Assembly (NCBI GenBank): GCA_902799185.1
Contig: CADBZO010000015.1
Span: 11,733-49,817, forward strand
Source of the DNA: an uncultured Bacteroidales bacterium
Lineage (GTDB): Bacteria; Bacteroidota; Bacteroidia; Bacteroidales; Paludibacteraceae
Length of the DNA stretch: 38,085 bases
Reading direction: 5' to 3'
This document shows positions 1-38,085 of this stretch, in pieces (within the stretch, counting starts at the first letter, position 1; each line of letters opens with the position of its first letter). The notes under the pieces were generated by a model. The model had not been told where the DNA came from, did not search any database, and saw nothing but the letters and a program-made list of their open reading frames with translations. The translations under genes were made by a program, and so were the position numbers.

Positions 1-50
1 CGTCCGGCAAGACAAACCTCGAGATATCGTCTGCCTAAAGTTTACTATTA

Positions 51-278
51 TTAAGATTTTACATGATCGATATGTATTACTCCATCCTCAAAGTCTCCTT
101 CCAACTCCCAATTCGGGAGTGCGTGGTATCGCCATCTTTTATGATATCTATCCCATCTCTTGAATACGAACGCCTCGCCATCCTTATCCGGAACTGTTCC
201 AAGGAAATGGTATAGATCTTTGAAGCACCGTACTTTCGTATTTGGCAAGAGCAAATCTAAAAAGTCCTTGTATTTCAT
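51..278 (-). CDS. Small prophage protein of unknown function (75 aa)
   Basis: I do not recognise this protein. It is short, rich in aromatic and charged residues (FVFKRWDRYHKRWRYHALPNW in the middle) and has no signal peptide or membrane segment. It is the last complete gene of the leftward prophage transcription unit visible here, 13 nt downstream of the spanin-like gene, so it may be a late or accessory gene. The ATG at 278 is preceded by an A-rich stretch, as is usual in Bacteroidota. The next gene on this strand lies outside the window; positions 1-50 hold no start codon that I can assign. Confidence 0.6.
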   Translation of the reverse strand: MKYKDFLDLLLPNTKVRCFKDLYHFLGTVPDKDGEAFVFKRWDRYHKRWRYHALPNWELEGDFEDGVIHIDHVKS

Positions 279-291
279 TTCAGAACAAGCA

Positions 292-897
292 TTATAGGAA
301 CGGAATGAACTTCCGGATGAGGATGATATATGGCGCGGTGGTTTGGAACTTCTCCATGATCCATGCAGCGACCTTCAGCAATAACCATATAGCTGTTATC
401 CAGAACCACCGGCTGCAGAACCGGTCATAGGCGGTACGTTTGGGCATTGTCCGTTCCGTCTCCAGCTGAGACGCATAGGTTTTACAGACCTCGCTCAGAC
501 TGTCATTCCGGGCACGTTCAGCCGACAAATCGGCACGGTAAAGTGCCGTGGAGTCGGTCTCGGTGGCGGTATGGGTGTCGCTGATGACGGACGAGACATT
601 GGTTGCCTCGCCGGTGAGGTCGTTGTAGGTGCCGCCTCCCTCTCCGAAGAGGATCTGCTTGCCGGACTTGGTCTCGGTGCTGCTGTGCTTGGTCTCGGAC
701 CGGGTGACCGCCACCACGATACGGGTAGTGTCGTACACATGGTGAAAGATGATGCTATCCCTGCCGGTGCTGCTCTCCATGCGCTTCGACGAGGCGCAGC
801 CGTGGAAGACCAGGCAGAGGACGATGGTCAGAACGATGGCTATGAGGTACGCAAAGAACTGCGTCCGGCAGCCGCTTGTGTCTCGATATCCTTCCAT
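292..897 (-). CDS. Membrane-anchored lipoprotein-like protein, possible spanin or lysis accessory (201 aa)
   Basis: The N-terminus has a hydrophobic segment (about residues 14-33) ending in HGC-ASS, which can serve as a lipobox or as a plain anchor. The middle is Ser/Thr rich, followed by a charged, probably helical stretch (ALYRADLSAERARNDSL). A second hydrophobic segment with several Trp residues lies at about residues 162-178. An N-terminal lipid or membrane anchor with a helical middle fits spanin-like proteins that join inner and outer membranes during phage lysis. The extra C-terminal membrane helix is not typical, so the assignment is tentative. It is well separated from the holin-like (8.7 kb) and endolysin (17.8 kb) genes, so lysis genes are not clustered here. 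Confidence 0.55.
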   Translation of the reverse strand: MEGYRDTSGCRTQFFAYLIAIVLTIVLCLVFHGCASSKRMESSTGRDSIIFHHVYDTTRIVVAVTRSETKHSSTETKSGKQILFGEGGGTYNDLTGEATNVSSVISDTHTATETDSTALYRADLSAERARNDSLSEVCKTYASQLETERTMPKRTAYDRFCSRWFWITAIWLLLKVAAWIMEKFQTTAPYIILIRKFIPFL

Positions 898-902
898 AGC
901 TG

Positions 903-1106
903 CTACTCGTTAGATGGTTCGGGGTTGGGATGGGATTCATGCCATGCTTCTTCCATCTCGATGCGGCGGGCATCGGTCACTTCGGTGTAGTCCTCCGGCT
1001 CGGAGGTCCTAACTTCCTTCCAAAACTCAGGAGCGGACTCCTGTTCAGGCGTAAAGCCTACTCTCGTCAGCCAACATCCTTCGTCGGCTATCAATACGTG
1101 TTTCAT
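903..1106 (-). CDS. Small prophage protein of unknown function (67 aa)
   Basis: This is an acidic, Glu- and Trp-containing protein (MKHVLIADEGCWLTRVGFTP at the start) with no recognisable domain. It lies directly downstream of the large leucine-rich protein, with one base between stop and start context, and 5 nt upstream of the spanin-like gene. It is therefore translated as part of the tail-fibre end of the leftward unit. It could be a fibre chaperone, since small acidic proteins often follow receptor-binding proteins, but that is only positional inference. Confidence 0.55.
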   Translation of the reverse strand: MKHVLIADEGCWLTRVGFTPEQESAPEFWKEVRTSEPEDYTEVTDARRIEMEEAWHESHPNPEPSNE

Positions 1107-1107
1107 A

Positions 1108-2448
1108 TCAGTTTGCTTTATTTACGTTCCAATGAATGCCGTTGGCTCCGGTGTAGGTGTCGAGCCAAGTGGCGTAGATAGTAGCGGAGGTGATGCCGAG
1201 TTCGGTTTCGAGGTCGGTGAGGTCGTTGTCGGTGATGCCGAGTTCGGCAAGGGTATGCTGTGAAGCCCATCCGCTGTTGGCACCTGTCACGGCGTTATAG
1301 ACAGCCGCCGAGAGGGTCAAGGTCAGAGCCGTGGTGGTCTTTCGGTTCGCCAATCGCAGGACGATGAACGAGCGGAAGTTCGAGAGGAACTGCTGGAGGT
1401 TGTCTTGGTCGGCTAATACATTCGTCGGATTCCACCAATTCAAGTGCAAACTAACTGCCGTGCCAGCTCCTATCTCAAAGTGTATCAAGTTCGCCGTGTT
1501 ATGGAAATTGCTATAACTTCCGTAAGCCGTCATAAAGTCAGTCTCAAGTGTCCCAAGAACTACTTTCTCAAGCGGTGCATTCGTTACATAAGAGCACCAC
1601 AACCTTGTCAGTTTCGGAGCGTTCCACTCCACAAGGTTCGGACACTCATAGAAGATGTACGCTTGGCAGTTATTGCTGACGATACTTCCACCTCTCGGCA
1701 TGATGGCTTTAAGGTTCGGAGTATCTATCTTAGTCAAGCCGGTAGCGTTCTTAACTAATCCGACATTATAGCCATACTCACCTGTTTGGAATCTGAACTC
1801 CTCCAAATACGGAAGGTTCAGCGTGTCAAGGTCTGCGACTATCATAAAGCCGTAACCAGATGCGAGACCTGCCTTTGTGCAATTCAAAGACACATTCTTC
1901 AAACTGCCTGTTATGTTAGACGGCAACGCTTTGTTCCAAGTCCAGCCCGTAGTGTCGTCGGTTAATTCCGTAACGGCTACCGAACTATCGGAGAGTATTC
2001 TTACAAGGCTAATTCCATCTTCCACGTCCGCACCGCTTATCTTCCTATCCGCTACGAGTAACGGTGCGGAGGGGAGGTCAGTGAGTTGGGAGAGGCGAGA
2101 CGGGATTCCGTAGGTTTCCGAACCCTGCAAACGGGTGATATAGTGTGCCCACATATCGGACAGGGAGCGGATAGTGCCACTGCCAAAGGGGAAACGCCAC
2201 AAGCGGCGGAGCAGCAGGATGAGGTTCGACTTCATCTGCCGGACGGACGAGGTGAAGGTGTACGGCTTGTGCGATGCTACGACCTCATTGTAGGCGTCGG
2301 AGCCTGCCTGTTGGAAGGCTTGCTGTTTGAGCGGGTCGAGGGACTCATTGACCAGCGACACAAATTGCGGGTCGGTCGGCAGCGCAGACACCTCCGCCAA
2401 GATAGACTCCGGCAAGCAGGTCTCGATATTTTTCTCAGATTCATTCAT
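1108..2448 (-). CDS. Leucine-rich-repeat-like phage tail fibre or receptor-binding protein (446 aa)
   Basis: Residues about 1-130 form a helical, phage-specific head (LRRLWRFPFGSGTIRSL). From about residue 170 to 350 there are irregular strand-turn units rich in Leu, Asn and Pro (LPYLEEFRF, LTKIDTPNL, CPNLVEWNAPKL) that resemble BspA/TpLRR-type leucine-rich repeats. The C-terminal part (LANRKTTTALTLTLSAAVYN) ends in an AELGIT helix-turn pair. Proteins of this build occur at the tail end of Bacteroidota prophages and probably bind the host surface. The gene sits with another lectin-like protein in the leftmost module. The middle third (about 1,440-2,050) looks more A+T rich than the flanks, which suggests exchange of the binding domain. 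Confidence 0.6.
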   Translation of the reverse strand: MNESEKNIETCLPESILAEVSALPTDPQFVSLVNESLDPLKQQAFQQAGSDAYNEVVASHKPYTFTSSVRQMKSNLILLLRRLWRFPFGSGTIRSLSDMWAHYITRLQGSETYGIPSRLSQLTDLPSAPLLVADRKISGADVEDGISLVRILSDSSVAVTELTDDTTGWTWNKALPSNITGSLKNVSLNCTKAGLASGYGFMIVADLDTLNLPYLEEFRFQTGEYGYNVGLVKNATGLTKIDTPNLKAIMPRGGSIVSNNCQAYIFYECPNLVEWNAPKLTRLWCSYVTNAPLEKVVLGTLETDFMTAYGSYSNFHNTANLIHFEIGAGTAVSLHLNWWNPTNVLADQDNLQQFLSNFRSFIVLRLANRKTTTALTLTLSAAVYNAVTGANSGWASQHTLAELGITDNDLTDLETELGITSATIYATWLDTYTGANGIHWNVNKAN

Positions 2449-2470
2449 ATGCTTTCAAGTTTTGGGAGCT

Positions 2471-2490
2471 ACGGCTCAGCCAAGAGCCGT
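2471..2490 (-). terminator. Intercistronic hairpin
   Basis: Perfect 7-bp inverted repeat ACGGCTC / GAGCCGT with a 6-nt loop in the 50-nt gap between the PGDYG-domain gene and the leucine-rich protein gene. It lacks a U-tract, so it may be an RNA-processing or mRNA-stabilising hairpin and not a true terminator. Confidence 0.4.
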
Positions 2491-2498
2491 AACCCGGG

Positions 2499-2777
2499 TT
2501 AGTCGGCAGGTTCGTAGGTCTTCTCAAAGATTTCCGGCTTACAAGGATAGAACTCACCGTTCACTCCCTTAATAATCCAATCTTTGATGTTGGCTCTCAT
2601 ATTGCCCTCAAGAGTATGAATGATAACTTCTGCTAACATCGGTCCTGCTCCAGACTCATAAGCAGCATCATAATACTCAATCTTTGCCGAATCACCAACA
2701 AAGTCCTTAATCTCTTGCGGATTGAGACCCGTCCACTGGATGGCCTCAATCTCTACAGGTTTCTTTCTGAACTTCAT
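2499..2777 (-). CDS. PGDYG-type small phage protein (92 aa)
   Basis: The N-terminal MKFRKKPVEIEAIQWTG pattern and the C-terminal motif built on EFYPCKPEIFEKTYE match the widespread small phage protein family named after its PGDYG motif. Here the characteristic glycine-rich turn reads VNGEFYPC, so the eponymous motif is diverged. Molecular function is unknown for the whole family. The start is well supported: an AAGGAGG Shine-Dalgarno sequence lies 6-7 nt before the ATG, unusual for a Bacteroidota host but seen for several genes of this prophage. Confidence 0.7.
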   Translation of the reverse strand: MKFRKKPVEIEAIQWTGLNPQEIKDFVGDSAKIEYYDAAYESGAGPMLAEVIIHTLEGNMRANIKDWIIKGVNGEFYPCKPEIFEKTYEPAD

Positions 2778-2791
2778 ACTTGCCTCCTTTC

Positions 2792-3355
2792 TTATCCCAG
2801 CATTCCGTCATCGGGGTTGTTCCCGCCGCCGTTACCGCCCTGAGAAGAGCCGCCTTGGTTCTCCTTGCGGGCGATGTACGCCTTCTCGCCCGACTCAACC
2901 ATCGTCTTACCTTGCTTCTTGATCTCCTCGGCGAGCCAGTCGTTTGCCAACTGCTCCGTCTCGACCTTGTAACGAATCACCAAGTCCTCGTCCTTGACGA
3001 ACCGGCGGATGTTCTCCTTGGTCAGCGTCTGGATGGACGGGTCGATGGCCTGCACTGCCGCCAGCGAGATGTTCTTCTTGAGTTTCACGTCGGCATACGC
3101 TTGGCTGATCTGCTTGCCGTTGTAGAAACGGGGCACGCGGAAGCCCTGCGCGATGAAGTGCATCTCCACCTCCGGCTGCATCTCAAGTACCATTTTGGCG
3201 AGTTCGACAGGAATGAGCCTGTTCTTTTCGTGCATGTGACTCGCGATGTCATCGTAGGAAACCGTGCCGCGAGGTGCTTCCTCTGCGGAAATCGACTGAC
3301 CTACGTTGAAGGCTTCGTTGCCTTGGTTCAAAACGGGTTTATATTGAAGTTCCAT
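2792..3355 (-). CDS. Prophage structural-module protein of unknown function (187 aa)
   Basis: A mostly helical, charged protein (RFVKDEDLVIRYKVETEQL) that ends in a Gly/Ser/Asn-rich tail (NQGGSSQGGNGGGNN). I do not recognise the family. The reading frame extends to an in-frame GTG at 3,364, but the ATG at 3,355 is preceded by AAGGTG and is the better start. The flexible glycine tail resembles tails on the capsid and the 195-aa protein of this prophage. It lies between the 23-nt hairpin array (3,411-3,474) and the PGDYG gene. Confidence 0.6.
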   Translation of the reverse strand: MELQYKPVLNQGNEAFNVGQSISAEEAPRGTVSYDDIASHMHEKNRLIPVELAKMVLEMQPEVEMHFIAQGFRVPRFYNGKQISQAYADVKLKKNISLAAVQAIDPSIQTLTKENIRRFVKDEDLVIRYKVETEQLANDWLAEEIKKQGKTMVESGEKAYIARKENQGGSSQGGNGGGNNPDDGMLG

Positions 3356-3410
3356 TTTGTTCACCTTGTGCGGAAGGATTTGTTGTTAAGCCGCACCTGT
3401 TTGGGTTAAT

Positions 3411-3474
3411 GTGTTATAGGTAGAACACCGCCGGCGTTACAGGTAGAACGCCTCGGGTGTTATAGGTAGAACGC
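3411..3474 (-). repeat. Array A: three 23-nt-spaced hairpin repeats
   Basis: Three copies of GYGTTCTACCTATAACRC (read on the minus strand) start exactly 23 nt apart, at plus-strand 3,411-3,428, 3,434-3,451 and 3,457-3,474. Each is an imperfect or perfect palindrome (GTGTT/AACAC or GCGTT/AACGC around an 8-nt centre). The bases that differ between copies change in pairs, so the pairing is maintained in two of the three. The array fills the gap between two structural genes. The same element recurs at 23.2 kb. Confidence 0.85.
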
Positions 3475-3484
3475 TTTTTGCGGG

Positions 3485-4390
3485 TTAGGGGGTGGATGGG
3501 GTCCAATGGGTGCCATCTGGGAGGGTGTATTCGATGGTGAAGGAGCCGGAGGTGTTGGCGTTGGGATAGAACGTGCCCGTGAGCACGTCTATCATGCCGT
3601 TGGCTCCTTGGCGGATGAAGGGGATAAGCAACGCATCTAAATTTGTATCCTTTATCTTTGCAAAAGTTATAGATGTATTACTATCCAAACCATTTGAATC
3701 TCCGCCGCCACCGCTAATTCTATATAAAAGAATCGGTCTTGTTGTAAACGAGCTTGGTGAATAGCTTTGTTTTTCAGCTCCATCAAAGTAAGCCTTTTTA
3801 TTCGCAAGTCTAAATACGTGTGGTTTAGTATCTTTCGTATAATTAAACGATCCAACATAGGAACCTCCATAACCGATGTATGCCTGTCCATTATTATTCC
3901 ATCCTCCTAAAGCTATTGATAAATCTCTATCTTGCCAACTGTACTTTGAACCATACATTGCAGTCCGAGAACCAGTATATGAAGCATTTCTCAAACGATA
4001 GCCTACTTCGCTATCTGATGTAAGAGAATTTAATTCAAATAGTAGCGCGATATAAGCGTCACCATTTGGATACATTCCCCTTATCGGCATAGTGACTCCT
4101 TGCGGTTGGAGTCCGAGCGAGCAGACCATCATCGGGTCTTCGTTGATGAACCCCGCCAGAGCGGTAGCCTTGTCCCTATCGCTCGCAGCGATGCCGCTGA
4201 GATATTTGTTCGTCGCATTGATCACCGCCATGCCATCATCTCCAAACGCTGCGAGGATGGCTTGCTTGGTCTCTTTCGTCAGCCAATCACCCAACGAGCC
4301 GAGCAGGTCGAGATTGCCGAGCGATGCAGCGGTGATGCGGTATCTGCCGAAGCCTGCCGCCGTGAGATATTTTGCACCCAAGCCGATCAT
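3485..4390 (-). CDS. Phage tail fibre with concanavalin/LamG-like domain (301 aa)
   Basis: Residues 1-100 are a helical phage-type N-terminus (TKETKQAILAAFGDDGMAVI). Residues about 115-240 look like a concanavalin-type beta-sandwich (RTAMYGSKYSWQDRDLSIAL, then YIGYGGSYVGSFNYT and KKAYFDGAEKQSYS). The C-terminus carries the LIPFIRQGANGMIDVLTGTF / FYPNANTSGSFTIEYT pattern common in glycan-binding fibre proteins of gut Bacteroidota phages. It probably recognises a surface polysaccharide. Its start overlaps the stop of the preceding gene (ATGA). The lectin part is visibly A+T richer than both ends of the gene. Confidence 0.65.
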   Translation of the reverse strand: MIGLGAKYLTAAGFGRYRITAASLGNLDLLGSLGDWLTKETKQAILAAFGDDGMAVINATNKYLSGIAASDRDKATALAGFINEDPMMVCSLGLQPQGVTMPIRGMYPNGDAYIALLFELNSLTSDSEVGYRLRNASYTGSRTAMYGSKYSWQDRDLSIALGGWNNNGQAYIGYGGSYVGSFNYTKDTKPHVFRLANKKAYFDGAEKQSYSPSSFTTRPILLYRISGGGGDSNGLDSNTSITFAKIKDTNLDALLIPFIRQGANGMIDVLTGTFYPNANTSGSFTIEYTLPDGTHWTPSTP

Positions 4391-4734
4391 ACCGTCACCT
4401 CCTCGCCGCCGATGTACATGATGGTGTCATAAACCGTGTGCTGCGCCGCTGCCGAGTCGCCGGGCCATTGCTGCTCCACGATACGCATGTGTTCTGTTTC
4501 TCCCGTTTCAGGGTCGCGGGCAAAGGCCTTGACGATGCCCTCCACGTTGTCCTGCGTCCCGACATTGCGGATGGTGAAACTGTCGGCAATGTCTTGTGCC
4601 TGTTCGATGGTCTGGTTAGCGACGCTGGTGGCTTGCAACACAGCCTCATGTATCTTGCCTTGCATTTTGAGAGCAAAGTCTGTCTGGCCGATGCGGTACA
4701 AAGCCGCTGTTAGAACTTTTGAAATTACACTCAT
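4387..4734 (-). CDS. Phage structural-module protein of unknown function (115 aa)
   Basis: Begins MSVISKVLTAALYRIGQ, which is probably an amphipathic helix, followed by a helical stretch (EAVLQATSVANQTIEQAQDIADSF is its core) and a mixed C-terminal part containing GETEHMRIVEQQWPGD. Short proteins with this pattern sit next to fibre genes and may be baseplate or fibre-attachment proteins, but I cannot name a family. It overlaps both neighbours by 4 nt, which indicates translational coupling in the fibre module. Confidence 0.6.
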   Translation of the reverse strand: MSVISKVLTAALYRIGQTDFALKMQGKIHEAVLQATSVANQTIEQAQDIADSFTIRNVGTQDNVEGIVKAFARDPETGETEHMRIVEQQWPGDSAAAQHTVYDTIMYIGGEEVTV

Positions 4735-5387
4735 GATTCTGATTGGATTTGATAGTTAAACACTTCGTCGCCGGCTGCGGGATTGGTGGTGGTGTCGATG
4801 GCATTGCCCTCATCGTCGTAGAGGGTCGGATAGCCGTTCTCCGCCCACGTCTTCGACGGATCGACATATATGACCGACGCAAGGTCTTGTGTGGTCTCTG
4901 CTCCCGTCCGCATGAGGCTGTGGATGGTGACGGTGACTTTGCCGTATCCATAAAGCGCACCCATCACGTCGTCATTGATGTCCTTGACCTCCTGTTCGGT
5001 AGCGAGTTCCACCGGCACAACGACCTCTTCCCCGCCATCCTCCGTAATGACCTTGACCGTGTCCCCATCCTTGACGATATGGAAGAAGTCCTTGACGTCC
5101 GTTGCTGCATCCGACTCGACGGTATCGACGTAGATCTTGATTAGCAACTTATCACCCACCGCAATAGGTGGAAGGTTGGAGAATTGGAGCGTGTAGTTCC
5201 TGGTTCCATCCTCCAACGGTAAGGACTGAAGCATCGTCATACTCGTAAACTTGAGCGGCGTATAGACAGCCTTGCCGGTTGTCTTATTGAGCACGCCAAG
5301 TATATTGTCCTTGGTTAGACCGGAGTCGTAATTGAAGTACGCCCGGTTGGCTACTGTAGCCTCTTCATGTAGAATAATCTCTCTCAT
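4731..5387 (-). CDS. Phage baseplate or fibre-module protein of unknown function (218 aa)
   Basis: The frame is open to 5,606, but the first 73 codons overlap the upstream gene and have the Ser/Arg-rich composition of an out-of-frame shadow. The ATG at 5,387, directly after the upstream stop codon, is the natural start (MREIILHEEATVAN). The protein is beta-rich and acidic, with DTVKVITEDGGEEVVVPVEL and a C-terminal WAENGYPTLYDDEGN segment. Structure and position suggest a virion or baseplate component. No family recognised. Confidence 0.6.
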   Translation of the reverse strand: MREIILHEEATVANRAYFNYDSGLTKDNILGVLNKTTGKAVYTPLKFTSMTMLQSLPLEDGTRNYTLQFSNLPPIAVGDKLLIKIYVDTVESDAATDVKDFFHIVKDGDTVKVITEDGGEEVVVPVELATEQEVKDINDDVMGALYGYGKVTVTIHSLMRTGAETTQDLASVIYVDPSKTWAENGYPTLYDDEGNAIDTTTNPAAGDEVFNYQIQSES

Positions 5388-5388
5388 A

Positions 5389-5976
5389 TTACAATACGAT
5401 GCCTGCCGCTCCGAGGTCGTACAGGTCTTGGTTAACTTGATCTTGTGTCTTCTCGAAATTCTCATCATCGAGTTCATCGGTATCGTGCCGGTGAACCTTC
5501 GGGGCATAGAGAGAGTCAGCTTTGGGTTGCCAGAACTCATAACGGATATAATCGCCATCCTGATAGGCTTCCTGTCCCTCGATGACCACCCATGCCAGCG
5601 CAGCACTCAACTCCACCTGCACCTCGAAATGGTTAGCTGCTGACGGAGCTGCCGTCGTGTCCTTGGTACTGATCGCCGGAATAGTGGACCGCGAACCGAT
5701 GAGGTACTTGGCTCCGCTATTGCAGGTGACGATGAAAGCAGCCCGCTTGGAGCTGAACTTCGTGCCGGTAACGAACGACAGCGTGACCTTCTGGTTACTG
5801 CCGTTGTTCTCGTTGCTGTCCGTCAGATCCAACAGCGGCTCTCCGATGATAGACAAGCCGGTGAAGGCGATACCCACCACCGACATCGCAATGCCCGCCA
5901 AGGCTTGCGGCTCGAACGTGTCCGGAATGCTCGTCACCGGACACCAGGCTATTGATTTAACTCCCGGTATTCTCAT
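5389..5976 (-). CDS. Phage structural protein of unknown function (195 aa)
   Basis: A beta-rich protein starting MRIPGVKSIAWCPVTSIPDT, with QKVTLSFVTGTKFSSKRAAF and NSGAKYLIGSRSTIPAISTK segments and a WVVIEGQEAYQDGDYIRYEF stretch that looks like the edge of a beta-sandwich. The charged C-terminus (HRHDTDELDDENFEKTQDQV) is probably helical. It overlaps the leaderless upstream gene by 4 nt and directly abuts the downstream gene, so the three form one translational unit. A minor tail or head-tail joining protein is plausible from context alone. Confidence 0.6.
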   Translation of the reverse strand: MRIPGVKSIAWCPVTSIPDTFEPQALAGIAMSVVGIAFTGLSIIGEPLLDLTDSNENNGSNQKVTLSFVTGTKFSSKRAAFIVTCNSGAKYLIGSRSTIPAISTKDTTAAPSAANHFEVQVELSAALAWVVIEGQEAYQDGDYIRYEFWQPKADSLYAPKVHRHDTDELDDENFEKTQDQVNQDLYDLGAAGIVL

Positions 5977-6533
5977 TTCTTATTCTGTTTATACATTTTC
6001 CAATACAGACGCTTCCAAATCTGCTTTATCGCCTCCATATTCGTGTCCGTGTTCTCAATACCGTTATTCTCCATGAAGGTCTCCAGTACCGCGTTCTGCG
6101 TTGCCGAACTGCCATGCTGGATGATACGCGTGGTGAACAGTGTCTTATTGAGATACTTGGTCAACTCCAGTTTGAAATGGTTGCGGACGGTTGTCTCCAG
6201 CAATGCCTGCGATGCCGGCCGGAGGTAGTTGTATGTGGACGCTGGTCTTCCGAGGAAGTTGGGTATCTCGATACAGATAGTAGCGTTCTTGTTCGGACGC
6301 TCCGGGATGGCTTCCGGCTGTTTGGTCAGACACATCTCCAGAATATTGCGCTCTGCAGATCCACGGCGTGTCTTCACCGGTTCCAGTTCCATCACTTCCA
6401 CATCACAATTGTACATAAACGGCGGCTGCACCTCCTCCTCAAACTTAGAGAGGCGGTACATCTCGTGTGCATACCACTGCGCCAGGTACTTCGGCCATGC
6501 CAAGTACAAATAAAATCGGTTTTGGTCTTTCAT
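5973..6533 (-). CDS. Prophage protein of unknown function, apparently leaderless (186 aa)
   Basis: Aromatic-rich N-terminus (MKDQNRFYLYLAWPKYLAQW), central Pro-rich part (TKQPEAIPERPNKNATICIE) and a basic helical C-terminus ending in WKRLYWKMYKQNKK. No known domain recognised. A strong promoter -7 box (TAATTTTG) ends only 4 nt before the ATG, so its mRNA probably begins at or next to the start codon. It heads a coupled group that runs through the fibre genes, and it uses the prophage-specific promoter type also found at 6.9 and 18.3 kb. Confidence 0.6.
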   Translation of the reverse strand: MKDQNRFYLYLAWPKYLAQWYAHEMYRLSKFEEEVQPPFMYNCDVEVMELEPVKTRRGSAERNILEMCLTKQPEAIPERPNKNATICIEIPNFLGRPASTYNYLRPASQALLETTVRNHFKLELTKYLNKTLFTTRIIQHGSSATQNAVLETFMENNGIENTDTNMEAIKQIWKRLYWKMYKQNKK

Positions 6534-6537
6534 GCTG

Positions 6538-6569
6538 CAAAATTACGAAAAATATATGTAACAATCAAG
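6538..6569 (-). promoter_or_regulatory. Phage promoter, leaderless start for the 186-aa gene
   Basis: Read on the minus strand: CTTG (-33 box, 6,566-6,569), 20-nt spacer, TAATTTTG (-7 box, 6,538-6,545). The -33 box is part of TTGATTGTTACA, a block shared with two other promoters of this prophage. The ATG follows 4 nt after the -7 box. Confidence 0.75.
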
Positions 6570-6572
6570 GAA

Positions 6573-6836
6573 TTACAGGCACAAGATAGACCCGCTTTTT
6601 TGGTCCCAATCGAAAGCTATCTCCAGCTGCTTTGCTTCGCCGGTCGGATGCGTTGCTTTCTCTAATACTCCGGAGATCAGAACCTGCTCGATTGGCGACA
6701 GGTTCGGACACGACAATTTGCGATAGACCGATGTTTTGGTCCATCCACCCCAATGCTTGAGAGTACGCATCACCTGACGCCGCACCTTAGGCGACAAGGC
6801 ATTGTACTCCTCATAAAAATCTCTTGATACACGCAT
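6573..6836 (-). CDS. Small prophage protein of unknown function (87 aa)
   Basis: Begins MRVSRDFYEEYNALSPKVRR, with a helix pair followed by KHWGGWTKTSVYRKLSCPNL, which could be a helix-turn-helix-like segment, and LSPIEQVLISGVLEK. It might be a small DNA-binding regulator of the late genes. This is weak, because no clear family motif is visible. It has its own promoter and sits alone between two promoters of the same type, which favours a regulatory gene over a structural one. Confidence 0.55.
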   Translation of the reverse strand: MRVSRDFYEEYNALSPKVRRQVMRTLKHWGGWTKTSVYRKLSCPNLSPIEQVLISGVLEKATHPTGEAKQLEIAFDWDQKSGSILCL

Positions 6837-6889
6837 AATTCCCTATCATTAATGTTCAATAATTAAGATAGGGCAGTTGTAAGACGACG

Positions 6890-6921
6890 CAAAGATACGC
6901 AAAAATCCTGTAACAATCAAA
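6890..6921 (-). promoter_or_regulatory. Phage promoter of the TTGATTGTTACA class
   Basis: Minus strand: TTTG (6,918-6,921), 20 nt, TATCTTTG (6,890-6,897). The -33 box lies in TTTGATTGTTACAGGA. It drives the 87-aa gene with a leader of about 50 nt. The U-tract of the preceding terminator runs straight into the -33 box. Confidence 0.8.
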
Positions 6922-6943
6922 AAAAGCGCCACCGAAGTGACGC
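6919..6943 (-). terminator. Intrinsic terminator with UUCG loop
   Basis: On the minus strand GCGTCAC-TTCG-GTGGCGC forms a 7-bp stem (one G-U pair) with a stable UUCG tetraloop followed by seven T. It ends the 17-aa-repeat gene. A close relative lies at 18,622-18,647. Confidence 0.85.
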
Positions 6944-6969
6944 TTTCTGATCATTAACACCTTAGAAGG

Positions 6970-7308
6970 CTACCGTATTGTATAGGCTGCATCCTGTGAC
7001 GTTCTATGGCAGATATAGATACCGCGTATTGTGAAGGCTGCATCCTGTGACGTTCTATGGCAGATATAGATACCGCGTATTGTGAAGGCTGCATCTTGAG
7101 ACGTGCCATAGCAGATGTACTTTCCGCGTATGGTGTAGGCGACATCAAAAGAGGTGCCATAGCAGATATAGTTTCCACGAACGGTATAAGCTACATCTTG
7201 AGACGTGCCGGAACATATTTTGCAATCATGAAAGACATAATCTCCAGCGTGGATGTTCTGACCTAAGCCAAGAACCAAAGCGAACAGTATGCAAAGAAGC
7301 TTTTTCAT
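6970..7308 (-). CDS. Secreted protein with five 17-residue tandem repeats (112 aa)
   Basis: A signal peptide (MKKLLCILFALVLGLGQN-IHAG) is followed by about five units of 17 residues with the pattern [YF]TIRGxYICxxTSxDxA, each with one cysteine. The last two full units are identical in DNA over 51 nt (plus-strand 6,984-7,034 and 7,035-7,085), a sign of recent duplication. The alternating hydrophobic pattern suggests a repeated beta-strand fold. Function unknown; a surface or periplasmic adhesion or exclusion role is only a guess. The frame also has an upstream TTG at 7,314, but the ATG at 7,308 starts the signal peptide. A terminator follows directly. Confidence 0.65.
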   Translation of the reverse strand: MKKLLCILFALVLGLGQNIHAGDYVFHDCKICSGTSQDVAYTVRGNYICYGTSFDVAYTIRGKYICYGTSQDAAFTIRGIYICHRTSQDAAFTIRGIYICHRTSQDAAYTIR

Positions 7309-7343
7309 ATACAATACGATTTACAAAAACTATACCAAATTAA

Positions 7344-7565
7344 CTATTCCGGATTCTCTGCTACCGGAACGAGCTCCAGAGTGAGCGAGAAAGGTTCCTG
7401 ATCGATACTGTCGAAGGTGGCAGTAATGAGTACTCTTCCGGAAGGATCACCGGCGACGGAATAACCTTTGCACGGACGGTCGTTGTTCTGAACAGCGGCG
7501 GTGAGTTCTGAAAGAAAATCACGCAAACCCATATTTGTCAATGGGATGTTCGGTACACAGATCAT
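7344..7565 (-). CDS. Small prophage protein of unknown function (73 aa)
   Basis: Starts MICVPNIPLTNMGLRDFLSE and ends in beta-rich sequence (GRVLITATFDSIDQEPFSLT). The ATG at 7,565 overlaps the stop of the upstream gene (ATGA) and has a strong Shine-Dalgarno sequence (AAAGGAGGT) 8-9 nt ahead, so the open frame further upstream is not used. No family recognised. It is the second gene after the late promoter at 7,973-8,004. Confidence 0.55.
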   Translation of the reverse strand: MICVPNIPLTNMGLRDFLSELTAAVQNNDRPCKGYSVAGDPSGRVLITATFDSIDQEPFSLTLELVPVAENPE

Positions 7566-7759
7566 AGTGCTACCTCCTTTCTGAATGAATACGTACAAAC
7601 GTTGTCTCCGAGGCGGAAAGAGTACTCCATTCCTCCCTCGACGGGTGCCCACGTTGCGTCTTTACCTTTGAGACGGACTGCATGAGCTAACGAAAAGAAC
7701 ATCTCCTTGAGGTCGATTGTACGGCACGTACGCCGCTTGCCAATTTGATTTTGAACCAT
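7562..7759 (-). CDS. Small prophage protein of unknown function (65 aa)
   Basis: A basic N-terminus (MVQNQIGKRRTCRTIDLKEM) is followed by a likely beta-rich part (GMEYSFRLGDNVCTYSFRKE). It is the first gene after the structured leader of the late promoter at 8.0 kb. Its C-terminal codons carry the Shine-Dalgarno sequence for the next gene, so the pair is translationally coupled. Possible regulator or small virion protein; no recognisable motif. Confidence 0.5.
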   Translation of the reverse strand: MVQNQIGKRRTCRTIDLKEMFFSLAHAVRLKGKDATWAPVEGGMEYSFRLGDNVCTYSFRKEVAL

Positions 7760-7821
7760 AACACTTAAATTTTGACAGTTAATAAAATATAAACCGAGTA
7801 CTACCCGTTGTCAATCCTTAA

Positions 7822-7953
7822 GTGTTAAAGGCTGAGAGACCATTACAGTCACCTCACGGGGTACCCGGCATATAAATATAAAACTTGCTGCGAAGCACTC
7901 AGAGCAAAAAAAATGAGCGCACACTTGCGACTCTGCTCTGCCGCCCTTAACAC
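7822..7953 (-). ncRNA. Structured leader RNA domain of a late transcript
   Basis: On the minus strand GTGTTAAGGGC (plus 7,943-7,953) pairs with GCCTTTAACAC (plus 7,822-7,832) over 11 bp and closes a 132-nt domain that begins just after the predicted start site. Inside are shorter helices: CAGAGC with GCTCTG, and CGGGGTACCCG. The domain lies about 65 nt before the first coding gene. It could be a processing or antitermination element; no known riboswitch class is recognised. Confidence 0.55.
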
Positions 7954-7972
7954 ATATTTTAGATTGACGGTG

Positions 7973-8004
7973 CAAAGGTACTGCTTTTTTTTGAACTATG
8001 CAAA
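7973..8004 (-). promoter_or_regulatory. Late-module promoter, consensus Bacteroidota type
   Basis: Minus strand: TTTG (8,001-8,004), 20 nt, TACCTTTG (7,973-7,980). Transcription would start near 7,966 and run through the structured leader into the 65-aa gene. Confidence 0.85.
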
Positions 8005-8042
8005 TTATTTCGCAACTTTTTCACAAAAAAGTGCATTTTTCT

Positions 8043-8117
8043 CCAAATAAGCCAATTTTTGTCTATCTAACTTGCTGATTTAACCGACTTTTAACCTCTA
8101 AAAATCGGCTTATTTGG
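8043..8117. repeat. 18-bp inverted repeat, 39-nt spacer
   Basis: Left arm 8,043-8,060 (CCAAATAAGCCAATTTTT) and right arm 8,100-8,117 match as reverse complements at 17 of 18 positions. It lies about 40 bp upstream of the late promoter's -33 box. It could be an operator that loops a regulator, or an RNA hairpin. Confidence 0.8.
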
Positions 8118-8177
8118 TAGCATTCGCAGGATTTCTCCACAGATTAAAATTCTAATTCATTGAAAATAAGAGGGGTT

Positions 8178-8208
8178 ACAGGGGAGATTTGCAAAAAATC
8201 TCCTCTGT
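8178..8208. terminator. 13-bp hairpin, probable terminator
   Basis: ACAGGGGAGATTT (8,178-8,190) pairs with AAATCTCCTCTGT (8,196-8,208) at 12 of 13 positions around a 5-nt loop. It may end transcripts coming from the holin-like gene. No clean U-tract follows, so termination is not certain. Confidence 0.55.
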
Positions 8209-8665
8209 TTACGTCAATCGACCCCCCGCCCTGCCTGCGTTGCGTTCGCTTCTGACCTTGTTTCATTGAGCGGAATATGCAGAGGTCTATGCTGAAAATT
8301 GGGCGAGACGAACGCGAGAGGTTTGCACTGATGAACGAGATAGGTTCGGGGTCTCGATAGGTTAACTTGCTTGTAACTTGCTTGCAACTTGCGCGGGTTT
8401 TTGCTCGATATAGGGAGAGGTCTATGCGAGGGAGTTTACATTGAGGTTTACATAAAGGTTTACTAATGGGGTATCTAATAGGTTGCTCTATGGGGTTACC
8501 TTATGGGGTCTATGGGTGGGGTCTGTGAGTGAATAGAGAGTGCAACCTATAAGAAAAGGGTGCAACCTAATAGGCTACACCCTTGCAGGTTTTTGCTCAC
8601 ACTATGACCGGGGTCTATATGCGAGGGTTTTTGCTCATCTTATAAACGAGACGAGCAGCGGGTTT

Positions 8666-9001
8666 TTACTCATCCTCATTGGGTGGAGGGTCGGACTGGG
8701 TGGACTTGCGCTTGGACTTGCCGCCTACGGAGACCTTGGTCTTGCCGTGTTCGAACTTTGCATTGAGTCCGCGTACCGTTGCGTCCCATGCAAAGAAGAT
8801 AGCGACCATAACCGTCAGGAGTCCGAAACCTTGAATAACAGAGGGGTGCAGTTCCCCGGGTGGGGGTATAATGATACCCGCTATCAAGAGTCCCGCACCG
8901 ATTAACGCGAGGACGATAGCCGTCCATGCTTGGAGGGTTGCTTCCCTCATACGCTTCCCGAAGTTAGTAGGGGTTGCGGTTTTTGCTTTACGTGTTGCCA
9001 T
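8666..9001 (-). CDS. Holin-like small membrane protein (111 aa)
   Basis: A short basic N-terminus (MATRKAKTATPTNFGKRMRE) is followed by two hydrophobic segments (about residues 28-47 and 56-74: LALIGAGLLIAGIIIP and VIQGFGLLTVMVAIFFAW) joined by a short loop, then a charged tail (KTKVSVGGKSKRKSTQSDPP). Size and layout fit a class II holin, the inner-membrane protein that releases the endolysin. Function is inferred from topology only. It lies 2 nt after a structural gene and about 9 kb from the M15 endolysin gene. Confidence 0.6.
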   Translation of the reverse strand: MATRKAKTATPTNFGKRMREATLQAWTAIVLALIGAGLLIAGIIIPPPGELHPSVIQGFGLLTVMVAIFFAWDATVRGLNAKFEHGKTKVSVGGKSKRKSTQSDPPPNEDE

Positions 9002-9002
9002 A

Positions 9003-9464
9003 TCAGTTATATTTATTTAGTTCCTCAAAGGATGTGGCGCATATACCAACGAACTGGTCGCCTATCGAGCGTGCCATAAAGTCCTTGATGTTCATCACGG
9101 ACGCATACCATTTGGTGCTAAACCACCTGCGGCGGTCACGGAACTTGCGCACACGACCGGCTTTCGTAGTCTCACCTATATCGCCCGGATTGCCGCGGTA
9201 CTTCTCTCGCCCTACACCAAAATCCTGAAAGATACCATACTCCGGAAAGCTGAAGTGCAAGGTAAGTTCCATATATGTGCCATCGTGCTTTACAGGAAAG
9301 TACCGCAGGCTGTCGTACAGGTGCGGTTCGCCGGCACGGGTTTTGCGACGCGGCGTCTCATAGACTCCGAGCTTCTGAATGCGCTCCTGCCAGATTTGGG
9401 TCATGGTGGTGTTCCATGCCTCCACGTACTTGGCGCGTGACTCTATGGATTGTTCCTCTGTCAT
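9003..9464 (-). CDS. Phage structural-module protein, possible head-tail or tail-completion protein (153 aa)
   Basis: The sequence YMELTLHFSFPEYGIFQDFGVG followed by a basic KFRDRRRWFSTKWYASVMN and a C-terminal helix resembles small head-tail connector or tail-completion proteins in general layout, but I cannot place it in a named family. Its start codon overlaps the stop of the 335-aa gene by one base (TAATG), so the two are translated together. Confidence 0.55.
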   Translation of the reverse strand: MTEEQSIESRAKYVEAWNTTMTQIWQERIQKLGVYETPRRKTRAGEPHLYDSLRYFPVKHDGTYMELTLHFSFPEYGIFQDFGVGREKYRGNPGDIGETTKAGRVRKFRDRRRWFSTKWYASVMNIKDFMARSIGDQFVGICATSFEELNKYN

Positions 9465-10471
9465 TACTGTATCAATACTACATCATTCATTTCCGTATCG
9501 CAATACTTGAACTTGAGTTCTACCGTGAGTTTTGAGTCTGGGGCGGTCGATTTCGGCAATTTATACTCCTCGATGATCACGGCTCTTGCGGTGGCGACGG
9601 TAGTAGGCATCACCTCATTCACATCGTACATAACCGACTTTGCCCGGCACATGGCCAGCAGCTGGTTATAGAGGACGGACGGGATGGATGCCGACTTGAG
9701 TTGCATACCCAATTGCTGCTCGATGTCATACCGCTGCAGGACGCCGTCTTGCTGCGCTTCCTCAAACTCCGTCTTCGGTTCGGACGACAGGGATGCCGGA
9801 ATAGTCACATATTCCTGGACATTGAATATATTCCTGAAGATGAACTGCTCATTCACCTCCGCCTTGAGGAAATAGATATCCATTTTCCGGTATCCGAACT
9901 CGACATGAGCATGAACGCCGGCAGCACCTCCGGAGGAAGTGCCTCGGTTGATGACGACATAGCTCAGACCGGTGGCCGAACTGTACGTCAGCGTGTCGGT
10001 AGTACCATCGGCGAACGTACGATCGACAGTGATCGTTCCGGCTTCAGCAGCATAATAATGCAGATTGAATGACGAACGGCCATACACACAAACCTGCTTG
10101 TATGGATAGAGGAACGAGCCGGCAAGAAAATCATCGGCAGTACGATAGACCGGCATAAGCACCTTGCCGCGGTGGTACAGGATGTCGAGTATCGAATAGC
10201 CGGTACCCACTTCCGAGCCGTCCGGATAAACGCGATAGATGGTGCAATTGATGGTGCATACTGACAAGCCCCTTAGTTCCATGAACGATCGCACTATCTC
10301 ATTGAAGCCCATAAACTGCAGCACGTCTCCTGAGAAACGGCCGGTCATGCGGTCACATATGGCAGCACCATTGTACAACGCCGCCAATTCATAATGGAAG
10401 GTGTCTTCCGGTCCCGGAGCGGGTGGTGGGTACTGCCCCAGCGTACTCTCAACTTGATTCAAGAATATCAT
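9464..10471 (-). CDS. Large phage structural protein of unknown function (335 aa)
   Basis: Mixed alpha/beta protein beginning MIFLNQVESTLGQYPPPAPG. The middle has long beta-rich stretches (TITVDRTFADGTTDTLTYSS, VHAHVEFGYRKMDIYFLKAE) and the C-terminus ends SKLTVELKFKYCDTEMNDVV. It has its own promoter and heads a unit continuing through the 153-aa and holin-like genes. It may be a tail sheath/tube, fibre or minor head protein, but no signature is recognised. It is the third-longest coding sequence of the structural region. Confidence 0.55.
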   Translation of the reverse strand: MIFLNQVESTLGQYPPPAPGPEDTFHYELAALYNGAAICDRMTGRFSGDVLQFMGFNEIVRSFMELRGLSVCTINCTIYRVYPDGSEVGTGYSILDILYHRGKVLMPVYRTADDFLAGSFLYPYKQVCVYGRSSFNLHYYAAEAGTITVDRTFADGTTDTLTYSSATGLSYVVINRGTSSGGAAGVHAHVEFGYRKMDIYFLKAEVNEQFIFRNIFNVQEYVTIPASLSSEPKTEFEEAQQDGVLQRYDIEQQLGMQLKSASIPSVLYNQLLAMCRAKSVMYDVNEVMPTTVATARAVIIEEYKLPKSTAPDSKLTVELKFKYCDTEMNDVVLIQ

Positions 10472-10490
10472 ATCGCTATTAATTTTGGTG

Positions 10491-10522
10491 CAAAATTAAA
10501 CAGACGGCGGCGAAATCACAAA
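10491..10522 (-). promoter_or_regulatory. Promoter for the 335-aa structural gene
   Basis: Minus strand: TTTG (10,519-10,522), 20 nt, TAATTTTG (10,491-10,498). The start codon follows 19 nt after the -7 box. It lacks the TTGATTGTTACA block. Confidence 0.8.
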
Positions 10523-10532
10523 AGACATGCGT

Positions 10533-10766
10533 CTAAAGCATGACTTCGCAGCCATTGATTTTCATAATAAGAATATCCCGAATAGTACGAATCTGTCCGG
10601 AAGAAAGCATCTTAATACGGCGTGTGCCTTTGTATTTGTCGAACTTGAGCCCAATACAGTTGTTTAACTCCAGGACGCGCCCTCCTTTGGTCATGACAAC
10701 CAAATCCACCGGGTCGGGTTTCATCAGCATGTCCGCAGCAGTGCTCATGTGAACAGGTCTTGACAT
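10533..10766 (-). CDS. Small prophage protein of unknown function (77 aa)
   Basis: Starts MSRPVHMSTAADMLMKPDPV and continues with strand-like segments (DLVVMTKGGRVLELNNCIGL, GTRRIKMLSSGQIRTIRDIL). It overlaps the PLD-like gene by 22 nt in another frame, so the exact start could instead be the second ATG (residue 7). Small basic protein in the head module; function unknown. Confidence 0.5.
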   Translation of the reverse strand: MSRPVHMSTAADMLMKPDPVDLVVMTKGGRVLELNNCIGLKFDKYKGTRRIKMLSSGQIRTIRDILIMKINGCEVML

Positions 10767-11275
10767 AATTTTGATTTGAATAATTCAGAAAGTGGAACGG
10801 AATGGTATTGCATAAGATCCTGGAACTCGTGCGAGAGGGTGTCGAACACCTCCGGGGCGGTAGTGACGATGGCGCACTCATGGCGGTTTCCCCGGGTGAG
10901 GTTCTGGGAGGTGACGATGGCCACACGCATCTCCGGAGCTTCGAGCAGTATCAGTTTGGAGTGGTTATCGGCAAGGAAGCACTTATCGATTGTCTGAACG
11001 ATGAACGGCCAAAGACGCAGCGTCTTGTTGGTTGCCTTATGGTCCAACAGCAGCTGTATGTCCTTGACCTTGCCGCTGCGCCTGATGTGGTACAGTCTCC
11101 GGATGAATTCCTCGGAAATAGAGAAGGATGTCTGCCGAATGGTCACCTCGCCCTCCATTTGAGCGAGGCACCATTCAACGACATCGGCCACCTGCAGCTG
11201 GTCGCTGAGGTATGCCTGCAGAGGTAACTCCTTCAGGGGGCGCAGGACGCTGTCAACTGTCCTACTTGCCGCCAT
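10745..11275 (-). CDS. PLD-like domain protein in the head module (176 aa)
   Basis: Residues about 102-124 carry HSKLILLEAPEMRVAIVTSQ followed by N-L-T, a phospholipase D/nuclease-type HxK motif in which the usual Asp is Glu and the GSxN is TSQN. Preceding strands (KDIQLLLDHKATNKTL) fit the PLD fold. Only one motif is present, as in the Nuc-type nucleases that work as dimers. It could act as a nuclease or lipid hydrolase, or be a non-catalytic relative because of the altered residues. Its location among head genes is unexpected. It overlaps both neighbours (14 and 22 nt). Confidence 0.6.
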   Translation of the reverse strand: MAASRTVDSVLRPLKELPLQAYLSDQLQVADVVEWCLAQMEGEVTIRQTSFSISEEFIRRLYHIRRSGKVKDIQLLLDHKATNKTLRLWPFIVQTIDKCFLADNHSKLILLEAPEMRVAIVTSQNLTRGNRHECAIVTTAPEVFDTLSHEFQDLMQYHSVPLSELFKSKLCQDLFT

Positions 11276-11849
11276 CCGGAGTTACATACTCATCATATTT
11301 CTGCCAGTTAGCGCGGTACTGCTCGTCGAGCCGGATAATCTCCTTGACGAATGGATAGCGGTCGTTGTCCTGGCACACGGAATTGTCCGTGGTATTCATG
11401 ATGACCAGCAGCTTCGCACGGCAGAGACGCATCTGCTGAAGAAGGTGCAGGTTTTCCGCATAGCAAGCCTGAACATCTTCCGGCAGGCTGTCATGATCCT
11501 TGCGTTTGCCGGAACGAAAGGGCTCCGTTTTCTGAAGCCTCCGCTCTTCAGACTGGTTTGGGTTGCCGGGAACAGGTTCGTCCAGTTTCCGTGCCTTGGT
11601 AATCTTGTTTACCTCCTCGGTCATCCGGACTACATCTTCGTGCGTCTTTTTGTCGAGGCGCATGGGGAGGCACTTGCGCAGCTGGTACTCCACCATCTTA
11701 CCGAAGCGCGACGGCAGACGCTCATAGTTCTGCGCGAGGAGTTTGTTCCTGGTTATACGGCGAACCAGCATAGCGCCGGTCGCCACATCACGATTTTCTT
11801 CCGGAGTATTGAGCCACTCCTGCAATTGGGCTGTCAGTTTTTCGTCCAT
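11262..11849 (-). CDS. Helical phage protein of unknown function (195 aa)
   Basis: Almost entirely helical and highly charged, with a Lys/Arg/Glu-rich middle (EERRLQKTEPFRSGKRKDHD) and two likely coiled-coil segments (residues about 60-90 and 125-180, for example CYAENLHLLQQMRLCRAKLL). It lies between the phosphoribosyltransferase and the PLD-like genes. It might be a minor head, DNA-ejection or regulatory protein. No family recognised. Confidence 0.55.
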   Translation of the reverse strand: MDEKLTAQLQEWLNTPEENRDVATGAMLVRRITRNKLLAQNYERLPSRFGKMVEYQLRKCLPMRLDKKTHEDVVRMTEEVNKITKARKLDEPVPGNPNQSEERRLQKTEPFRSGKRKDHDSLPEDVQACYAENLHLLQQMRLCRAKLLVIMNTTDNSVCQDNDRYPFVKEIIRLDEQYRANWQKYDEYVTPDGGK

Positions 11850-11859
11850 AATTATTGCT

Positions 11860-12525
11860 TTATTGGTTGTCCACGCCTACGAAATAAATGCAGTTCTTAC
11901 CGAGGGGCGATAGTAGGCGGTTCATCGCGCCCAGGGTGCTGCCGGTAGTCACAAAGTCGTCAAAGACAATCAGATTGCGCTCCGGCGGTATGCTGCCCGG
12001 TTCAAAGTCCACACCGATGCGCTGCTTCGTCCGGGCGATAGCGACATCCTCTCTGAAGGGGATACCCAGCCGTTCGGCCAATGCCTCGGACACCATGCAG
12101 GCGAAGTTGCGCTGCTTGTGTCTCCGGCGAGGAGTCGTGACGAGTGCAAATCCTCCGGCACGGAGGTTGGCACCCAGCACGGAACCTATGACGGGAGCCA
12201 GTGCGTTTGCAAAGAGCGGCACCATCTCATCCGAGGCTTTGATATCCGCCAGCGTCGGACCTTTGACCGTGCGCTTCCAGACCGCAATCACACGAAGCCC
12301 CACCTTAGGGAACATGTGAACATGCTGCTCGGAGAGGTCACACCGCGCCAGGACATCGGCGTGCTCTGCGTGCCATGCCTTGCGAGGACCGCCTTCAGCA
12401 AAGAGGTCTTTGCCGGCATAGCCCTCGTCGATGGAACGCAAAATGTCGGAGAGCGGAGCCTGCTGTATAGACTCCAGACTCTCCGACATCGATGGGCACT
12501 GTTCTATGACAGGATCAAAGAGCAT
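11860..12525 (-). CDS. Phosphoribosyltransferase (ComF-like) (221 aa)
   Basis: Residues about 192-206 read NLIVFDDFVTTGSTLGAMNR, the classic PRPP-binding loop of type I phosphoribosyltransferases (two acidic residues followed by TTGST). The sequence before it (NLRAGGFALVTTPRRRHKQR, then FACMVSEALAERLGIPF) fits the ComF/competence-type subgroup. It probably transfers ribose-5-phosphate from PRPP, possibly in nucleotide salvage or modification. Substrate cannot be told from sequence. It starts on the last base of the preceding head gene, so it is expressed with the capsid. Confidence 0.75.
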   Translation of the reverse strand: MLFDPVIEQCPSMSESLESIQQAPLSDILRSIDEGYAGKDLFAEGGPRKAWHAEHADVLARCDLSEQHVHMFPKVGLRVIAVWKRTVKGPTLADIKASDEMVPLFANALAPVIGSVLGANLRAGGFALVTTPRRRHKQRNFACMVSEALAERLGIPFREDVAIARTKQRIGVDFEPGSIPPERNLIVFDDFVTTGSTLGAMNRLLSPLGKNCIYFVGVDNQ

Positions 12526-13112
12526 CAGTTGCCGCTTCCGGAACCCTGAGGATTGATGACACCGTCCTCAGTCACAATCTCGCCCTCATAGAAGGGAGCA
12601 GGGAGAAGGTCGGTTGCCTCCGCATTGACGGTGGTGGAAGCTGTGCCGGTAGGACCCTGACCGCTGTCTTGAGCAACGGTTGCTAAGGTCTCGGACATCT
12701 CGCTTCCGATAACGCGGAACTTGCCGTTCGGCTGCTGCGGGAGCAGTACGACATCCGAGTTATTGAAATAAGCCGACAACATGGATGCTTCCTCTTCGGT
12801 GCCCGGATGAACGCCGACGAACTTGTTGAGCTGCGTTTGGCTCGGTACTTCGCCTTGTGCCTCGGAAGTGATACCGGACTTGTTGATGATCAGATCAACA
12901 TAGTGGAAGCACTTGCCTTCAGCCAATTCGAAAGAACCTTCATACACGGAACTGGTCGGACGACCAAGCGCGTCTTTCGGCAGGGTCGGCCACTTGGTGA
13001 TGTTTGCCTTGTGGGTGTAGTACACACGGCGTTTGATACCGGGAACTACGGTCTTACCCTCGCACCAGCCAACGGATTTCTCCAGTATGCTGCAAGAATT
13101 TTCGTTTGCCAT
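12525..13112 (-). CDS. Head-associated protein following the capsid gene (195 aa)
   Basis: Beta-rich protein (KTVVPGIKRRVYYTHKANIT, then SVYEGSFELAEGKCFHYVDL) ending in a QGSGSGN tail that resembles the longer Gly-Ser tail of the capsid protein just upstream. Its size and its position directly after the major capsid gene suggest a decoration, head-completion or tail-tube-like protein. The YYTHKANITKWPTLP segment does not match a family I can name. Confidence 0.55.
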   Translation of the reverse strand: MANENSCSILEKSVGWCEGKTVVPGIKRRVYYTHKANITKWPTLPKDALGRPTSSVYEGSFELAEGKCFHYVDLIINKSGITSEAQGEVPSQTQLNKFVGVHPGTEEEASMLSAYFNNSDVVLLPQQPNGKFRVIGSEMSETLATVAQDSGQGPTGTASTTVNAEATDLLPAPFYEGEIVTEDGVINPQGSGSGN

Positions 13113-13181
13113 ATTCGTATGAATTTAGAAGATTAGACAATGTGCACCTCCCCGGCTCATCACCGGAGAGGTACGTTCATT

Positions 13182-14198
13182 TTAGTTACCGCTACCGGAA
13201 CCAGAACCCGAGCCGGAACCAGAACCACTACCCTCGTCGGCAAGCTCGATGACGAACAAGCGACGCGGATCGATAGACTCGAACTCGACACCGAAGAACA
13301 TGGTAGCGATGAACTCCAGCGTGAAAGCGCTGAACTGTTGGATCACTACATCCTCCATGTCGGACATCTGGTCAACACCGATGAGCATGTTCTCCTTCAC
13401 AGAAAGGTGGAGGTACTTGGAGCCTGCCTTGCTCGTCAGCGAAACGAACTGGCACTTGCCCTCTGAACCCTCGATGACCTTCTGCTCGAAGCCCTGTACC
13501 CACGGCGTTGCGTTGTGCAGAACCGAATACGCATCCTCGTATTTCTCTACGATGGAGCGAGGCACATAGAGCAGTGTCTTGCGACCCTTCAGAATCTCAT
13601 GCGCTTTGCGGTAAGCCGCTTTCAGCACATCCACAGCGTTCTCGCTGGTGATTTCCTCGTCCAGCTTCAGGTAGTTACCTTTGGCTGCAGCGATGTTACC
13701 GGCGGCGATTTCCTTAGCCGTGATGGTGTCCCATCCGTCGAACAAGTCCGCACTGGTGGTACCGTTCGCATTACGAACTGCACTCCACAGAACATTGTTC
13801 AGGTTCTCCGACAGAGTCTTGCAGATCTCCGTCAAACACTTGCTGACGATATCCGCGTTCTTCTGACCCTCGCCCTTGGTATCGGCACCTTGACCGATGA
13901 TGAGCGTAGCGGCAGAGTTCGGCTCGAACTCATAATCGATTGCGCCCATGTAAGTCTTGAGCTCACGGAACGCAAGCGAAGCGTCTTTGCCCGTCTTGAT
14001 GTTCGACTTGTACGGTTGGAACTGGGCGTTCATGCTCAGCGTTCCTACTGTCTCCGCATAACGGATGCCGGTGCGTACAGTCACATAAGGCAGGATCTCG
14101 TCGATACCGATGACAAGCATTGCAAGGAACTCCTTGCGCCACTTTTTGGCAGCCTTCTGATAATCTTCCAGCTGCGTGGAAATTACTTTTCCTGGCAT
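13182..14198 (-). CDS. Major capsid protein (338 aa)
   Basis: Length, position after the ClpP-like protease/scaffold gene, and sequence pattern fit a HK97-fold major capsid protein: an N-terminal helix (TQLEDYQKAAKKWRKEFLAM), a central helical spine (QKNADIVSKCLTEICKTLSE), and a C-terminal P-domain-like strand region (LHLSVKENMLIGVDQMSDME, FIATMFFGVEFESIDPRRLF). The C-terminus is a run of about seven Gly-Ser pairs. The HK97 assignment is inferred from context and pattern, not from a search. It has no promoter of its own and is co-transcribed with the protease gene. Confidence 0.75.
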   Translation of the reverse strand: MPGKVISTQLEDYQKAAKKWRKEFLAMLVIGIDEILPYVTVRTGIRYAETVGTLSMNAQFQPYKSNIKTGKDASLAFRELKTYMGAIDYEFEPNSAATLIIGQGADTKGEGQKNADIVSKCLTEICKTLSENLNNVLWSAVRNANGTTSADLFDGWDTITAKEIAAGNIAAAKGNYLKLDEEITSENAVDVLKAAYRKAHEILKGRKTLLYVPRSIVEKYEDAYSVLHNATPWVQGFEQKVIEGSEGKCQFVSLTSKAGSKYLHLSVKENMLIGVDQMSDMEDVVIQQFSAFTLEFIATMFFGVEFESIDPRRLFVIELADEGSGSGSGSGSGSGSGN

Positions 14199-14230
14199 AA
14201 TTGAAAAGATTTTTTGTTAAACATTAATAA

Positions 14231-14605
14231 TTACACTTCAGCCAGCATCTGACGAGCTTTGGCGAATGTCTCTTGTAATTGCTCCATCGGGGATTTCTCC
14301 TCGTTATGGATCTTTTGCTCACCGGCCTCAATGACCTCGTGATTTTTGCCGGCAGGGAGTGCCTCCAACTCGGTGATGCGGGCCTGGGCGGTTGCCAGTT
14401 CACCCTCTTTCGCGGTGAGCTGAGCCTTCAGGTCTTTAATCTCCTGGTCTTTGCCATCCTGTGCCGTCTTGGCATCCGCGAGGGCTTTCTCCAGTGCATC
14501 AAGCACCGGTTCCTCTACCGGATACTTTCCTTCCGCATCTGCCTCCGGCAAAGCGGTTTGAATTGCCGCCAGTACAGCAGCAATCATTACAAAGGGTTTC
14601 TTCAT
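14231..14605 (-). CDS. Possible internally initiated scaffold protein (124 aa)
   Basis: In-frame ATG at codon 247 of the protease gene, preceded by an A+T-rich stretch (AAAATACTAATTCAAATCAA) that looks like a Bacteroidota translation-initiation region and unlike the surrounding coding sequence. It would give a free scaffold of 124 residues, as in phages where the scaffold gene is nested in the protease gene. Not proven. Confidence 0.4.
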   Translation of the reverse strand: MKKPFVMIAAVLAAIQTALPEADAEGKYPVEEPVLDALEKALADAKTAQDGKDQEIKDLKAQLTAKEGELATAQARITELEALPAGKNHEVIEAGEQKIHNEEKSPMEQLQETFAKARQMLAEV

Positions 14606-15343
14606 AACGGATTGATTTGAATTAGTATTTTCTTTTGTCGGAGGCTCTGCAGCCGCTTGAACGGTAGCAGCCTCGTTCTTCTTGCCGAACCATTTCTTGA
14701 ACATTGCTTCCAGTTGCGCGAGCCAACCGTCCGCCTCCACAGGAACATTCTCCGGAAGGGGAATACCTGCAGCAGCCATAGCGGTGGCAACCGATTGCGT
14801 GAGGTGAACGTCTTCCGTACTGTCAATCACTTCGTCCACGAAACCCCACTCCAGCGCCTCCTGCGCGGTCAGCCACTTCTCCTCTTTCATCAGATCGAGC
14901 AGTTCCGCTACGGACTTCTTGCACTTTCCGGCATACAACGACGCAATAGTCAGATCAATCTTCTCTGCGTCGTTGGCTGCCTTCATGTACTCATCCGCTT
15001 TCTCGCGCAACTGGTCAGCGTTGAGCGCCGCCCACTCGAAGATAGGGAACGAGCATTTGTGTACAAGGTACATAGCAGAAGCCTCAATAGCTACATGCTT
15101 GGCACCCATCGATGCAATGGTGGCGGCACTCGCATTCATGCCACGGTAATAGACATGCACGTTACCATGGTTAGCAAACGCCGTCGATACGGAAAGCGCC
15201 GTAGCTACAGAACCGCCCAGCGAGTCAATGAGAACAGATACCTCTTTGTCGCCGGATTTATCCAGAACATAGTCCACATAGTCGGTATCGAAATCCCAAC
15301 CGCCTACGTAGCCTTTCAGTTTCAAATCATATTTCTTAGCCAT
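14231..15343 (-). CDS. ClpP-like head maturation protease fused to scaffold (370 aa)
   Basis: Residues 1-190 are a ClpP-type serine protease of phage heads: a VSVLIDSLGGSVATALS strand-turn, catalytic Ser72 in MNASAATIASMGA and probable catalytic His95 in MYLVHK. Residues from about 247 on form a scaffold: a hydrophobic start (MKKPFVMIAAV) and a long coiled coil (about residues 285-330, GKDQEIKDLKAQLTAKEGEL). The protease removes the scaffold and trims capsid during maturation. A possible second start at 14,605 could yield scaffold alone. It is preceded by a good promoter (15,370-15,402) and followed by the capsid gene. Confidence 0.8.
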   Translation of the reverse strand: MAKKYDLKLKGYVGGWDFDTDYVDYVLDKSGDKEVSVLIDSLGGSVATALSVSTAFANHGNVHVYYRGMNASAATIASMGAKHVAIEASAMYLVHKCSFPIFEWAALNADQLREKADEYMKAANDAEKIDLTIASLYAGKCKKSVAELLDLMKEEKWLTAQEALEWGFVDEVIDSTEDVHLTQSVATAMAAAGIPLPENVPVEADGWLAQLEAMFKKWFGKKNEAATVQAAAEPPTKENTNSNQSVMKKPFVMIAAVLAAIQTALPEADAEGKYPVEEPVLDALEKALADAKTAQDGKDQEIKDLKAQLTAKEGELATAQARITELEALPAGKNHEVIEAGEQKIHNEEKSPMEQLQETFAKARQMLAEV

Positions 15344-15369
15344 AACACGAAATTTTGAATTTCCGGCTG

Positions 15370-15402
15370 CAAAGGTACTGCCTTACCCGACCGGCACCCA
15401 AA
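15370..15402 (-). promoter_or_regulatory. Promoter of the head gene unit
   Basis: Minus strand: TTTG (15,399-15,402), 21 nt, TACCTTTG (15,370-15,377). The protease start codon follows about 25 nt later. Confidence 0.8.
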
Positions 15403-15519
15403 GACCGATAATAGAGAAAAGAACGCAGCCCGCGTGCGCACACGAGTAAACAGCCTTTTGCCGACTATCGAACCCGCTTTTCTGCCGGTACCGGCGGTAT
15501 AGACACCCCTCTACAAACG

Positions 15520-15541
15520 AAAAACGCCCCGTCAAGGGCGC
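15520..15541 (-). terminator. Terminator of the Stealth-like gene
   Basis: On the minus strand GCGCCC and GGGGCG pair around a short loop and are followed by five T (plus CGCCC 15,525-15,529, GGGCG 15,536-15,540). It separates the glycan-transferase gene from the head operon. Confidence 0.75.
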
Positions 15542-15591
15542 TTCTCAGAGTTAGAAGGCATGTACTGCGCAGCTTATGAACTTATAAAAAA

Positions 15592-16359
15592 TTATTCCTC
15601 AAATCTGCATTTTTCCGGAAAAAGGTAGGAAAGAAAGTCAAAAACGCCGGTGTTCCAGGCACTATTGTAGATGCTGAAGGAATGTGCGTCGATCAGTTGC
15701 ACCCAGTCGCTCATCCGGTCCAGGTGATGAAGCTTGATATCCTTCCGGTACTGACACGGATAGTCCGGATGCAAGTGCATGATAGAAGCCCCCATGAGGG
15801 AATTGAGAGAAGGAACACCGAACATATGACCGCCGTTGGGAAAGTTCTCCCGCAGGATTTGAGCATTGAACCAATCCCATGCCTCACGGGTATATAATTT
15901 GTTCGTGTGCCCCTCATAGTATTTCAGATCAAGACCCAGCAGTTCCATATAACGGCTGGTCCGCACCATGCACTCGGTATAGCGTTTGTCGCCGAACACT
16001 CCGGTACTAACATCCTTCATACCCGGCATACGTTTCCCCTTATAGAGCACCGGCCATTGGTCGAAGTCCACCGGTCGGATGAAGAAATGATCATCGGAGG
16101 ACAGTAGGAATTGCTGCAGCTGCGTCTGCTGGAATACCTGAAGTATCTTGCCTCCCACATTCTTCTCTGGCAGCTCTCCCGGAATATCGGGCCAATGAAT
16201 ATAATGCACGCTCTCCGGATTGATGAAGGGCGGCAGCACGTCACCCACGATATACACTTCCCCAAGGTTCTGCGCAAAGCGGCAGATGCTCCGGAGGGAA
16301 TAACGCAGCTCCTCATTTCCGAACTTGGAGCCGGTTCCTATCACATAAACTACATCCAT
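15592..16359 (-). CDS. Stealth-family-like glycan phosphotransferase/glycosyltransferase (255 aa)
   Basis: The N-terminal DVVYVIGTGSKFGNEELRYS-LRSICRF and LGEVYIVGDVLPPFIN match the conserved region of Stealth-type sugar-phosphate transferases, which begins with DIVYTWVDG and ELRYSLRS. The acidic motif SSDDHFF (about residues 88-94) corresponds to their NDDVFF/L. It is shorter than full Stealth proteins and the sequence diverges after about residue 130. It probably modifies cell-surface polysaccharide of the lysogen or of the infected cell. It has its own terminator and is bounded by the plus-strand lipoprotein genes, so it behaves as a separate cargo gene. Confidence 0.7.
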   Translation of the reverse strand: MDVVYVIGTGSKFGNEELRYSLRSICRFAQNLGEVYIVGDVLPPFINPESVHYIHWPDIPGELPEKNVGGKILQVFQQTQLQQFLLSSDDHFFIRPVDFDQWPVLYKGKRMPGMKDVSTGVFGDKRYTECMVRTSRYMELLGLDLKYYEGHTNKLYTREAWDWFNAQILRENFPNGGHMFGVPSLNSLMGASIMHLHPDYPCQYRKDIKLHHLDRMSDWVQLIDAHSFSIYNSAWNTGVFDFLSYLFPEKCRFEE

Positions 16360-16422
16360 AAACTCAAAAAACTATCATTTTTCTCTCAAAAATTACAAAT
16401 TTCGCACATTTTGTCGTTAAAA

Positions 16423-16454
16423 TTTGCCAATATGCCGATTTTTCCGTAACTTTG
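16423..16454 (+). promoter_or_regulatory. Promoter of the plus-strand lipoprotein genes
   Basis: TTTG (16,423-16,426), 20 nt, TAACTTTG (16,447-16,454), followed by CAGCCG. The ATG is 24 nt downstream. This is a full-consensus Bacteroidota promoter on the strand opposite to the lytic genes. Confidence 0.85.
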
Positions 16455-16478
16455 CAGCCGTTTTTAATACCTGATAAT

Positions 16479-17324
16479 ATGAAACAATATCTATGCATTG
16501 CAGCTGCGTGCTGCTTAATTCTCGCGTCCTGCAAGTCGAAGGACGAACCACAACCCACCAAACAAGTAACATTCAAGGTGACTGCGTTCGAGCAGAGTAC
16601 CGAACCGATGAACAGCCCTCGTAAGGCTCCGCAGGCGACTATCCTCGACGATGAGGGCGGTGTTGCTCTGACCGACCTGTATGTGTTTGACGGTACGACC
16701 CAACTCGCTCACCAGACCAACGACGATCCGTCGTTCGGTACGGTAACGCTCGACCTCGCTCATGGTAATCACAGCCTTTCTTTCGTCTGCACTCGTTCTA
16801 CCGGTCTGAGCTATAGCGAAGGTGTGCTCTCAGCTACATCGCTGCGCTCCACGTTCGGCAAGACGCTGGCGCTCAATGTGTCGGCATCGACCCCTGCCCA
16901 AGACCTCACACTGGAGCGTCTGACCGGATTAGTCGGTGTGACCATCAAAGACGAGTTCCCGGCTACCGCCAACGAAATAGAGTTCATCATCAATCCGCGT
17001 TACACCTCGCTCGATGTGGCTACACTCTGCGGCGTGAGCGGTTCTGAGTTCCGGCAGAAGGTATCGTGTACCTCCAAAATCGGACAGACGAACGTTGCGT
17101 ATTCGTTCAACATCCTTGCGCCGACTCGCGACGAGGAGTTTACCGCCGATGTGACTATCAACATCTACAACTCGTCGAGCTATGTAATCTATTCCGTAAC
17201 GGTGGATGATGTCCGGATGGCGTCGAACACCAAGACATTGATCTCCGGTAATCTGTTCACCTCTCCATCGGCCAGCGTAACGGTCAACACGACATGGAAC
17301 ACAAGCATCGTCGGTACGTGGTAA
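16479..17324 (+). CDS. Fimbrillin-like (FimB/Mfa2-type) lipoprotein (281 aa)
   Basis: Signal peptide with lipobox (CCLILASCKSK) at the N-terminus. The rest matches the layout of Bacteroidota fimbrillin-type proteins: a VTFKVTAF strand, VALTDLYVFDG, a SLRSTFGKTLAL segment, the RLTGLVGVTIKD motif and a C-terminal KTLISGNLF strand. Such proteins form or anchor type V pili, or belong to related surface lipoproteins. The frame continues nine codons upstream, but the ATG at 16,479 begins the signal peptide and follows the promoter. It is a cargo gene inside the prophage, transcribed against the lytic genes, so it is probably expressed in the lysogen. Confidence 0.7.
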   Translation: MKQYLCIAAACCLILASCKSKDEPQPTKQVTFKVTAFEQSTEPMNSPRKAPQATILDDEGGVALTDLYVFDGTTQLAHQTNDDPSFGTVTLDLAHGNHSLSFVCTRSTGLSYSEGVLSATSLRSTFGKTLALNVSASTPAQDLTLERLTGLVGVTIKDEFPATANEIEFIINPRYTSLDVATLCGVSGSEFRQKVSCTSKIGQTNVAYSFNILAPTRDEEFTADVTINIYNSSSYVIYSVTVDDVRMASNTKTLISGNLFTSPSASVTVNTTWNTSIVGTW

Positions 17325-17333
17325 CCAAGACCA

Positions 17334-17768
17334 ATGTCTATCCATTGCAACCATCTGGCATCCTGTGTAGCAGCGGTACTACTGCTGTCACTTTCACTGT
17401 GCATGTCGGCGTGTCGTGGGAGGACGGAGGAGGAACTCAACCCTTCTGACCATATTGCCGGCTTCAACGAAATGGTCATCTACGAGACCGACTCGACGGA
17501 GTGGCGGGTACAAATCTTCAAAGAGCACTTATTATATTCGGACGCAGTGACTGTAGCTTTGCCTTCCCCGTGGCATATCCCCACGAGAGACGAGGCTACG
17601 GTGCTGCGTACACTCACTTATGCAAGCCCTTCCGGTGAACGGTTCATCACCTCAGACGGGTACACGTTCGGTATGCCTTCCGCCTCAGTCTCGAAAGCCG
17701 GATCCAAAACGCAGTACTCCGTCCTTGGGCTTTACATCCGGCAGACGGTAATCGTCATTGATTTTTAG
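17334..17768 (+). CDS. Lipoprotein with FISUMP-like segment (144 aa)
   Basis: Signal peptide with lipobox (LSLCMSACRG). The C-terminal half has SPWHIPTRDEATVLRTL, RFITSDGYTFGMPSA and a closing beta-strand. This recalls the GWHLPT...W pattern of the FISUMP/DUF1566 type domain seen in Bacteroidota and Fibrobacter surface proteins. It follows the fimbrillin-like gene by 9 nt and is probably co-transcribed as a two-gene surface module. Its 3' end overlaps the 3' end of the endolysin gene on the other strand by 14 nt. Confidence 0.6.
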   Translation: MSIHCNHLASCVAAVLLLSLSLCMSACRGRTEEELNPSDHIAGFNEMVIYETDSTEWRVQIFKEHLLYSDAVTVALPSPWHIPTRDEATVLRTLTYASPSGERFITSDGYTFGMPSASVSKAGSKTQYSVLGLYIRQTVIVIDF

Positions 17769-18243
17769 TCCAACGGGGCAGAAGCCGATAGTTGACTCCG
17801 TCGGTGGTGACGAGGTCCTGACGGCGCTGCTTGCCCGACACGGTGAAATGACCCAGATGAACCCACTCGGAACCGTTGCGGGTCTCGTCGATATACTGGT
17901 CATACTCCTTTTTCTCCTCGTGCAGCCAGTCACGGAAACGCTGCTTGAACTCCTTGATGCGGCTCATGTTCTTCGGACGGATATCCACCGCCAAGCCTTC
18001 CGGATGGACCGACGTGGAGGATGAGTGCTCCAGCTTCTGGATCTTCTCGAAGCCCCGGAAGCCCGAAGTGACCTCGATAGCATCGCCCCAGACGAGACGG
18101 AAAGGTTCGAGGATGTCATACACCAACCGGCAGAGGTGCACAGTCTGCACGGCGTTCGGCTCGTTGGGCAGACCTTTGGCACTCGCTGTCTTCGAGTAGG
18201 TCAGCTCCTCCAGCGTGAAATGTTCACTGATTTTAGTTGCCAT
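17755..18243 (-). CDS. Endolysin, M15-family peptidase (162 aa)
   Basis: Contains the M15A layout: EHFTLEELTYS at the N-terminus, VTSGFRG, then SSTSVHPEGLAVDI and WVHLGHF. The zinc ligands are His and Asp in the HPEGLAVD segment and His in WVHLGH. It lacks a signal peptide, so export would need the holin-like protein. It probably cuts the peptide stem of peptidoglycan to release virions. It is preceded by a promoter of the TTGATTGTTACA class with a leader of about 30 nt, and is expressed as a single gene. Confidence 0.85.
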   Translation of the reverse strand: MATKISEHFTLEELTYSKTASAKGLPNEPNAVQTVHLCRLVYDILEPFRLVWGDAIEVTSGFRGFEKIQKLEHSSSTSVHPEGLAVDIRPKNMSRIKEFKQRFRDWLHEEKKEYDQYIDETRNGSEWVHLGHFTVSGKQRRQDLVTTDGVNYRLLPRWTKNQ

Positions 18244-18277
18244 AGATATACTATTATTAAGATTTTGAGATTACGCA

Positions 18278-18309
18278 CAAAAATACAAAAAATTCCTGTA
18301 ACAATCAAA
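18278..18309 (-). promoter_or_regulatory. Phage promoter of the TTGATTGTTACA class, endolysin gene
   Basis: Minus strand: TTTG (18,306-18,309), 20 nt, TATTTTTG (18,278-18,285), with TTTGATTGTTACAGGA at the -33 end, identical over 16 nt to the promoter at 6,918-6,903. Confidence 0.8.
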
Positions 18310-18620
18310 TCTTATAGCTTTTAACTTATCAATAGTGGCAGAATTGGGGAACGCTTTCTTTCGTGTTTCTTTCCGTTACAAATTGCCTAATCGGCTGATA
18401 TATACCTATTTATATAGAAACATTAATCGAAACGAAAAAGTAACAAAGGAAACAGAAAAGAAACAAAAAGAAACAAGATTTGCCAAAAAAGAAACAAGTC
18501 GTTTCCTCATAAACCCTTGAAAAGACACAATATAGACCCATTTTTGCGTTTGGAAACAAAATTTTTCGCTACGCGGTTACTTTTGCTCCCCTCCTCCTAC
18601 TTCTAAAAGATAGCCGGGCA
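18310..18620. other. Non-coding stretch with many GAAAC motifs, possible replication origin
   Basis: Between the primase-helicase gene and the endolysin promoter. GAAAC occurs at least seven times on the plus strand (near 18,417, 18,429, 18,448, 18,459, 18,470, 18,490 and 18,552) and twice in inverse orientation (near 18,365 and 18,501) within about 190 nt. The stretch is purine-rich on one strand. A 61-codon open frame (18,335-18,520) runs through it but is low-complexity and probably not a gene. Confidence 0.5.
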
Positions 18621-18621
18621 C

Positions 18622-18647
18622 AAAAAAAACGCCACAAAAGTGACGCT
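18622..18647 (-). terminator. Terminator of the primase-helicase gene
   Basis: On the minus strand GCGTCAC-TTTT-GTGGCGT forms a 7-bp stem with G-U pairs and is followed by eight T. It is nearly the same as the terminator at 6,919-6,943 but with a different loop. Confidence 0.8.
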
Positions 18648-18732
18648 TTTTAAGATTAGCATGTTTCGGTTTCTGTTACTCCGGGTGCTAATAATGCCCA
18701 GGGGATCACCGGCGGTAATGTGTCCGGATGGA

Positions 18733-21258
18733 TTACGAGTCGCCGAATGACATCTGCTGCTGGGAATCCTGTGCGGGGTCGCTGCCTTCCTTCTGCTGAC
18801 ATTTCTTCTGCAGCTGCTCGTACTCCTCTTTCGTGGTGAAATACTTAGCATCAAATCGGAACGGGCGGCACTGCTTGCCGGCTTTCGGCCAATAGACATC
18901 TCCCTCGACGAGATTGGGGTTGTTCTGCACGTCGAGCCATGTGTAGCGCAGCGGCATCTTGCACTTCTTGCTGCCCATCAACTCGACGCCCTTCATGTCA
19001 GAGATCAGATTACGGATGTACTGCTGATCCTTCCGCTTTGCGTCCGGCACATTCTCCCATATATGCTGCACGGTGAACTCCAGATAGAGCCGTTCGGTAT
19101 CAATGAACATCTCCTCCAGATAGTTACGCAACGAGCCCTCGAAATTGGACTGTGTGCCGCTCATCATGGTCGCGAGGTCGGAATTGTATATCTCATCCGG
19201 AGAGAACCACATACGGTGTTCCGACTTCGGCCGGTACATCTTGCCCTTGTAGTACCGTTCCCGGAGGAAGTACAAGAACGCCGGCACTTCCCACTCGATA
19301 GCCTTCTCAAACTCCGGATCGTATTCCGGGTCCGTCCAGGGAGTGACGCGCATCACCCAGTAGCGAATCTCGTCCTTGTCGATGAAGACAGCTTTCTTGA
19401 CCTCGTTGGAGCAAAGCACTATCTTCAGGAATGACGGCATCTCCTTCTTATCCTTGCCCTTCATCTCGACGTGAATGGTCTTGGCGGTAGCCATGAACTT
19501 CAGTTTCTCGCCCACCTCCTTGTTATCGCCCATGGTAGTCTCGTCAATGCCCATGATGAGTTTGCCGGCGAGGAGGCTGTTGAAGTTGGACATGATGAGG
19601 TCGTTCTTGCCGATGACCGCATTATTACCATATATATATTTAAGGAGGTTGAGGAACGAGGTCTTACCGGTGGAACGCTCCCGGCTGACGAACATGATAA
19701 TCGGCAGCGCCTGGAAGGGTTTGAAGTAAGTAAGTGTGATCCAGTCGAGCAGCATCTCATAGTAATCGATGCCGTTCATTTTCGCCGGGTCATATTCCTT
19801 AGTCAGTTGTCGCAGCAGCTTCTCGATGTGCGGCCACTTGCCCTGTTCCGGTTGGTACGGCAGCGGGGAATAGATGTTATAGAACCGGTAGCCGCTACTG
19901 TTCTTGATCTCACGGGAGTAGTTCTCGTGCATCGGGCAGACGTTATAGTCCTCGTAGTACTTATAGAGGTACAGCTTCTTGGCGGTACCCTCTCCGAACC
20001 GGGCGTTCATCACTTTGTCCGACCGGGGCAGGAACTCCCATTCCGAATAGGATGTATTGGCAACCGGCTTCTCGGTCACGAGCACTATCTCCGAGCCGAT
20101 GGCGATATAATCCTCCAGCGACTTATCGAGCAGTGTCACCAGCTTCTTCTCCACCGCCGAATAGCGGTACTTGCCTCCCTCGAACATGAATTCATTCTCA
20201 CCTATCTCTTCGGCGTACTCCTCATAGAAGTGCTTCGGAGAGGAGAGATTGAAGATAGCATTGACTTTCGACGCCTTACTACGCAGATCCAGTTTATTGA
20301 AGTACACACCCGGTCTGCCCGGATGGTTGAGGTCGTCGGCTATCTGCGCCGCCTCGCCCTTGTACTCGTCATCACAAAGCAGGTCATCGATAGCCTTCGG
20401 GCTGTCCTCGTCACGCATCTTGCGGTTGTAGGCAAAGAACAGCTCACACGGTTCGCCTTTCTTGTTCTTGAACTCCAGGAGCATGCCGCGCAGGTTGAGC
20501 AGCGAACTCCGGAAGATCATCTGCCGCTTGCTCAAGTCGGCGCACTGGCCGTTCTTGACATCCTGCAGCGCATCTTTGGACACATCCCTGCAGTCGCCGT
20601 CGTAGAGAATGACGATATTGTCCGGCTGTACGACGTTCAGGAACCGCACGATGTCCGGGTATAGTTGCCCGGTCTTCTGGTCGGCATAGAGCGTGATGGA
20701 GCCCAAACCTATGACCATCATGCCGTGCTCACTGGCCACCATCGCCTTGAAGTAGCCTTCCGTCAGAATCACGGTCTCGATGTGCTCCTGCTTCTTGTAC
20801 GCCTCAAAGAGCTTCGGTGGGAAGAACGGATAGGTACCCTTCTTGGTCTCGCCTCCGGGGAAGAGATACTTGCCGGCTTTCCGGTCGGTCTTCTTGTGCT
20901 CTGCGTAGTTCTCCGGACTGAGGCGGGTGAGGTAGTACAGGTCTTCCACGTCGCCCTCGGAGTACTTGGGCTGGCTGTCCCGGAGATAACTGATGAGCTT
21001 GCCTTCCAGCGTATAAGGGTAGAGCCGGATGTTGTCCTTCTGGTCTGCCTGGAACAATGGGAACGGAGCCGGCAGCGCATTGCCGTTCTCGTCCCGAAGC
21101 ACCTCCTCGCACTCCTTGCCGTTCCCGTCCGTCCAGCGGCGCTTCTGGTAGATGGCAGGACGGTTGCCTATCATCAGAGGCACAGAGTACTGCGCCTCGG
21201 TCAATCCGTACAGCTCGTGGACACGCTGCTGAAGGAATGATTTCTTCTCCTCTGCCAT
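18733..21258 (-). CDS. Replicative primase-helicase, TOPRIM plus SF3-type ATPase (841 aa)
   Basis: Residues about 155-225 form a TOPRIM domain with its acidic residues in ILTEGYFKAM and VILYDGD. Residues about 515-640 are a D5/SF3-like helicase ATPase: Walker A SRERSTGKTSFLNLL, Walker B KLIMGIDET, a following KEMPSFLKIVLCSNE segment with the sensor Asn, and an arginine-rich IRYWVMRVTPW. Such fused proteins prime and unwind DNA at phage origins. The C-terminus has a DNA-binding-like region (IRNLISDMKGVELMG) and a Gln-rich end. It is the largest prophage gene visible and belongs to the early leftward unit. Confidence 0.85.
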   Translation of the reverse strand: MAEEKKSFLQQRVHELYGLTEAQYSVPLMIGNRPAIYQKRRWTDGNGKECEEVLRDENGNALPAPFPLFQADQKDNIRLYPYTLEGKLISYLRDSQPKYSEGDVEDLYYLTRLSPENYAEHKKTDRKAGKYLFPGGETKKGTYPFFPPKLFEAYKKQEHIETVILTEGYFKAMVASEHGMMVIGLGSITLYADQKTGQLYPDIVRFLNVVQPDNIVILYDGDCRDVSKDALQDVKNGQCADLSKRQMIFRSSLLNLRGMLLEFKNKKGEPCELFFAYNRKMRDEDSPKAIDDLLCDDEYKGEAAQIADDLNHPGRPGVYFNKLDLRSKASKVNAIFNLSSPKHFYEEYAEEIGENEFMFEGGKYRYSAVEKKLVTLLDKSLEDYIAIGSEIVLVTEKPVANTSYSEWEFLPRSDKVMNARFGEGTAKKLYLYKYYEDYNVCPMHENYSREIKNSSGYRFYNIYSPLPYQPEQGKWPHIEKLLRQLTKEYDPAKMNGIDYYEMLLDWITLTYFKPFQALPIIMFVSRERSTGKTSFLNLLKYIYGNNAVIGKNDLIMSNFNSLLAGKLIMGIDETTMGDNKEVGEKLKFMATAKTIHVEMKGKDKKEMPSFLKIVLCSNEVKKAVFIDKDEIRYWVMRVTPWTDPEYDPEFEKAIEWEVPAFLYFLRERYYKGKMYRPKSEHRMWFSPDEIYNSDLATMMSGTQSNFEGSLRNYLEEMFIDTERLYLEFTVQHIWENVPDAKRKDQQYIRNLISDMKGVELMGSKKCKMPLRYTWLDVQNNPNLVEGDVYWPKAGKQCRPFRFDAKYFTTKEEYEQLQKKCQQKEGSDPAQDSQQQMSFGDS

Positions 21259-21262
21259 GGCG

Positions 21263-21583
21263 CTACCTAATTAAAGAATCAATCTCCACTGCCACCAGTT
21301 CCATCGCCTCGGTCATTTCGCCATCGACACGGACGGTAATGAACACATCACTGGTCAGAACAAACTCCCGGCTCTTATCCTCCGGATTAAAGCGCACTAT
21401 CTTGGCGGTCGGCTTGAACGCACAACCTACGAACTTGATCGACGTCAGTTCCTCACGCTTCTCGATGAAACCGGCTAACGCCAATCCGTCATCCTTACTG
21501 GCACAATGCAGATGTGCCTCGTACATATTTCCTTCAAAGGTGTCCAGCTTGGACACGCAGAGTAATTGCATCTTGCTAATCAT
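21263..21583 (-). CDS. Small early prophage protein of unknown function (106 aa)
   Basis: Begins MISKMQLLCVSKLDTFEGNM, with alternating strands (KFVGCAFKPTAKIVRFNPED, REFVLTSDVFITVRVDGEMT) that suggest a small beta-rich fold. It ends 4 nt before the primase-helicase gene and is probably coupled to it, so a role in replication, for example as a single-strand binding or loading protein, is possible but not shown. The second ATG (residue 5) is an alternative start. Confidence 0.55.
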   Translation of the reverse strand: MISKMQLLCVSKLDTFEGNMYEAHLHCASKDDGLALAGFIEKREELTSIKFVGCAFKPTAKIVRFNPEDKSREFVLTSDVFITVRVDGEMTEAMELVAVEIDSLIR

Positions 21584-21647
21584 AGTCTGGTATTACAAAA
21601 TTGTAGGGGAGAGGAGGGACTCTCCCCTTGTCTTACAACTGCCCAAT

Positions 21648-22058
21648 CTATCCCTCTTGGGTCTCTTCTTCAGGAGCGGCTGCGTCCTGACTCTCGTCGA
21701 GGATGGACAGCAGCTCGTCCAGGTTCTTCGGATGGAGCATACCGCAGATGTACCAGAACCGTCCGACGGAGCGGATACCTTTCGCCCATTCCTGATAGTC
21801 CTTCAGCTGGCGTTCGTACACCTGCTGAGGGGTACCGGGGCTTTTCTTCGGCATCCGGATATCGAAGGCTTTCCGGAACTTGGGCCAGAGGGCGTCCATG
21901 ATCACGTTAATGGTCAATCCTCCCTCCGGCTCTTTGCGGATCATCTCGATTAGTTGCTGGGGAGTAACCTTCGAGAGTTCCGCCAACTGCGTGCGTGTTT
22001 CCTGACGCTCCTTGCGCGTCATCGGCTTTTCAGCCTGAGTGCTTTGCTTCTTTGCCAT
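21648..22058 (-). CDS. Early prophage protein of unknown function (136 aa)
   Basis: A basic, probably disordered N-terminus (MAKKQSTQAEKPMTRKERQE) is followed by a helical core (VTPQQLIEMIRKEPEGGLTI) and a Trp/Tyr-rich segment (QLKDYQEWAKGIRSVGRFWY), ending in an acidic tail (ESQDAAAPEEETQEG). Charge distribution would suit a nucleic-acid-binding or adaptor protein for the neighbouring primase-helicase. It is the first gene after the structured RNA region. Confidence 0.55.
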   Translation of the reverse strand: MAKKQSTQAEKPMTRKERQETRTQLAELSKVTPQQLIEMIRKEPEGGLTINVIMDALWPKFRKAFDIRMPKKSPGTPQQVYERQLKDYQEWAKGIRSVGRFWYICGMLHPKNLDELLSILDESQDAAAPEEETQEG

Positions 22059-22059
22059 G

Positions 22060-22350
22060 TTTAACTAAGTTTTACGTGTTAATCTCTTTGTGAGGGAGAA
22101 CCGAACCAACGGCACCTCCCCCGGTTTGGGAAGCTACTTTCACAAGCTGCTTGCCCTTCGTTTCTAATACCTTTCTATGAACCTTTCTACACACGACCGT
22201 TGCCGGCCGGTTTGCTAACCTTTGCAGGTTGTGAGAGAAGTCCGAACCAACGGCACCTCCCCCGGTGTGGGCAGCTATTCTCCCGAACCGCTGAGCCCTC
22301 TCAGTCTAATAATTGAAGGATCTTTTTTGTACCTTGCTACCTTTGCAGGT
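22060..22350 (-). ncRNA. Structured non-coding region with two copies of a tRNA-like element
   Basis: No coding gene. Two imperfect copies of about 55 nt lie at about 22,093-22,145 and 22,231-22,283. They share 25 consecutive bases (plus 22,101-22,125 and 22,242-22,266, core CCGAACCAACGGCACCTCC). Copy two can form a 7-bp end stem (GGGAGAA / TTCTCTC), and its 3' flank CAACCTGCAAAGGT is the same as the 3' flank of the tRNA at 22,353. A GGTTCG segment resembles a T-arm, but no full cloverleaf forms. They may be degenerate tRNAs or part of one large RNA. Confidence 0.45.
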
Positions 22351-22352
22351 TG

Positions 22353-22426
22353 TTGCGGGAGAAGGAATCGAACCTCCGACCTCCAGGTCGTCAACCTGAC
22401 AAGCTAAACCACTGCTCCATCCCGCG
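22353..22426 (-). tRNA. Phage tRNA with anticodon GAC (valine codons) on an initiator-like body
   Basis: A canonical cloverleaf can be numbered without gaps: acceptor CGCGGGA / TCCCGCA, D-stem GAGC / GCTT with G18-G19, anticodon arm TCAGG-TTGACGA-CCTGG, 5-nt variable loop, T-arm GGAGG-TTCGATT-CCTTC, discriminator A. The 3' CCA is not encoded. Positions 1 and 72 are C and A, unpaired, and the D-stem has A11-U24; both are marks of bacterial initiator tRNAs, and the body resembles tRNA-fMet of Bacteroidota. The anticodon GAC would read valine codons GUC/GUU. Only two of the three G-C pairs that initiators carry in the anticodon stem are present. Confidence 0.85.
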
Positions 22427-22484
22427 GTGCGTGCTCCTATCCGTCACGGCATCAGAGCACTAAAATAAAATGTTCAATTTACCT

Positions 22485-22595
22485 CCCCATTCCTTTTGTT
22501 TGGCTCCTTCAACAAGCTTGGTGGGTGCGACGATCGGACTTTCACCGATATGCTGTCCTTTCAGCATGTTTTATAAGTTAAACAATTAAATGGGG
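22485..22595 (-). ncRNA. Structured RNA domain closed by a 7-bp stem
   Basis: On the minus strand CCCCATT (plus 22,589-22,595) pairs with AATGGGG (plus 22,485-22,491), followed inward by TTGTTT/AAACAA. Inside are ATGCTG-AAAGGA-CAGCAT and ATCGG-TGAAAGT-CCGAT. The stems are clear but no known RNA family is recognised, and the loops do not support a tRNA. Confidence 0.5.
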
Positions 22596-22648
22596 TTACT
22601 ATAAAGATCACCGTGCTCTTTTAGACGGTAGCACCTCCGTTATGGGTC

Positions 22649-22850
22649 ATCGAGGCGGGGTGATGGGCGAAAAGATACATACGGCGGGTGCGAGAGTACC
22701 AGAACCGCACCGGGCGCAGAGGGCAAATCTTAGTAGCAGGCTGCTTTACTGTCTTATCCGGTGTCGCACACTTACCTGCTCCGTCTTAATAGGAGCCCTG
22801 CCGCATGTAGGCTGAGACCTCTCGCGTCTTAATAGCGAGCCAACCTCGAT
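22649..22850 (-). ncRNA. Structured RNA domain with two hairpins sharing a 9-nt loop
   Basis: ATCGAGG (plus 22,844-22,850) and CCTCGAT (plus 22,649-22,655) can close a 202-nt domain on the minus strand. It holds CTCGC-TATTAAGAC-GCGAG (plus 22,821-22,839) and GCTCC-TATTAAGAC-GGAGC (plus 22,778-22,796): identical loops on different but fully paired stems. A further stem pairs GGTGCG with CGCACC. It lies immediately downstream of the 100-aa gene in the early transcript. Confidence 0.55.
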
Positions 22851-22862
22851 ATATTTCAATGA

Positions 22863-23165
22863 TCACTCTATGGGTTCGAAAGTAACCCCTTCTGCCTCCA
22901 ATTCCTCGCACATGGACTTGATAGCCTCATCGGACATGCCCATTTCCTTTGCCTTGTGCAAGAACTTGGGATCGTCCTTGACCAATGCGGTGAACTGCTT
23001 GTGTACATGGCGCGATACTACTTTATGCAGCGCCATCTCTGCAAGCATAATCGGATAAGAACCTGCACCGTCACCGTGCTTTTCCAAATACTCTGTAACG
23101 TCTCTTACGAGGTCGTTAATCCGGAAGGATAAATTAAGGCCTTCCTCAAAATTGCATTCTGCCAT
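22863..23165 (-). CDS. Small early prophage protein between two structured RNA regions (100 aa)
   Basis: Helical protein (MAECNFEEGLNLSFRINDLV, then MLAEMALHKVVSRHVHKQFT) with an acidic C-terminus (SMCEELEAEGVTFEPIE). It resembles no family that I can name. Its gene is isolated by about 400 nt and 800 nt of non-coding, densely paired sequence on either side, so it may be functionally linked to those RNAs, for example as an RNA-binding partner, but that is speculation. The start is preceded by an A-rich leader (AAAACTATAAGATTATG). Confidence 0.6.
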   Translation of the reverse strand: MAECNFEEGLNLSFRINDLVRDVTEYLEKHGDGAGSYPIMLAEMALHKVVSRHVHKQFTALVKDDPKFLHKAKEMGMSDEAIKSMCEELEAEGVTFEPIE

Positions 23166-23169
23166 AATC

Positions 23170-23565
23170 TTATAGTTTTAATTGGTTGTTTACAAAAATC
23201 GGTACGGAGCGAGTCCGACGCTTTTCGGCTGCTGAGCGTTCTACCTATAACACCCGATGCGTTCTACCTAGAACACCCGATGCGTTCTACCTATAACGCC
23301 CGCGGTGTCTTAGTAAGAACGCTCCGATGGGCGGACGCGAACCATGGCGCAGGGCTTTAATCCAACCATGGCTGATGTGCACCCATCCGGTGGCGGTTCC
23401 TAAGTTCCAGTGGACACGCGGGCGGGCTTCCACTATTACCTACAGCCCCTTCACTGACTTATCCGCGCGCTTCTTCTTATCGCCTCTCCTTACTCGAGGC
23501 ACAACCACCGGCAGCCTTATTTCCGGGAATCCTTACTCATCCCCTAACTCCGTACCTTTCAAAGA
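23170..23565 (-). ncRNA. Second structured non-coding region of the early transcript
   Basis: About 400 nt without a gene. On the minus strand it contains GCCTC-GAGTAAGGA-GAGGC (plus 23,482-23,500), CCGG-AAATAAGGCTG-CCGG, a CCATGG/CCATGG hairpin (plus 23,342-23,371) nested in GATGGGT/GCCCATC (plus 23,326-23,387), and array B of 23-nt hairpins. Many loops contain TAAG (GAGTAAGGA, GATAAGTCAG, CTAAGAC), as in the region at 22.6-22.85 kb. Confidence 0.5.
23236..23322 (+). repeat. Array B: four 23-nt-spaced hairpin repeats
   Basis: Units GYGTTCTACCTATAACRC start exactly 23 nt apart at 23,236, 23,259, 23,282 and 23,305, separated by CCGAT or CCGCG; the fourth is degenerate. Read in the plus direction they match array A read on the minus strand, so the two arrays are inverted relative to each other. 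Confidence 0.85.
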
Positions 23566-24078
23566 TCACTGTAGGCGTTTGCCTAATCGTATTACAAAAC
23601 ATTTCTTGTGAGCCGGTGCGCCGTGCCGGACGTTCCCGTAACCAATCCGGATGTCACCGCACTCGTACATCATCGTCTGCTTGCCGCCTTGCCCCCTGTG
23701 GAACCGCACGGCATCGTACTTGCGGAACTCCGTGGCATCCTCCAGCCGGTTCAGGCGCTCGGTGCCTTTCGGATCAAGCAGCCGCTTGTACCAGTAATAA
23801 GTCAGTTCGCGGTACTCCTCACACTTGCGGCCGGACTCGATCTCGTTGTACCAATGGTAGGTGAGCGAGAGGTCGAGGACATCGAAGTCACACTCCACCG
23901 TACCATCGTTCTCATTCAGAATGCGCTGCACGCAATGCGGACACTTCTCGCATTGGAGGGAACCCAGTCCGACCACACCCTTATCGCCTTGCCGGTATGG
24001 GCAGTGCTGCAACGTGTGCTGGGCAATCATCGGCCCGCGCTCCTCCCATGCTATGTCAAACCTTAGTATCTTGCTCAT
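23566..24078 (-). CDS. ASCH-domain protein with Cys motif (170 aa)
   Basis: The C-terminal two-thirds match the ASCH fold pattern: LSLTYHWYNEIESGRKCEEY-R for the conserved substrate or RNA-binding face, YDAVRFHRG, and IRIGYGNVRHGAP before a final FVIRLGKRL strand. The N-terminus adds a CEKCPHC cluster that may bind zinc. ASCH proteins bind RNA or modified nucleosides. A role in processing or binding the adjacent phage RNA is possible but unproven. It overlaps the upstream gene by 23 nt and is followed directly by the second structured RNA region. Confidence 0.75.
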   Translation of the reverse strand: MSKILRFDIAWEERGPMIAQHTLQHCPYRQGDKGVVGLGSLQCEKCPHCVQRILNENDGTVECDFDVLDLSLTYHWYNEIESGRKCEEYRELTYYWYKRLLDPKGTERLNRLEDATEFRKYDAVRFHRGQGGKQTMMYECGDIRIGYGNVRHGAPAHKKCFVIRLGKRLQ

Positions 24079-24301
24079 GGCGGTAATAAGTTGGTTGGTT
24101 AAGAGCCGGTCGGATGGTTAGTTCATCCTCTGCGGCCAACTGGTTCAAATGCCGGACGATGGCGGAGCGGTTCACTTCGGGAATGATTGCGGCTACCTCG
24201 TCGAGTGTCACGCACTCCGGATAACGGTGTCCGTCCCTCCGTATCCGTATCGCTGCCTCCACCGCCCGCAGCACTACGGCTTTCTGTCCTTCCTCGGTCA
24301 T
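24056..24301 (-). CDS. Small winged-helix-like protein (81 aa)
   Basis: Helical N-terminus (KAVVLRAVEAAIRIRRDGHR) followed by VTLDEVAAIIPEVNRSAIVR-HLNQLAAEDEL, which has the spacing of a winged helix-turn-helix, and a short wing (IRPALNQPTYYR). It is probably a small DNA-binding regulator of phage genes. It begins within the stop codon of the 52-aa membrane protein gene and overlaps the ASCH gene, so the three are coupled. Confidence 0.6.
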   Translation of the reverse strand: MTEEGQKAVVLRAVEAAIRIRRDGHRYPECVTLDEVAAIIPEVNRSAIVRHLNQLAAEDELTIRPALNQPTYYRHEQDTKV

Positions 24302-24456
24302 GACCGGAACGATTTAATGGTTGTACATAACTGGACGCCGAACGTGATGCCGTTGATGCTCGCCAGCACATACCATTCCATGTCATGACATGCTACGATG
24401 AATGCTGCCAAGAATGCCAGAAACACCACATTCCAAATTCTTTCCGAATTGCTCAT
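24298..24456 (-). CDS. Very small membrane protein (52 aa)
   Basis: An ATG at 24,456 overlapping the upstream stop (ATGA) opens 52 codons that end in a stop overlapping the next start (again ATGA). The protein begins MSNSERIWNVVFLAFLAAFI and has one or two hydrophobic segments (residues about 8-23 and 28-45: WYVLASINGITFGVQL). The perfect 4-nt overlaps on both sides and the membrane pattern make it credible despite its size. It could be a small exclusion or lysis-timing protein; function unknown. Confidence 0.7.
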   Translation of the reverse strand: MSNSERIWNVVFLAFLAAFIVACHDMEWYVLASINGITFGVQLCTTIKSFRS

Positions 24457-24773
24457 AACTCGCCCCTTTCCTTTAGTATTTTGACCAGTTCCGTCTCTGC
24501 CAGTTGCAGCTTTCGTCCGACCTTGGCGCGGTCGGCATCGAGTTGGTCAGCGGACTGCCGGAGCGCGAGGACGGACAGACGCTTCATGTCCACCTCCTCC
24601 AGCTGGTAGTCGATGACCACCCGACCGGTCTTGGAAACGTTCAAACTGCCGAAGTCCTCCAGCTCGATATAGAAGCCATCCTGACTGCCGCCGAAATCCA
24701 ACCGGTCATAGACCTTGCATGTCTCGTTCCGGATAGCATCCTTCAGATCCTCCAATGATAACACCTTGCTCAT
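24453..24773 (-). CDS. Small early prophage protein of unknown function (106 aa)
   Basis: Begins MSKVLSLEDLKDAIRNETCK, with a central beta region (DGFYIELEDFGSLNVSKTGR) and a long C-terminal helix (ALRQSADQLDADRAKVGRKL) that may form a coiled coil. No known family. It overlaps both neighbours by 4 nt in the early operon. Confidence 0.55.
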   Translation of the reverse strand: MSKVLSLEDLKDAIRNETCKVYDRLDFGGSQDGFYIELEDFGSLNVSKTGRVVIDYQLEEVDMKRLSVLALRQSADQLDADRAKVGRKLQLAETELVKILKERGEL

Positions 24774-25231
24774 TGCTCGTCCTCCTCAAAATTAACTGCG
24801 TTCAGTAACGACTCCGTCTGGAAGCCGAGTTCACGGACGATGCCACGTGCAAGCTTCATTGCTTCCGCCTTGCTGTTGGTATTGACCACCACGTGATTCG
24901 CTATCCAATGAGCAAAGGCACGTTGCGCTACATCCTTGCGGTACTGACCGGCGGCGGCACTCAAGTCCAGACTATCATCGATGGCACACAGCAACCGCTG
25001 CCAATCCATATCGAACGTACGGCCAACAACCGGATTGCTAACATGCACCTCGGTAACGACGTGGCAGAAGCGTTGCTTGTCCTCGTCCGTCCACCGGTCC
25101 TGGTCGTTCTCGATATTCCGGATGAAGGTCTGCGCTTGCTCCCGAGTGCGGTAGAAGATACCCATATTAGCCTCCGTCGCAACGATTGAACCATCGTTCA
25201 ACCGTGCCAACTCAACTGCATAAATTGTCAT
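24770..25231 (-). CDS. Early prophage protein of unknown function (153 aa)
   Basis: A short N-terminal beta region (MTIYAVELARLNDGSIVATE) with a REQAQTFIRNIENDQDRWTD helix resembles small phage proteins that carry a YxVE-like strand followed by helices. The second half is helical (AQRAFAHWIANHVVVNTNSK). The ATG overlaps the stop of the preceding gene and has a strong AAAGGAGG Shine-Dalgarno sequence 6 nt ahead. Function unknown. Confidence 0.55.
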   Translation of the reverse strand: MTIYAVELARLNDGSIVATEANMGIFYRTREQAQTFIRNIENDQDRWTDEDKQRFCHVVTEVHVSNPVVGRTFDMDWQRLLCAIDDSLDLSAAAGQYRKDVAQRAFAHWIANHVVVNTNSKAEAMKLARGIVRELGFQTESLLNAVNFEEDEQ

Positions 25232-25482
25232 TGTGCGCCTCCTTTCTCATCGTCTATCTTTTGGATAGCCTCCATAAAAGCGCAACACATCTCTGTACAA
25301 CTGCCAAGAATTGCCTCCCCCGGGTTCGAGAAAAACTTCTTGCAAGAGTCAATCACAAAAGCGGTAGTGCCAGCCGTAATAAGCGTGATAGCTTCCTGCG
25401 GACTCAGATCATACTCATTCACAACGGACATGAACGCTTCAACAACCACATTCATGACCTCAGTCACTTTCTTTTCATCCAT
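25228..25482 (-). CDS. Small early prophage protein ending in KGGAQ (84 aa)
   Basis: Mostly helical (MDEKKVTEVMNVVVEAFMSV, then AITLITAGTTAFVIDSCKKF), without recognised motif. Its last codons AAA GGA GGC GCA CAA encode KGGAQ and at the same time form the Shine-Dalgarno sequence for the next gene. The same codons end the 124-aa gene upstream. Its own start has AGGAGG 6-7 nt ahead. Confidence 0.55.
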   Translation of the reverse strand: MDEKKVTEVMNVVVEAFMSVVNEYDLSPQEAITLITAGTTAFVIDSCKKFFSNPGEAILGSCTEMCCAFMEAIQKIDDEKGGAQ

Positions 25483-25491
25483 ACTCGCCTC

Positions 25492-25776
25492 CTATTCCGC
25501 TACGATGTCACAATTGTCCTTCTGACTCTCGTCGATCAGGCAGCTCTCTGCCCAAACCAAACAGTCAAGCAATTCGCCCAAATCCTTGCATATCTGGTAG
25601 CGCCGGTCTGCGTCTCTCTCCGGATTGGCAGCATATTCTGCCAGCCAGCCGGCAGCTGCACGAATGACAATCTGCGTAGCTACATCGCTCTTCATTTCGA
25701 TGTCCTTCTCAAAGAGATAATCTTCAATCATTCCGACAATCTCATCAATGAACACCTGTCTTTCTTCGATAGTCAT
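25492..25776 (-). CDS. Small early prophage protein of unknown function (94 aa)
   Basis: Acidic helical protein (MTIEERQVFIDEIVGMIEDY) with a RAAAGWLAEYAANPERDADR segment, typical in size and charge of early phage proteins that interfere with host factors. No recognisable family. The start overlaps the upstream stop and is led by AAAGGAGG. Whether it acts on the host is unknown. Confidence 0.55.
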   Translation of the reverse strand: MTIEERQVFIDEIVGMIEDYLFEKDIEMKSDVATQIVIRAAAGWLAEYAANPERDADRRYQICKDLGELLDCLVWAESCLIDESQKDNCDIVAE

Positions 25777-26147
25777 TGTGCGCCTCCTTTCACTTCGGTA
25801 GTGTCATCCACAGCATCGAACAGCTGCTCTCCCTCTGCGATGAACAGGGTACTGGTAGGTTTCAACGCTATCAATGCCCGGTTGCCTACACCATTCTCAT
25901 CATTCAACCGGATAGAGAACTGATCACCGATCAATCCCGGTTCTTCCAACCTTATAATCGGCTTCTTGCACCGAGGAGCAATCTCGCACAAGCGGTCGCG
26001 CTCTCTCAGGATGTCGTGGAAGATAGCCTTAACGGCTGCAGACGAACAAACTTGATCCGAGTACTTGGAGTGAACGTAATCCTTTAGTTTACGCTCAATG
26101 GCGGTGCCTTGCCAGTCACCCATCCATTTAATGATATACACAGCCAT
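25773..26147 (-). CDS. Early prophage protein of unknown function ending in KGGAQ (124 aa)
   Basis: Starts MAVYIIKWMGDWQGTAIERK and ends EVKGGAQ. A central CKKPIIRLEEPGLIGDQFSI followed by IALKPTSTLFIAEGEQLF suggests a beta-rich domain. The frame includes an upstream GTG at 26,150, but the ATG at 26,147 overlaps the preceding stop and lies behind AAGGAGGTGA, a complete complement to the anti-Shine-Dalgarno sequence. Function unknown. Confidence 0.55.
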   Translation of the reverse strand: MAVYIIKWMGDWQGTAIERKLKDYVHSKYSDQVCSSAAVKAIFHDILRERDRLCEIAPRCKKPIIRLEEPGLIGDQFSIRLNDENGVGNRALIALKPTSTLFIAEGEQLFDAVDDTTEVKGGAQ

Positions 26148-26401
26148 CACTCACCTCCTTCCTCCTCATCGATAGGAAAGTCCTTCTCATACGCTTCTAC
26201 CATCATTGGGATCATCTGAAGGAGACGTTCCCTCTTTCGACCGGTCTTCGGGTCAGGAACAGTAATTACCTTAGCAAACGTGACAAACAGTCGAATAGCT
26301 GCAAAGAACATCGTAGGCACATCCGCGTTTGTCTTCTCAGCTTCCGCCGCGAAGTTGCGACATAATGCATTTGCCTTTTCATAATCGAAATCTTCAAACA
26401 T
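26147..26401 (-). CDS. Small early prophage protein of unknown function (84 aa)
   Basis: Helical protein (MFEDFDYEKANALCRNFAAE, then VPTMFFAAIRLFVTFAKVIT) ending in an acidic tail whose codons provide the Shine-Dalgarno sequence of the next gene. The ATG at 26,401, led by GGAAGGGAAGG, is preferred over the in-frame GTG at 26,407. Confidence 0.5.
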   Translation of the reverse strand: MFEDFDYEKANALCRNFAAEAEKTNADVPTMFFAAIRLFVTFAKVITVPDPKTGRKRERLLQMIPMMVEAYEKDFPIDEEEGGE

Positions 26402-26416
26402 AATCACCTTCCCTTC

Positions 26417-26635
26417 CTAATTCATTTGATGGACGGTTCCCGAGTTATCGACAAAGAGAGTGTAATAATCATTGTCGTCTAACTCCGATTTGACTGTCAC
26501 TTCAGTACTCTCTTCGAGTGCGGAATCTACGTCAAAATCATCGAGGACATCATTTGCAATTTCCTCAGCCTGTTCCTTAGAGGCTGCTTCTACGGTCATC
26601 GTGACCGTTCTGGTAACTTCTACTTCGTACCACAT
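26417..26635 (-). CDS. Small acidic early prophage protein (72 aa)
   Basis: Begins MWYEVEVTRTVTMTVEAASK and continues with EQAEEIANDVLDDFDVDSAL, a strand-helix-strand pattern of small acidic proteins found in phages and plasmids. Very acidic overall, so it could be a DNA mimic or an adaptor, but nothing specific is visible. It is 26 nt downstream of the 86-aa gene. Confidence 0.55.
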   Translation of the reverse strand: MWYEVEVTRTVTMTVEAASKEQAEEIANDVLDDFDVDSALEESTEVTVKSELDDNDYYTLFVDNSGTVHQMN

Positions 26636-26660
26636 AACACTTAATATTTAGACGTTAAAC

Positions 26661-26921
26661 TTATTTTGTCCTGCCCCAGTTCCGAGCCGAGGCAACGTAT
26701 TTCTTTAATCGATACTCAAGGCATTCTATCCGATAGTTGTCAATGTCGCGCTGTTGCGACTGCTCCGGAATCTTATAAGTGCGGTCGGCCAGTTCAATGT
26801 ACTTCCGGCAATCCTTCAGCACGCCCGGCCAATCTTGCTTGCTCACTCCTCCAGGATAAGATCCGTTCCGATGAACATGCTCGACGCACGACTTGGCATA
26901 TCTCAGAATCTTCTCGTTCAT
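26661..26921 (-). CDS. Small early prophage protein of unknown function (86 aa)
   Basis: Helical, basic C-terminus (LEYRLKKYVASARNWGRTK) and an N-terminal helix with YAKSCVEHVHRNGSYPGG. A GTG at 26,924 overlapping the Cro-like stop codon is an alternative start. It is the second gene of the leftward early unit, so it is transcribed immediately upon induction. Function unknown. Confidence 0.5.
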   Translation of the reverse strand: MNEKILRYAKSCVEHVHRNGSYPGGVSKQDWPGVLKDCRKYIELADRTYKIPEQSQQRDIDNYRIECLEYRLKKYVASARNWGRTK

Positions 26922-27127
26922 CACAACACATAGATTTTGTCGTATCCGAACTCAACGGCGGTCTCGTTGATCATCGGCCAATAGTTAGGCATGGGAGCAA
27001 AATAACCTTGCTTCCAGTTATTCACCGTCACACGAGACACCTTGCACTTCTCCTGAACGGACTTCAAAAAAGCCTCCTCGTGCTTGTTTTTAAGCACTTC
27101 ATCGTAAAATTCTTTAAAATTTGACAT
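26921..27127 (-). CDS. Cro-like HTH regulator, first leftward early gene (68 aa)
   Basis: A short protein with a helix-turn-helix pattern: EAFLKSVQEKCKVSRVTVNN-WKQG. It is the first gene of the leftward early operon, read divergently from the repressor gene and from a full-consensus promoter. By analogy with lambdoid switches it is likely the lytic-side regulator (Cro function). The residues that would contact DNA lie in SRVTVNNWK. Its C-terminus (EFGYDKIYVL) carries no effector domain. Confidence 0.7.
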   Translation of the reverse strand: MSNFKEFYDEVLKNKHEEAFLKSVQEKCKVSRVTVNNWKQGYFAPMPNYWPMINETAVEFGYDKIYVL

Positions 27128-27142
27128 CTTACTTCACTTTTA

Positions 27143-27174
27143 TTTGGAGTTTTGCGAAAATTAAAGTAACTTTG
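27143..27174 (+). promoter_or_regulatory. Distal repressor promoter
   Basis: TTTG (27,143-27,146), 20 nt, TAACTTTG (27,167-27,174), rightward. It would give a repressor mRNA with a leader of about 125 nt that crosses the leftward promoter, as PRE does in lambda. Confidence 0.75.
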
Positions 27175-27199
27175 CAGGCGTAAAACTCATTTTTCGCTG

Positions 27200-27231
27200 C
27201 AAAAGTACTACAAATTTTCGATATACGCAAA
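27200..27231 (-). promoter_or_regulatory. Leftward early promoter (Cro side)
   Basis: Minus strand: TTTG (27,228-27,231), 20 nt, TACTTTTG (27,200-27,207). Start site near 27,193; the Cro-like ATG is at 27,127, so the leader is about 65 nt. Confidence 0.85.
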
Positions 27232-27238
27232 TTTTTTA

Positions 27239-27271
27239 GGAGAAAAATGCATTTTTTTTGATTTTTTCTCC
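27239..27271. promoter_or_regulatory. Candidate repressor operator, 9-bp inverted repeat
   Basis: GGAGAAAAA (27,239-27,247) and TTTTTCTCC (27,263-27,271) are perfect inverted halves with a 15-nt spacer. They sit between the leftward -33 box and the proximal repressor promoter, where a repressor could control both. GGAGAAAAATGCA also occurs on the minus strand at 8,031-8,043, upstream of the late promoter. Confidence 0.5.
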
Positions 27272-27294
27272 TTTTATATGTCAAACTTTTTAAT

Positions 27295-27302
27295 TAACTT
27301 TG
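27295..27302 (+). promoter_or_regulatory. Proximal repressor promoter, leaderless
   Basis: TAACTTTG at 27,295-27,302 ends 4 nt before the repressor ATG (27,307), so transcription would begin at or next to the start codon. The -33 position holds only a weak match (CTTTT near 27,271). Comparable to lambda PRM. Confidence 0.65.
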
Positions 27303-27306
27303 CAGT

Positions 27307-27624
27307 ATGATTCGAATTGTAGAAAACATTATTGCGATGCGCAAAAAACTCGGCTTTAAGCAGGCTGTCATCGCAAATGCTATCGGTCGCGACACTTCCA
27401 ACTGGTCGAAAGTAGAGCAAGGAAGACAGGCCATCCAGATTGAAGATTTGGAGAAAATCGCACATTGTTTGGGAGTGCGGGTTATCGACCTTTTTACCTA
27501 CCCAGACCGCTATGTCAGGGAGAGTTCTCCGACGGATCAGAAGGTATCTGTCACCTTCGAAGTGTCGCCGGACAAACGAGACCTATTATTATCACTTGTA
27601 ACGAAAGATGAACTAAAATTATGA
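27307..27624 (+). CDS. XRE-family phage repressor (CI-like) (105 aa)
   Basis: Residues 1-65 are a classic XRE/lambda-repressor helix-turn-helix: MRKKLGFKQAVIANAIGRDT-SNWSKVEQGRQAIQI and EDLEKIAHCLGV. The C-terminal 40 residues (VSVTFEVSPDKRDLLLSLVT) are too short for a self-cleaving LexA-type domain, so induction must work in another way than RecA-stimulated cleavage. It is the only plus-strand regulator of the prophage and shares an operon with two further genes by 4-nt overlaps. Confidence 0.8.
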   Translation: MIRIVENIIAMRKKLGFKQAVIANAIGRDTSNWSKVEQGRQAIQIEDLEKIAHCLGVRVIDLFTYPDRYVRESSPTDQKVSVTFEVSPDKRDLLLSLVTKDELKL

Positions 27625-28061
27625 AGAAAATCCTATTTGTCATGGCGGCCATGTGCGTCATCAGCACAACGCACGCCGAGATTAAGCCGGTGAGCCAAGG
27701 AGCGTACAAGACAGAACATGTCGGCGGTGTCACCGATATGTATGTCAAATTGAACTATGCCACGGACGGAAGCTATTATGCCTTCGCCCTCAAGTGTGCA
27801 TCCAAGTTCAATCCTCTTACGTTCTCCCTGGAACTCGGCAAATCTCCGGAGGAAGCGCTGCGCTCCATCGACGCGCTGATCAACATCATGGATACCGGAG
27901 CCAAGTCGGAGATATACACCATCGACGAGCAGACGACAGTTGCTCGGAAATCAAAGAACATGGTGTACATCTTCCGCACCGGCTACGCTGATCCGGGATA
28001 TCTTGAGCGCCGCCATCTGAACAATGCTCGTGAATTTATTCAAATGGCTATACCACAATGA
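27621..28061 (+). CDS. Secreted protein co-transcribed with the repressor (146 aa)
   Basis: Signal peptide (MKKILFVMAAMCVISTTHA, cleavage before EIK) and a mixed alpha/beta mature part (VTDMYVKLNYATDGSYYAFA, then IYTIDEQTTVARKSKNMVYI). Its ATG overlaps the repressor stop, so it is made whenever the lysogen is maintained. A periplasmic protein in an immunity operon suggests superinfection exclusion or a lysogenic conversion factor. This is inference from context; the fold is not recognised. Confidence 0.65.
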   Translation: MKKILFVMAAMCVISTTHAEIKPVSQGAYKTEHVGGVTDMYVKLNYATDGSYYAFALKCASKFNPLTFSLELGKSPEEALRSIDALINIMDTGAKSEIYTIDEQTTVARKSKNMVYIFRTGYADPGYLERRHLNNAREFIQMAIPQ

Positions 28062-28315
28062 ACGAAAAAGAATTAATTGCTCTTATCACAACGAGCATGG
28101 ACCAGAACGTAGCTGCCGAAGATAGGGCAGCGTTTGCCGATTCCATCAAAGCAAGATTGGAAGAGATAATCTTCCCTTCGGATATCGACATCGAAAAGAA
28201 GTACGGTGACCTGCTTCACCAGCTCCTGGACAAAGTGACCGAAGCCGACGAGACGGAAGGTATCAATCCTCACCTCATCGCAGCCGGAGTCGGCAATGCC
28301 TTCTTAGACCGTTAG
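28058..28315 (+). CDS. Small protein of the immunity operon (85 aa)
   Basis: Acidic helical protein (MNEKELIALITTSMDQNVAA, KKYGDLLHQLLDKVTEADET) with no recognised family. It overlaps the secreted-protein gene by 4 nt and is the last prophage gene before the attachment site. A perfect 7-bp hairpin (TAGTCCC/GGGACTA) begins at its stop codon. Confidence 0.55.
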   Translation: MNEKELIALITTSMDQNVAAEDRAAFADSIKARLEEIIFPSDIDIEKKYGDLLHQLLDKVTEADETEGINPHLIAAGVGNAFLDR

Positions 28316-28346
28316 TCCCAGCGCGCATTATGCGTACGGGACTACG
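28313..28346 (+). terminator. Hairpin at the end of the immunity operon
   Basis: TAGTCCC (28,313-28,319) pairs with GGGACTA, with a second inner stem around ATTATGCG. No T-run follows. A further 6-bp perfect hairpin (CACGGC/GCCGTG) lies at about 28,372-28,391. Confidence 0.45.
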
Positions 28347-28482
28347 GAGGAATTGAGAAATTGGCACGAGCACGGCACATAAACGCCGTGAGAGTGCGTG
28401 AACATTGAAAATGTAACTTGTTGAGAATAAGGAAGGAACTCCTTTCCTGCCTCCCGTGTTTCCACCGTCCATCCATCCCTAG

Positions 28483-28502
28483 TTCGATTCTCGGTGGCAC
28501 CA
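28483..28502 (+). other. tRNA 3' fragment, right attachment site (attR)
   Basis: TTCGATT CTCGG TGGCACC A is the T-loop, 3' T-stem, 3' acceptor strand and discriminator of a tRNA whose 5' half is not present upstream. A prophage that integrates into a tRNA 3' end leaves exactly such a duplicated fragment at the far side. The left boundary of the repeated core cannot be set without attL; it may extend upstream of 28,483. Confidence 0.75.
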
Positions 28503-28503
28503 C

Positions 28504-28532
28504 AAAAAACGACCTCACAAGGGTCGTTTTTT
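28504..28532 (+). terminator. Host tRNA terminator
   Basis: AAAAAACGACC (28,504-28,514) pairs with GGTCGTTTTTT (28,522-28,532). It directly follows the tRNA fragment and is the natural terminator of the host tRNA gene, now separated from it by the prophage. Confidence 0.85.
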
Positions 28533-28584
28533 GCGTCATAAGGCACTCTTTTTTGCGGTTTAGCACATTTTTCTCCCCTATTTA

Positions 28585-28616
28585 TTTGCATATATGCAAA
28601 AAAAGCAGTAATTTTG
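28585..28616 (+). promoter_or_regulatory. porQ promoter
   Basis: TTTG (28,585-28,588), 20 nt, TAATTTTG (28,609-28,616), followed by CAGCCG. The ATG of porQ is 18 nt downstream. Confidence 0.85.
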
Positions 28617-28633
28617 CAGCCGATTTAGTTTGC

Positions 28634-29746
28634 ATGATTGTGGCTATAACCCGAAAAATAGGAATTACCCTGGTACTCTGTGCGTGGTCTCTTTGTACCT
28701 TCGCCCAGGTATCGAACGCCGGCCGTTCGGTGTTCTCCTTCATGGGGTTGCCTGCCTCGGCGAGGCTCAACGCGCTCGGAGGAAGCAACGTCAGCCTCAG
28801 CGACGGAGACGTCTCCATGGCGATGTGCAACCCCGCCCTGCTCCATGCCAACTCACACATGGTGCTACAGCTCAACTACTCCTATTATCTCCCCGGTACG
28901 ATGTTCGGCTCCGTGCTCTACGGGCATAACTTCGGACGGTCGAAGATCGAGAAACCCTATGCCGGCGAAGGCGAACCCGACAAACCCAACTATTTCGCTG
29001 TCGGAGTCCATTACCTCGACTACGGAGGGATGAAATATGCGGATGAGCAAGGCAACCTCACCGGCGGTTCGTTCGGCGCACGGGACATACTGATAGATGT
29101 CATGTACGCGCGCCAGCTCGGACGGATGTTCAAGGTCGGCGTGACGCTCAAGCCTGTCTATTCCATCTATGAGAGCTATTCCTCCTTCGCCCTCGGAGCC
29201 GATGTAGGCGCCCATTTCCAGTCGCCCGACTCCACCTTCCAGATGGGACTCGTCCTCCAGAATATAGGATGGCAGCTCAAAGGTTTCTACAGCGCCGAAG
29301 ACGGTTCGAAGAAAGAGATGCTGCCGCTCAACCTCCAGCTCGGTCTCTCGTACCGGATCAAGAAAACGCCGCTCCGCCTGCATATGCAGATACACAACAT
29401 GCAGACCTGGCGGCTGGACTACGCGTGGACCAGCAATGACAAGAGTCTCACTACCGGCGAACCCCTCTCGCATGACGTGAAATGGTACGACACCATGTTC
29501 CGCCATACCATCTTCACCATCGAGATTGTGCCCAAGAGCGAGCGCTTCTATGTCGCTCTCAGTTACAACCACCGCCGCCGTGCGGAACTGCAACTGGTGG
29601 ACCAACGGTCGCTCGCCGGCTTCTCGCTCGGCGCCGGAGTACGCATCAAACAGGCGCGTATATCCTTCGCCGTCAGCCAGGTCACCAAGTCCTTCTTCTC
29701 CTTCCAGGCCGGACTCTCGCTGGACATCAATTCGCTACTGAAGTAG
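28634..29746 (+). CDS. porQ: Type IX secretion protein PorQ (370 aa)
   Basis: Signal peptide (ITLVLCAWSLCTFAQ) followed by a beta-barrel-type outer-membrane protein with FSFMGLPASARLNALGGSNV near the N-terminus, the signature start of the PorQ/PorV/PorP-like family, and MYARQLGRMFKVGVTLKPVY in the middle. PorQ works with PorU, PorV and PorZ in the attachment complex of the type IX secretion system in the outer membrane. The porQ-cmk-ispH order is known from Porphyromonas. The frame is open from 28,418, but the promoter and the signal peptide fix the start at 28,634. Confidence 0.85.
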   Translation: MIVAITRKIGITLVLCAWSLCTFAQVSNAGRSVFSFMGLPASARLNALGGSNVSLSDGDVSMAMCNPALLHANSHMVLQLNYSYYLPGTMFGSVLYGHNFGRSKIEKPYAGEGEPDKPNYFAVGVHYLDYGGMKYADEQGNLTGGSFGARDILIDVMYARQLGRMFKVGVTLKPVYSIYESYSSFALGADVGAHFQSPDSTFQMGLVLQNIGWQLKGFYSAEDGSKKEMLPLNLQLGLSYRIKKTPLRLHMQIHNMQTWRLDYAWTSNDKSLTTGEPLSHDVKWYDTMFRHTIFTIEIVPKSERFYVALSYNHRRRAELQLVDQRSLAGFSLGAGVRIKQARISFAVSQVTKSFFSFQAGLSLDINSLLK

Positions 29747-29775
29747 CTCAGTTTGTGATTTATAATTTGTGATTT

Positions 29776-30450
29776 ATGAATAAAATCATCGTAGCCATCG
29801 ACGGCTACAGTTCTTGCGGCAAATCGACGATTGCCAAGGCGCTGGCGAAGCACGCCGGCTACACCTATGTGGACACCGGCGCCATGTACCGCGCTATCGG
29901 ACTCTACACCCTCCGCCACGGACTGACAGCGGAGAAAGACATCATCGCCGCCCTGCCGCAGATAGAGATCGGTTTCATCCGGGTGGATGATGTCCAGCAC
30001 GTCACCCTCAACGGCGAAGACGTGGAGCCTTTCATCCGGACGCTTGAAGCGGGCAACCGTGCCAGCGAGATATCCCAGATCAAAGAGGTACGCGCTTTTC
30101 TCGTGGCGCAGCAGCAACGCATGGGCGAAGCCAAAGGTATCGTCATGGACGGCCGCGACATAGGTACCGTCGTCTTCCCGGACGCCGAACTCAAACTCTT
30201 CCTCACCGCCACCCCCGAAGTACGGGCGCAACGCCGGTACGACGAGCTGGTAGCCAAAGGCGGGAATCCCGATTATGCAGCCGTCCTCGCCGACGTCAAC
30301 GACCGCGACTACCGCGACACCCACCGCGCCGAGTCGCCGCTACGCCAGGCCGAAGATGCCGTCGTCGTCGATAACAGTCGTATGACGCCCGACGAACAGA
30401 TGCAAGTCATCATCGCCCTCTTCGAAAAGAAACTGGCTCAACTAGAATAA
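29776..30450 (+). CDS. cmk: Cytidylate kinase (224 aa)
   Basis: P-loop near the N-terminus (IDGYSSCGKSTIAKALA), then YVDTGAMYRAIGLYTL and IVMDGRDIGTVVFPDAELKL, all typical of (d)CMP kinase. It phosphorylates CMP and dCMP to the diphosphates in the cytoplasm and is usually essential. Length is normal for the family. The start codon lies within a direct 12-nt repeat (TTTGTGATTTAT at 29,752-29,763 and 29,766-29,777). It is followed by ispH after 5 nt. Confidence 0.9.
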   Translation: MNKIIVAIDGYSSCGKSTIAKALAKHAGYTYVDTGAMYRAIGLYTLRHGLTAEKDIIAALPQIEIGFIRVDDVQHVTLNGEDVEPFIRTLEAGNRASEISQIKEVRAFLVAQQQRMGEAKGIVMDGRDIGTVVFPDAELKLFLTATPEVRAQRRYDELVAKGGNPDYAAVLADVNDRDYRDTHRAESPLRQAEDAVVVDNSRMTPDEQMQVIIALFEKKLAQLE

Positions 30451-30455
30451 CCAGA

Positions 30456-31370
30456 ATGATCATATCCATCGATCAAAACAGCGGTTTCTGCTTCGGTGTC
30501 ACCAGTGCCATCTCCGCAGCGGAGAGAGAGCTCCGTGCCGGAGCTCTTTGTTGTCTGGGCGACATCGTCCATAACGGTCAGGAGGTCTCCCGTCTGGAGT
30601 CCCTCGGTCTTCAGACCATCGACTATGACGACCTCCGCACGCTGCCGCCCCACTCGCGCGTGCTCCTCCGCGCCCACGGCGAACCTCCTTCCACCTACTG
30701 GATAGCCCGTCAACGGGGCATAGAGATCATTGACGCCACCTGCCCCGTCGTCAAGAAACTGCAGGACCGTATCCGCGCCTGCTATGAGACCCACAAGAAC
30801 GACGAGCCCCTCCCGCCGCAGATAGTCATCTACGGCAAACCCGGCCACGCCGAGGTCATCGGACTCCAGGGGCAGACCAACAACACCGCGATCGTCATCG
30901 AGTCCGCCGACCAGCTCGACCGGCTCGACTTCACACGCCCGATATACCTCTTCTCCCAGACCACCAAGTCCATAGAAGGTTTCAACGCCCTCGTAGAAGC
31001 TATTCAATCTCAAATCTCCAATCTCAAATCTCAAATTGTGCTGGAAGCGCACGACACCATCTGCCGCAACGTAGCCAACCGCGTGGCGCGGTTGCAGGAT
31101 TTTGCGCGGCAGCAGGACCTCGTCCTCTTCGTCGGAGGTACCAAATCCTCCAACGCCCGCGTCCTCTACAACCACTGTCTGGAGGCGAACCCCAATACGC
31201 TCTTTATCGCCTCCCCCGACGAACTGGAAGAAAAACTCCCGCCTCTCCACTCTCCACTCTCCACTCTCCACTCTCAACCCTCCACTCTCAAAGTTGGTAT
31301 TTGCGGCGCGACATCCACCCCTCTCTGGCTCATGGAAAAAGTAAGGGACAAGCTCTCGCTCATCCCTTAA
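30456..31370 (+). CDS. ispH: 4-hydroxy-3-methylbut-2-enyl diphosphate reductase (304 aa)
   Basis: Last enzyme of the MEP isoprenoid pathway, with a [4Fe-4S] cluster held by Cys12 (SGFCFGVTSAI), Cys96 (DATCPVVKK) and Cys203 (DTICRNVANR). The catalytic GEP (RAHGEPPS) and GICGATSTP motifs are intact. Two in-frame low-complexity insertions interrupt usually compact regions: about residues 184-194 (QSQISNLKSQI) and 251-268 (PLHSPLSTLHSQPSTLK), both coming from simple DNA repeats. The key residues are conserved, so the enzyme is probably active. Confidence 0.9.
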   Translation: MIISIDQNSGFCFGVTSAISAAERELRAGALCCLGDIVHNGQEVSRLESLGLQTIDYDDLRTLPPHSRVLLRAHGEPPSTYWIARQRGIEIIDATCPVVKKLQDRIRACYETHKNDEPLPPQIVIYGKPGHAEVIGLQGQTNNTAIVIESADQLDRLDFTRPIYLFSQTTKSIEGFNALVEAIQSQISNLKSQIVLEAHDTICRNVANRVARLQDFARQQDLVLFVGGTKSSNARVLYNHCLEANPNTLFIASPDELEEKLPPLHSPLSTLHSQPSTLKVGICGATSTPLWLMEKVRDKLSLIP

Positions 31371-31394
31371 CCTTTCACCTTTCAACTTTCAACT

Positions 31395-34007
31395 TCACCT
31401 GACGCTTGTCAGTTTCTTGATTTTCTCGTTCAGCTTCTTCTCTTTGAGCAACTGCTCCAATCCGATATGCATGCGGTAGTTCCAGAACTGGCGCGGGTTG
31501 GACGGTACGTTGATACGGTCGGCGAACTGATCCTTGATACGTACGTCGCCGTCGATGGCCAGCCAGTCTTGCAACGGTAGGATCGTCCACATGGCCGGAC
31601 TGTACATATGCTGGTTGATGATGAACTCGGCTATCTCCGGTGTCATCTCTTGCGGCGCTTCGCCCCACCAGCCCATCTGCTCGTTGTAGAACCGCTGGGT
31701 CACAGCCCGGTCTTCTTCCCACCATGCGCGGAGCGGGTTCATGTCATGTGTGCCGGTGGTGCAGACACTCTGATACGGCGCGTCGGCCGGATGGGCGAAC
31801 TTGACCGTCGGGTCTTTCGGCATGCGCTGGATCTCCAGAGAGAGGATCTGCAGCTCGTGCATCACGTCGGGCACGCAAGCCGGTACCATACCCAAGTCCT
31901 CGCCGCAGCAGAGCATATGGGTCGAGTGGATCAGCGTCGGCAGCTTGCGCATCGCCGAGTCGCGCCAGAACTGCGTATGACGGCGGTAGAAATAGTCGTT
32001 GTAGATACGCATCAGTACCTCTTTCTGGTCGCTGTAGAGCTCGTTGAACGAATGGCTCTGATAGATGGAGATACGCGGATGGAGCCATCCCGGACGCCGC
32101 TGGTCTTCCACCATCAGCACCTCGCAGTGCAGGTATATCAGTCCGTCGCAGAGGTTCTTCGCCGCCTCGGCGCTCAAGCCGCTTGCCTTCAGCTGTTTCG
32201 GGTCCGCCATCAGCCGGTCGTACCACTCCTGTACCTTCGCCTGGGTGTCAAACTCCGGACGGAAGAAATAGACATAGCCGTCATGCGTGTCCAGCGCGTG
32301 CTGCTTCGCCCATTCGGTGTCATAGCCCAATACTTCGCCTAAGAAGTTCGACCGGATATACGGCTTCGTCATACGGTCCCAGTCGAGGCATACGCCTTGT
32401 GCGCAGAGGTCGTCGTAGCTGTACGGCAGCGCCGGTACGAAATGGCCGCAGAGACCCCACACGTCCGTCTTGCGCATCTGCCAGATACGGAAGAAACCCA
32501 GGATATGATCCACGCGGTAGGCGTCGAAATAGTCCTGCATCTTACGGAACCGTTTCTGCCACCAGCCGAAGTTATCCTCCGCCATTTTGTCCCAGTTATA
32601 GGTCGGGAAGCCCCAGTTCTGTCCGCTGATGGAGAAGTCATCGGGCGGAGCACCGGCGGAAGCGTCCAGATTGAACAGCTCCGGATACACGGAAGCATCC
32701 ACGCTGTCCGGGCTGATACCGATAGGTATATCGCCCTTCATGGCTACACCTATCGAGTGGGCGTAAGCGACCGCGTCCGCCAGCTGCTTGTCGGCGTGGA
32801 ACTGCAGGTACTTGTAGAAATCCGCCGGCTGTTTGTCGCGTTTGTGCAGGAACTCGGCGTACGGCTCCAGCCACTCGGCGTTCTTCGTCTCGAATGCCTT
32901 GTACTCCTCGCTGCCGAAGAGCGCGTCTTTGTCCTGTTTGTACAGCGCCTTGAAGAACACCATCTTCGCGTCATAGACGTTCTGGTAGTCCGCAAAACTC
33001 TTGGCGTTGAACTCCGCCTTCTGCGCCTCGTATTTCTTCTTCTGCGCCGGCGTCAGACGGCCCATCTTCTCAATATTGATATATATCGGATGGAGGGCAA
33101 ACACCGACACGGCGTTGTAGGGATAACTGTCTAAGTTATTGTGTCTCAATGTCGTATCGTTGATAGGGAGGGTCTGGATCATCTGCTGACCCGTAGCCGC
33201 AGCCCAGTCCGCCATCTTCTTCAGATCCTGGAACTCACCGATACCGAATCCTTCCTCGCTGCGCAGCGAGAATACCGGTACGGCTACGCCGGCACCCTTC
33301 CAACGGGGCTGCGTACGGCGGAAACCGCGGTCGTTCTGGCAGATGACCATTCCTTTTTCCACACCCCATATCTGGCGGTTCTCCCCCCACTCGGTGTCCA
33401 CTACGGCACCTGTCTTGAGGTCATAAACCACGTATTTGTACTCGATGATATCCTGCTCTTTCACCTCTATGTCGGCGCGCCAGAGGGGGAACTCCGCATC
33501 GTTCATCACCAGTTTGTCGTCGGCTTTCCAGTTGCCTAACGCCTCGCAGTTACCGATGATCGCTACGCCCTGTGTCGGCAGGATCTGCGGCAGGTCGATC
33601 GAGAAACGGATATTTCCTTTCGCCGCTTTCGCCTTCATCGGTCTGTGGCGTTTGAAGAGCGAGTGGAGGAACGCCGTCGTATAGAAGCTGTCCTCGTACG
33701 TGCTCGCCTGCCATGCGTCCCGCACTACAATCCTGCCCTTCGCGCTTCGTACATCGTCAAACCGTAAATGCCTCGGTTCTCCGGCCTCGTAGATATACCC
33801 GCTGTCTTGCAGCCGGATGGCGTATTTGTATTGCACGCTGCCTGCGAAATCGCTTACCGGCACATTTGCCTGCCAGAAATCTGTTCCCTGGCAGTTCAAT
33901 ACCAACGGCTCTTTCTCCGTCCAACCTAAGATTGACTCCTGCGTTTCAATCACGCAGAGACTCTGCCCGTACTCGGCACGATAGTGAATCTGAAAATTGA
34001 TGTTCAT
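31395..34007 (-). CDS. malQ: 4-alpha-glucanotransferase with two CBM20 starch-binding domains (870 aa)
   Basis: Residues about 1-110 and 125-235 are two CBM20 domains (SILGWTEKEPLVLNCQ; ALGNWKADDKLVMND). The rest is a GH77 amylomaltase: nucleophile Asp in YRVDHILGFFRIW (about residue 498), acid/base Glu in CCGEDLGMVP (about 703), and the THDMNPLRAWWEED motif. It transfers alpha-1,4-glucan chains in the cytoplasm. This two-CBM20 form is common in Bacteroidales and is related in layout to plant DPE2. Its 3' end converges with ispH, 24 nt away. It is driven by a consensus promoter at 34,078-34,109. Confidence 0.92.
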   Translation of the reverse strand: MNINFQIHYRAEYGQSLCVIETQESILGWTEKEPLVLNCQGTDFWQANVPVSDFAGSVQYKYAIRLQDSGYIYEAGEPRHLRFDDVRSAKGRIVVRDAWQASTYEDSFYTTAFLHSLFKRHRPMKAKAAKGNIRFSIDLPQILPTQGVAIIGNCEALGNWKADDKLVMNDAEFPLWRADIEVKEQDIIEYKYVVYDLKTGAVVDTEWGENRQIWGVEKGMVICQNDRGFRRTQPRWKGAGVAVPVFSLRSEEGFGIGEFQDLKKMADWAAATGQQMIQTLPINDTTLRHNNLDSYPYNAVSVFALHPIYINIEKMGRLTPAQKKKYEAQKAEFNAKSFADYQNVYDAKMVFFKALYKQDKDALFGSEEYKAFETKNAEWLEPYAEFLHKRDKQPADFYKYLQFHADKQLADAVAYAHSIGVAMKGDIPIGISPDSVDASVYPELFNLDASAGAPPDDFSISGQNWGFPTYNWDKMAEDNFGWWQKRFRKMQDYFDAYRVDHILGFFRIWQMRKTDVWGLCGHFVPALPYSYDDLCAQGVCLDWDRMTKPYIRSNFLGEVLGYDTEWAKQHALDTHDGYVYFFRPEFDTQAKVQEWYDRLMADPKQLKASGLSAEAAKNLCDGLIYLHCEVLMVEDQRRPGWLHPRISIYQSHSFNELYSDQKEVLMRIYNDYFYRRHTQFWRDSAMRKLPTLIHSTHMLCCGEDLGMVPACVPDVMHELQILSLEIQRMPKDPTVKFAHPADAPYQSVCTTGTHDMNPLRAWWEEDRAVTQRFYNEQMGWWGEAPQEMTPEIAEFIINQHMYSPAMWTILPLQDWLAIDGDVRIKDQFADRINVPSNPRQFWNYRMHIGLEQLLKEKKLNEKIKKLTSVR

Positions 34008-34077
34008 GATATTATTCAGTTTGATGAATCCTCCTTTTCCGGCATACCGGAATACCGCTATACCGTTTAATCGGCTG

Positions 34078-34109
34078 CAAATTTACTACAAATTATTCAA
34101 ATATGCAAA
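34078..34109 (-). promoter_or_regulatory. malQ promoter
   Basis: Minus strand: TTTG (34,106-34,109), 20 nt, TAAATTTG (34,078-34,085), followed by CAGCCG. The leader before the ATG at 34,007 is about 65 nt. Confidence 0.85.
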
Positions 34110-34145
34110 TAAATTTGTATTTTTCTGAATTTTTGTTTCTGCTCT

Positions 34146-34177
34146 CTTGTTTATATGAAATATTTTTTGTACTTTTG
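34146..34177 (+). promoter_or_regulatory. Promoter of the flippase-like gene
   Basis: CTTG (34,146-34,149, imperfect -33), 20 nt, TACTTTTG (34,170-34,177). The ATG at 34,186 is only 8 nt further, so the transcript has almost no leader. Confidence 0.7.
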
Positions 34178-34185
34178 CGCCCTGT

Positions 34186-35064
34186 ATGAACAAACGACTG
34201 CTGCATACTGCCGAATGGGTGATTGCCGCCGTTGCCTATGCTTATCTGGCATACCGGCTGGCTACGTACGAGCATTACGGGCTGCTGGCCGGAAATCTCC
34301 GTGCGATGGGTTGCCGGCAATGGCTGGCGTTGGCGGCGTGTACGGCGCTTATGCCCCTGAACATGCTTGTCGAGGCATGGCGGTGGAAGACACTCGTGCC
34401 CATGCCGCTTCCGGAGGCTCAAAGGCAGGTGTATTACAGCAAACTCGCCGGGCTCGTTACCCCTTGGCGGTTGGGGGAGTACCCTGCCCGGGCGCTCTTG
34501 ATGCGGCGCTCGCCGGCTGGTCCTCACCCGCCGCTTGCCACCGTCCTGTCCATGGGAGCGGTAGGCAGTATCACGATGACGGCAGCCATTGTCTTTGCCG
34601 GGGCGCTGGCGCTGGCGTTCACCCCCGCGGTAAGTACCGTGCTCGGAGGGTATTACGGCGTACTGCTGGCGGCTGTGGGAGGTGTACTGGTTCCGGCATT
34701 GCTGTTCGCGCCAAGACTGTTGAGACGCTGGGCGGTGGTCTCGCACGGGACGGTTCTGAAGAGTCTTGTCCAGAGTCTCATCCGGGAGCTGTGCTGGTGC
34801 GTACAGCTGATGCTGGCGCTGTATGCCCTGAAGGCGACGGAGACAAGCGATTGGTACGCCCTGTCCGCATGGATGAACATGCCTGTTTACTATCTGCTGG
34901 TCACCGTCACGCCTAATATCCCTGTTGTGGAGGCGGGTGTACGCGGCGCATGGGCGATATTTCTGTTCGGCACTCCGAATGCCGCCCTGGCGGGGGTGCT
35001 ATTATGGGCGATAAACACGCTGCTGCCGTGTCTTGCATGGCCCTGTATCAAAGACCATGCGTAA
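34186..35064 (+). CDS. Membrane protein of the LPG-synthase/flippase-like TM family (292 aa)
   Basis: About seven or eight hydrophobic segments, with NMLVEAWRWKTLVPMPLPEA and KLAGLVTPWRLGEYPARALL, the patterns of the lysylphosphatidylglycerol synthase transmembrane/UPF0104 family. The C-terminus has PNIPVVEAGVRGAWAIFLFG, where family members carry a conserved Gly-x-Arg-Gly. No aminoacyl-transferase domain is attached, so it probably acts in lipid or glycolipid transfer and not in aminoacylation. It overlaps the next gene by 8 nt. Confidence 0.75.
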   Translation: MNKRLLHTAEWVIAAVAYAYLAYRLATYEHYGLLAGNLRAMGCRQWLALAACTALMPLNMLVEAWRWKTLVPMPLPEAQRQVYYSKLAGLVTPWRLGEYPARALLMRRSPAGPHPPLATVLSMGAVGSITMTAAIVFAGALALAFTPAVSTVLGGYYGVLLAAVGGVLVPALLFAPRLLRRWAVVSHGTVLKSLVQSLIRELCWCVQLMLALYALKATETSDWYALSAWMNMPVYYLLVTVTPNIPVVEAGVRGAWAIFLFGTPNAALAGVLLWAINTLLPCLAWPCIKDHA

Positions 35065-37003
35065 ACGGTTGCTCATATTCTTCATACTTGGTACTTGGTC
35101 CCTTTGTACTTTGCCTGTCTTCGGGCAGAGCCTTGACGACATCATCCTCGATATCTACCGCGCTGCGACGGAGTTCACCGAAGTCGATTACGAGCAACTG
35201 CAGTCGGACCTCTACGCCCTTCATGACACCCCTATTGACCTCAACCACACCTCGGACGAAGAACTCTCCCAGCTCCGCTTCCTCTCCCTCCGCCAGATAG
35301 ACGACATCCTCCTCTACGCCGACAAACACCCTTTCGTCTCTCTTTACGAGCTGCGTCTCATCCCCTCCCTGGAGGACTACGAGATACGCGACCTCCTGCC
35401 CTTTGTCCGAATCAGTAATCAGCAATCCGAAACCCTCCATCAGCAACCATCCATCCAAGAAGTGTTCGCCCACGCGCATCACGAGCTCCTCACGCGCGTG
35501 GATGTACGGGATATAGAAGGCTACGAAGGCACCGACCCTGTCTATTTGCAGGCACGCTACCGTTTTGACTACCGCCGGCGGGTTGTTTTCGGAGCACGTC
35601 TCCAGCGTCCTCCGGCCGGCAAAGCCCAGGACCTGCAGTACGGCGCTTATGTGCAGCTCCGTGACCCCTCACCGCACCTGCACACCCTCGTAGCGGGCAA
35701 TTTCCAGGCGGGCTTCGGCCAGGGTCTTGTCCTCGCTCCGGTCTTTCACGCCGGCAAATCCATGTACGTCGTTTCCGCAGGGCAGTCCCGGGAAGGCCTG
35801 CGGTACTACTCCTCCGTCGATGGCGAAGGTCTGCACGGCGCAGGGGCTACTTTCCGTTTCCGATGGGGCAAACAGACGCGTCTCGACGCTTCGGCACTCT
35901 ACTCCATGCGGCGCGCCAATGACTCGGTCCGGCATCATCTCCTCGGAGCGAACATAACCTTCCGCCACCGTAAGCTGGAACTCCAGTTCACCGCCGTCGA
36001 GAACCTCTGGTCGGACAGTATCCGTCCCTATAGGGACGCCCGGTACAACCGCCATTATTTCCGCGGCAGGAACCAAGCCGTCATAGGTGCCTCTGTCCGG
36101 TACAACCACGGATGGTTTGATTTGTTCGGAGAGATCGCCATAGCGCAAAACAACACTCCCTCCCTCTTCGCCCCCGCCCTCATCGCCGGCTCCCGTTTCT
36201 ACCCCTGCGACGGTGTCTCGCTCATCGCGCTCTACCGCTATTACTCGCCTTATTTCGACAATGCCATGGGCTACGCTTTCTCCGAGACCTCCCGTATCAA
36301 TGACGAGAACGGCGGTTATCTGGGGTTTGACATCACCCGCCTCCGCCGGTGGCGGTTCACCGGCTATGCCGACCTCTTCTACTTCTCCGGCTATAAGTAC
36401 GGTCTGGGCTCCGACACCGCCACCCTCGGCTATGACGTCCTCGCCGAAGCCCGTTACCACTCCCAAGTCTCCGATACCCAATGGTGGCTCTCTCTCCGGG
36501 CACGCGTCAGAAAGAAAGGCTCCCCCGCCACTTTCTCCCTCCGCGCGCAATGGGACTACACCTCCGGTCCTCTCTCCCTCCGTACTACCGCCGAAGCCAA
36601 CCTGACCCGCTCTAAAACCTCTCCACTCTCCTACGGCTACACCGTCTATCAGGACGCCAGTCTGGATTGCTCCCGGCTATCCTCGCTCAACACGAAAGTT
36701 CCCTTGAGTGTACAGTTCAGAGTCCAATGGTTCGACGCCCGCGAGTGGACAAACCGCCTCTATGCCTACGAGCACGACGTGCTCTATGCTTTCTCCGTCC
36801 CCGCCACCTACGGGCTGGGCGGCAGGGCGTACCTCTGCCTCCGGTGGCAGATCATCCCCCGGCTCGCCCTCTATGGCAAACTCTCCGAGACGATCTACGT
36901 CCGTTCCTGGTATATGCAGAAACATCCTTCCTCTCAGGGAGGCGCCGGGGGCAGGCTTCCCCTCCGGACGGACATCCATCTCCTCCTCCGGGCTACGCTG
37001 TAA
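35057..37003 (+). CDS. Helix-hairpin-helix and beta-barrel outer-membrane-type protein (648 aa)
   Basis: Signal peptide (FILGTWSLCTLPVFGQ) then a ComEA-like helix-hairpin-helix part at residues about 50-120 (PIDLNHTSDEELSQLRFLSL, ADKHPFVSLYELRLIPSLED). The rest, from about 150, is strand-rich with many aromatic residues, as in outer-membrane beta-barrels (for example RYRFDYRRRVVFGARLQRPP). Such fusions are common in Bacteroidota; function is unknown. The ATG at 35,057 begins the signal peptide. The open frame starts eight codons earlier. Confidence 0.75.
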   Translation: MRKRLLIFFILGTWSLCTLPVFGQSLDDIILDIYRAATEFTEVDYEQLQSDLYALHDTPIDLNHTSDEELSQLRFLSLRQIDDILLYADKHPFVSLYELRLIPSLEDYEIRDLLPFVRISNQQSETLHQQPSIQEVFAHAHHELLTRVDVRDIEGYEGTDPVYLQARYRFDYRRRVVFGARLQRPPAGKAQDLQYGAYVQLRDPSPHLHTLVAGNFQAGFGQGLVLAPVFHAGKSMYVVSAGQSREGLRYYSSVDGEGLHGAGATFRFRWGKQTRLDASALYSMRRANDSVRHHLLGANITFRHRKLELQFTAVENLWSDSIRPYRDARYNRHYFRGRNQAVIGASVRYNHGWFDLFGEIAIAQNNTPSLFAPALIAGSRFYPCDGVSLIALYRYYSPYFDNAMGYAFSETSRINDENGGYLGFDITRLRRWRFTGYADLFYFSGYKYGLGSDTATLGYDVLAEARYHSQVSDTQWWLSLRARVRKKGSPATFSLRAQWDYTSGPLSLRTTAEANLTRSKTSPLSYGYTVYQDASLDCSRLSSLNTKVPLSVQFRVQWFDAREWTNRLYAYEHDVLYAFSVPATYGLGGRAYLCLRWQIIPRLALYGKLSETIYVRSWYMQKHPSSQGGAGGRLPLRTDIHLLLRATL

Positions 37004-37297
37004 GAGTTAATACCGGTGGCTTGCGCCACGTTAATCGTTATTTTCCGGGTTGTCGTTATGTTCTATTTTGCCTTTTCTCGGGAGATGGTCCCGTGATGGT
37101 CCTGTGATAATGTCGTATTTTACGGCTGTTACTCTTTTTAGAAAAAAACAATTTTGCAAGTCCTCTGATTTTTCTATCAGTCAACAATTATCAACAATTA
37201 TCCAAAAATTAATTTTCAGTCAACAGTACCTATATGAACAATAATTTTCTTTAATTTTGGGTAATTTTGGACCAATAAATTCGCTTTCGACTAACAT
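37004..37297. other. A+T-rich intergenic stretch
   Basis: No credible gene. It holds poly-A/T stretches, a repeated CAGTCAACA, and two tandem TTATCAACA / TTATCCAAA sequences (37,188-37,196 and 37,198-37,206) that resemble DnaA boxes with one or two mismatches. I see no strong promoter apart from TAATTTTG-like boxes near 37,254. Confidence 0.5.
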
Positions 37298-37328
37298 CCC
37301 CCTCCCCCTCTGAGAGGGGGTCGGGGGG
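37298..37328. repeat. REP-like GC-rich palindrome
   Basis: CCCCC T CCCCCTC-TGA-GAGGGGG TC GGGGGG folds into a 7-bp inner and 5-bp outer stem. It lies just downstream of the 132-aa gene and may act as its terminator. GC-rich palindromes of this kind recur as intergenic elements in Bacteroidota genomes. Confidence 0.6.
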
Positions 37329-37340
37329 TGTCGGGTGTCG

Positions 37341-37739
37341 TTACGCTCCCGGGTGCTCGGCGTCGTACTCTGCGCCGCAGACCTGCCAGAGGTAGGCGCG
37401 CATGGTGCGCTTGCCGTTGGCGGCGTTCTTCTGCGCCTCGAAGGCCTCCTGGTCGGCGGTCATGTGGGCGAGGCTGGTGGCGCGGGTCGCTACTGCGGCA
37501 CGGACTGCCGTGAAGCGGTTGCGGATCTCGACCTCCTTGGTGCTCAGCGCCTTGGTGCGCTTGTACGCGTCCGCGTCGCGAGTGTAGAGACGCTGGCAGC
37601 CGTCGGTGCTATTGGTAGCCGCTTGACGGTGCGTAGCGATGAGGTAGTTACCGTGGTTGTGACCGTCCACTTTCTTCGGTCTAAGGAGTGCGCCCTGGAT
37701 GTACTCGATACCTGCAGGGCCGATTTTTGCTTTTGCCAT
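37341..37739 (-). CDS. Conserved-looking protein of unknown function (132 aa)
   Basis: A soluble, helical and Ala-rich protein starting MAKAKIGPAGIEYIQGALLR, with KKVDGHNHGNYLIATHR and a long helix (TRATSLAHMTADQEAFEAQK), ending MRAYLWQVCGAEYDAEHPGA. It has no signal peptide. No family recognised. It lies 77 nt after the small lipoprotein gene and may share its transcript; the gap consists of CTTTCGA-type repeats. The GC-rich codon use differs from the A+T-rich flank. Confidence 0.65.
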   Translation of the reverse strand: MAKAKIGPAGIEYIQGALLRPKKVDGHNHGNYLIATHRQAATNSTDGCQRLYTRDADAYKRTKALSTKEVEIRNRFTAVRAAVATRATSLAHMTADQEAFEAQKNAANGKRTMRAYLWQVCGAEYDAEHPGA

Positions 37740-37816
37740 AATTGTTAAGATTTTGGTTTAATGGTTAATAGTTGGTTTACGCTTTCGCTTTCGACTTTCG
37801 ACTTTTGACTTTCGAC

Positions 37817-37981
37817 TCACTTCTTTTCGCCACGGTAAGTCTCCGTGGTCTTGGTCATGATGGTGGTCGTCGTGTCGCCGTGCTGCACGTAGCTCGCCGT
37901 CGTTGTCACCACGCGGGTTGCCGTACAGGAGGCTAAACCCGCAGCGCCAGCAAGGAGCGCAAAAATTACAATTTTCTTCAT
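37817..37981 (-). CDS. Small lipoprotein (54 aa)
   Basis: Signal peptide with lipobox (MKKIVIFALLAGAAGLASC) followed by a 35-residue, Thr-rich tail (TATRVVTTTASYVQHGDTTT and a basic end). The length fits small lipoproteins of unknown role that are frequent in Bacteroidota. An 8-bp perfect hairpin lies in its 5' region (38,010-38,029). Confidence 0.65.
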   Translation of the reverse strand: MKKIVIFALLAGAAGLASCTATRVVTTTASYVQHGDTTTTIMTKTTETYRGEKK

Positions 37982-38009
37982 CTTGGTTTAGGTTCTACAT
38001 CTTGCATTT

Positions 38010-38029
38010 CTCGCGCATCATTGCGCGAG
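38010..38029. repeat. 8-bp perfect palindrome upstream of the small lipoprotein gene
   Basis: CTCGCGCA (38,010-38,017) and TGCGCGAG (38,022-38,029) with a 4-nt loop. In the plus direction it is followed by CATTTTTAT, so it could end a rightward transcript; in the minus direction it would form a 5'-UTR hairpin. Confidence 0.6.
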
Positions 38030-38085
38030 CATTTTTATAGCGCGCTACTCTTTCTATCAATCCCTTTCTGAGCCGGTGGAACTGA

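Follow-up and report, generated by a model that had tools for sequence, protein, structure and literature searches.

To our knowledge, very few elements are known that act in RNA-based phage antitermination. In the nut sites of phage lambda, boxA is followed by boxB. According to the accessible parts of two articles, boxA is bound by NusB and S10 and serves both lambda early transcription and rRNA transcription (PMC12691694; PMC4807359). On pre-rRNA, the cis-acting elements boxB, boxA and boxC set up the antitermination complex, as stated in the accessible part of an article whose title refers to a leader-trailer helix (PMC10250234). The put RNA of phage HK022, as the available text of PMC9378689 describes it, measures about 70 nt, forms two stem-loops and lies downstream of the early promoters. 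ROOL and GOLLD are phage RNAs that often lie near tRNA islands and form cages (PMC12286853, available part). In Bacteroides phages, the accessible text of PMC11960936 mentions antitermination for the host only. At the level of titles and abstracts, in a literature from which subscription journals are mostly missing, no RNA of this kind has been described in Bacteroidota phages.

Here we compare these systems with a noncoding gap in a 38,085-nt stretch of DNA from an uncultured Bacteroidales bacterium of the Paludibacteraceae, hereafter called the window. By appearance, positions 28,000-38,085 of the window are host chromosome, with open reading frames that we take to be cytidylate kinase-, IspH- and glucanotransferase-like, and the prophage lies to the left.

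Coding content, tRNA and folding energy of the gap

The gap at 22,059-22,862 carries structured RNA and a tRNA-Val(GAC) on the minus strand, which is also the strand of both flanking genes. A first-pass annotation had held that the gap contains no gene and has a genuine tRNA, and both points were borne out. The only open reading frames are mechanical ones of 61 and 57 aa on the opposite strand, neither a convincing gene. The tRNA (22,352-22,426, minus strand) was called by ARAGORN and by Rfam (57.3 bits), is the sole tRNA in the gap and matches the tRNA covariance model with a 7-nt anticodon loop. It shares 84.5% identity over 71 nt with stretches annotated as tRNA-Met in Erwinia and other phages. 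Besides tRNA, no Rfam family was detected, either over the whole window at curated thresholds or within 22,000-23,600 at E-values up to 5. The GOLLD, ROOL and OLE covariance models matched neither the window nor the 16 relative-locus entries (some of which are the same place or rejected hits), in agreement with the earlier statement that GOLLD and ROOL are not recognisable here. In a blastn search of a phage collection the whole gap hit 54 records, and the best 20 of the 54 all fell on the tRNA; the gap minus the tRNA gave no match. Viral contigs contained no close relatives of the two flanking proteins.

The first-pass annotation had also described several well-paired domains. Thermodynamically they are weaker than described: folding energy stands out at 22,478-22,600 (z -2.91; 2 of 200 shuffles equally good), is ordinary for 22,642-22,862 (z -0.82; 41 of 200) and is modest at 22,060-22,345 (z -1.87; 7 of 200). 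Folding energy alone was unimpressive, and comparison with relatives was needed to decide. The separate fold at 22,485-22,595 (minus strand, closed by CCCCATT/AATGGGG) kept its thermodynamic support, but blastn found no relatives of 22,478-22,600 in ten relative loci, and this fold is not tied to the family described below. Two elements that had been read as tRNA-like repeats proved to be copies of a 64-nt direct repeat, 81% alike, at 22,229-22,292 (hairpin at 22,269-22,298) and 22,088-22,151 (hairpin at 22,128-22,156), both on the minus strand; by eye their hairpins have GNRA-type caps, and neither matches Rfam tRNA at E up to 5. The 79 nt at 22,258-22,336, which overlap the first of these copies, are 91% identical in the viral locus L078. 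Before the tRNA, a hairpin with CCGUGACGGAUAG (22,431-22,460, minus strand) has similar counterparts, judged by eye, in L003, L017 and L023 (the same place as L086). Comparison backs 22,060-22,640 only in part, and the defining modules of the gap are confined to 22,645-22,863.

Two units of nested modules in the window

Unit a, on the minus strand, starts with the boxA-like ATCATTGA (22,856-22,863), one base off ATCTTTGA, and the first base of this motif is the last stop-codon base of the gene at 22,863-23,165. Its outer module (22,649-22,850) is closed by AUCGAGG (22,844-22,850) and CCUCGAU (22,649-22,655), with six of six outer pairs and a sequence that differs in relatives. The ATCGAGG/CCTCGAT helix pointed out in the first-pass annotation is real, as the outer helix of a conserved module. 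Inside it lie the outer P2 hairpin CTCGC-TATTAAGAC-GCGAG (22,821-22,839) and an inner module (22,676-22,809), which is closed by UACAUGCGGC (22,800-22,809) and GCCGUAUGUA (22,676-22,685) and contains the inner P2 hairpin GCTCC-TATTAAGAC-GGAGC (22,778-22,796). Helix P3, CACCGG/CCGGUG (5' strand from 22,763, 3' strand to 22,708), surrounds a type II core of 50 nt (22,711-22,760) that is identical in L009 and L090.

A second unit, b, had been missed; it occupies the gap at 23,166-23,565, again on the minus strand. Behind a boxA-like ATCTTTGA (23,559-23,566), the RNA (23,201-23,556) is closed by GGUACGGAG (23,548-23,556) and CUCCGUACC (23,201-23,209). In the anchored pairing test given below, the L078 homologue of this closing helix formed six of six outer pairs, and the window copy was missed, with three of six. 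The outer hairpin (23,525-23,544) has the loop GAGUAAGGA and a mismatch next to it. The inner module (23,387-23,511) has the P1 strands CCGGUGGU/GCCACCGG, the P2 hairpin GCCTC-GAGTAAGGA-GAGGC (23,482-23,500) and the type I core GGATAAGTCAGTGAAG (23,449-23,464). Within unit b, at 23,236-23,320, a 39-nt repeat starting GCGTTCTACCTATAACACCCGAT occurs in three copies with 23-nt spacing, and in the predicted fold the copies pair with one another.

Relatives of the units

The accepted relatives come from seven further genus members and from nine IMG/VR contigs; they are few, some are near copies of one another, and the model E-values are rough. A DNA search of 200 family genomes matched seven, namely the genome of the window itself, G187, which we regard as real (L003, L018 and L089 are one place), and five judged to be chance (L004-L008). 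The shared-core pattern led to L009 in IMG/VR. A three-sequence covariance model was run on 178 genomes, of which six matched at E up to 0.1 and two were judged chance (L013, L014); it recovered G254 (L012, L017, L021, L090), G243 (L015, L022, L088) and the second window copy at 23,392-23,500. With a seven-sequence model, 15 of the same 178 genomes matched at E up to 0.02 and eight were accepted, the window's own included. This model added G334 (L023, L086), G242 (L024, L085), G261 (L025, L087) and G138 (L028, L084), whose scores are weak (E 2e-4 to 0.0135) and which were taken on loop, core, tRNA-like structure or synteny. The genus matches L026, L027 and L029-L033 were set aside. L017 comes from sheep colon (Paludibacteraceae) and L018 from pig (Bacteroidia).

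Pattern searches of IMG/VR gave L076 and L078, and later L135, L168, L177, L184, L186 and L235. One of these searches returned 15 viral contigs, three of which were kept (L009, L076, L078); the later ones returned 52 and at least 120 contigs. Among the matches listed there were 132 boxA-plus-loop sites, 12 of them with a stem of at least four pairs, and eight on six contigs were kept. L191, L211 and L240, which also have such a stem, were dropped, and L153 was neither kept nor dropped.

Beyond the genus, 35 of 393 genomes of the order matched at E up to 0.02, the window's own included. The 29 foreign loci (L036-L064) all lack the nine-base-loop hairpin and were rejected, 28 of them lying in open frames longer than 200 codons (the exception, L041, in one of 80 codons); five further foreign genomes gave no locus. 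In the family, 15 of 330 genomes matched at E up to 0.005, five being the own genome and four known relatives. Of the ten others, three gave no locus, and the seven loci read (L121-L127) have no hairpin. Four of these lie in long open frames; L123, L125 and L126 are outside long frames and are not counted as relatives. L125 and L126, from another genus of the family, share a noncoding GGGGAUAAGUCAGUAAAG...CCCC at about 1500-1560, with no nine-base-loop hairpin. Thus no relative outside the genus was accepted among the foreign loci read (29 from the order, seven from the family). Both searches used stricter Infernal filters and scored few candidates per genome, and since the family search missed G138, known from the genus search, absence elsewhere is not proved.

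Conserved modules and covarying stems

Each module consists of an outer helix P1 (...GGU/GCC...), a hairpin P2 with a nine-base loop and, often, the core GGAUAAGACAGUGAAG. P2 sits a few bases inside P1, which typically ends GGU/GCC. The loop, UAUUAAGAY or GAGUAAGGA, is carried by a stem that covaries; all accepted units but L087 contain at least one such loop on a stem of at least three pairs. The outer pairs of P1 vary by unit, being AUCGAGG/CCUCGAU, ACAUGCGG/CCGUAUGU, GAUUAGCAGG/CCUGCUAAUC, AUAUCUGG/CCAGAUAU, AACGGCGGGG/CCCCGCCGUU and others. In unit a, unit b, L076a and L078b, the outer module encloses an inner one whose core is GGAUAAG[A/U]CAGU[A/G]AAG. Units can be as small as about 110 nt, in L085, while others reach several hundred nt.

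With a slightly wider loop pattern and stems of at least three pairs, the 188.7 kb of window and relatives contain 23 hairpins, against 1.75 in mononucleotide shuffles, and all but one of them (L089, 9369) fall within the RNA gaps. Among 25 loops in these gaps, picked regardless of stem and comprising 20 distinct sequences, 21 have a stem of at least four pairs, compared to a mean of 2.3 and a maximum of 10 in 10,000 shuffles. The 20 distinct hairpins had 92.0% of cells paired versus 50.9% when shuffled, 45 double-change cells versus 16.4 and a covariation score of 1.059 versus 0.256, with none of 500 shuffles as high on any of these. The remaining two of the five measures, both-side-change pairs (186 of 500) and further pair types (157 of 500), were not above shuffles, because the P2 stem columns vary so freely. 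Covariation among homologues, which the first-pass annotation had proposed as a check, is thus present in the nine-base-loop hairpins by our own shuffle tests. Across 13 core domains aligned to the model, P2 and P3 taken jointly were 97.1% paired versus 69.8% and scored 0.583 versus 0.148 (0 of 500 as high), in an alignment that is biased toward the model structure. For P1, anchoring the 3' strand on its sequence context gave at least five of six outer pairs in 15 of 25 modules, whereas strand swaps gave a mean of 4.4 and a maximum of 11 in 5000; the context pattern was drawn up with examples already in view, and the modules include near copies of one another. With a free 3' partner P1 was weak, five of the 25 modules reaching p ≤0.05 and two lying beyond all 60 shuffles. 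By eye, the core loop might form a pseudoknot with the 3' strand, but no such pairing was seen in L017, and it is not claimed.

The first-pass annotation had named an eroded coding or pseudo-tRNA cluster as a case that would speak against a structured RNA. The 200-nt domain and 22,060-22,345, with their ordinary to modest folding energies, would be in keeping with such a decayed cluster or coding sequence folding by chance, but this reading is contradicted by the compensatory changes in P2 and P3 and by the outer pairing of P1, as well as by conservation across phage contexts and by synteny, and we consider it highly improbable. Collectively, these comparisons support the placing of the domain at 22,649-22,850 in a modular RNA family that is absent from Rfam.

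By eye, the cores fall into at least three types: type I in unit b and L078b; type II in unit a, L009, L003, L017 and L076a; and type III in L186 and L235, with similar cores in further copies of L017 and L009. L186 and L235 share their outer scaffold with L076a but differ from it in the core, and the L184 loop is GAGUAAGGA versus UAUUAAGAC in the closely similar L086 unit. At L078 4252-4420, a scaffold of the L076 type keeps its boxA and first hairpin and is broken off in the second loop, TATTACACC, before the core; an intact type I unit lies near it. A further similar domain, seen by eye, follows boxA at L089 7532-7650 and at L090 4820-4940, closed by AACCUCGCUAC/GUAGCGAGGUU and UACCUCACUAC/GUAGUGGGGUA.

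A boxA-like motif ahead of most units

The motif that starts most units resembles boxA in sequence. Fourteen units located without the motif as a query were tested, L087, with no such hairpin, being outside the test. Exact ATCTTTGA occurs at most 60 nt upstream of the first hairpin in eight of the 14, and ATC[T/A]TTGA (AUC[U/A]UUGA in RNA) occurs in ten, 22-28 nt before the first hairpin, with 0.004 occurrences expected per unit by chance. GATCTTTGA is found further upstream in L089 and in L090 unit 2. L009 has GATCTAACACA only, twice, and no boxA stands in front of the unit in L087 or L088. The fixed-loop hairpin follows boxA, and no protein that binds this hairpin was identified.

TCTTTGA also lies upstream of 16S in nine of 14 rRNA loci of the order, two genomes giving two loci each; the own genome assembly is without 16S, and this comparison rests on other genomes of the order. 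By leader, it was present in nine of ten loci with leaders of 359-400 nt and in none of the four with shorter ones. After 16S, L083 has TTCTTTGACATAATGAAA, versus ATCTTTGACATAATGAAA in L090. A reading of GATCTTTG as a promoter was set aside because the TA of the -7 box, which the Bacteroidota -7 box contains, is absent.

Genomic context of the units

A 136-aa gene (21,648-22,058, minus strand) lies directly downstream of unit a. It is present in four of 178 genus genomes, the own included, and in the other three the RNA is directly upstream of it. Between this gene and the replication genes is a G-rich terminator-like hairpin (21,605-21,628, minus strand), and the primase gene (DUF5906; 18,733-21,258, minus strand) follows downstream. 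The order of unit, small gene, gene of about 100 aa and primase is shared by five syntenic loci (window, L078, L084, L085, L086), the small gene of L078 being assigned by position and size, without alignment. The place directly before this cassette is taken by a type II unit in the window and by a type I unit in L078. The upstream gene differs among the five, that of L086 resembling the window's (27% identity). Elsewhere the setting changes: in L087, Mu-like transposition genes lie downstream behind a 64-aa frame, and the primase of L089 matches other families.

In the syntenic loci the unit is preceded by the stop codon of one gene and followed by the start of another. This would suit a 5' leader, either riboswitch-like or bound by a protein, that controls how the downstream mRNA is translated and processed and how stable it is, boxA then being incidental. 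We think this improbable, since the boxA-like motif is position-constrained, the downstream genes differ between phage types, and no Rfam regulator reached its cut-off in the window or the relative loci.

A boxA at a narrow distance, a covarying fold and a position before replication or transposition genes fit an antitermination element. We therefore tentatively favor, at a little short of even confidence, the view that the units are cis-acting phage RNAs of the nut/put type, which would render RNA polymerase resistant to termination in an early operon. In this view, the host NusB-S10 pair would bind to the boxA-like AUCUUUGA once it is transcribed, and the folded modules that follow immediately could attach to the elongation complex or bring in a phage factor. 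Polymerase would thereby become resistant to Rho and to the later terminators of the early operon, allowing expression of the replication genes. RNase P and RNase Z might excise the tRNAs or tRNA-like structures of some units, or these structures might protect the transcript. The modules, covarying stems, boxA-like starts of most units, positions and tRNA-like pieces are observed; that the units are transcribed, bind Nus factors, affect termination and are processed is inferred. The interchange of types I and II before one cassette and the core exchange in L186 and L235 would be expected of a host-factor site with swappable phage-specific parts.

Several findings count against antitermination. 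The G-rich hairpin follows the small gene in all five syntenic loci, but its U-tract is clear in two only (L084, L085), being broken in the window, slight in L086 and absent in L078, and terminator-like sites in the window region are not enriched (11 versus 11.5 in shuffles). The boxA is lacking in L087 and L088 and deviates in L009. By ORF layout, unit a lies about 4 kb inside its operon, whereas the lambda and HK022 elements are promoter-proximal, and in size some units greatly exceed nut and put sites. Finally, no antiterminator was named among the window proteins scanned (ten against Pfam and ten against PHROGs, partly the same proteins).

tRNAs and tRNA-like structures near the units

A tRNA or tRNA-like structure is present in the window, L009, L087, L090, L135 and L177. 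It is not a constant part of the family, because ARAGORN finds no tRNA in eleven loci (L076, L078, L084, L085, L086, L088, L153, L168, L184, L186, L235). Those of L017, L009 and L025 score 47.5, 45.7 and 45.2 bits with the tRNA model (cut-off 29) and retain the acceptor, D and T arms. At the site of the anticodon loop, however, they have 4, 1 and 14 nt, their alignments skipping 7, 11 and 5 model positions, respectively. The L009 structure (4122-4187, minus strand) is 66 nt long, with a single nucleotide replacing the anticodon loop. L135 and L177, which have the same sequence at that point, carry a normal tRNA-Asn(GTT). In L090, L135 and L177 the order is tRNA or tRNA-like structure, boxA, RNA, with 7 nt from the tRNA end to ATCTTTGA in each; the full order in L090 is boxA, large structured RNA, tRNA-like structure, boxA, second structured RNA. 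Sub-threshold Rfam matches in the relatives (plastid leader, 3'UTR models, mir-7, a tmRNA fragment) were set aside; all except mir-7 fall on tRNA or tRNA-like T-arm sequence.

The order in L090, L135 and L177 mirrors the rRNA spacer, and the tRNA-like structures of L017, L009 and L025 suit processing and not decoding. Both agree, as does a 50-nt core identical in different phages, with a possible, if rather doubtful, second reading: a large structured RNA acting in trans in a ROOL/GOLLD-like role, in which boxA would only shield untranslated synthesis from Rho and tRNAs or tRNA-like structures would punctuate a precursor from which mature RNAs are released. Against it speak units as short as about 110 nt (L085), one truncated in L078, the several paralogous units per operon with no sign of a constant full-length molecule, and the fact that the unit stays before the same downstream genes in five loci. 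The nut/put-like and trans-acting readings are not mutually exclusive. It is conceivable, although unlikely, that the units are phage mini-mimics of an rRNA operon, transcribed by an rrn-type Nus complex and cut by RNase P and RNase Z at tRNA-like punctuation, releasing abundant modular RNAs with exchangeable cores.

Comparison with known systems

The first-pass annotation had suggested that the roughly 800-nt gap may be a new large structured RNA of Bacteroidota phages. Covariation, synteny and absence from Rfam support a structured RNA family that Rfam lacks, but not a single 800-nt molecule. With ROOL and GOLLD the units share the setting only, a phage and a nearby tRNA, and other units of the family are without a tRNA. 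They differ in giving no covariance-model match, in their modular, variable length and boxA-like start, and in having no single conserved full-length fold.

Like HK022 put, the units are structured phage RNAs in an early operon, proposed here to act on the elongation complex. The available text on put makes no mention of boxA (PMC9378689), whereas most of the Bacteroidales units have one and many are larger, and we see no relation between the folds. The put format of about 70 nt, two stem-loops and a place near an early promoter is not that of the window units, which are mid-operon, larger and nested.

What the units have in common with lambda nut and rRNA boxA signals is a boxA-like element shortly upstream of a hairpin, in an early-phage or untranslated transcript. 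Here, in contrast to nut, a much larger nested module stands in the place of boxB, units are mid-operon and recur, and no N-like protein is known for the Bacteroidales phage units. Compared with the pre-rRNA leader in the accessible part of PMC10250234, a boxA followed by a closing helix in the phage RNA is a suggestive parallel only.

A family that joins a host-like boxA to exchangeable structured cores and to tRNA-like structures without a normal anticodon loop would offer a new handle on early operons of these phages, and a connection, open to experiment, between transcription of the rRNA type and large phage RNAs. The 16S-tRNA-boxA-23S spacer differs from the phage arrangement, which contains no rRNA and in which the tRNA-like pieces of L017 (= L090), L009 and L025 are without a normal anticodon loop. 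Nevertheless, L090, L135 and L177 show the same order of tRNA or tRNA-like structure, boxA and structured untranslated RNA as that spacer.
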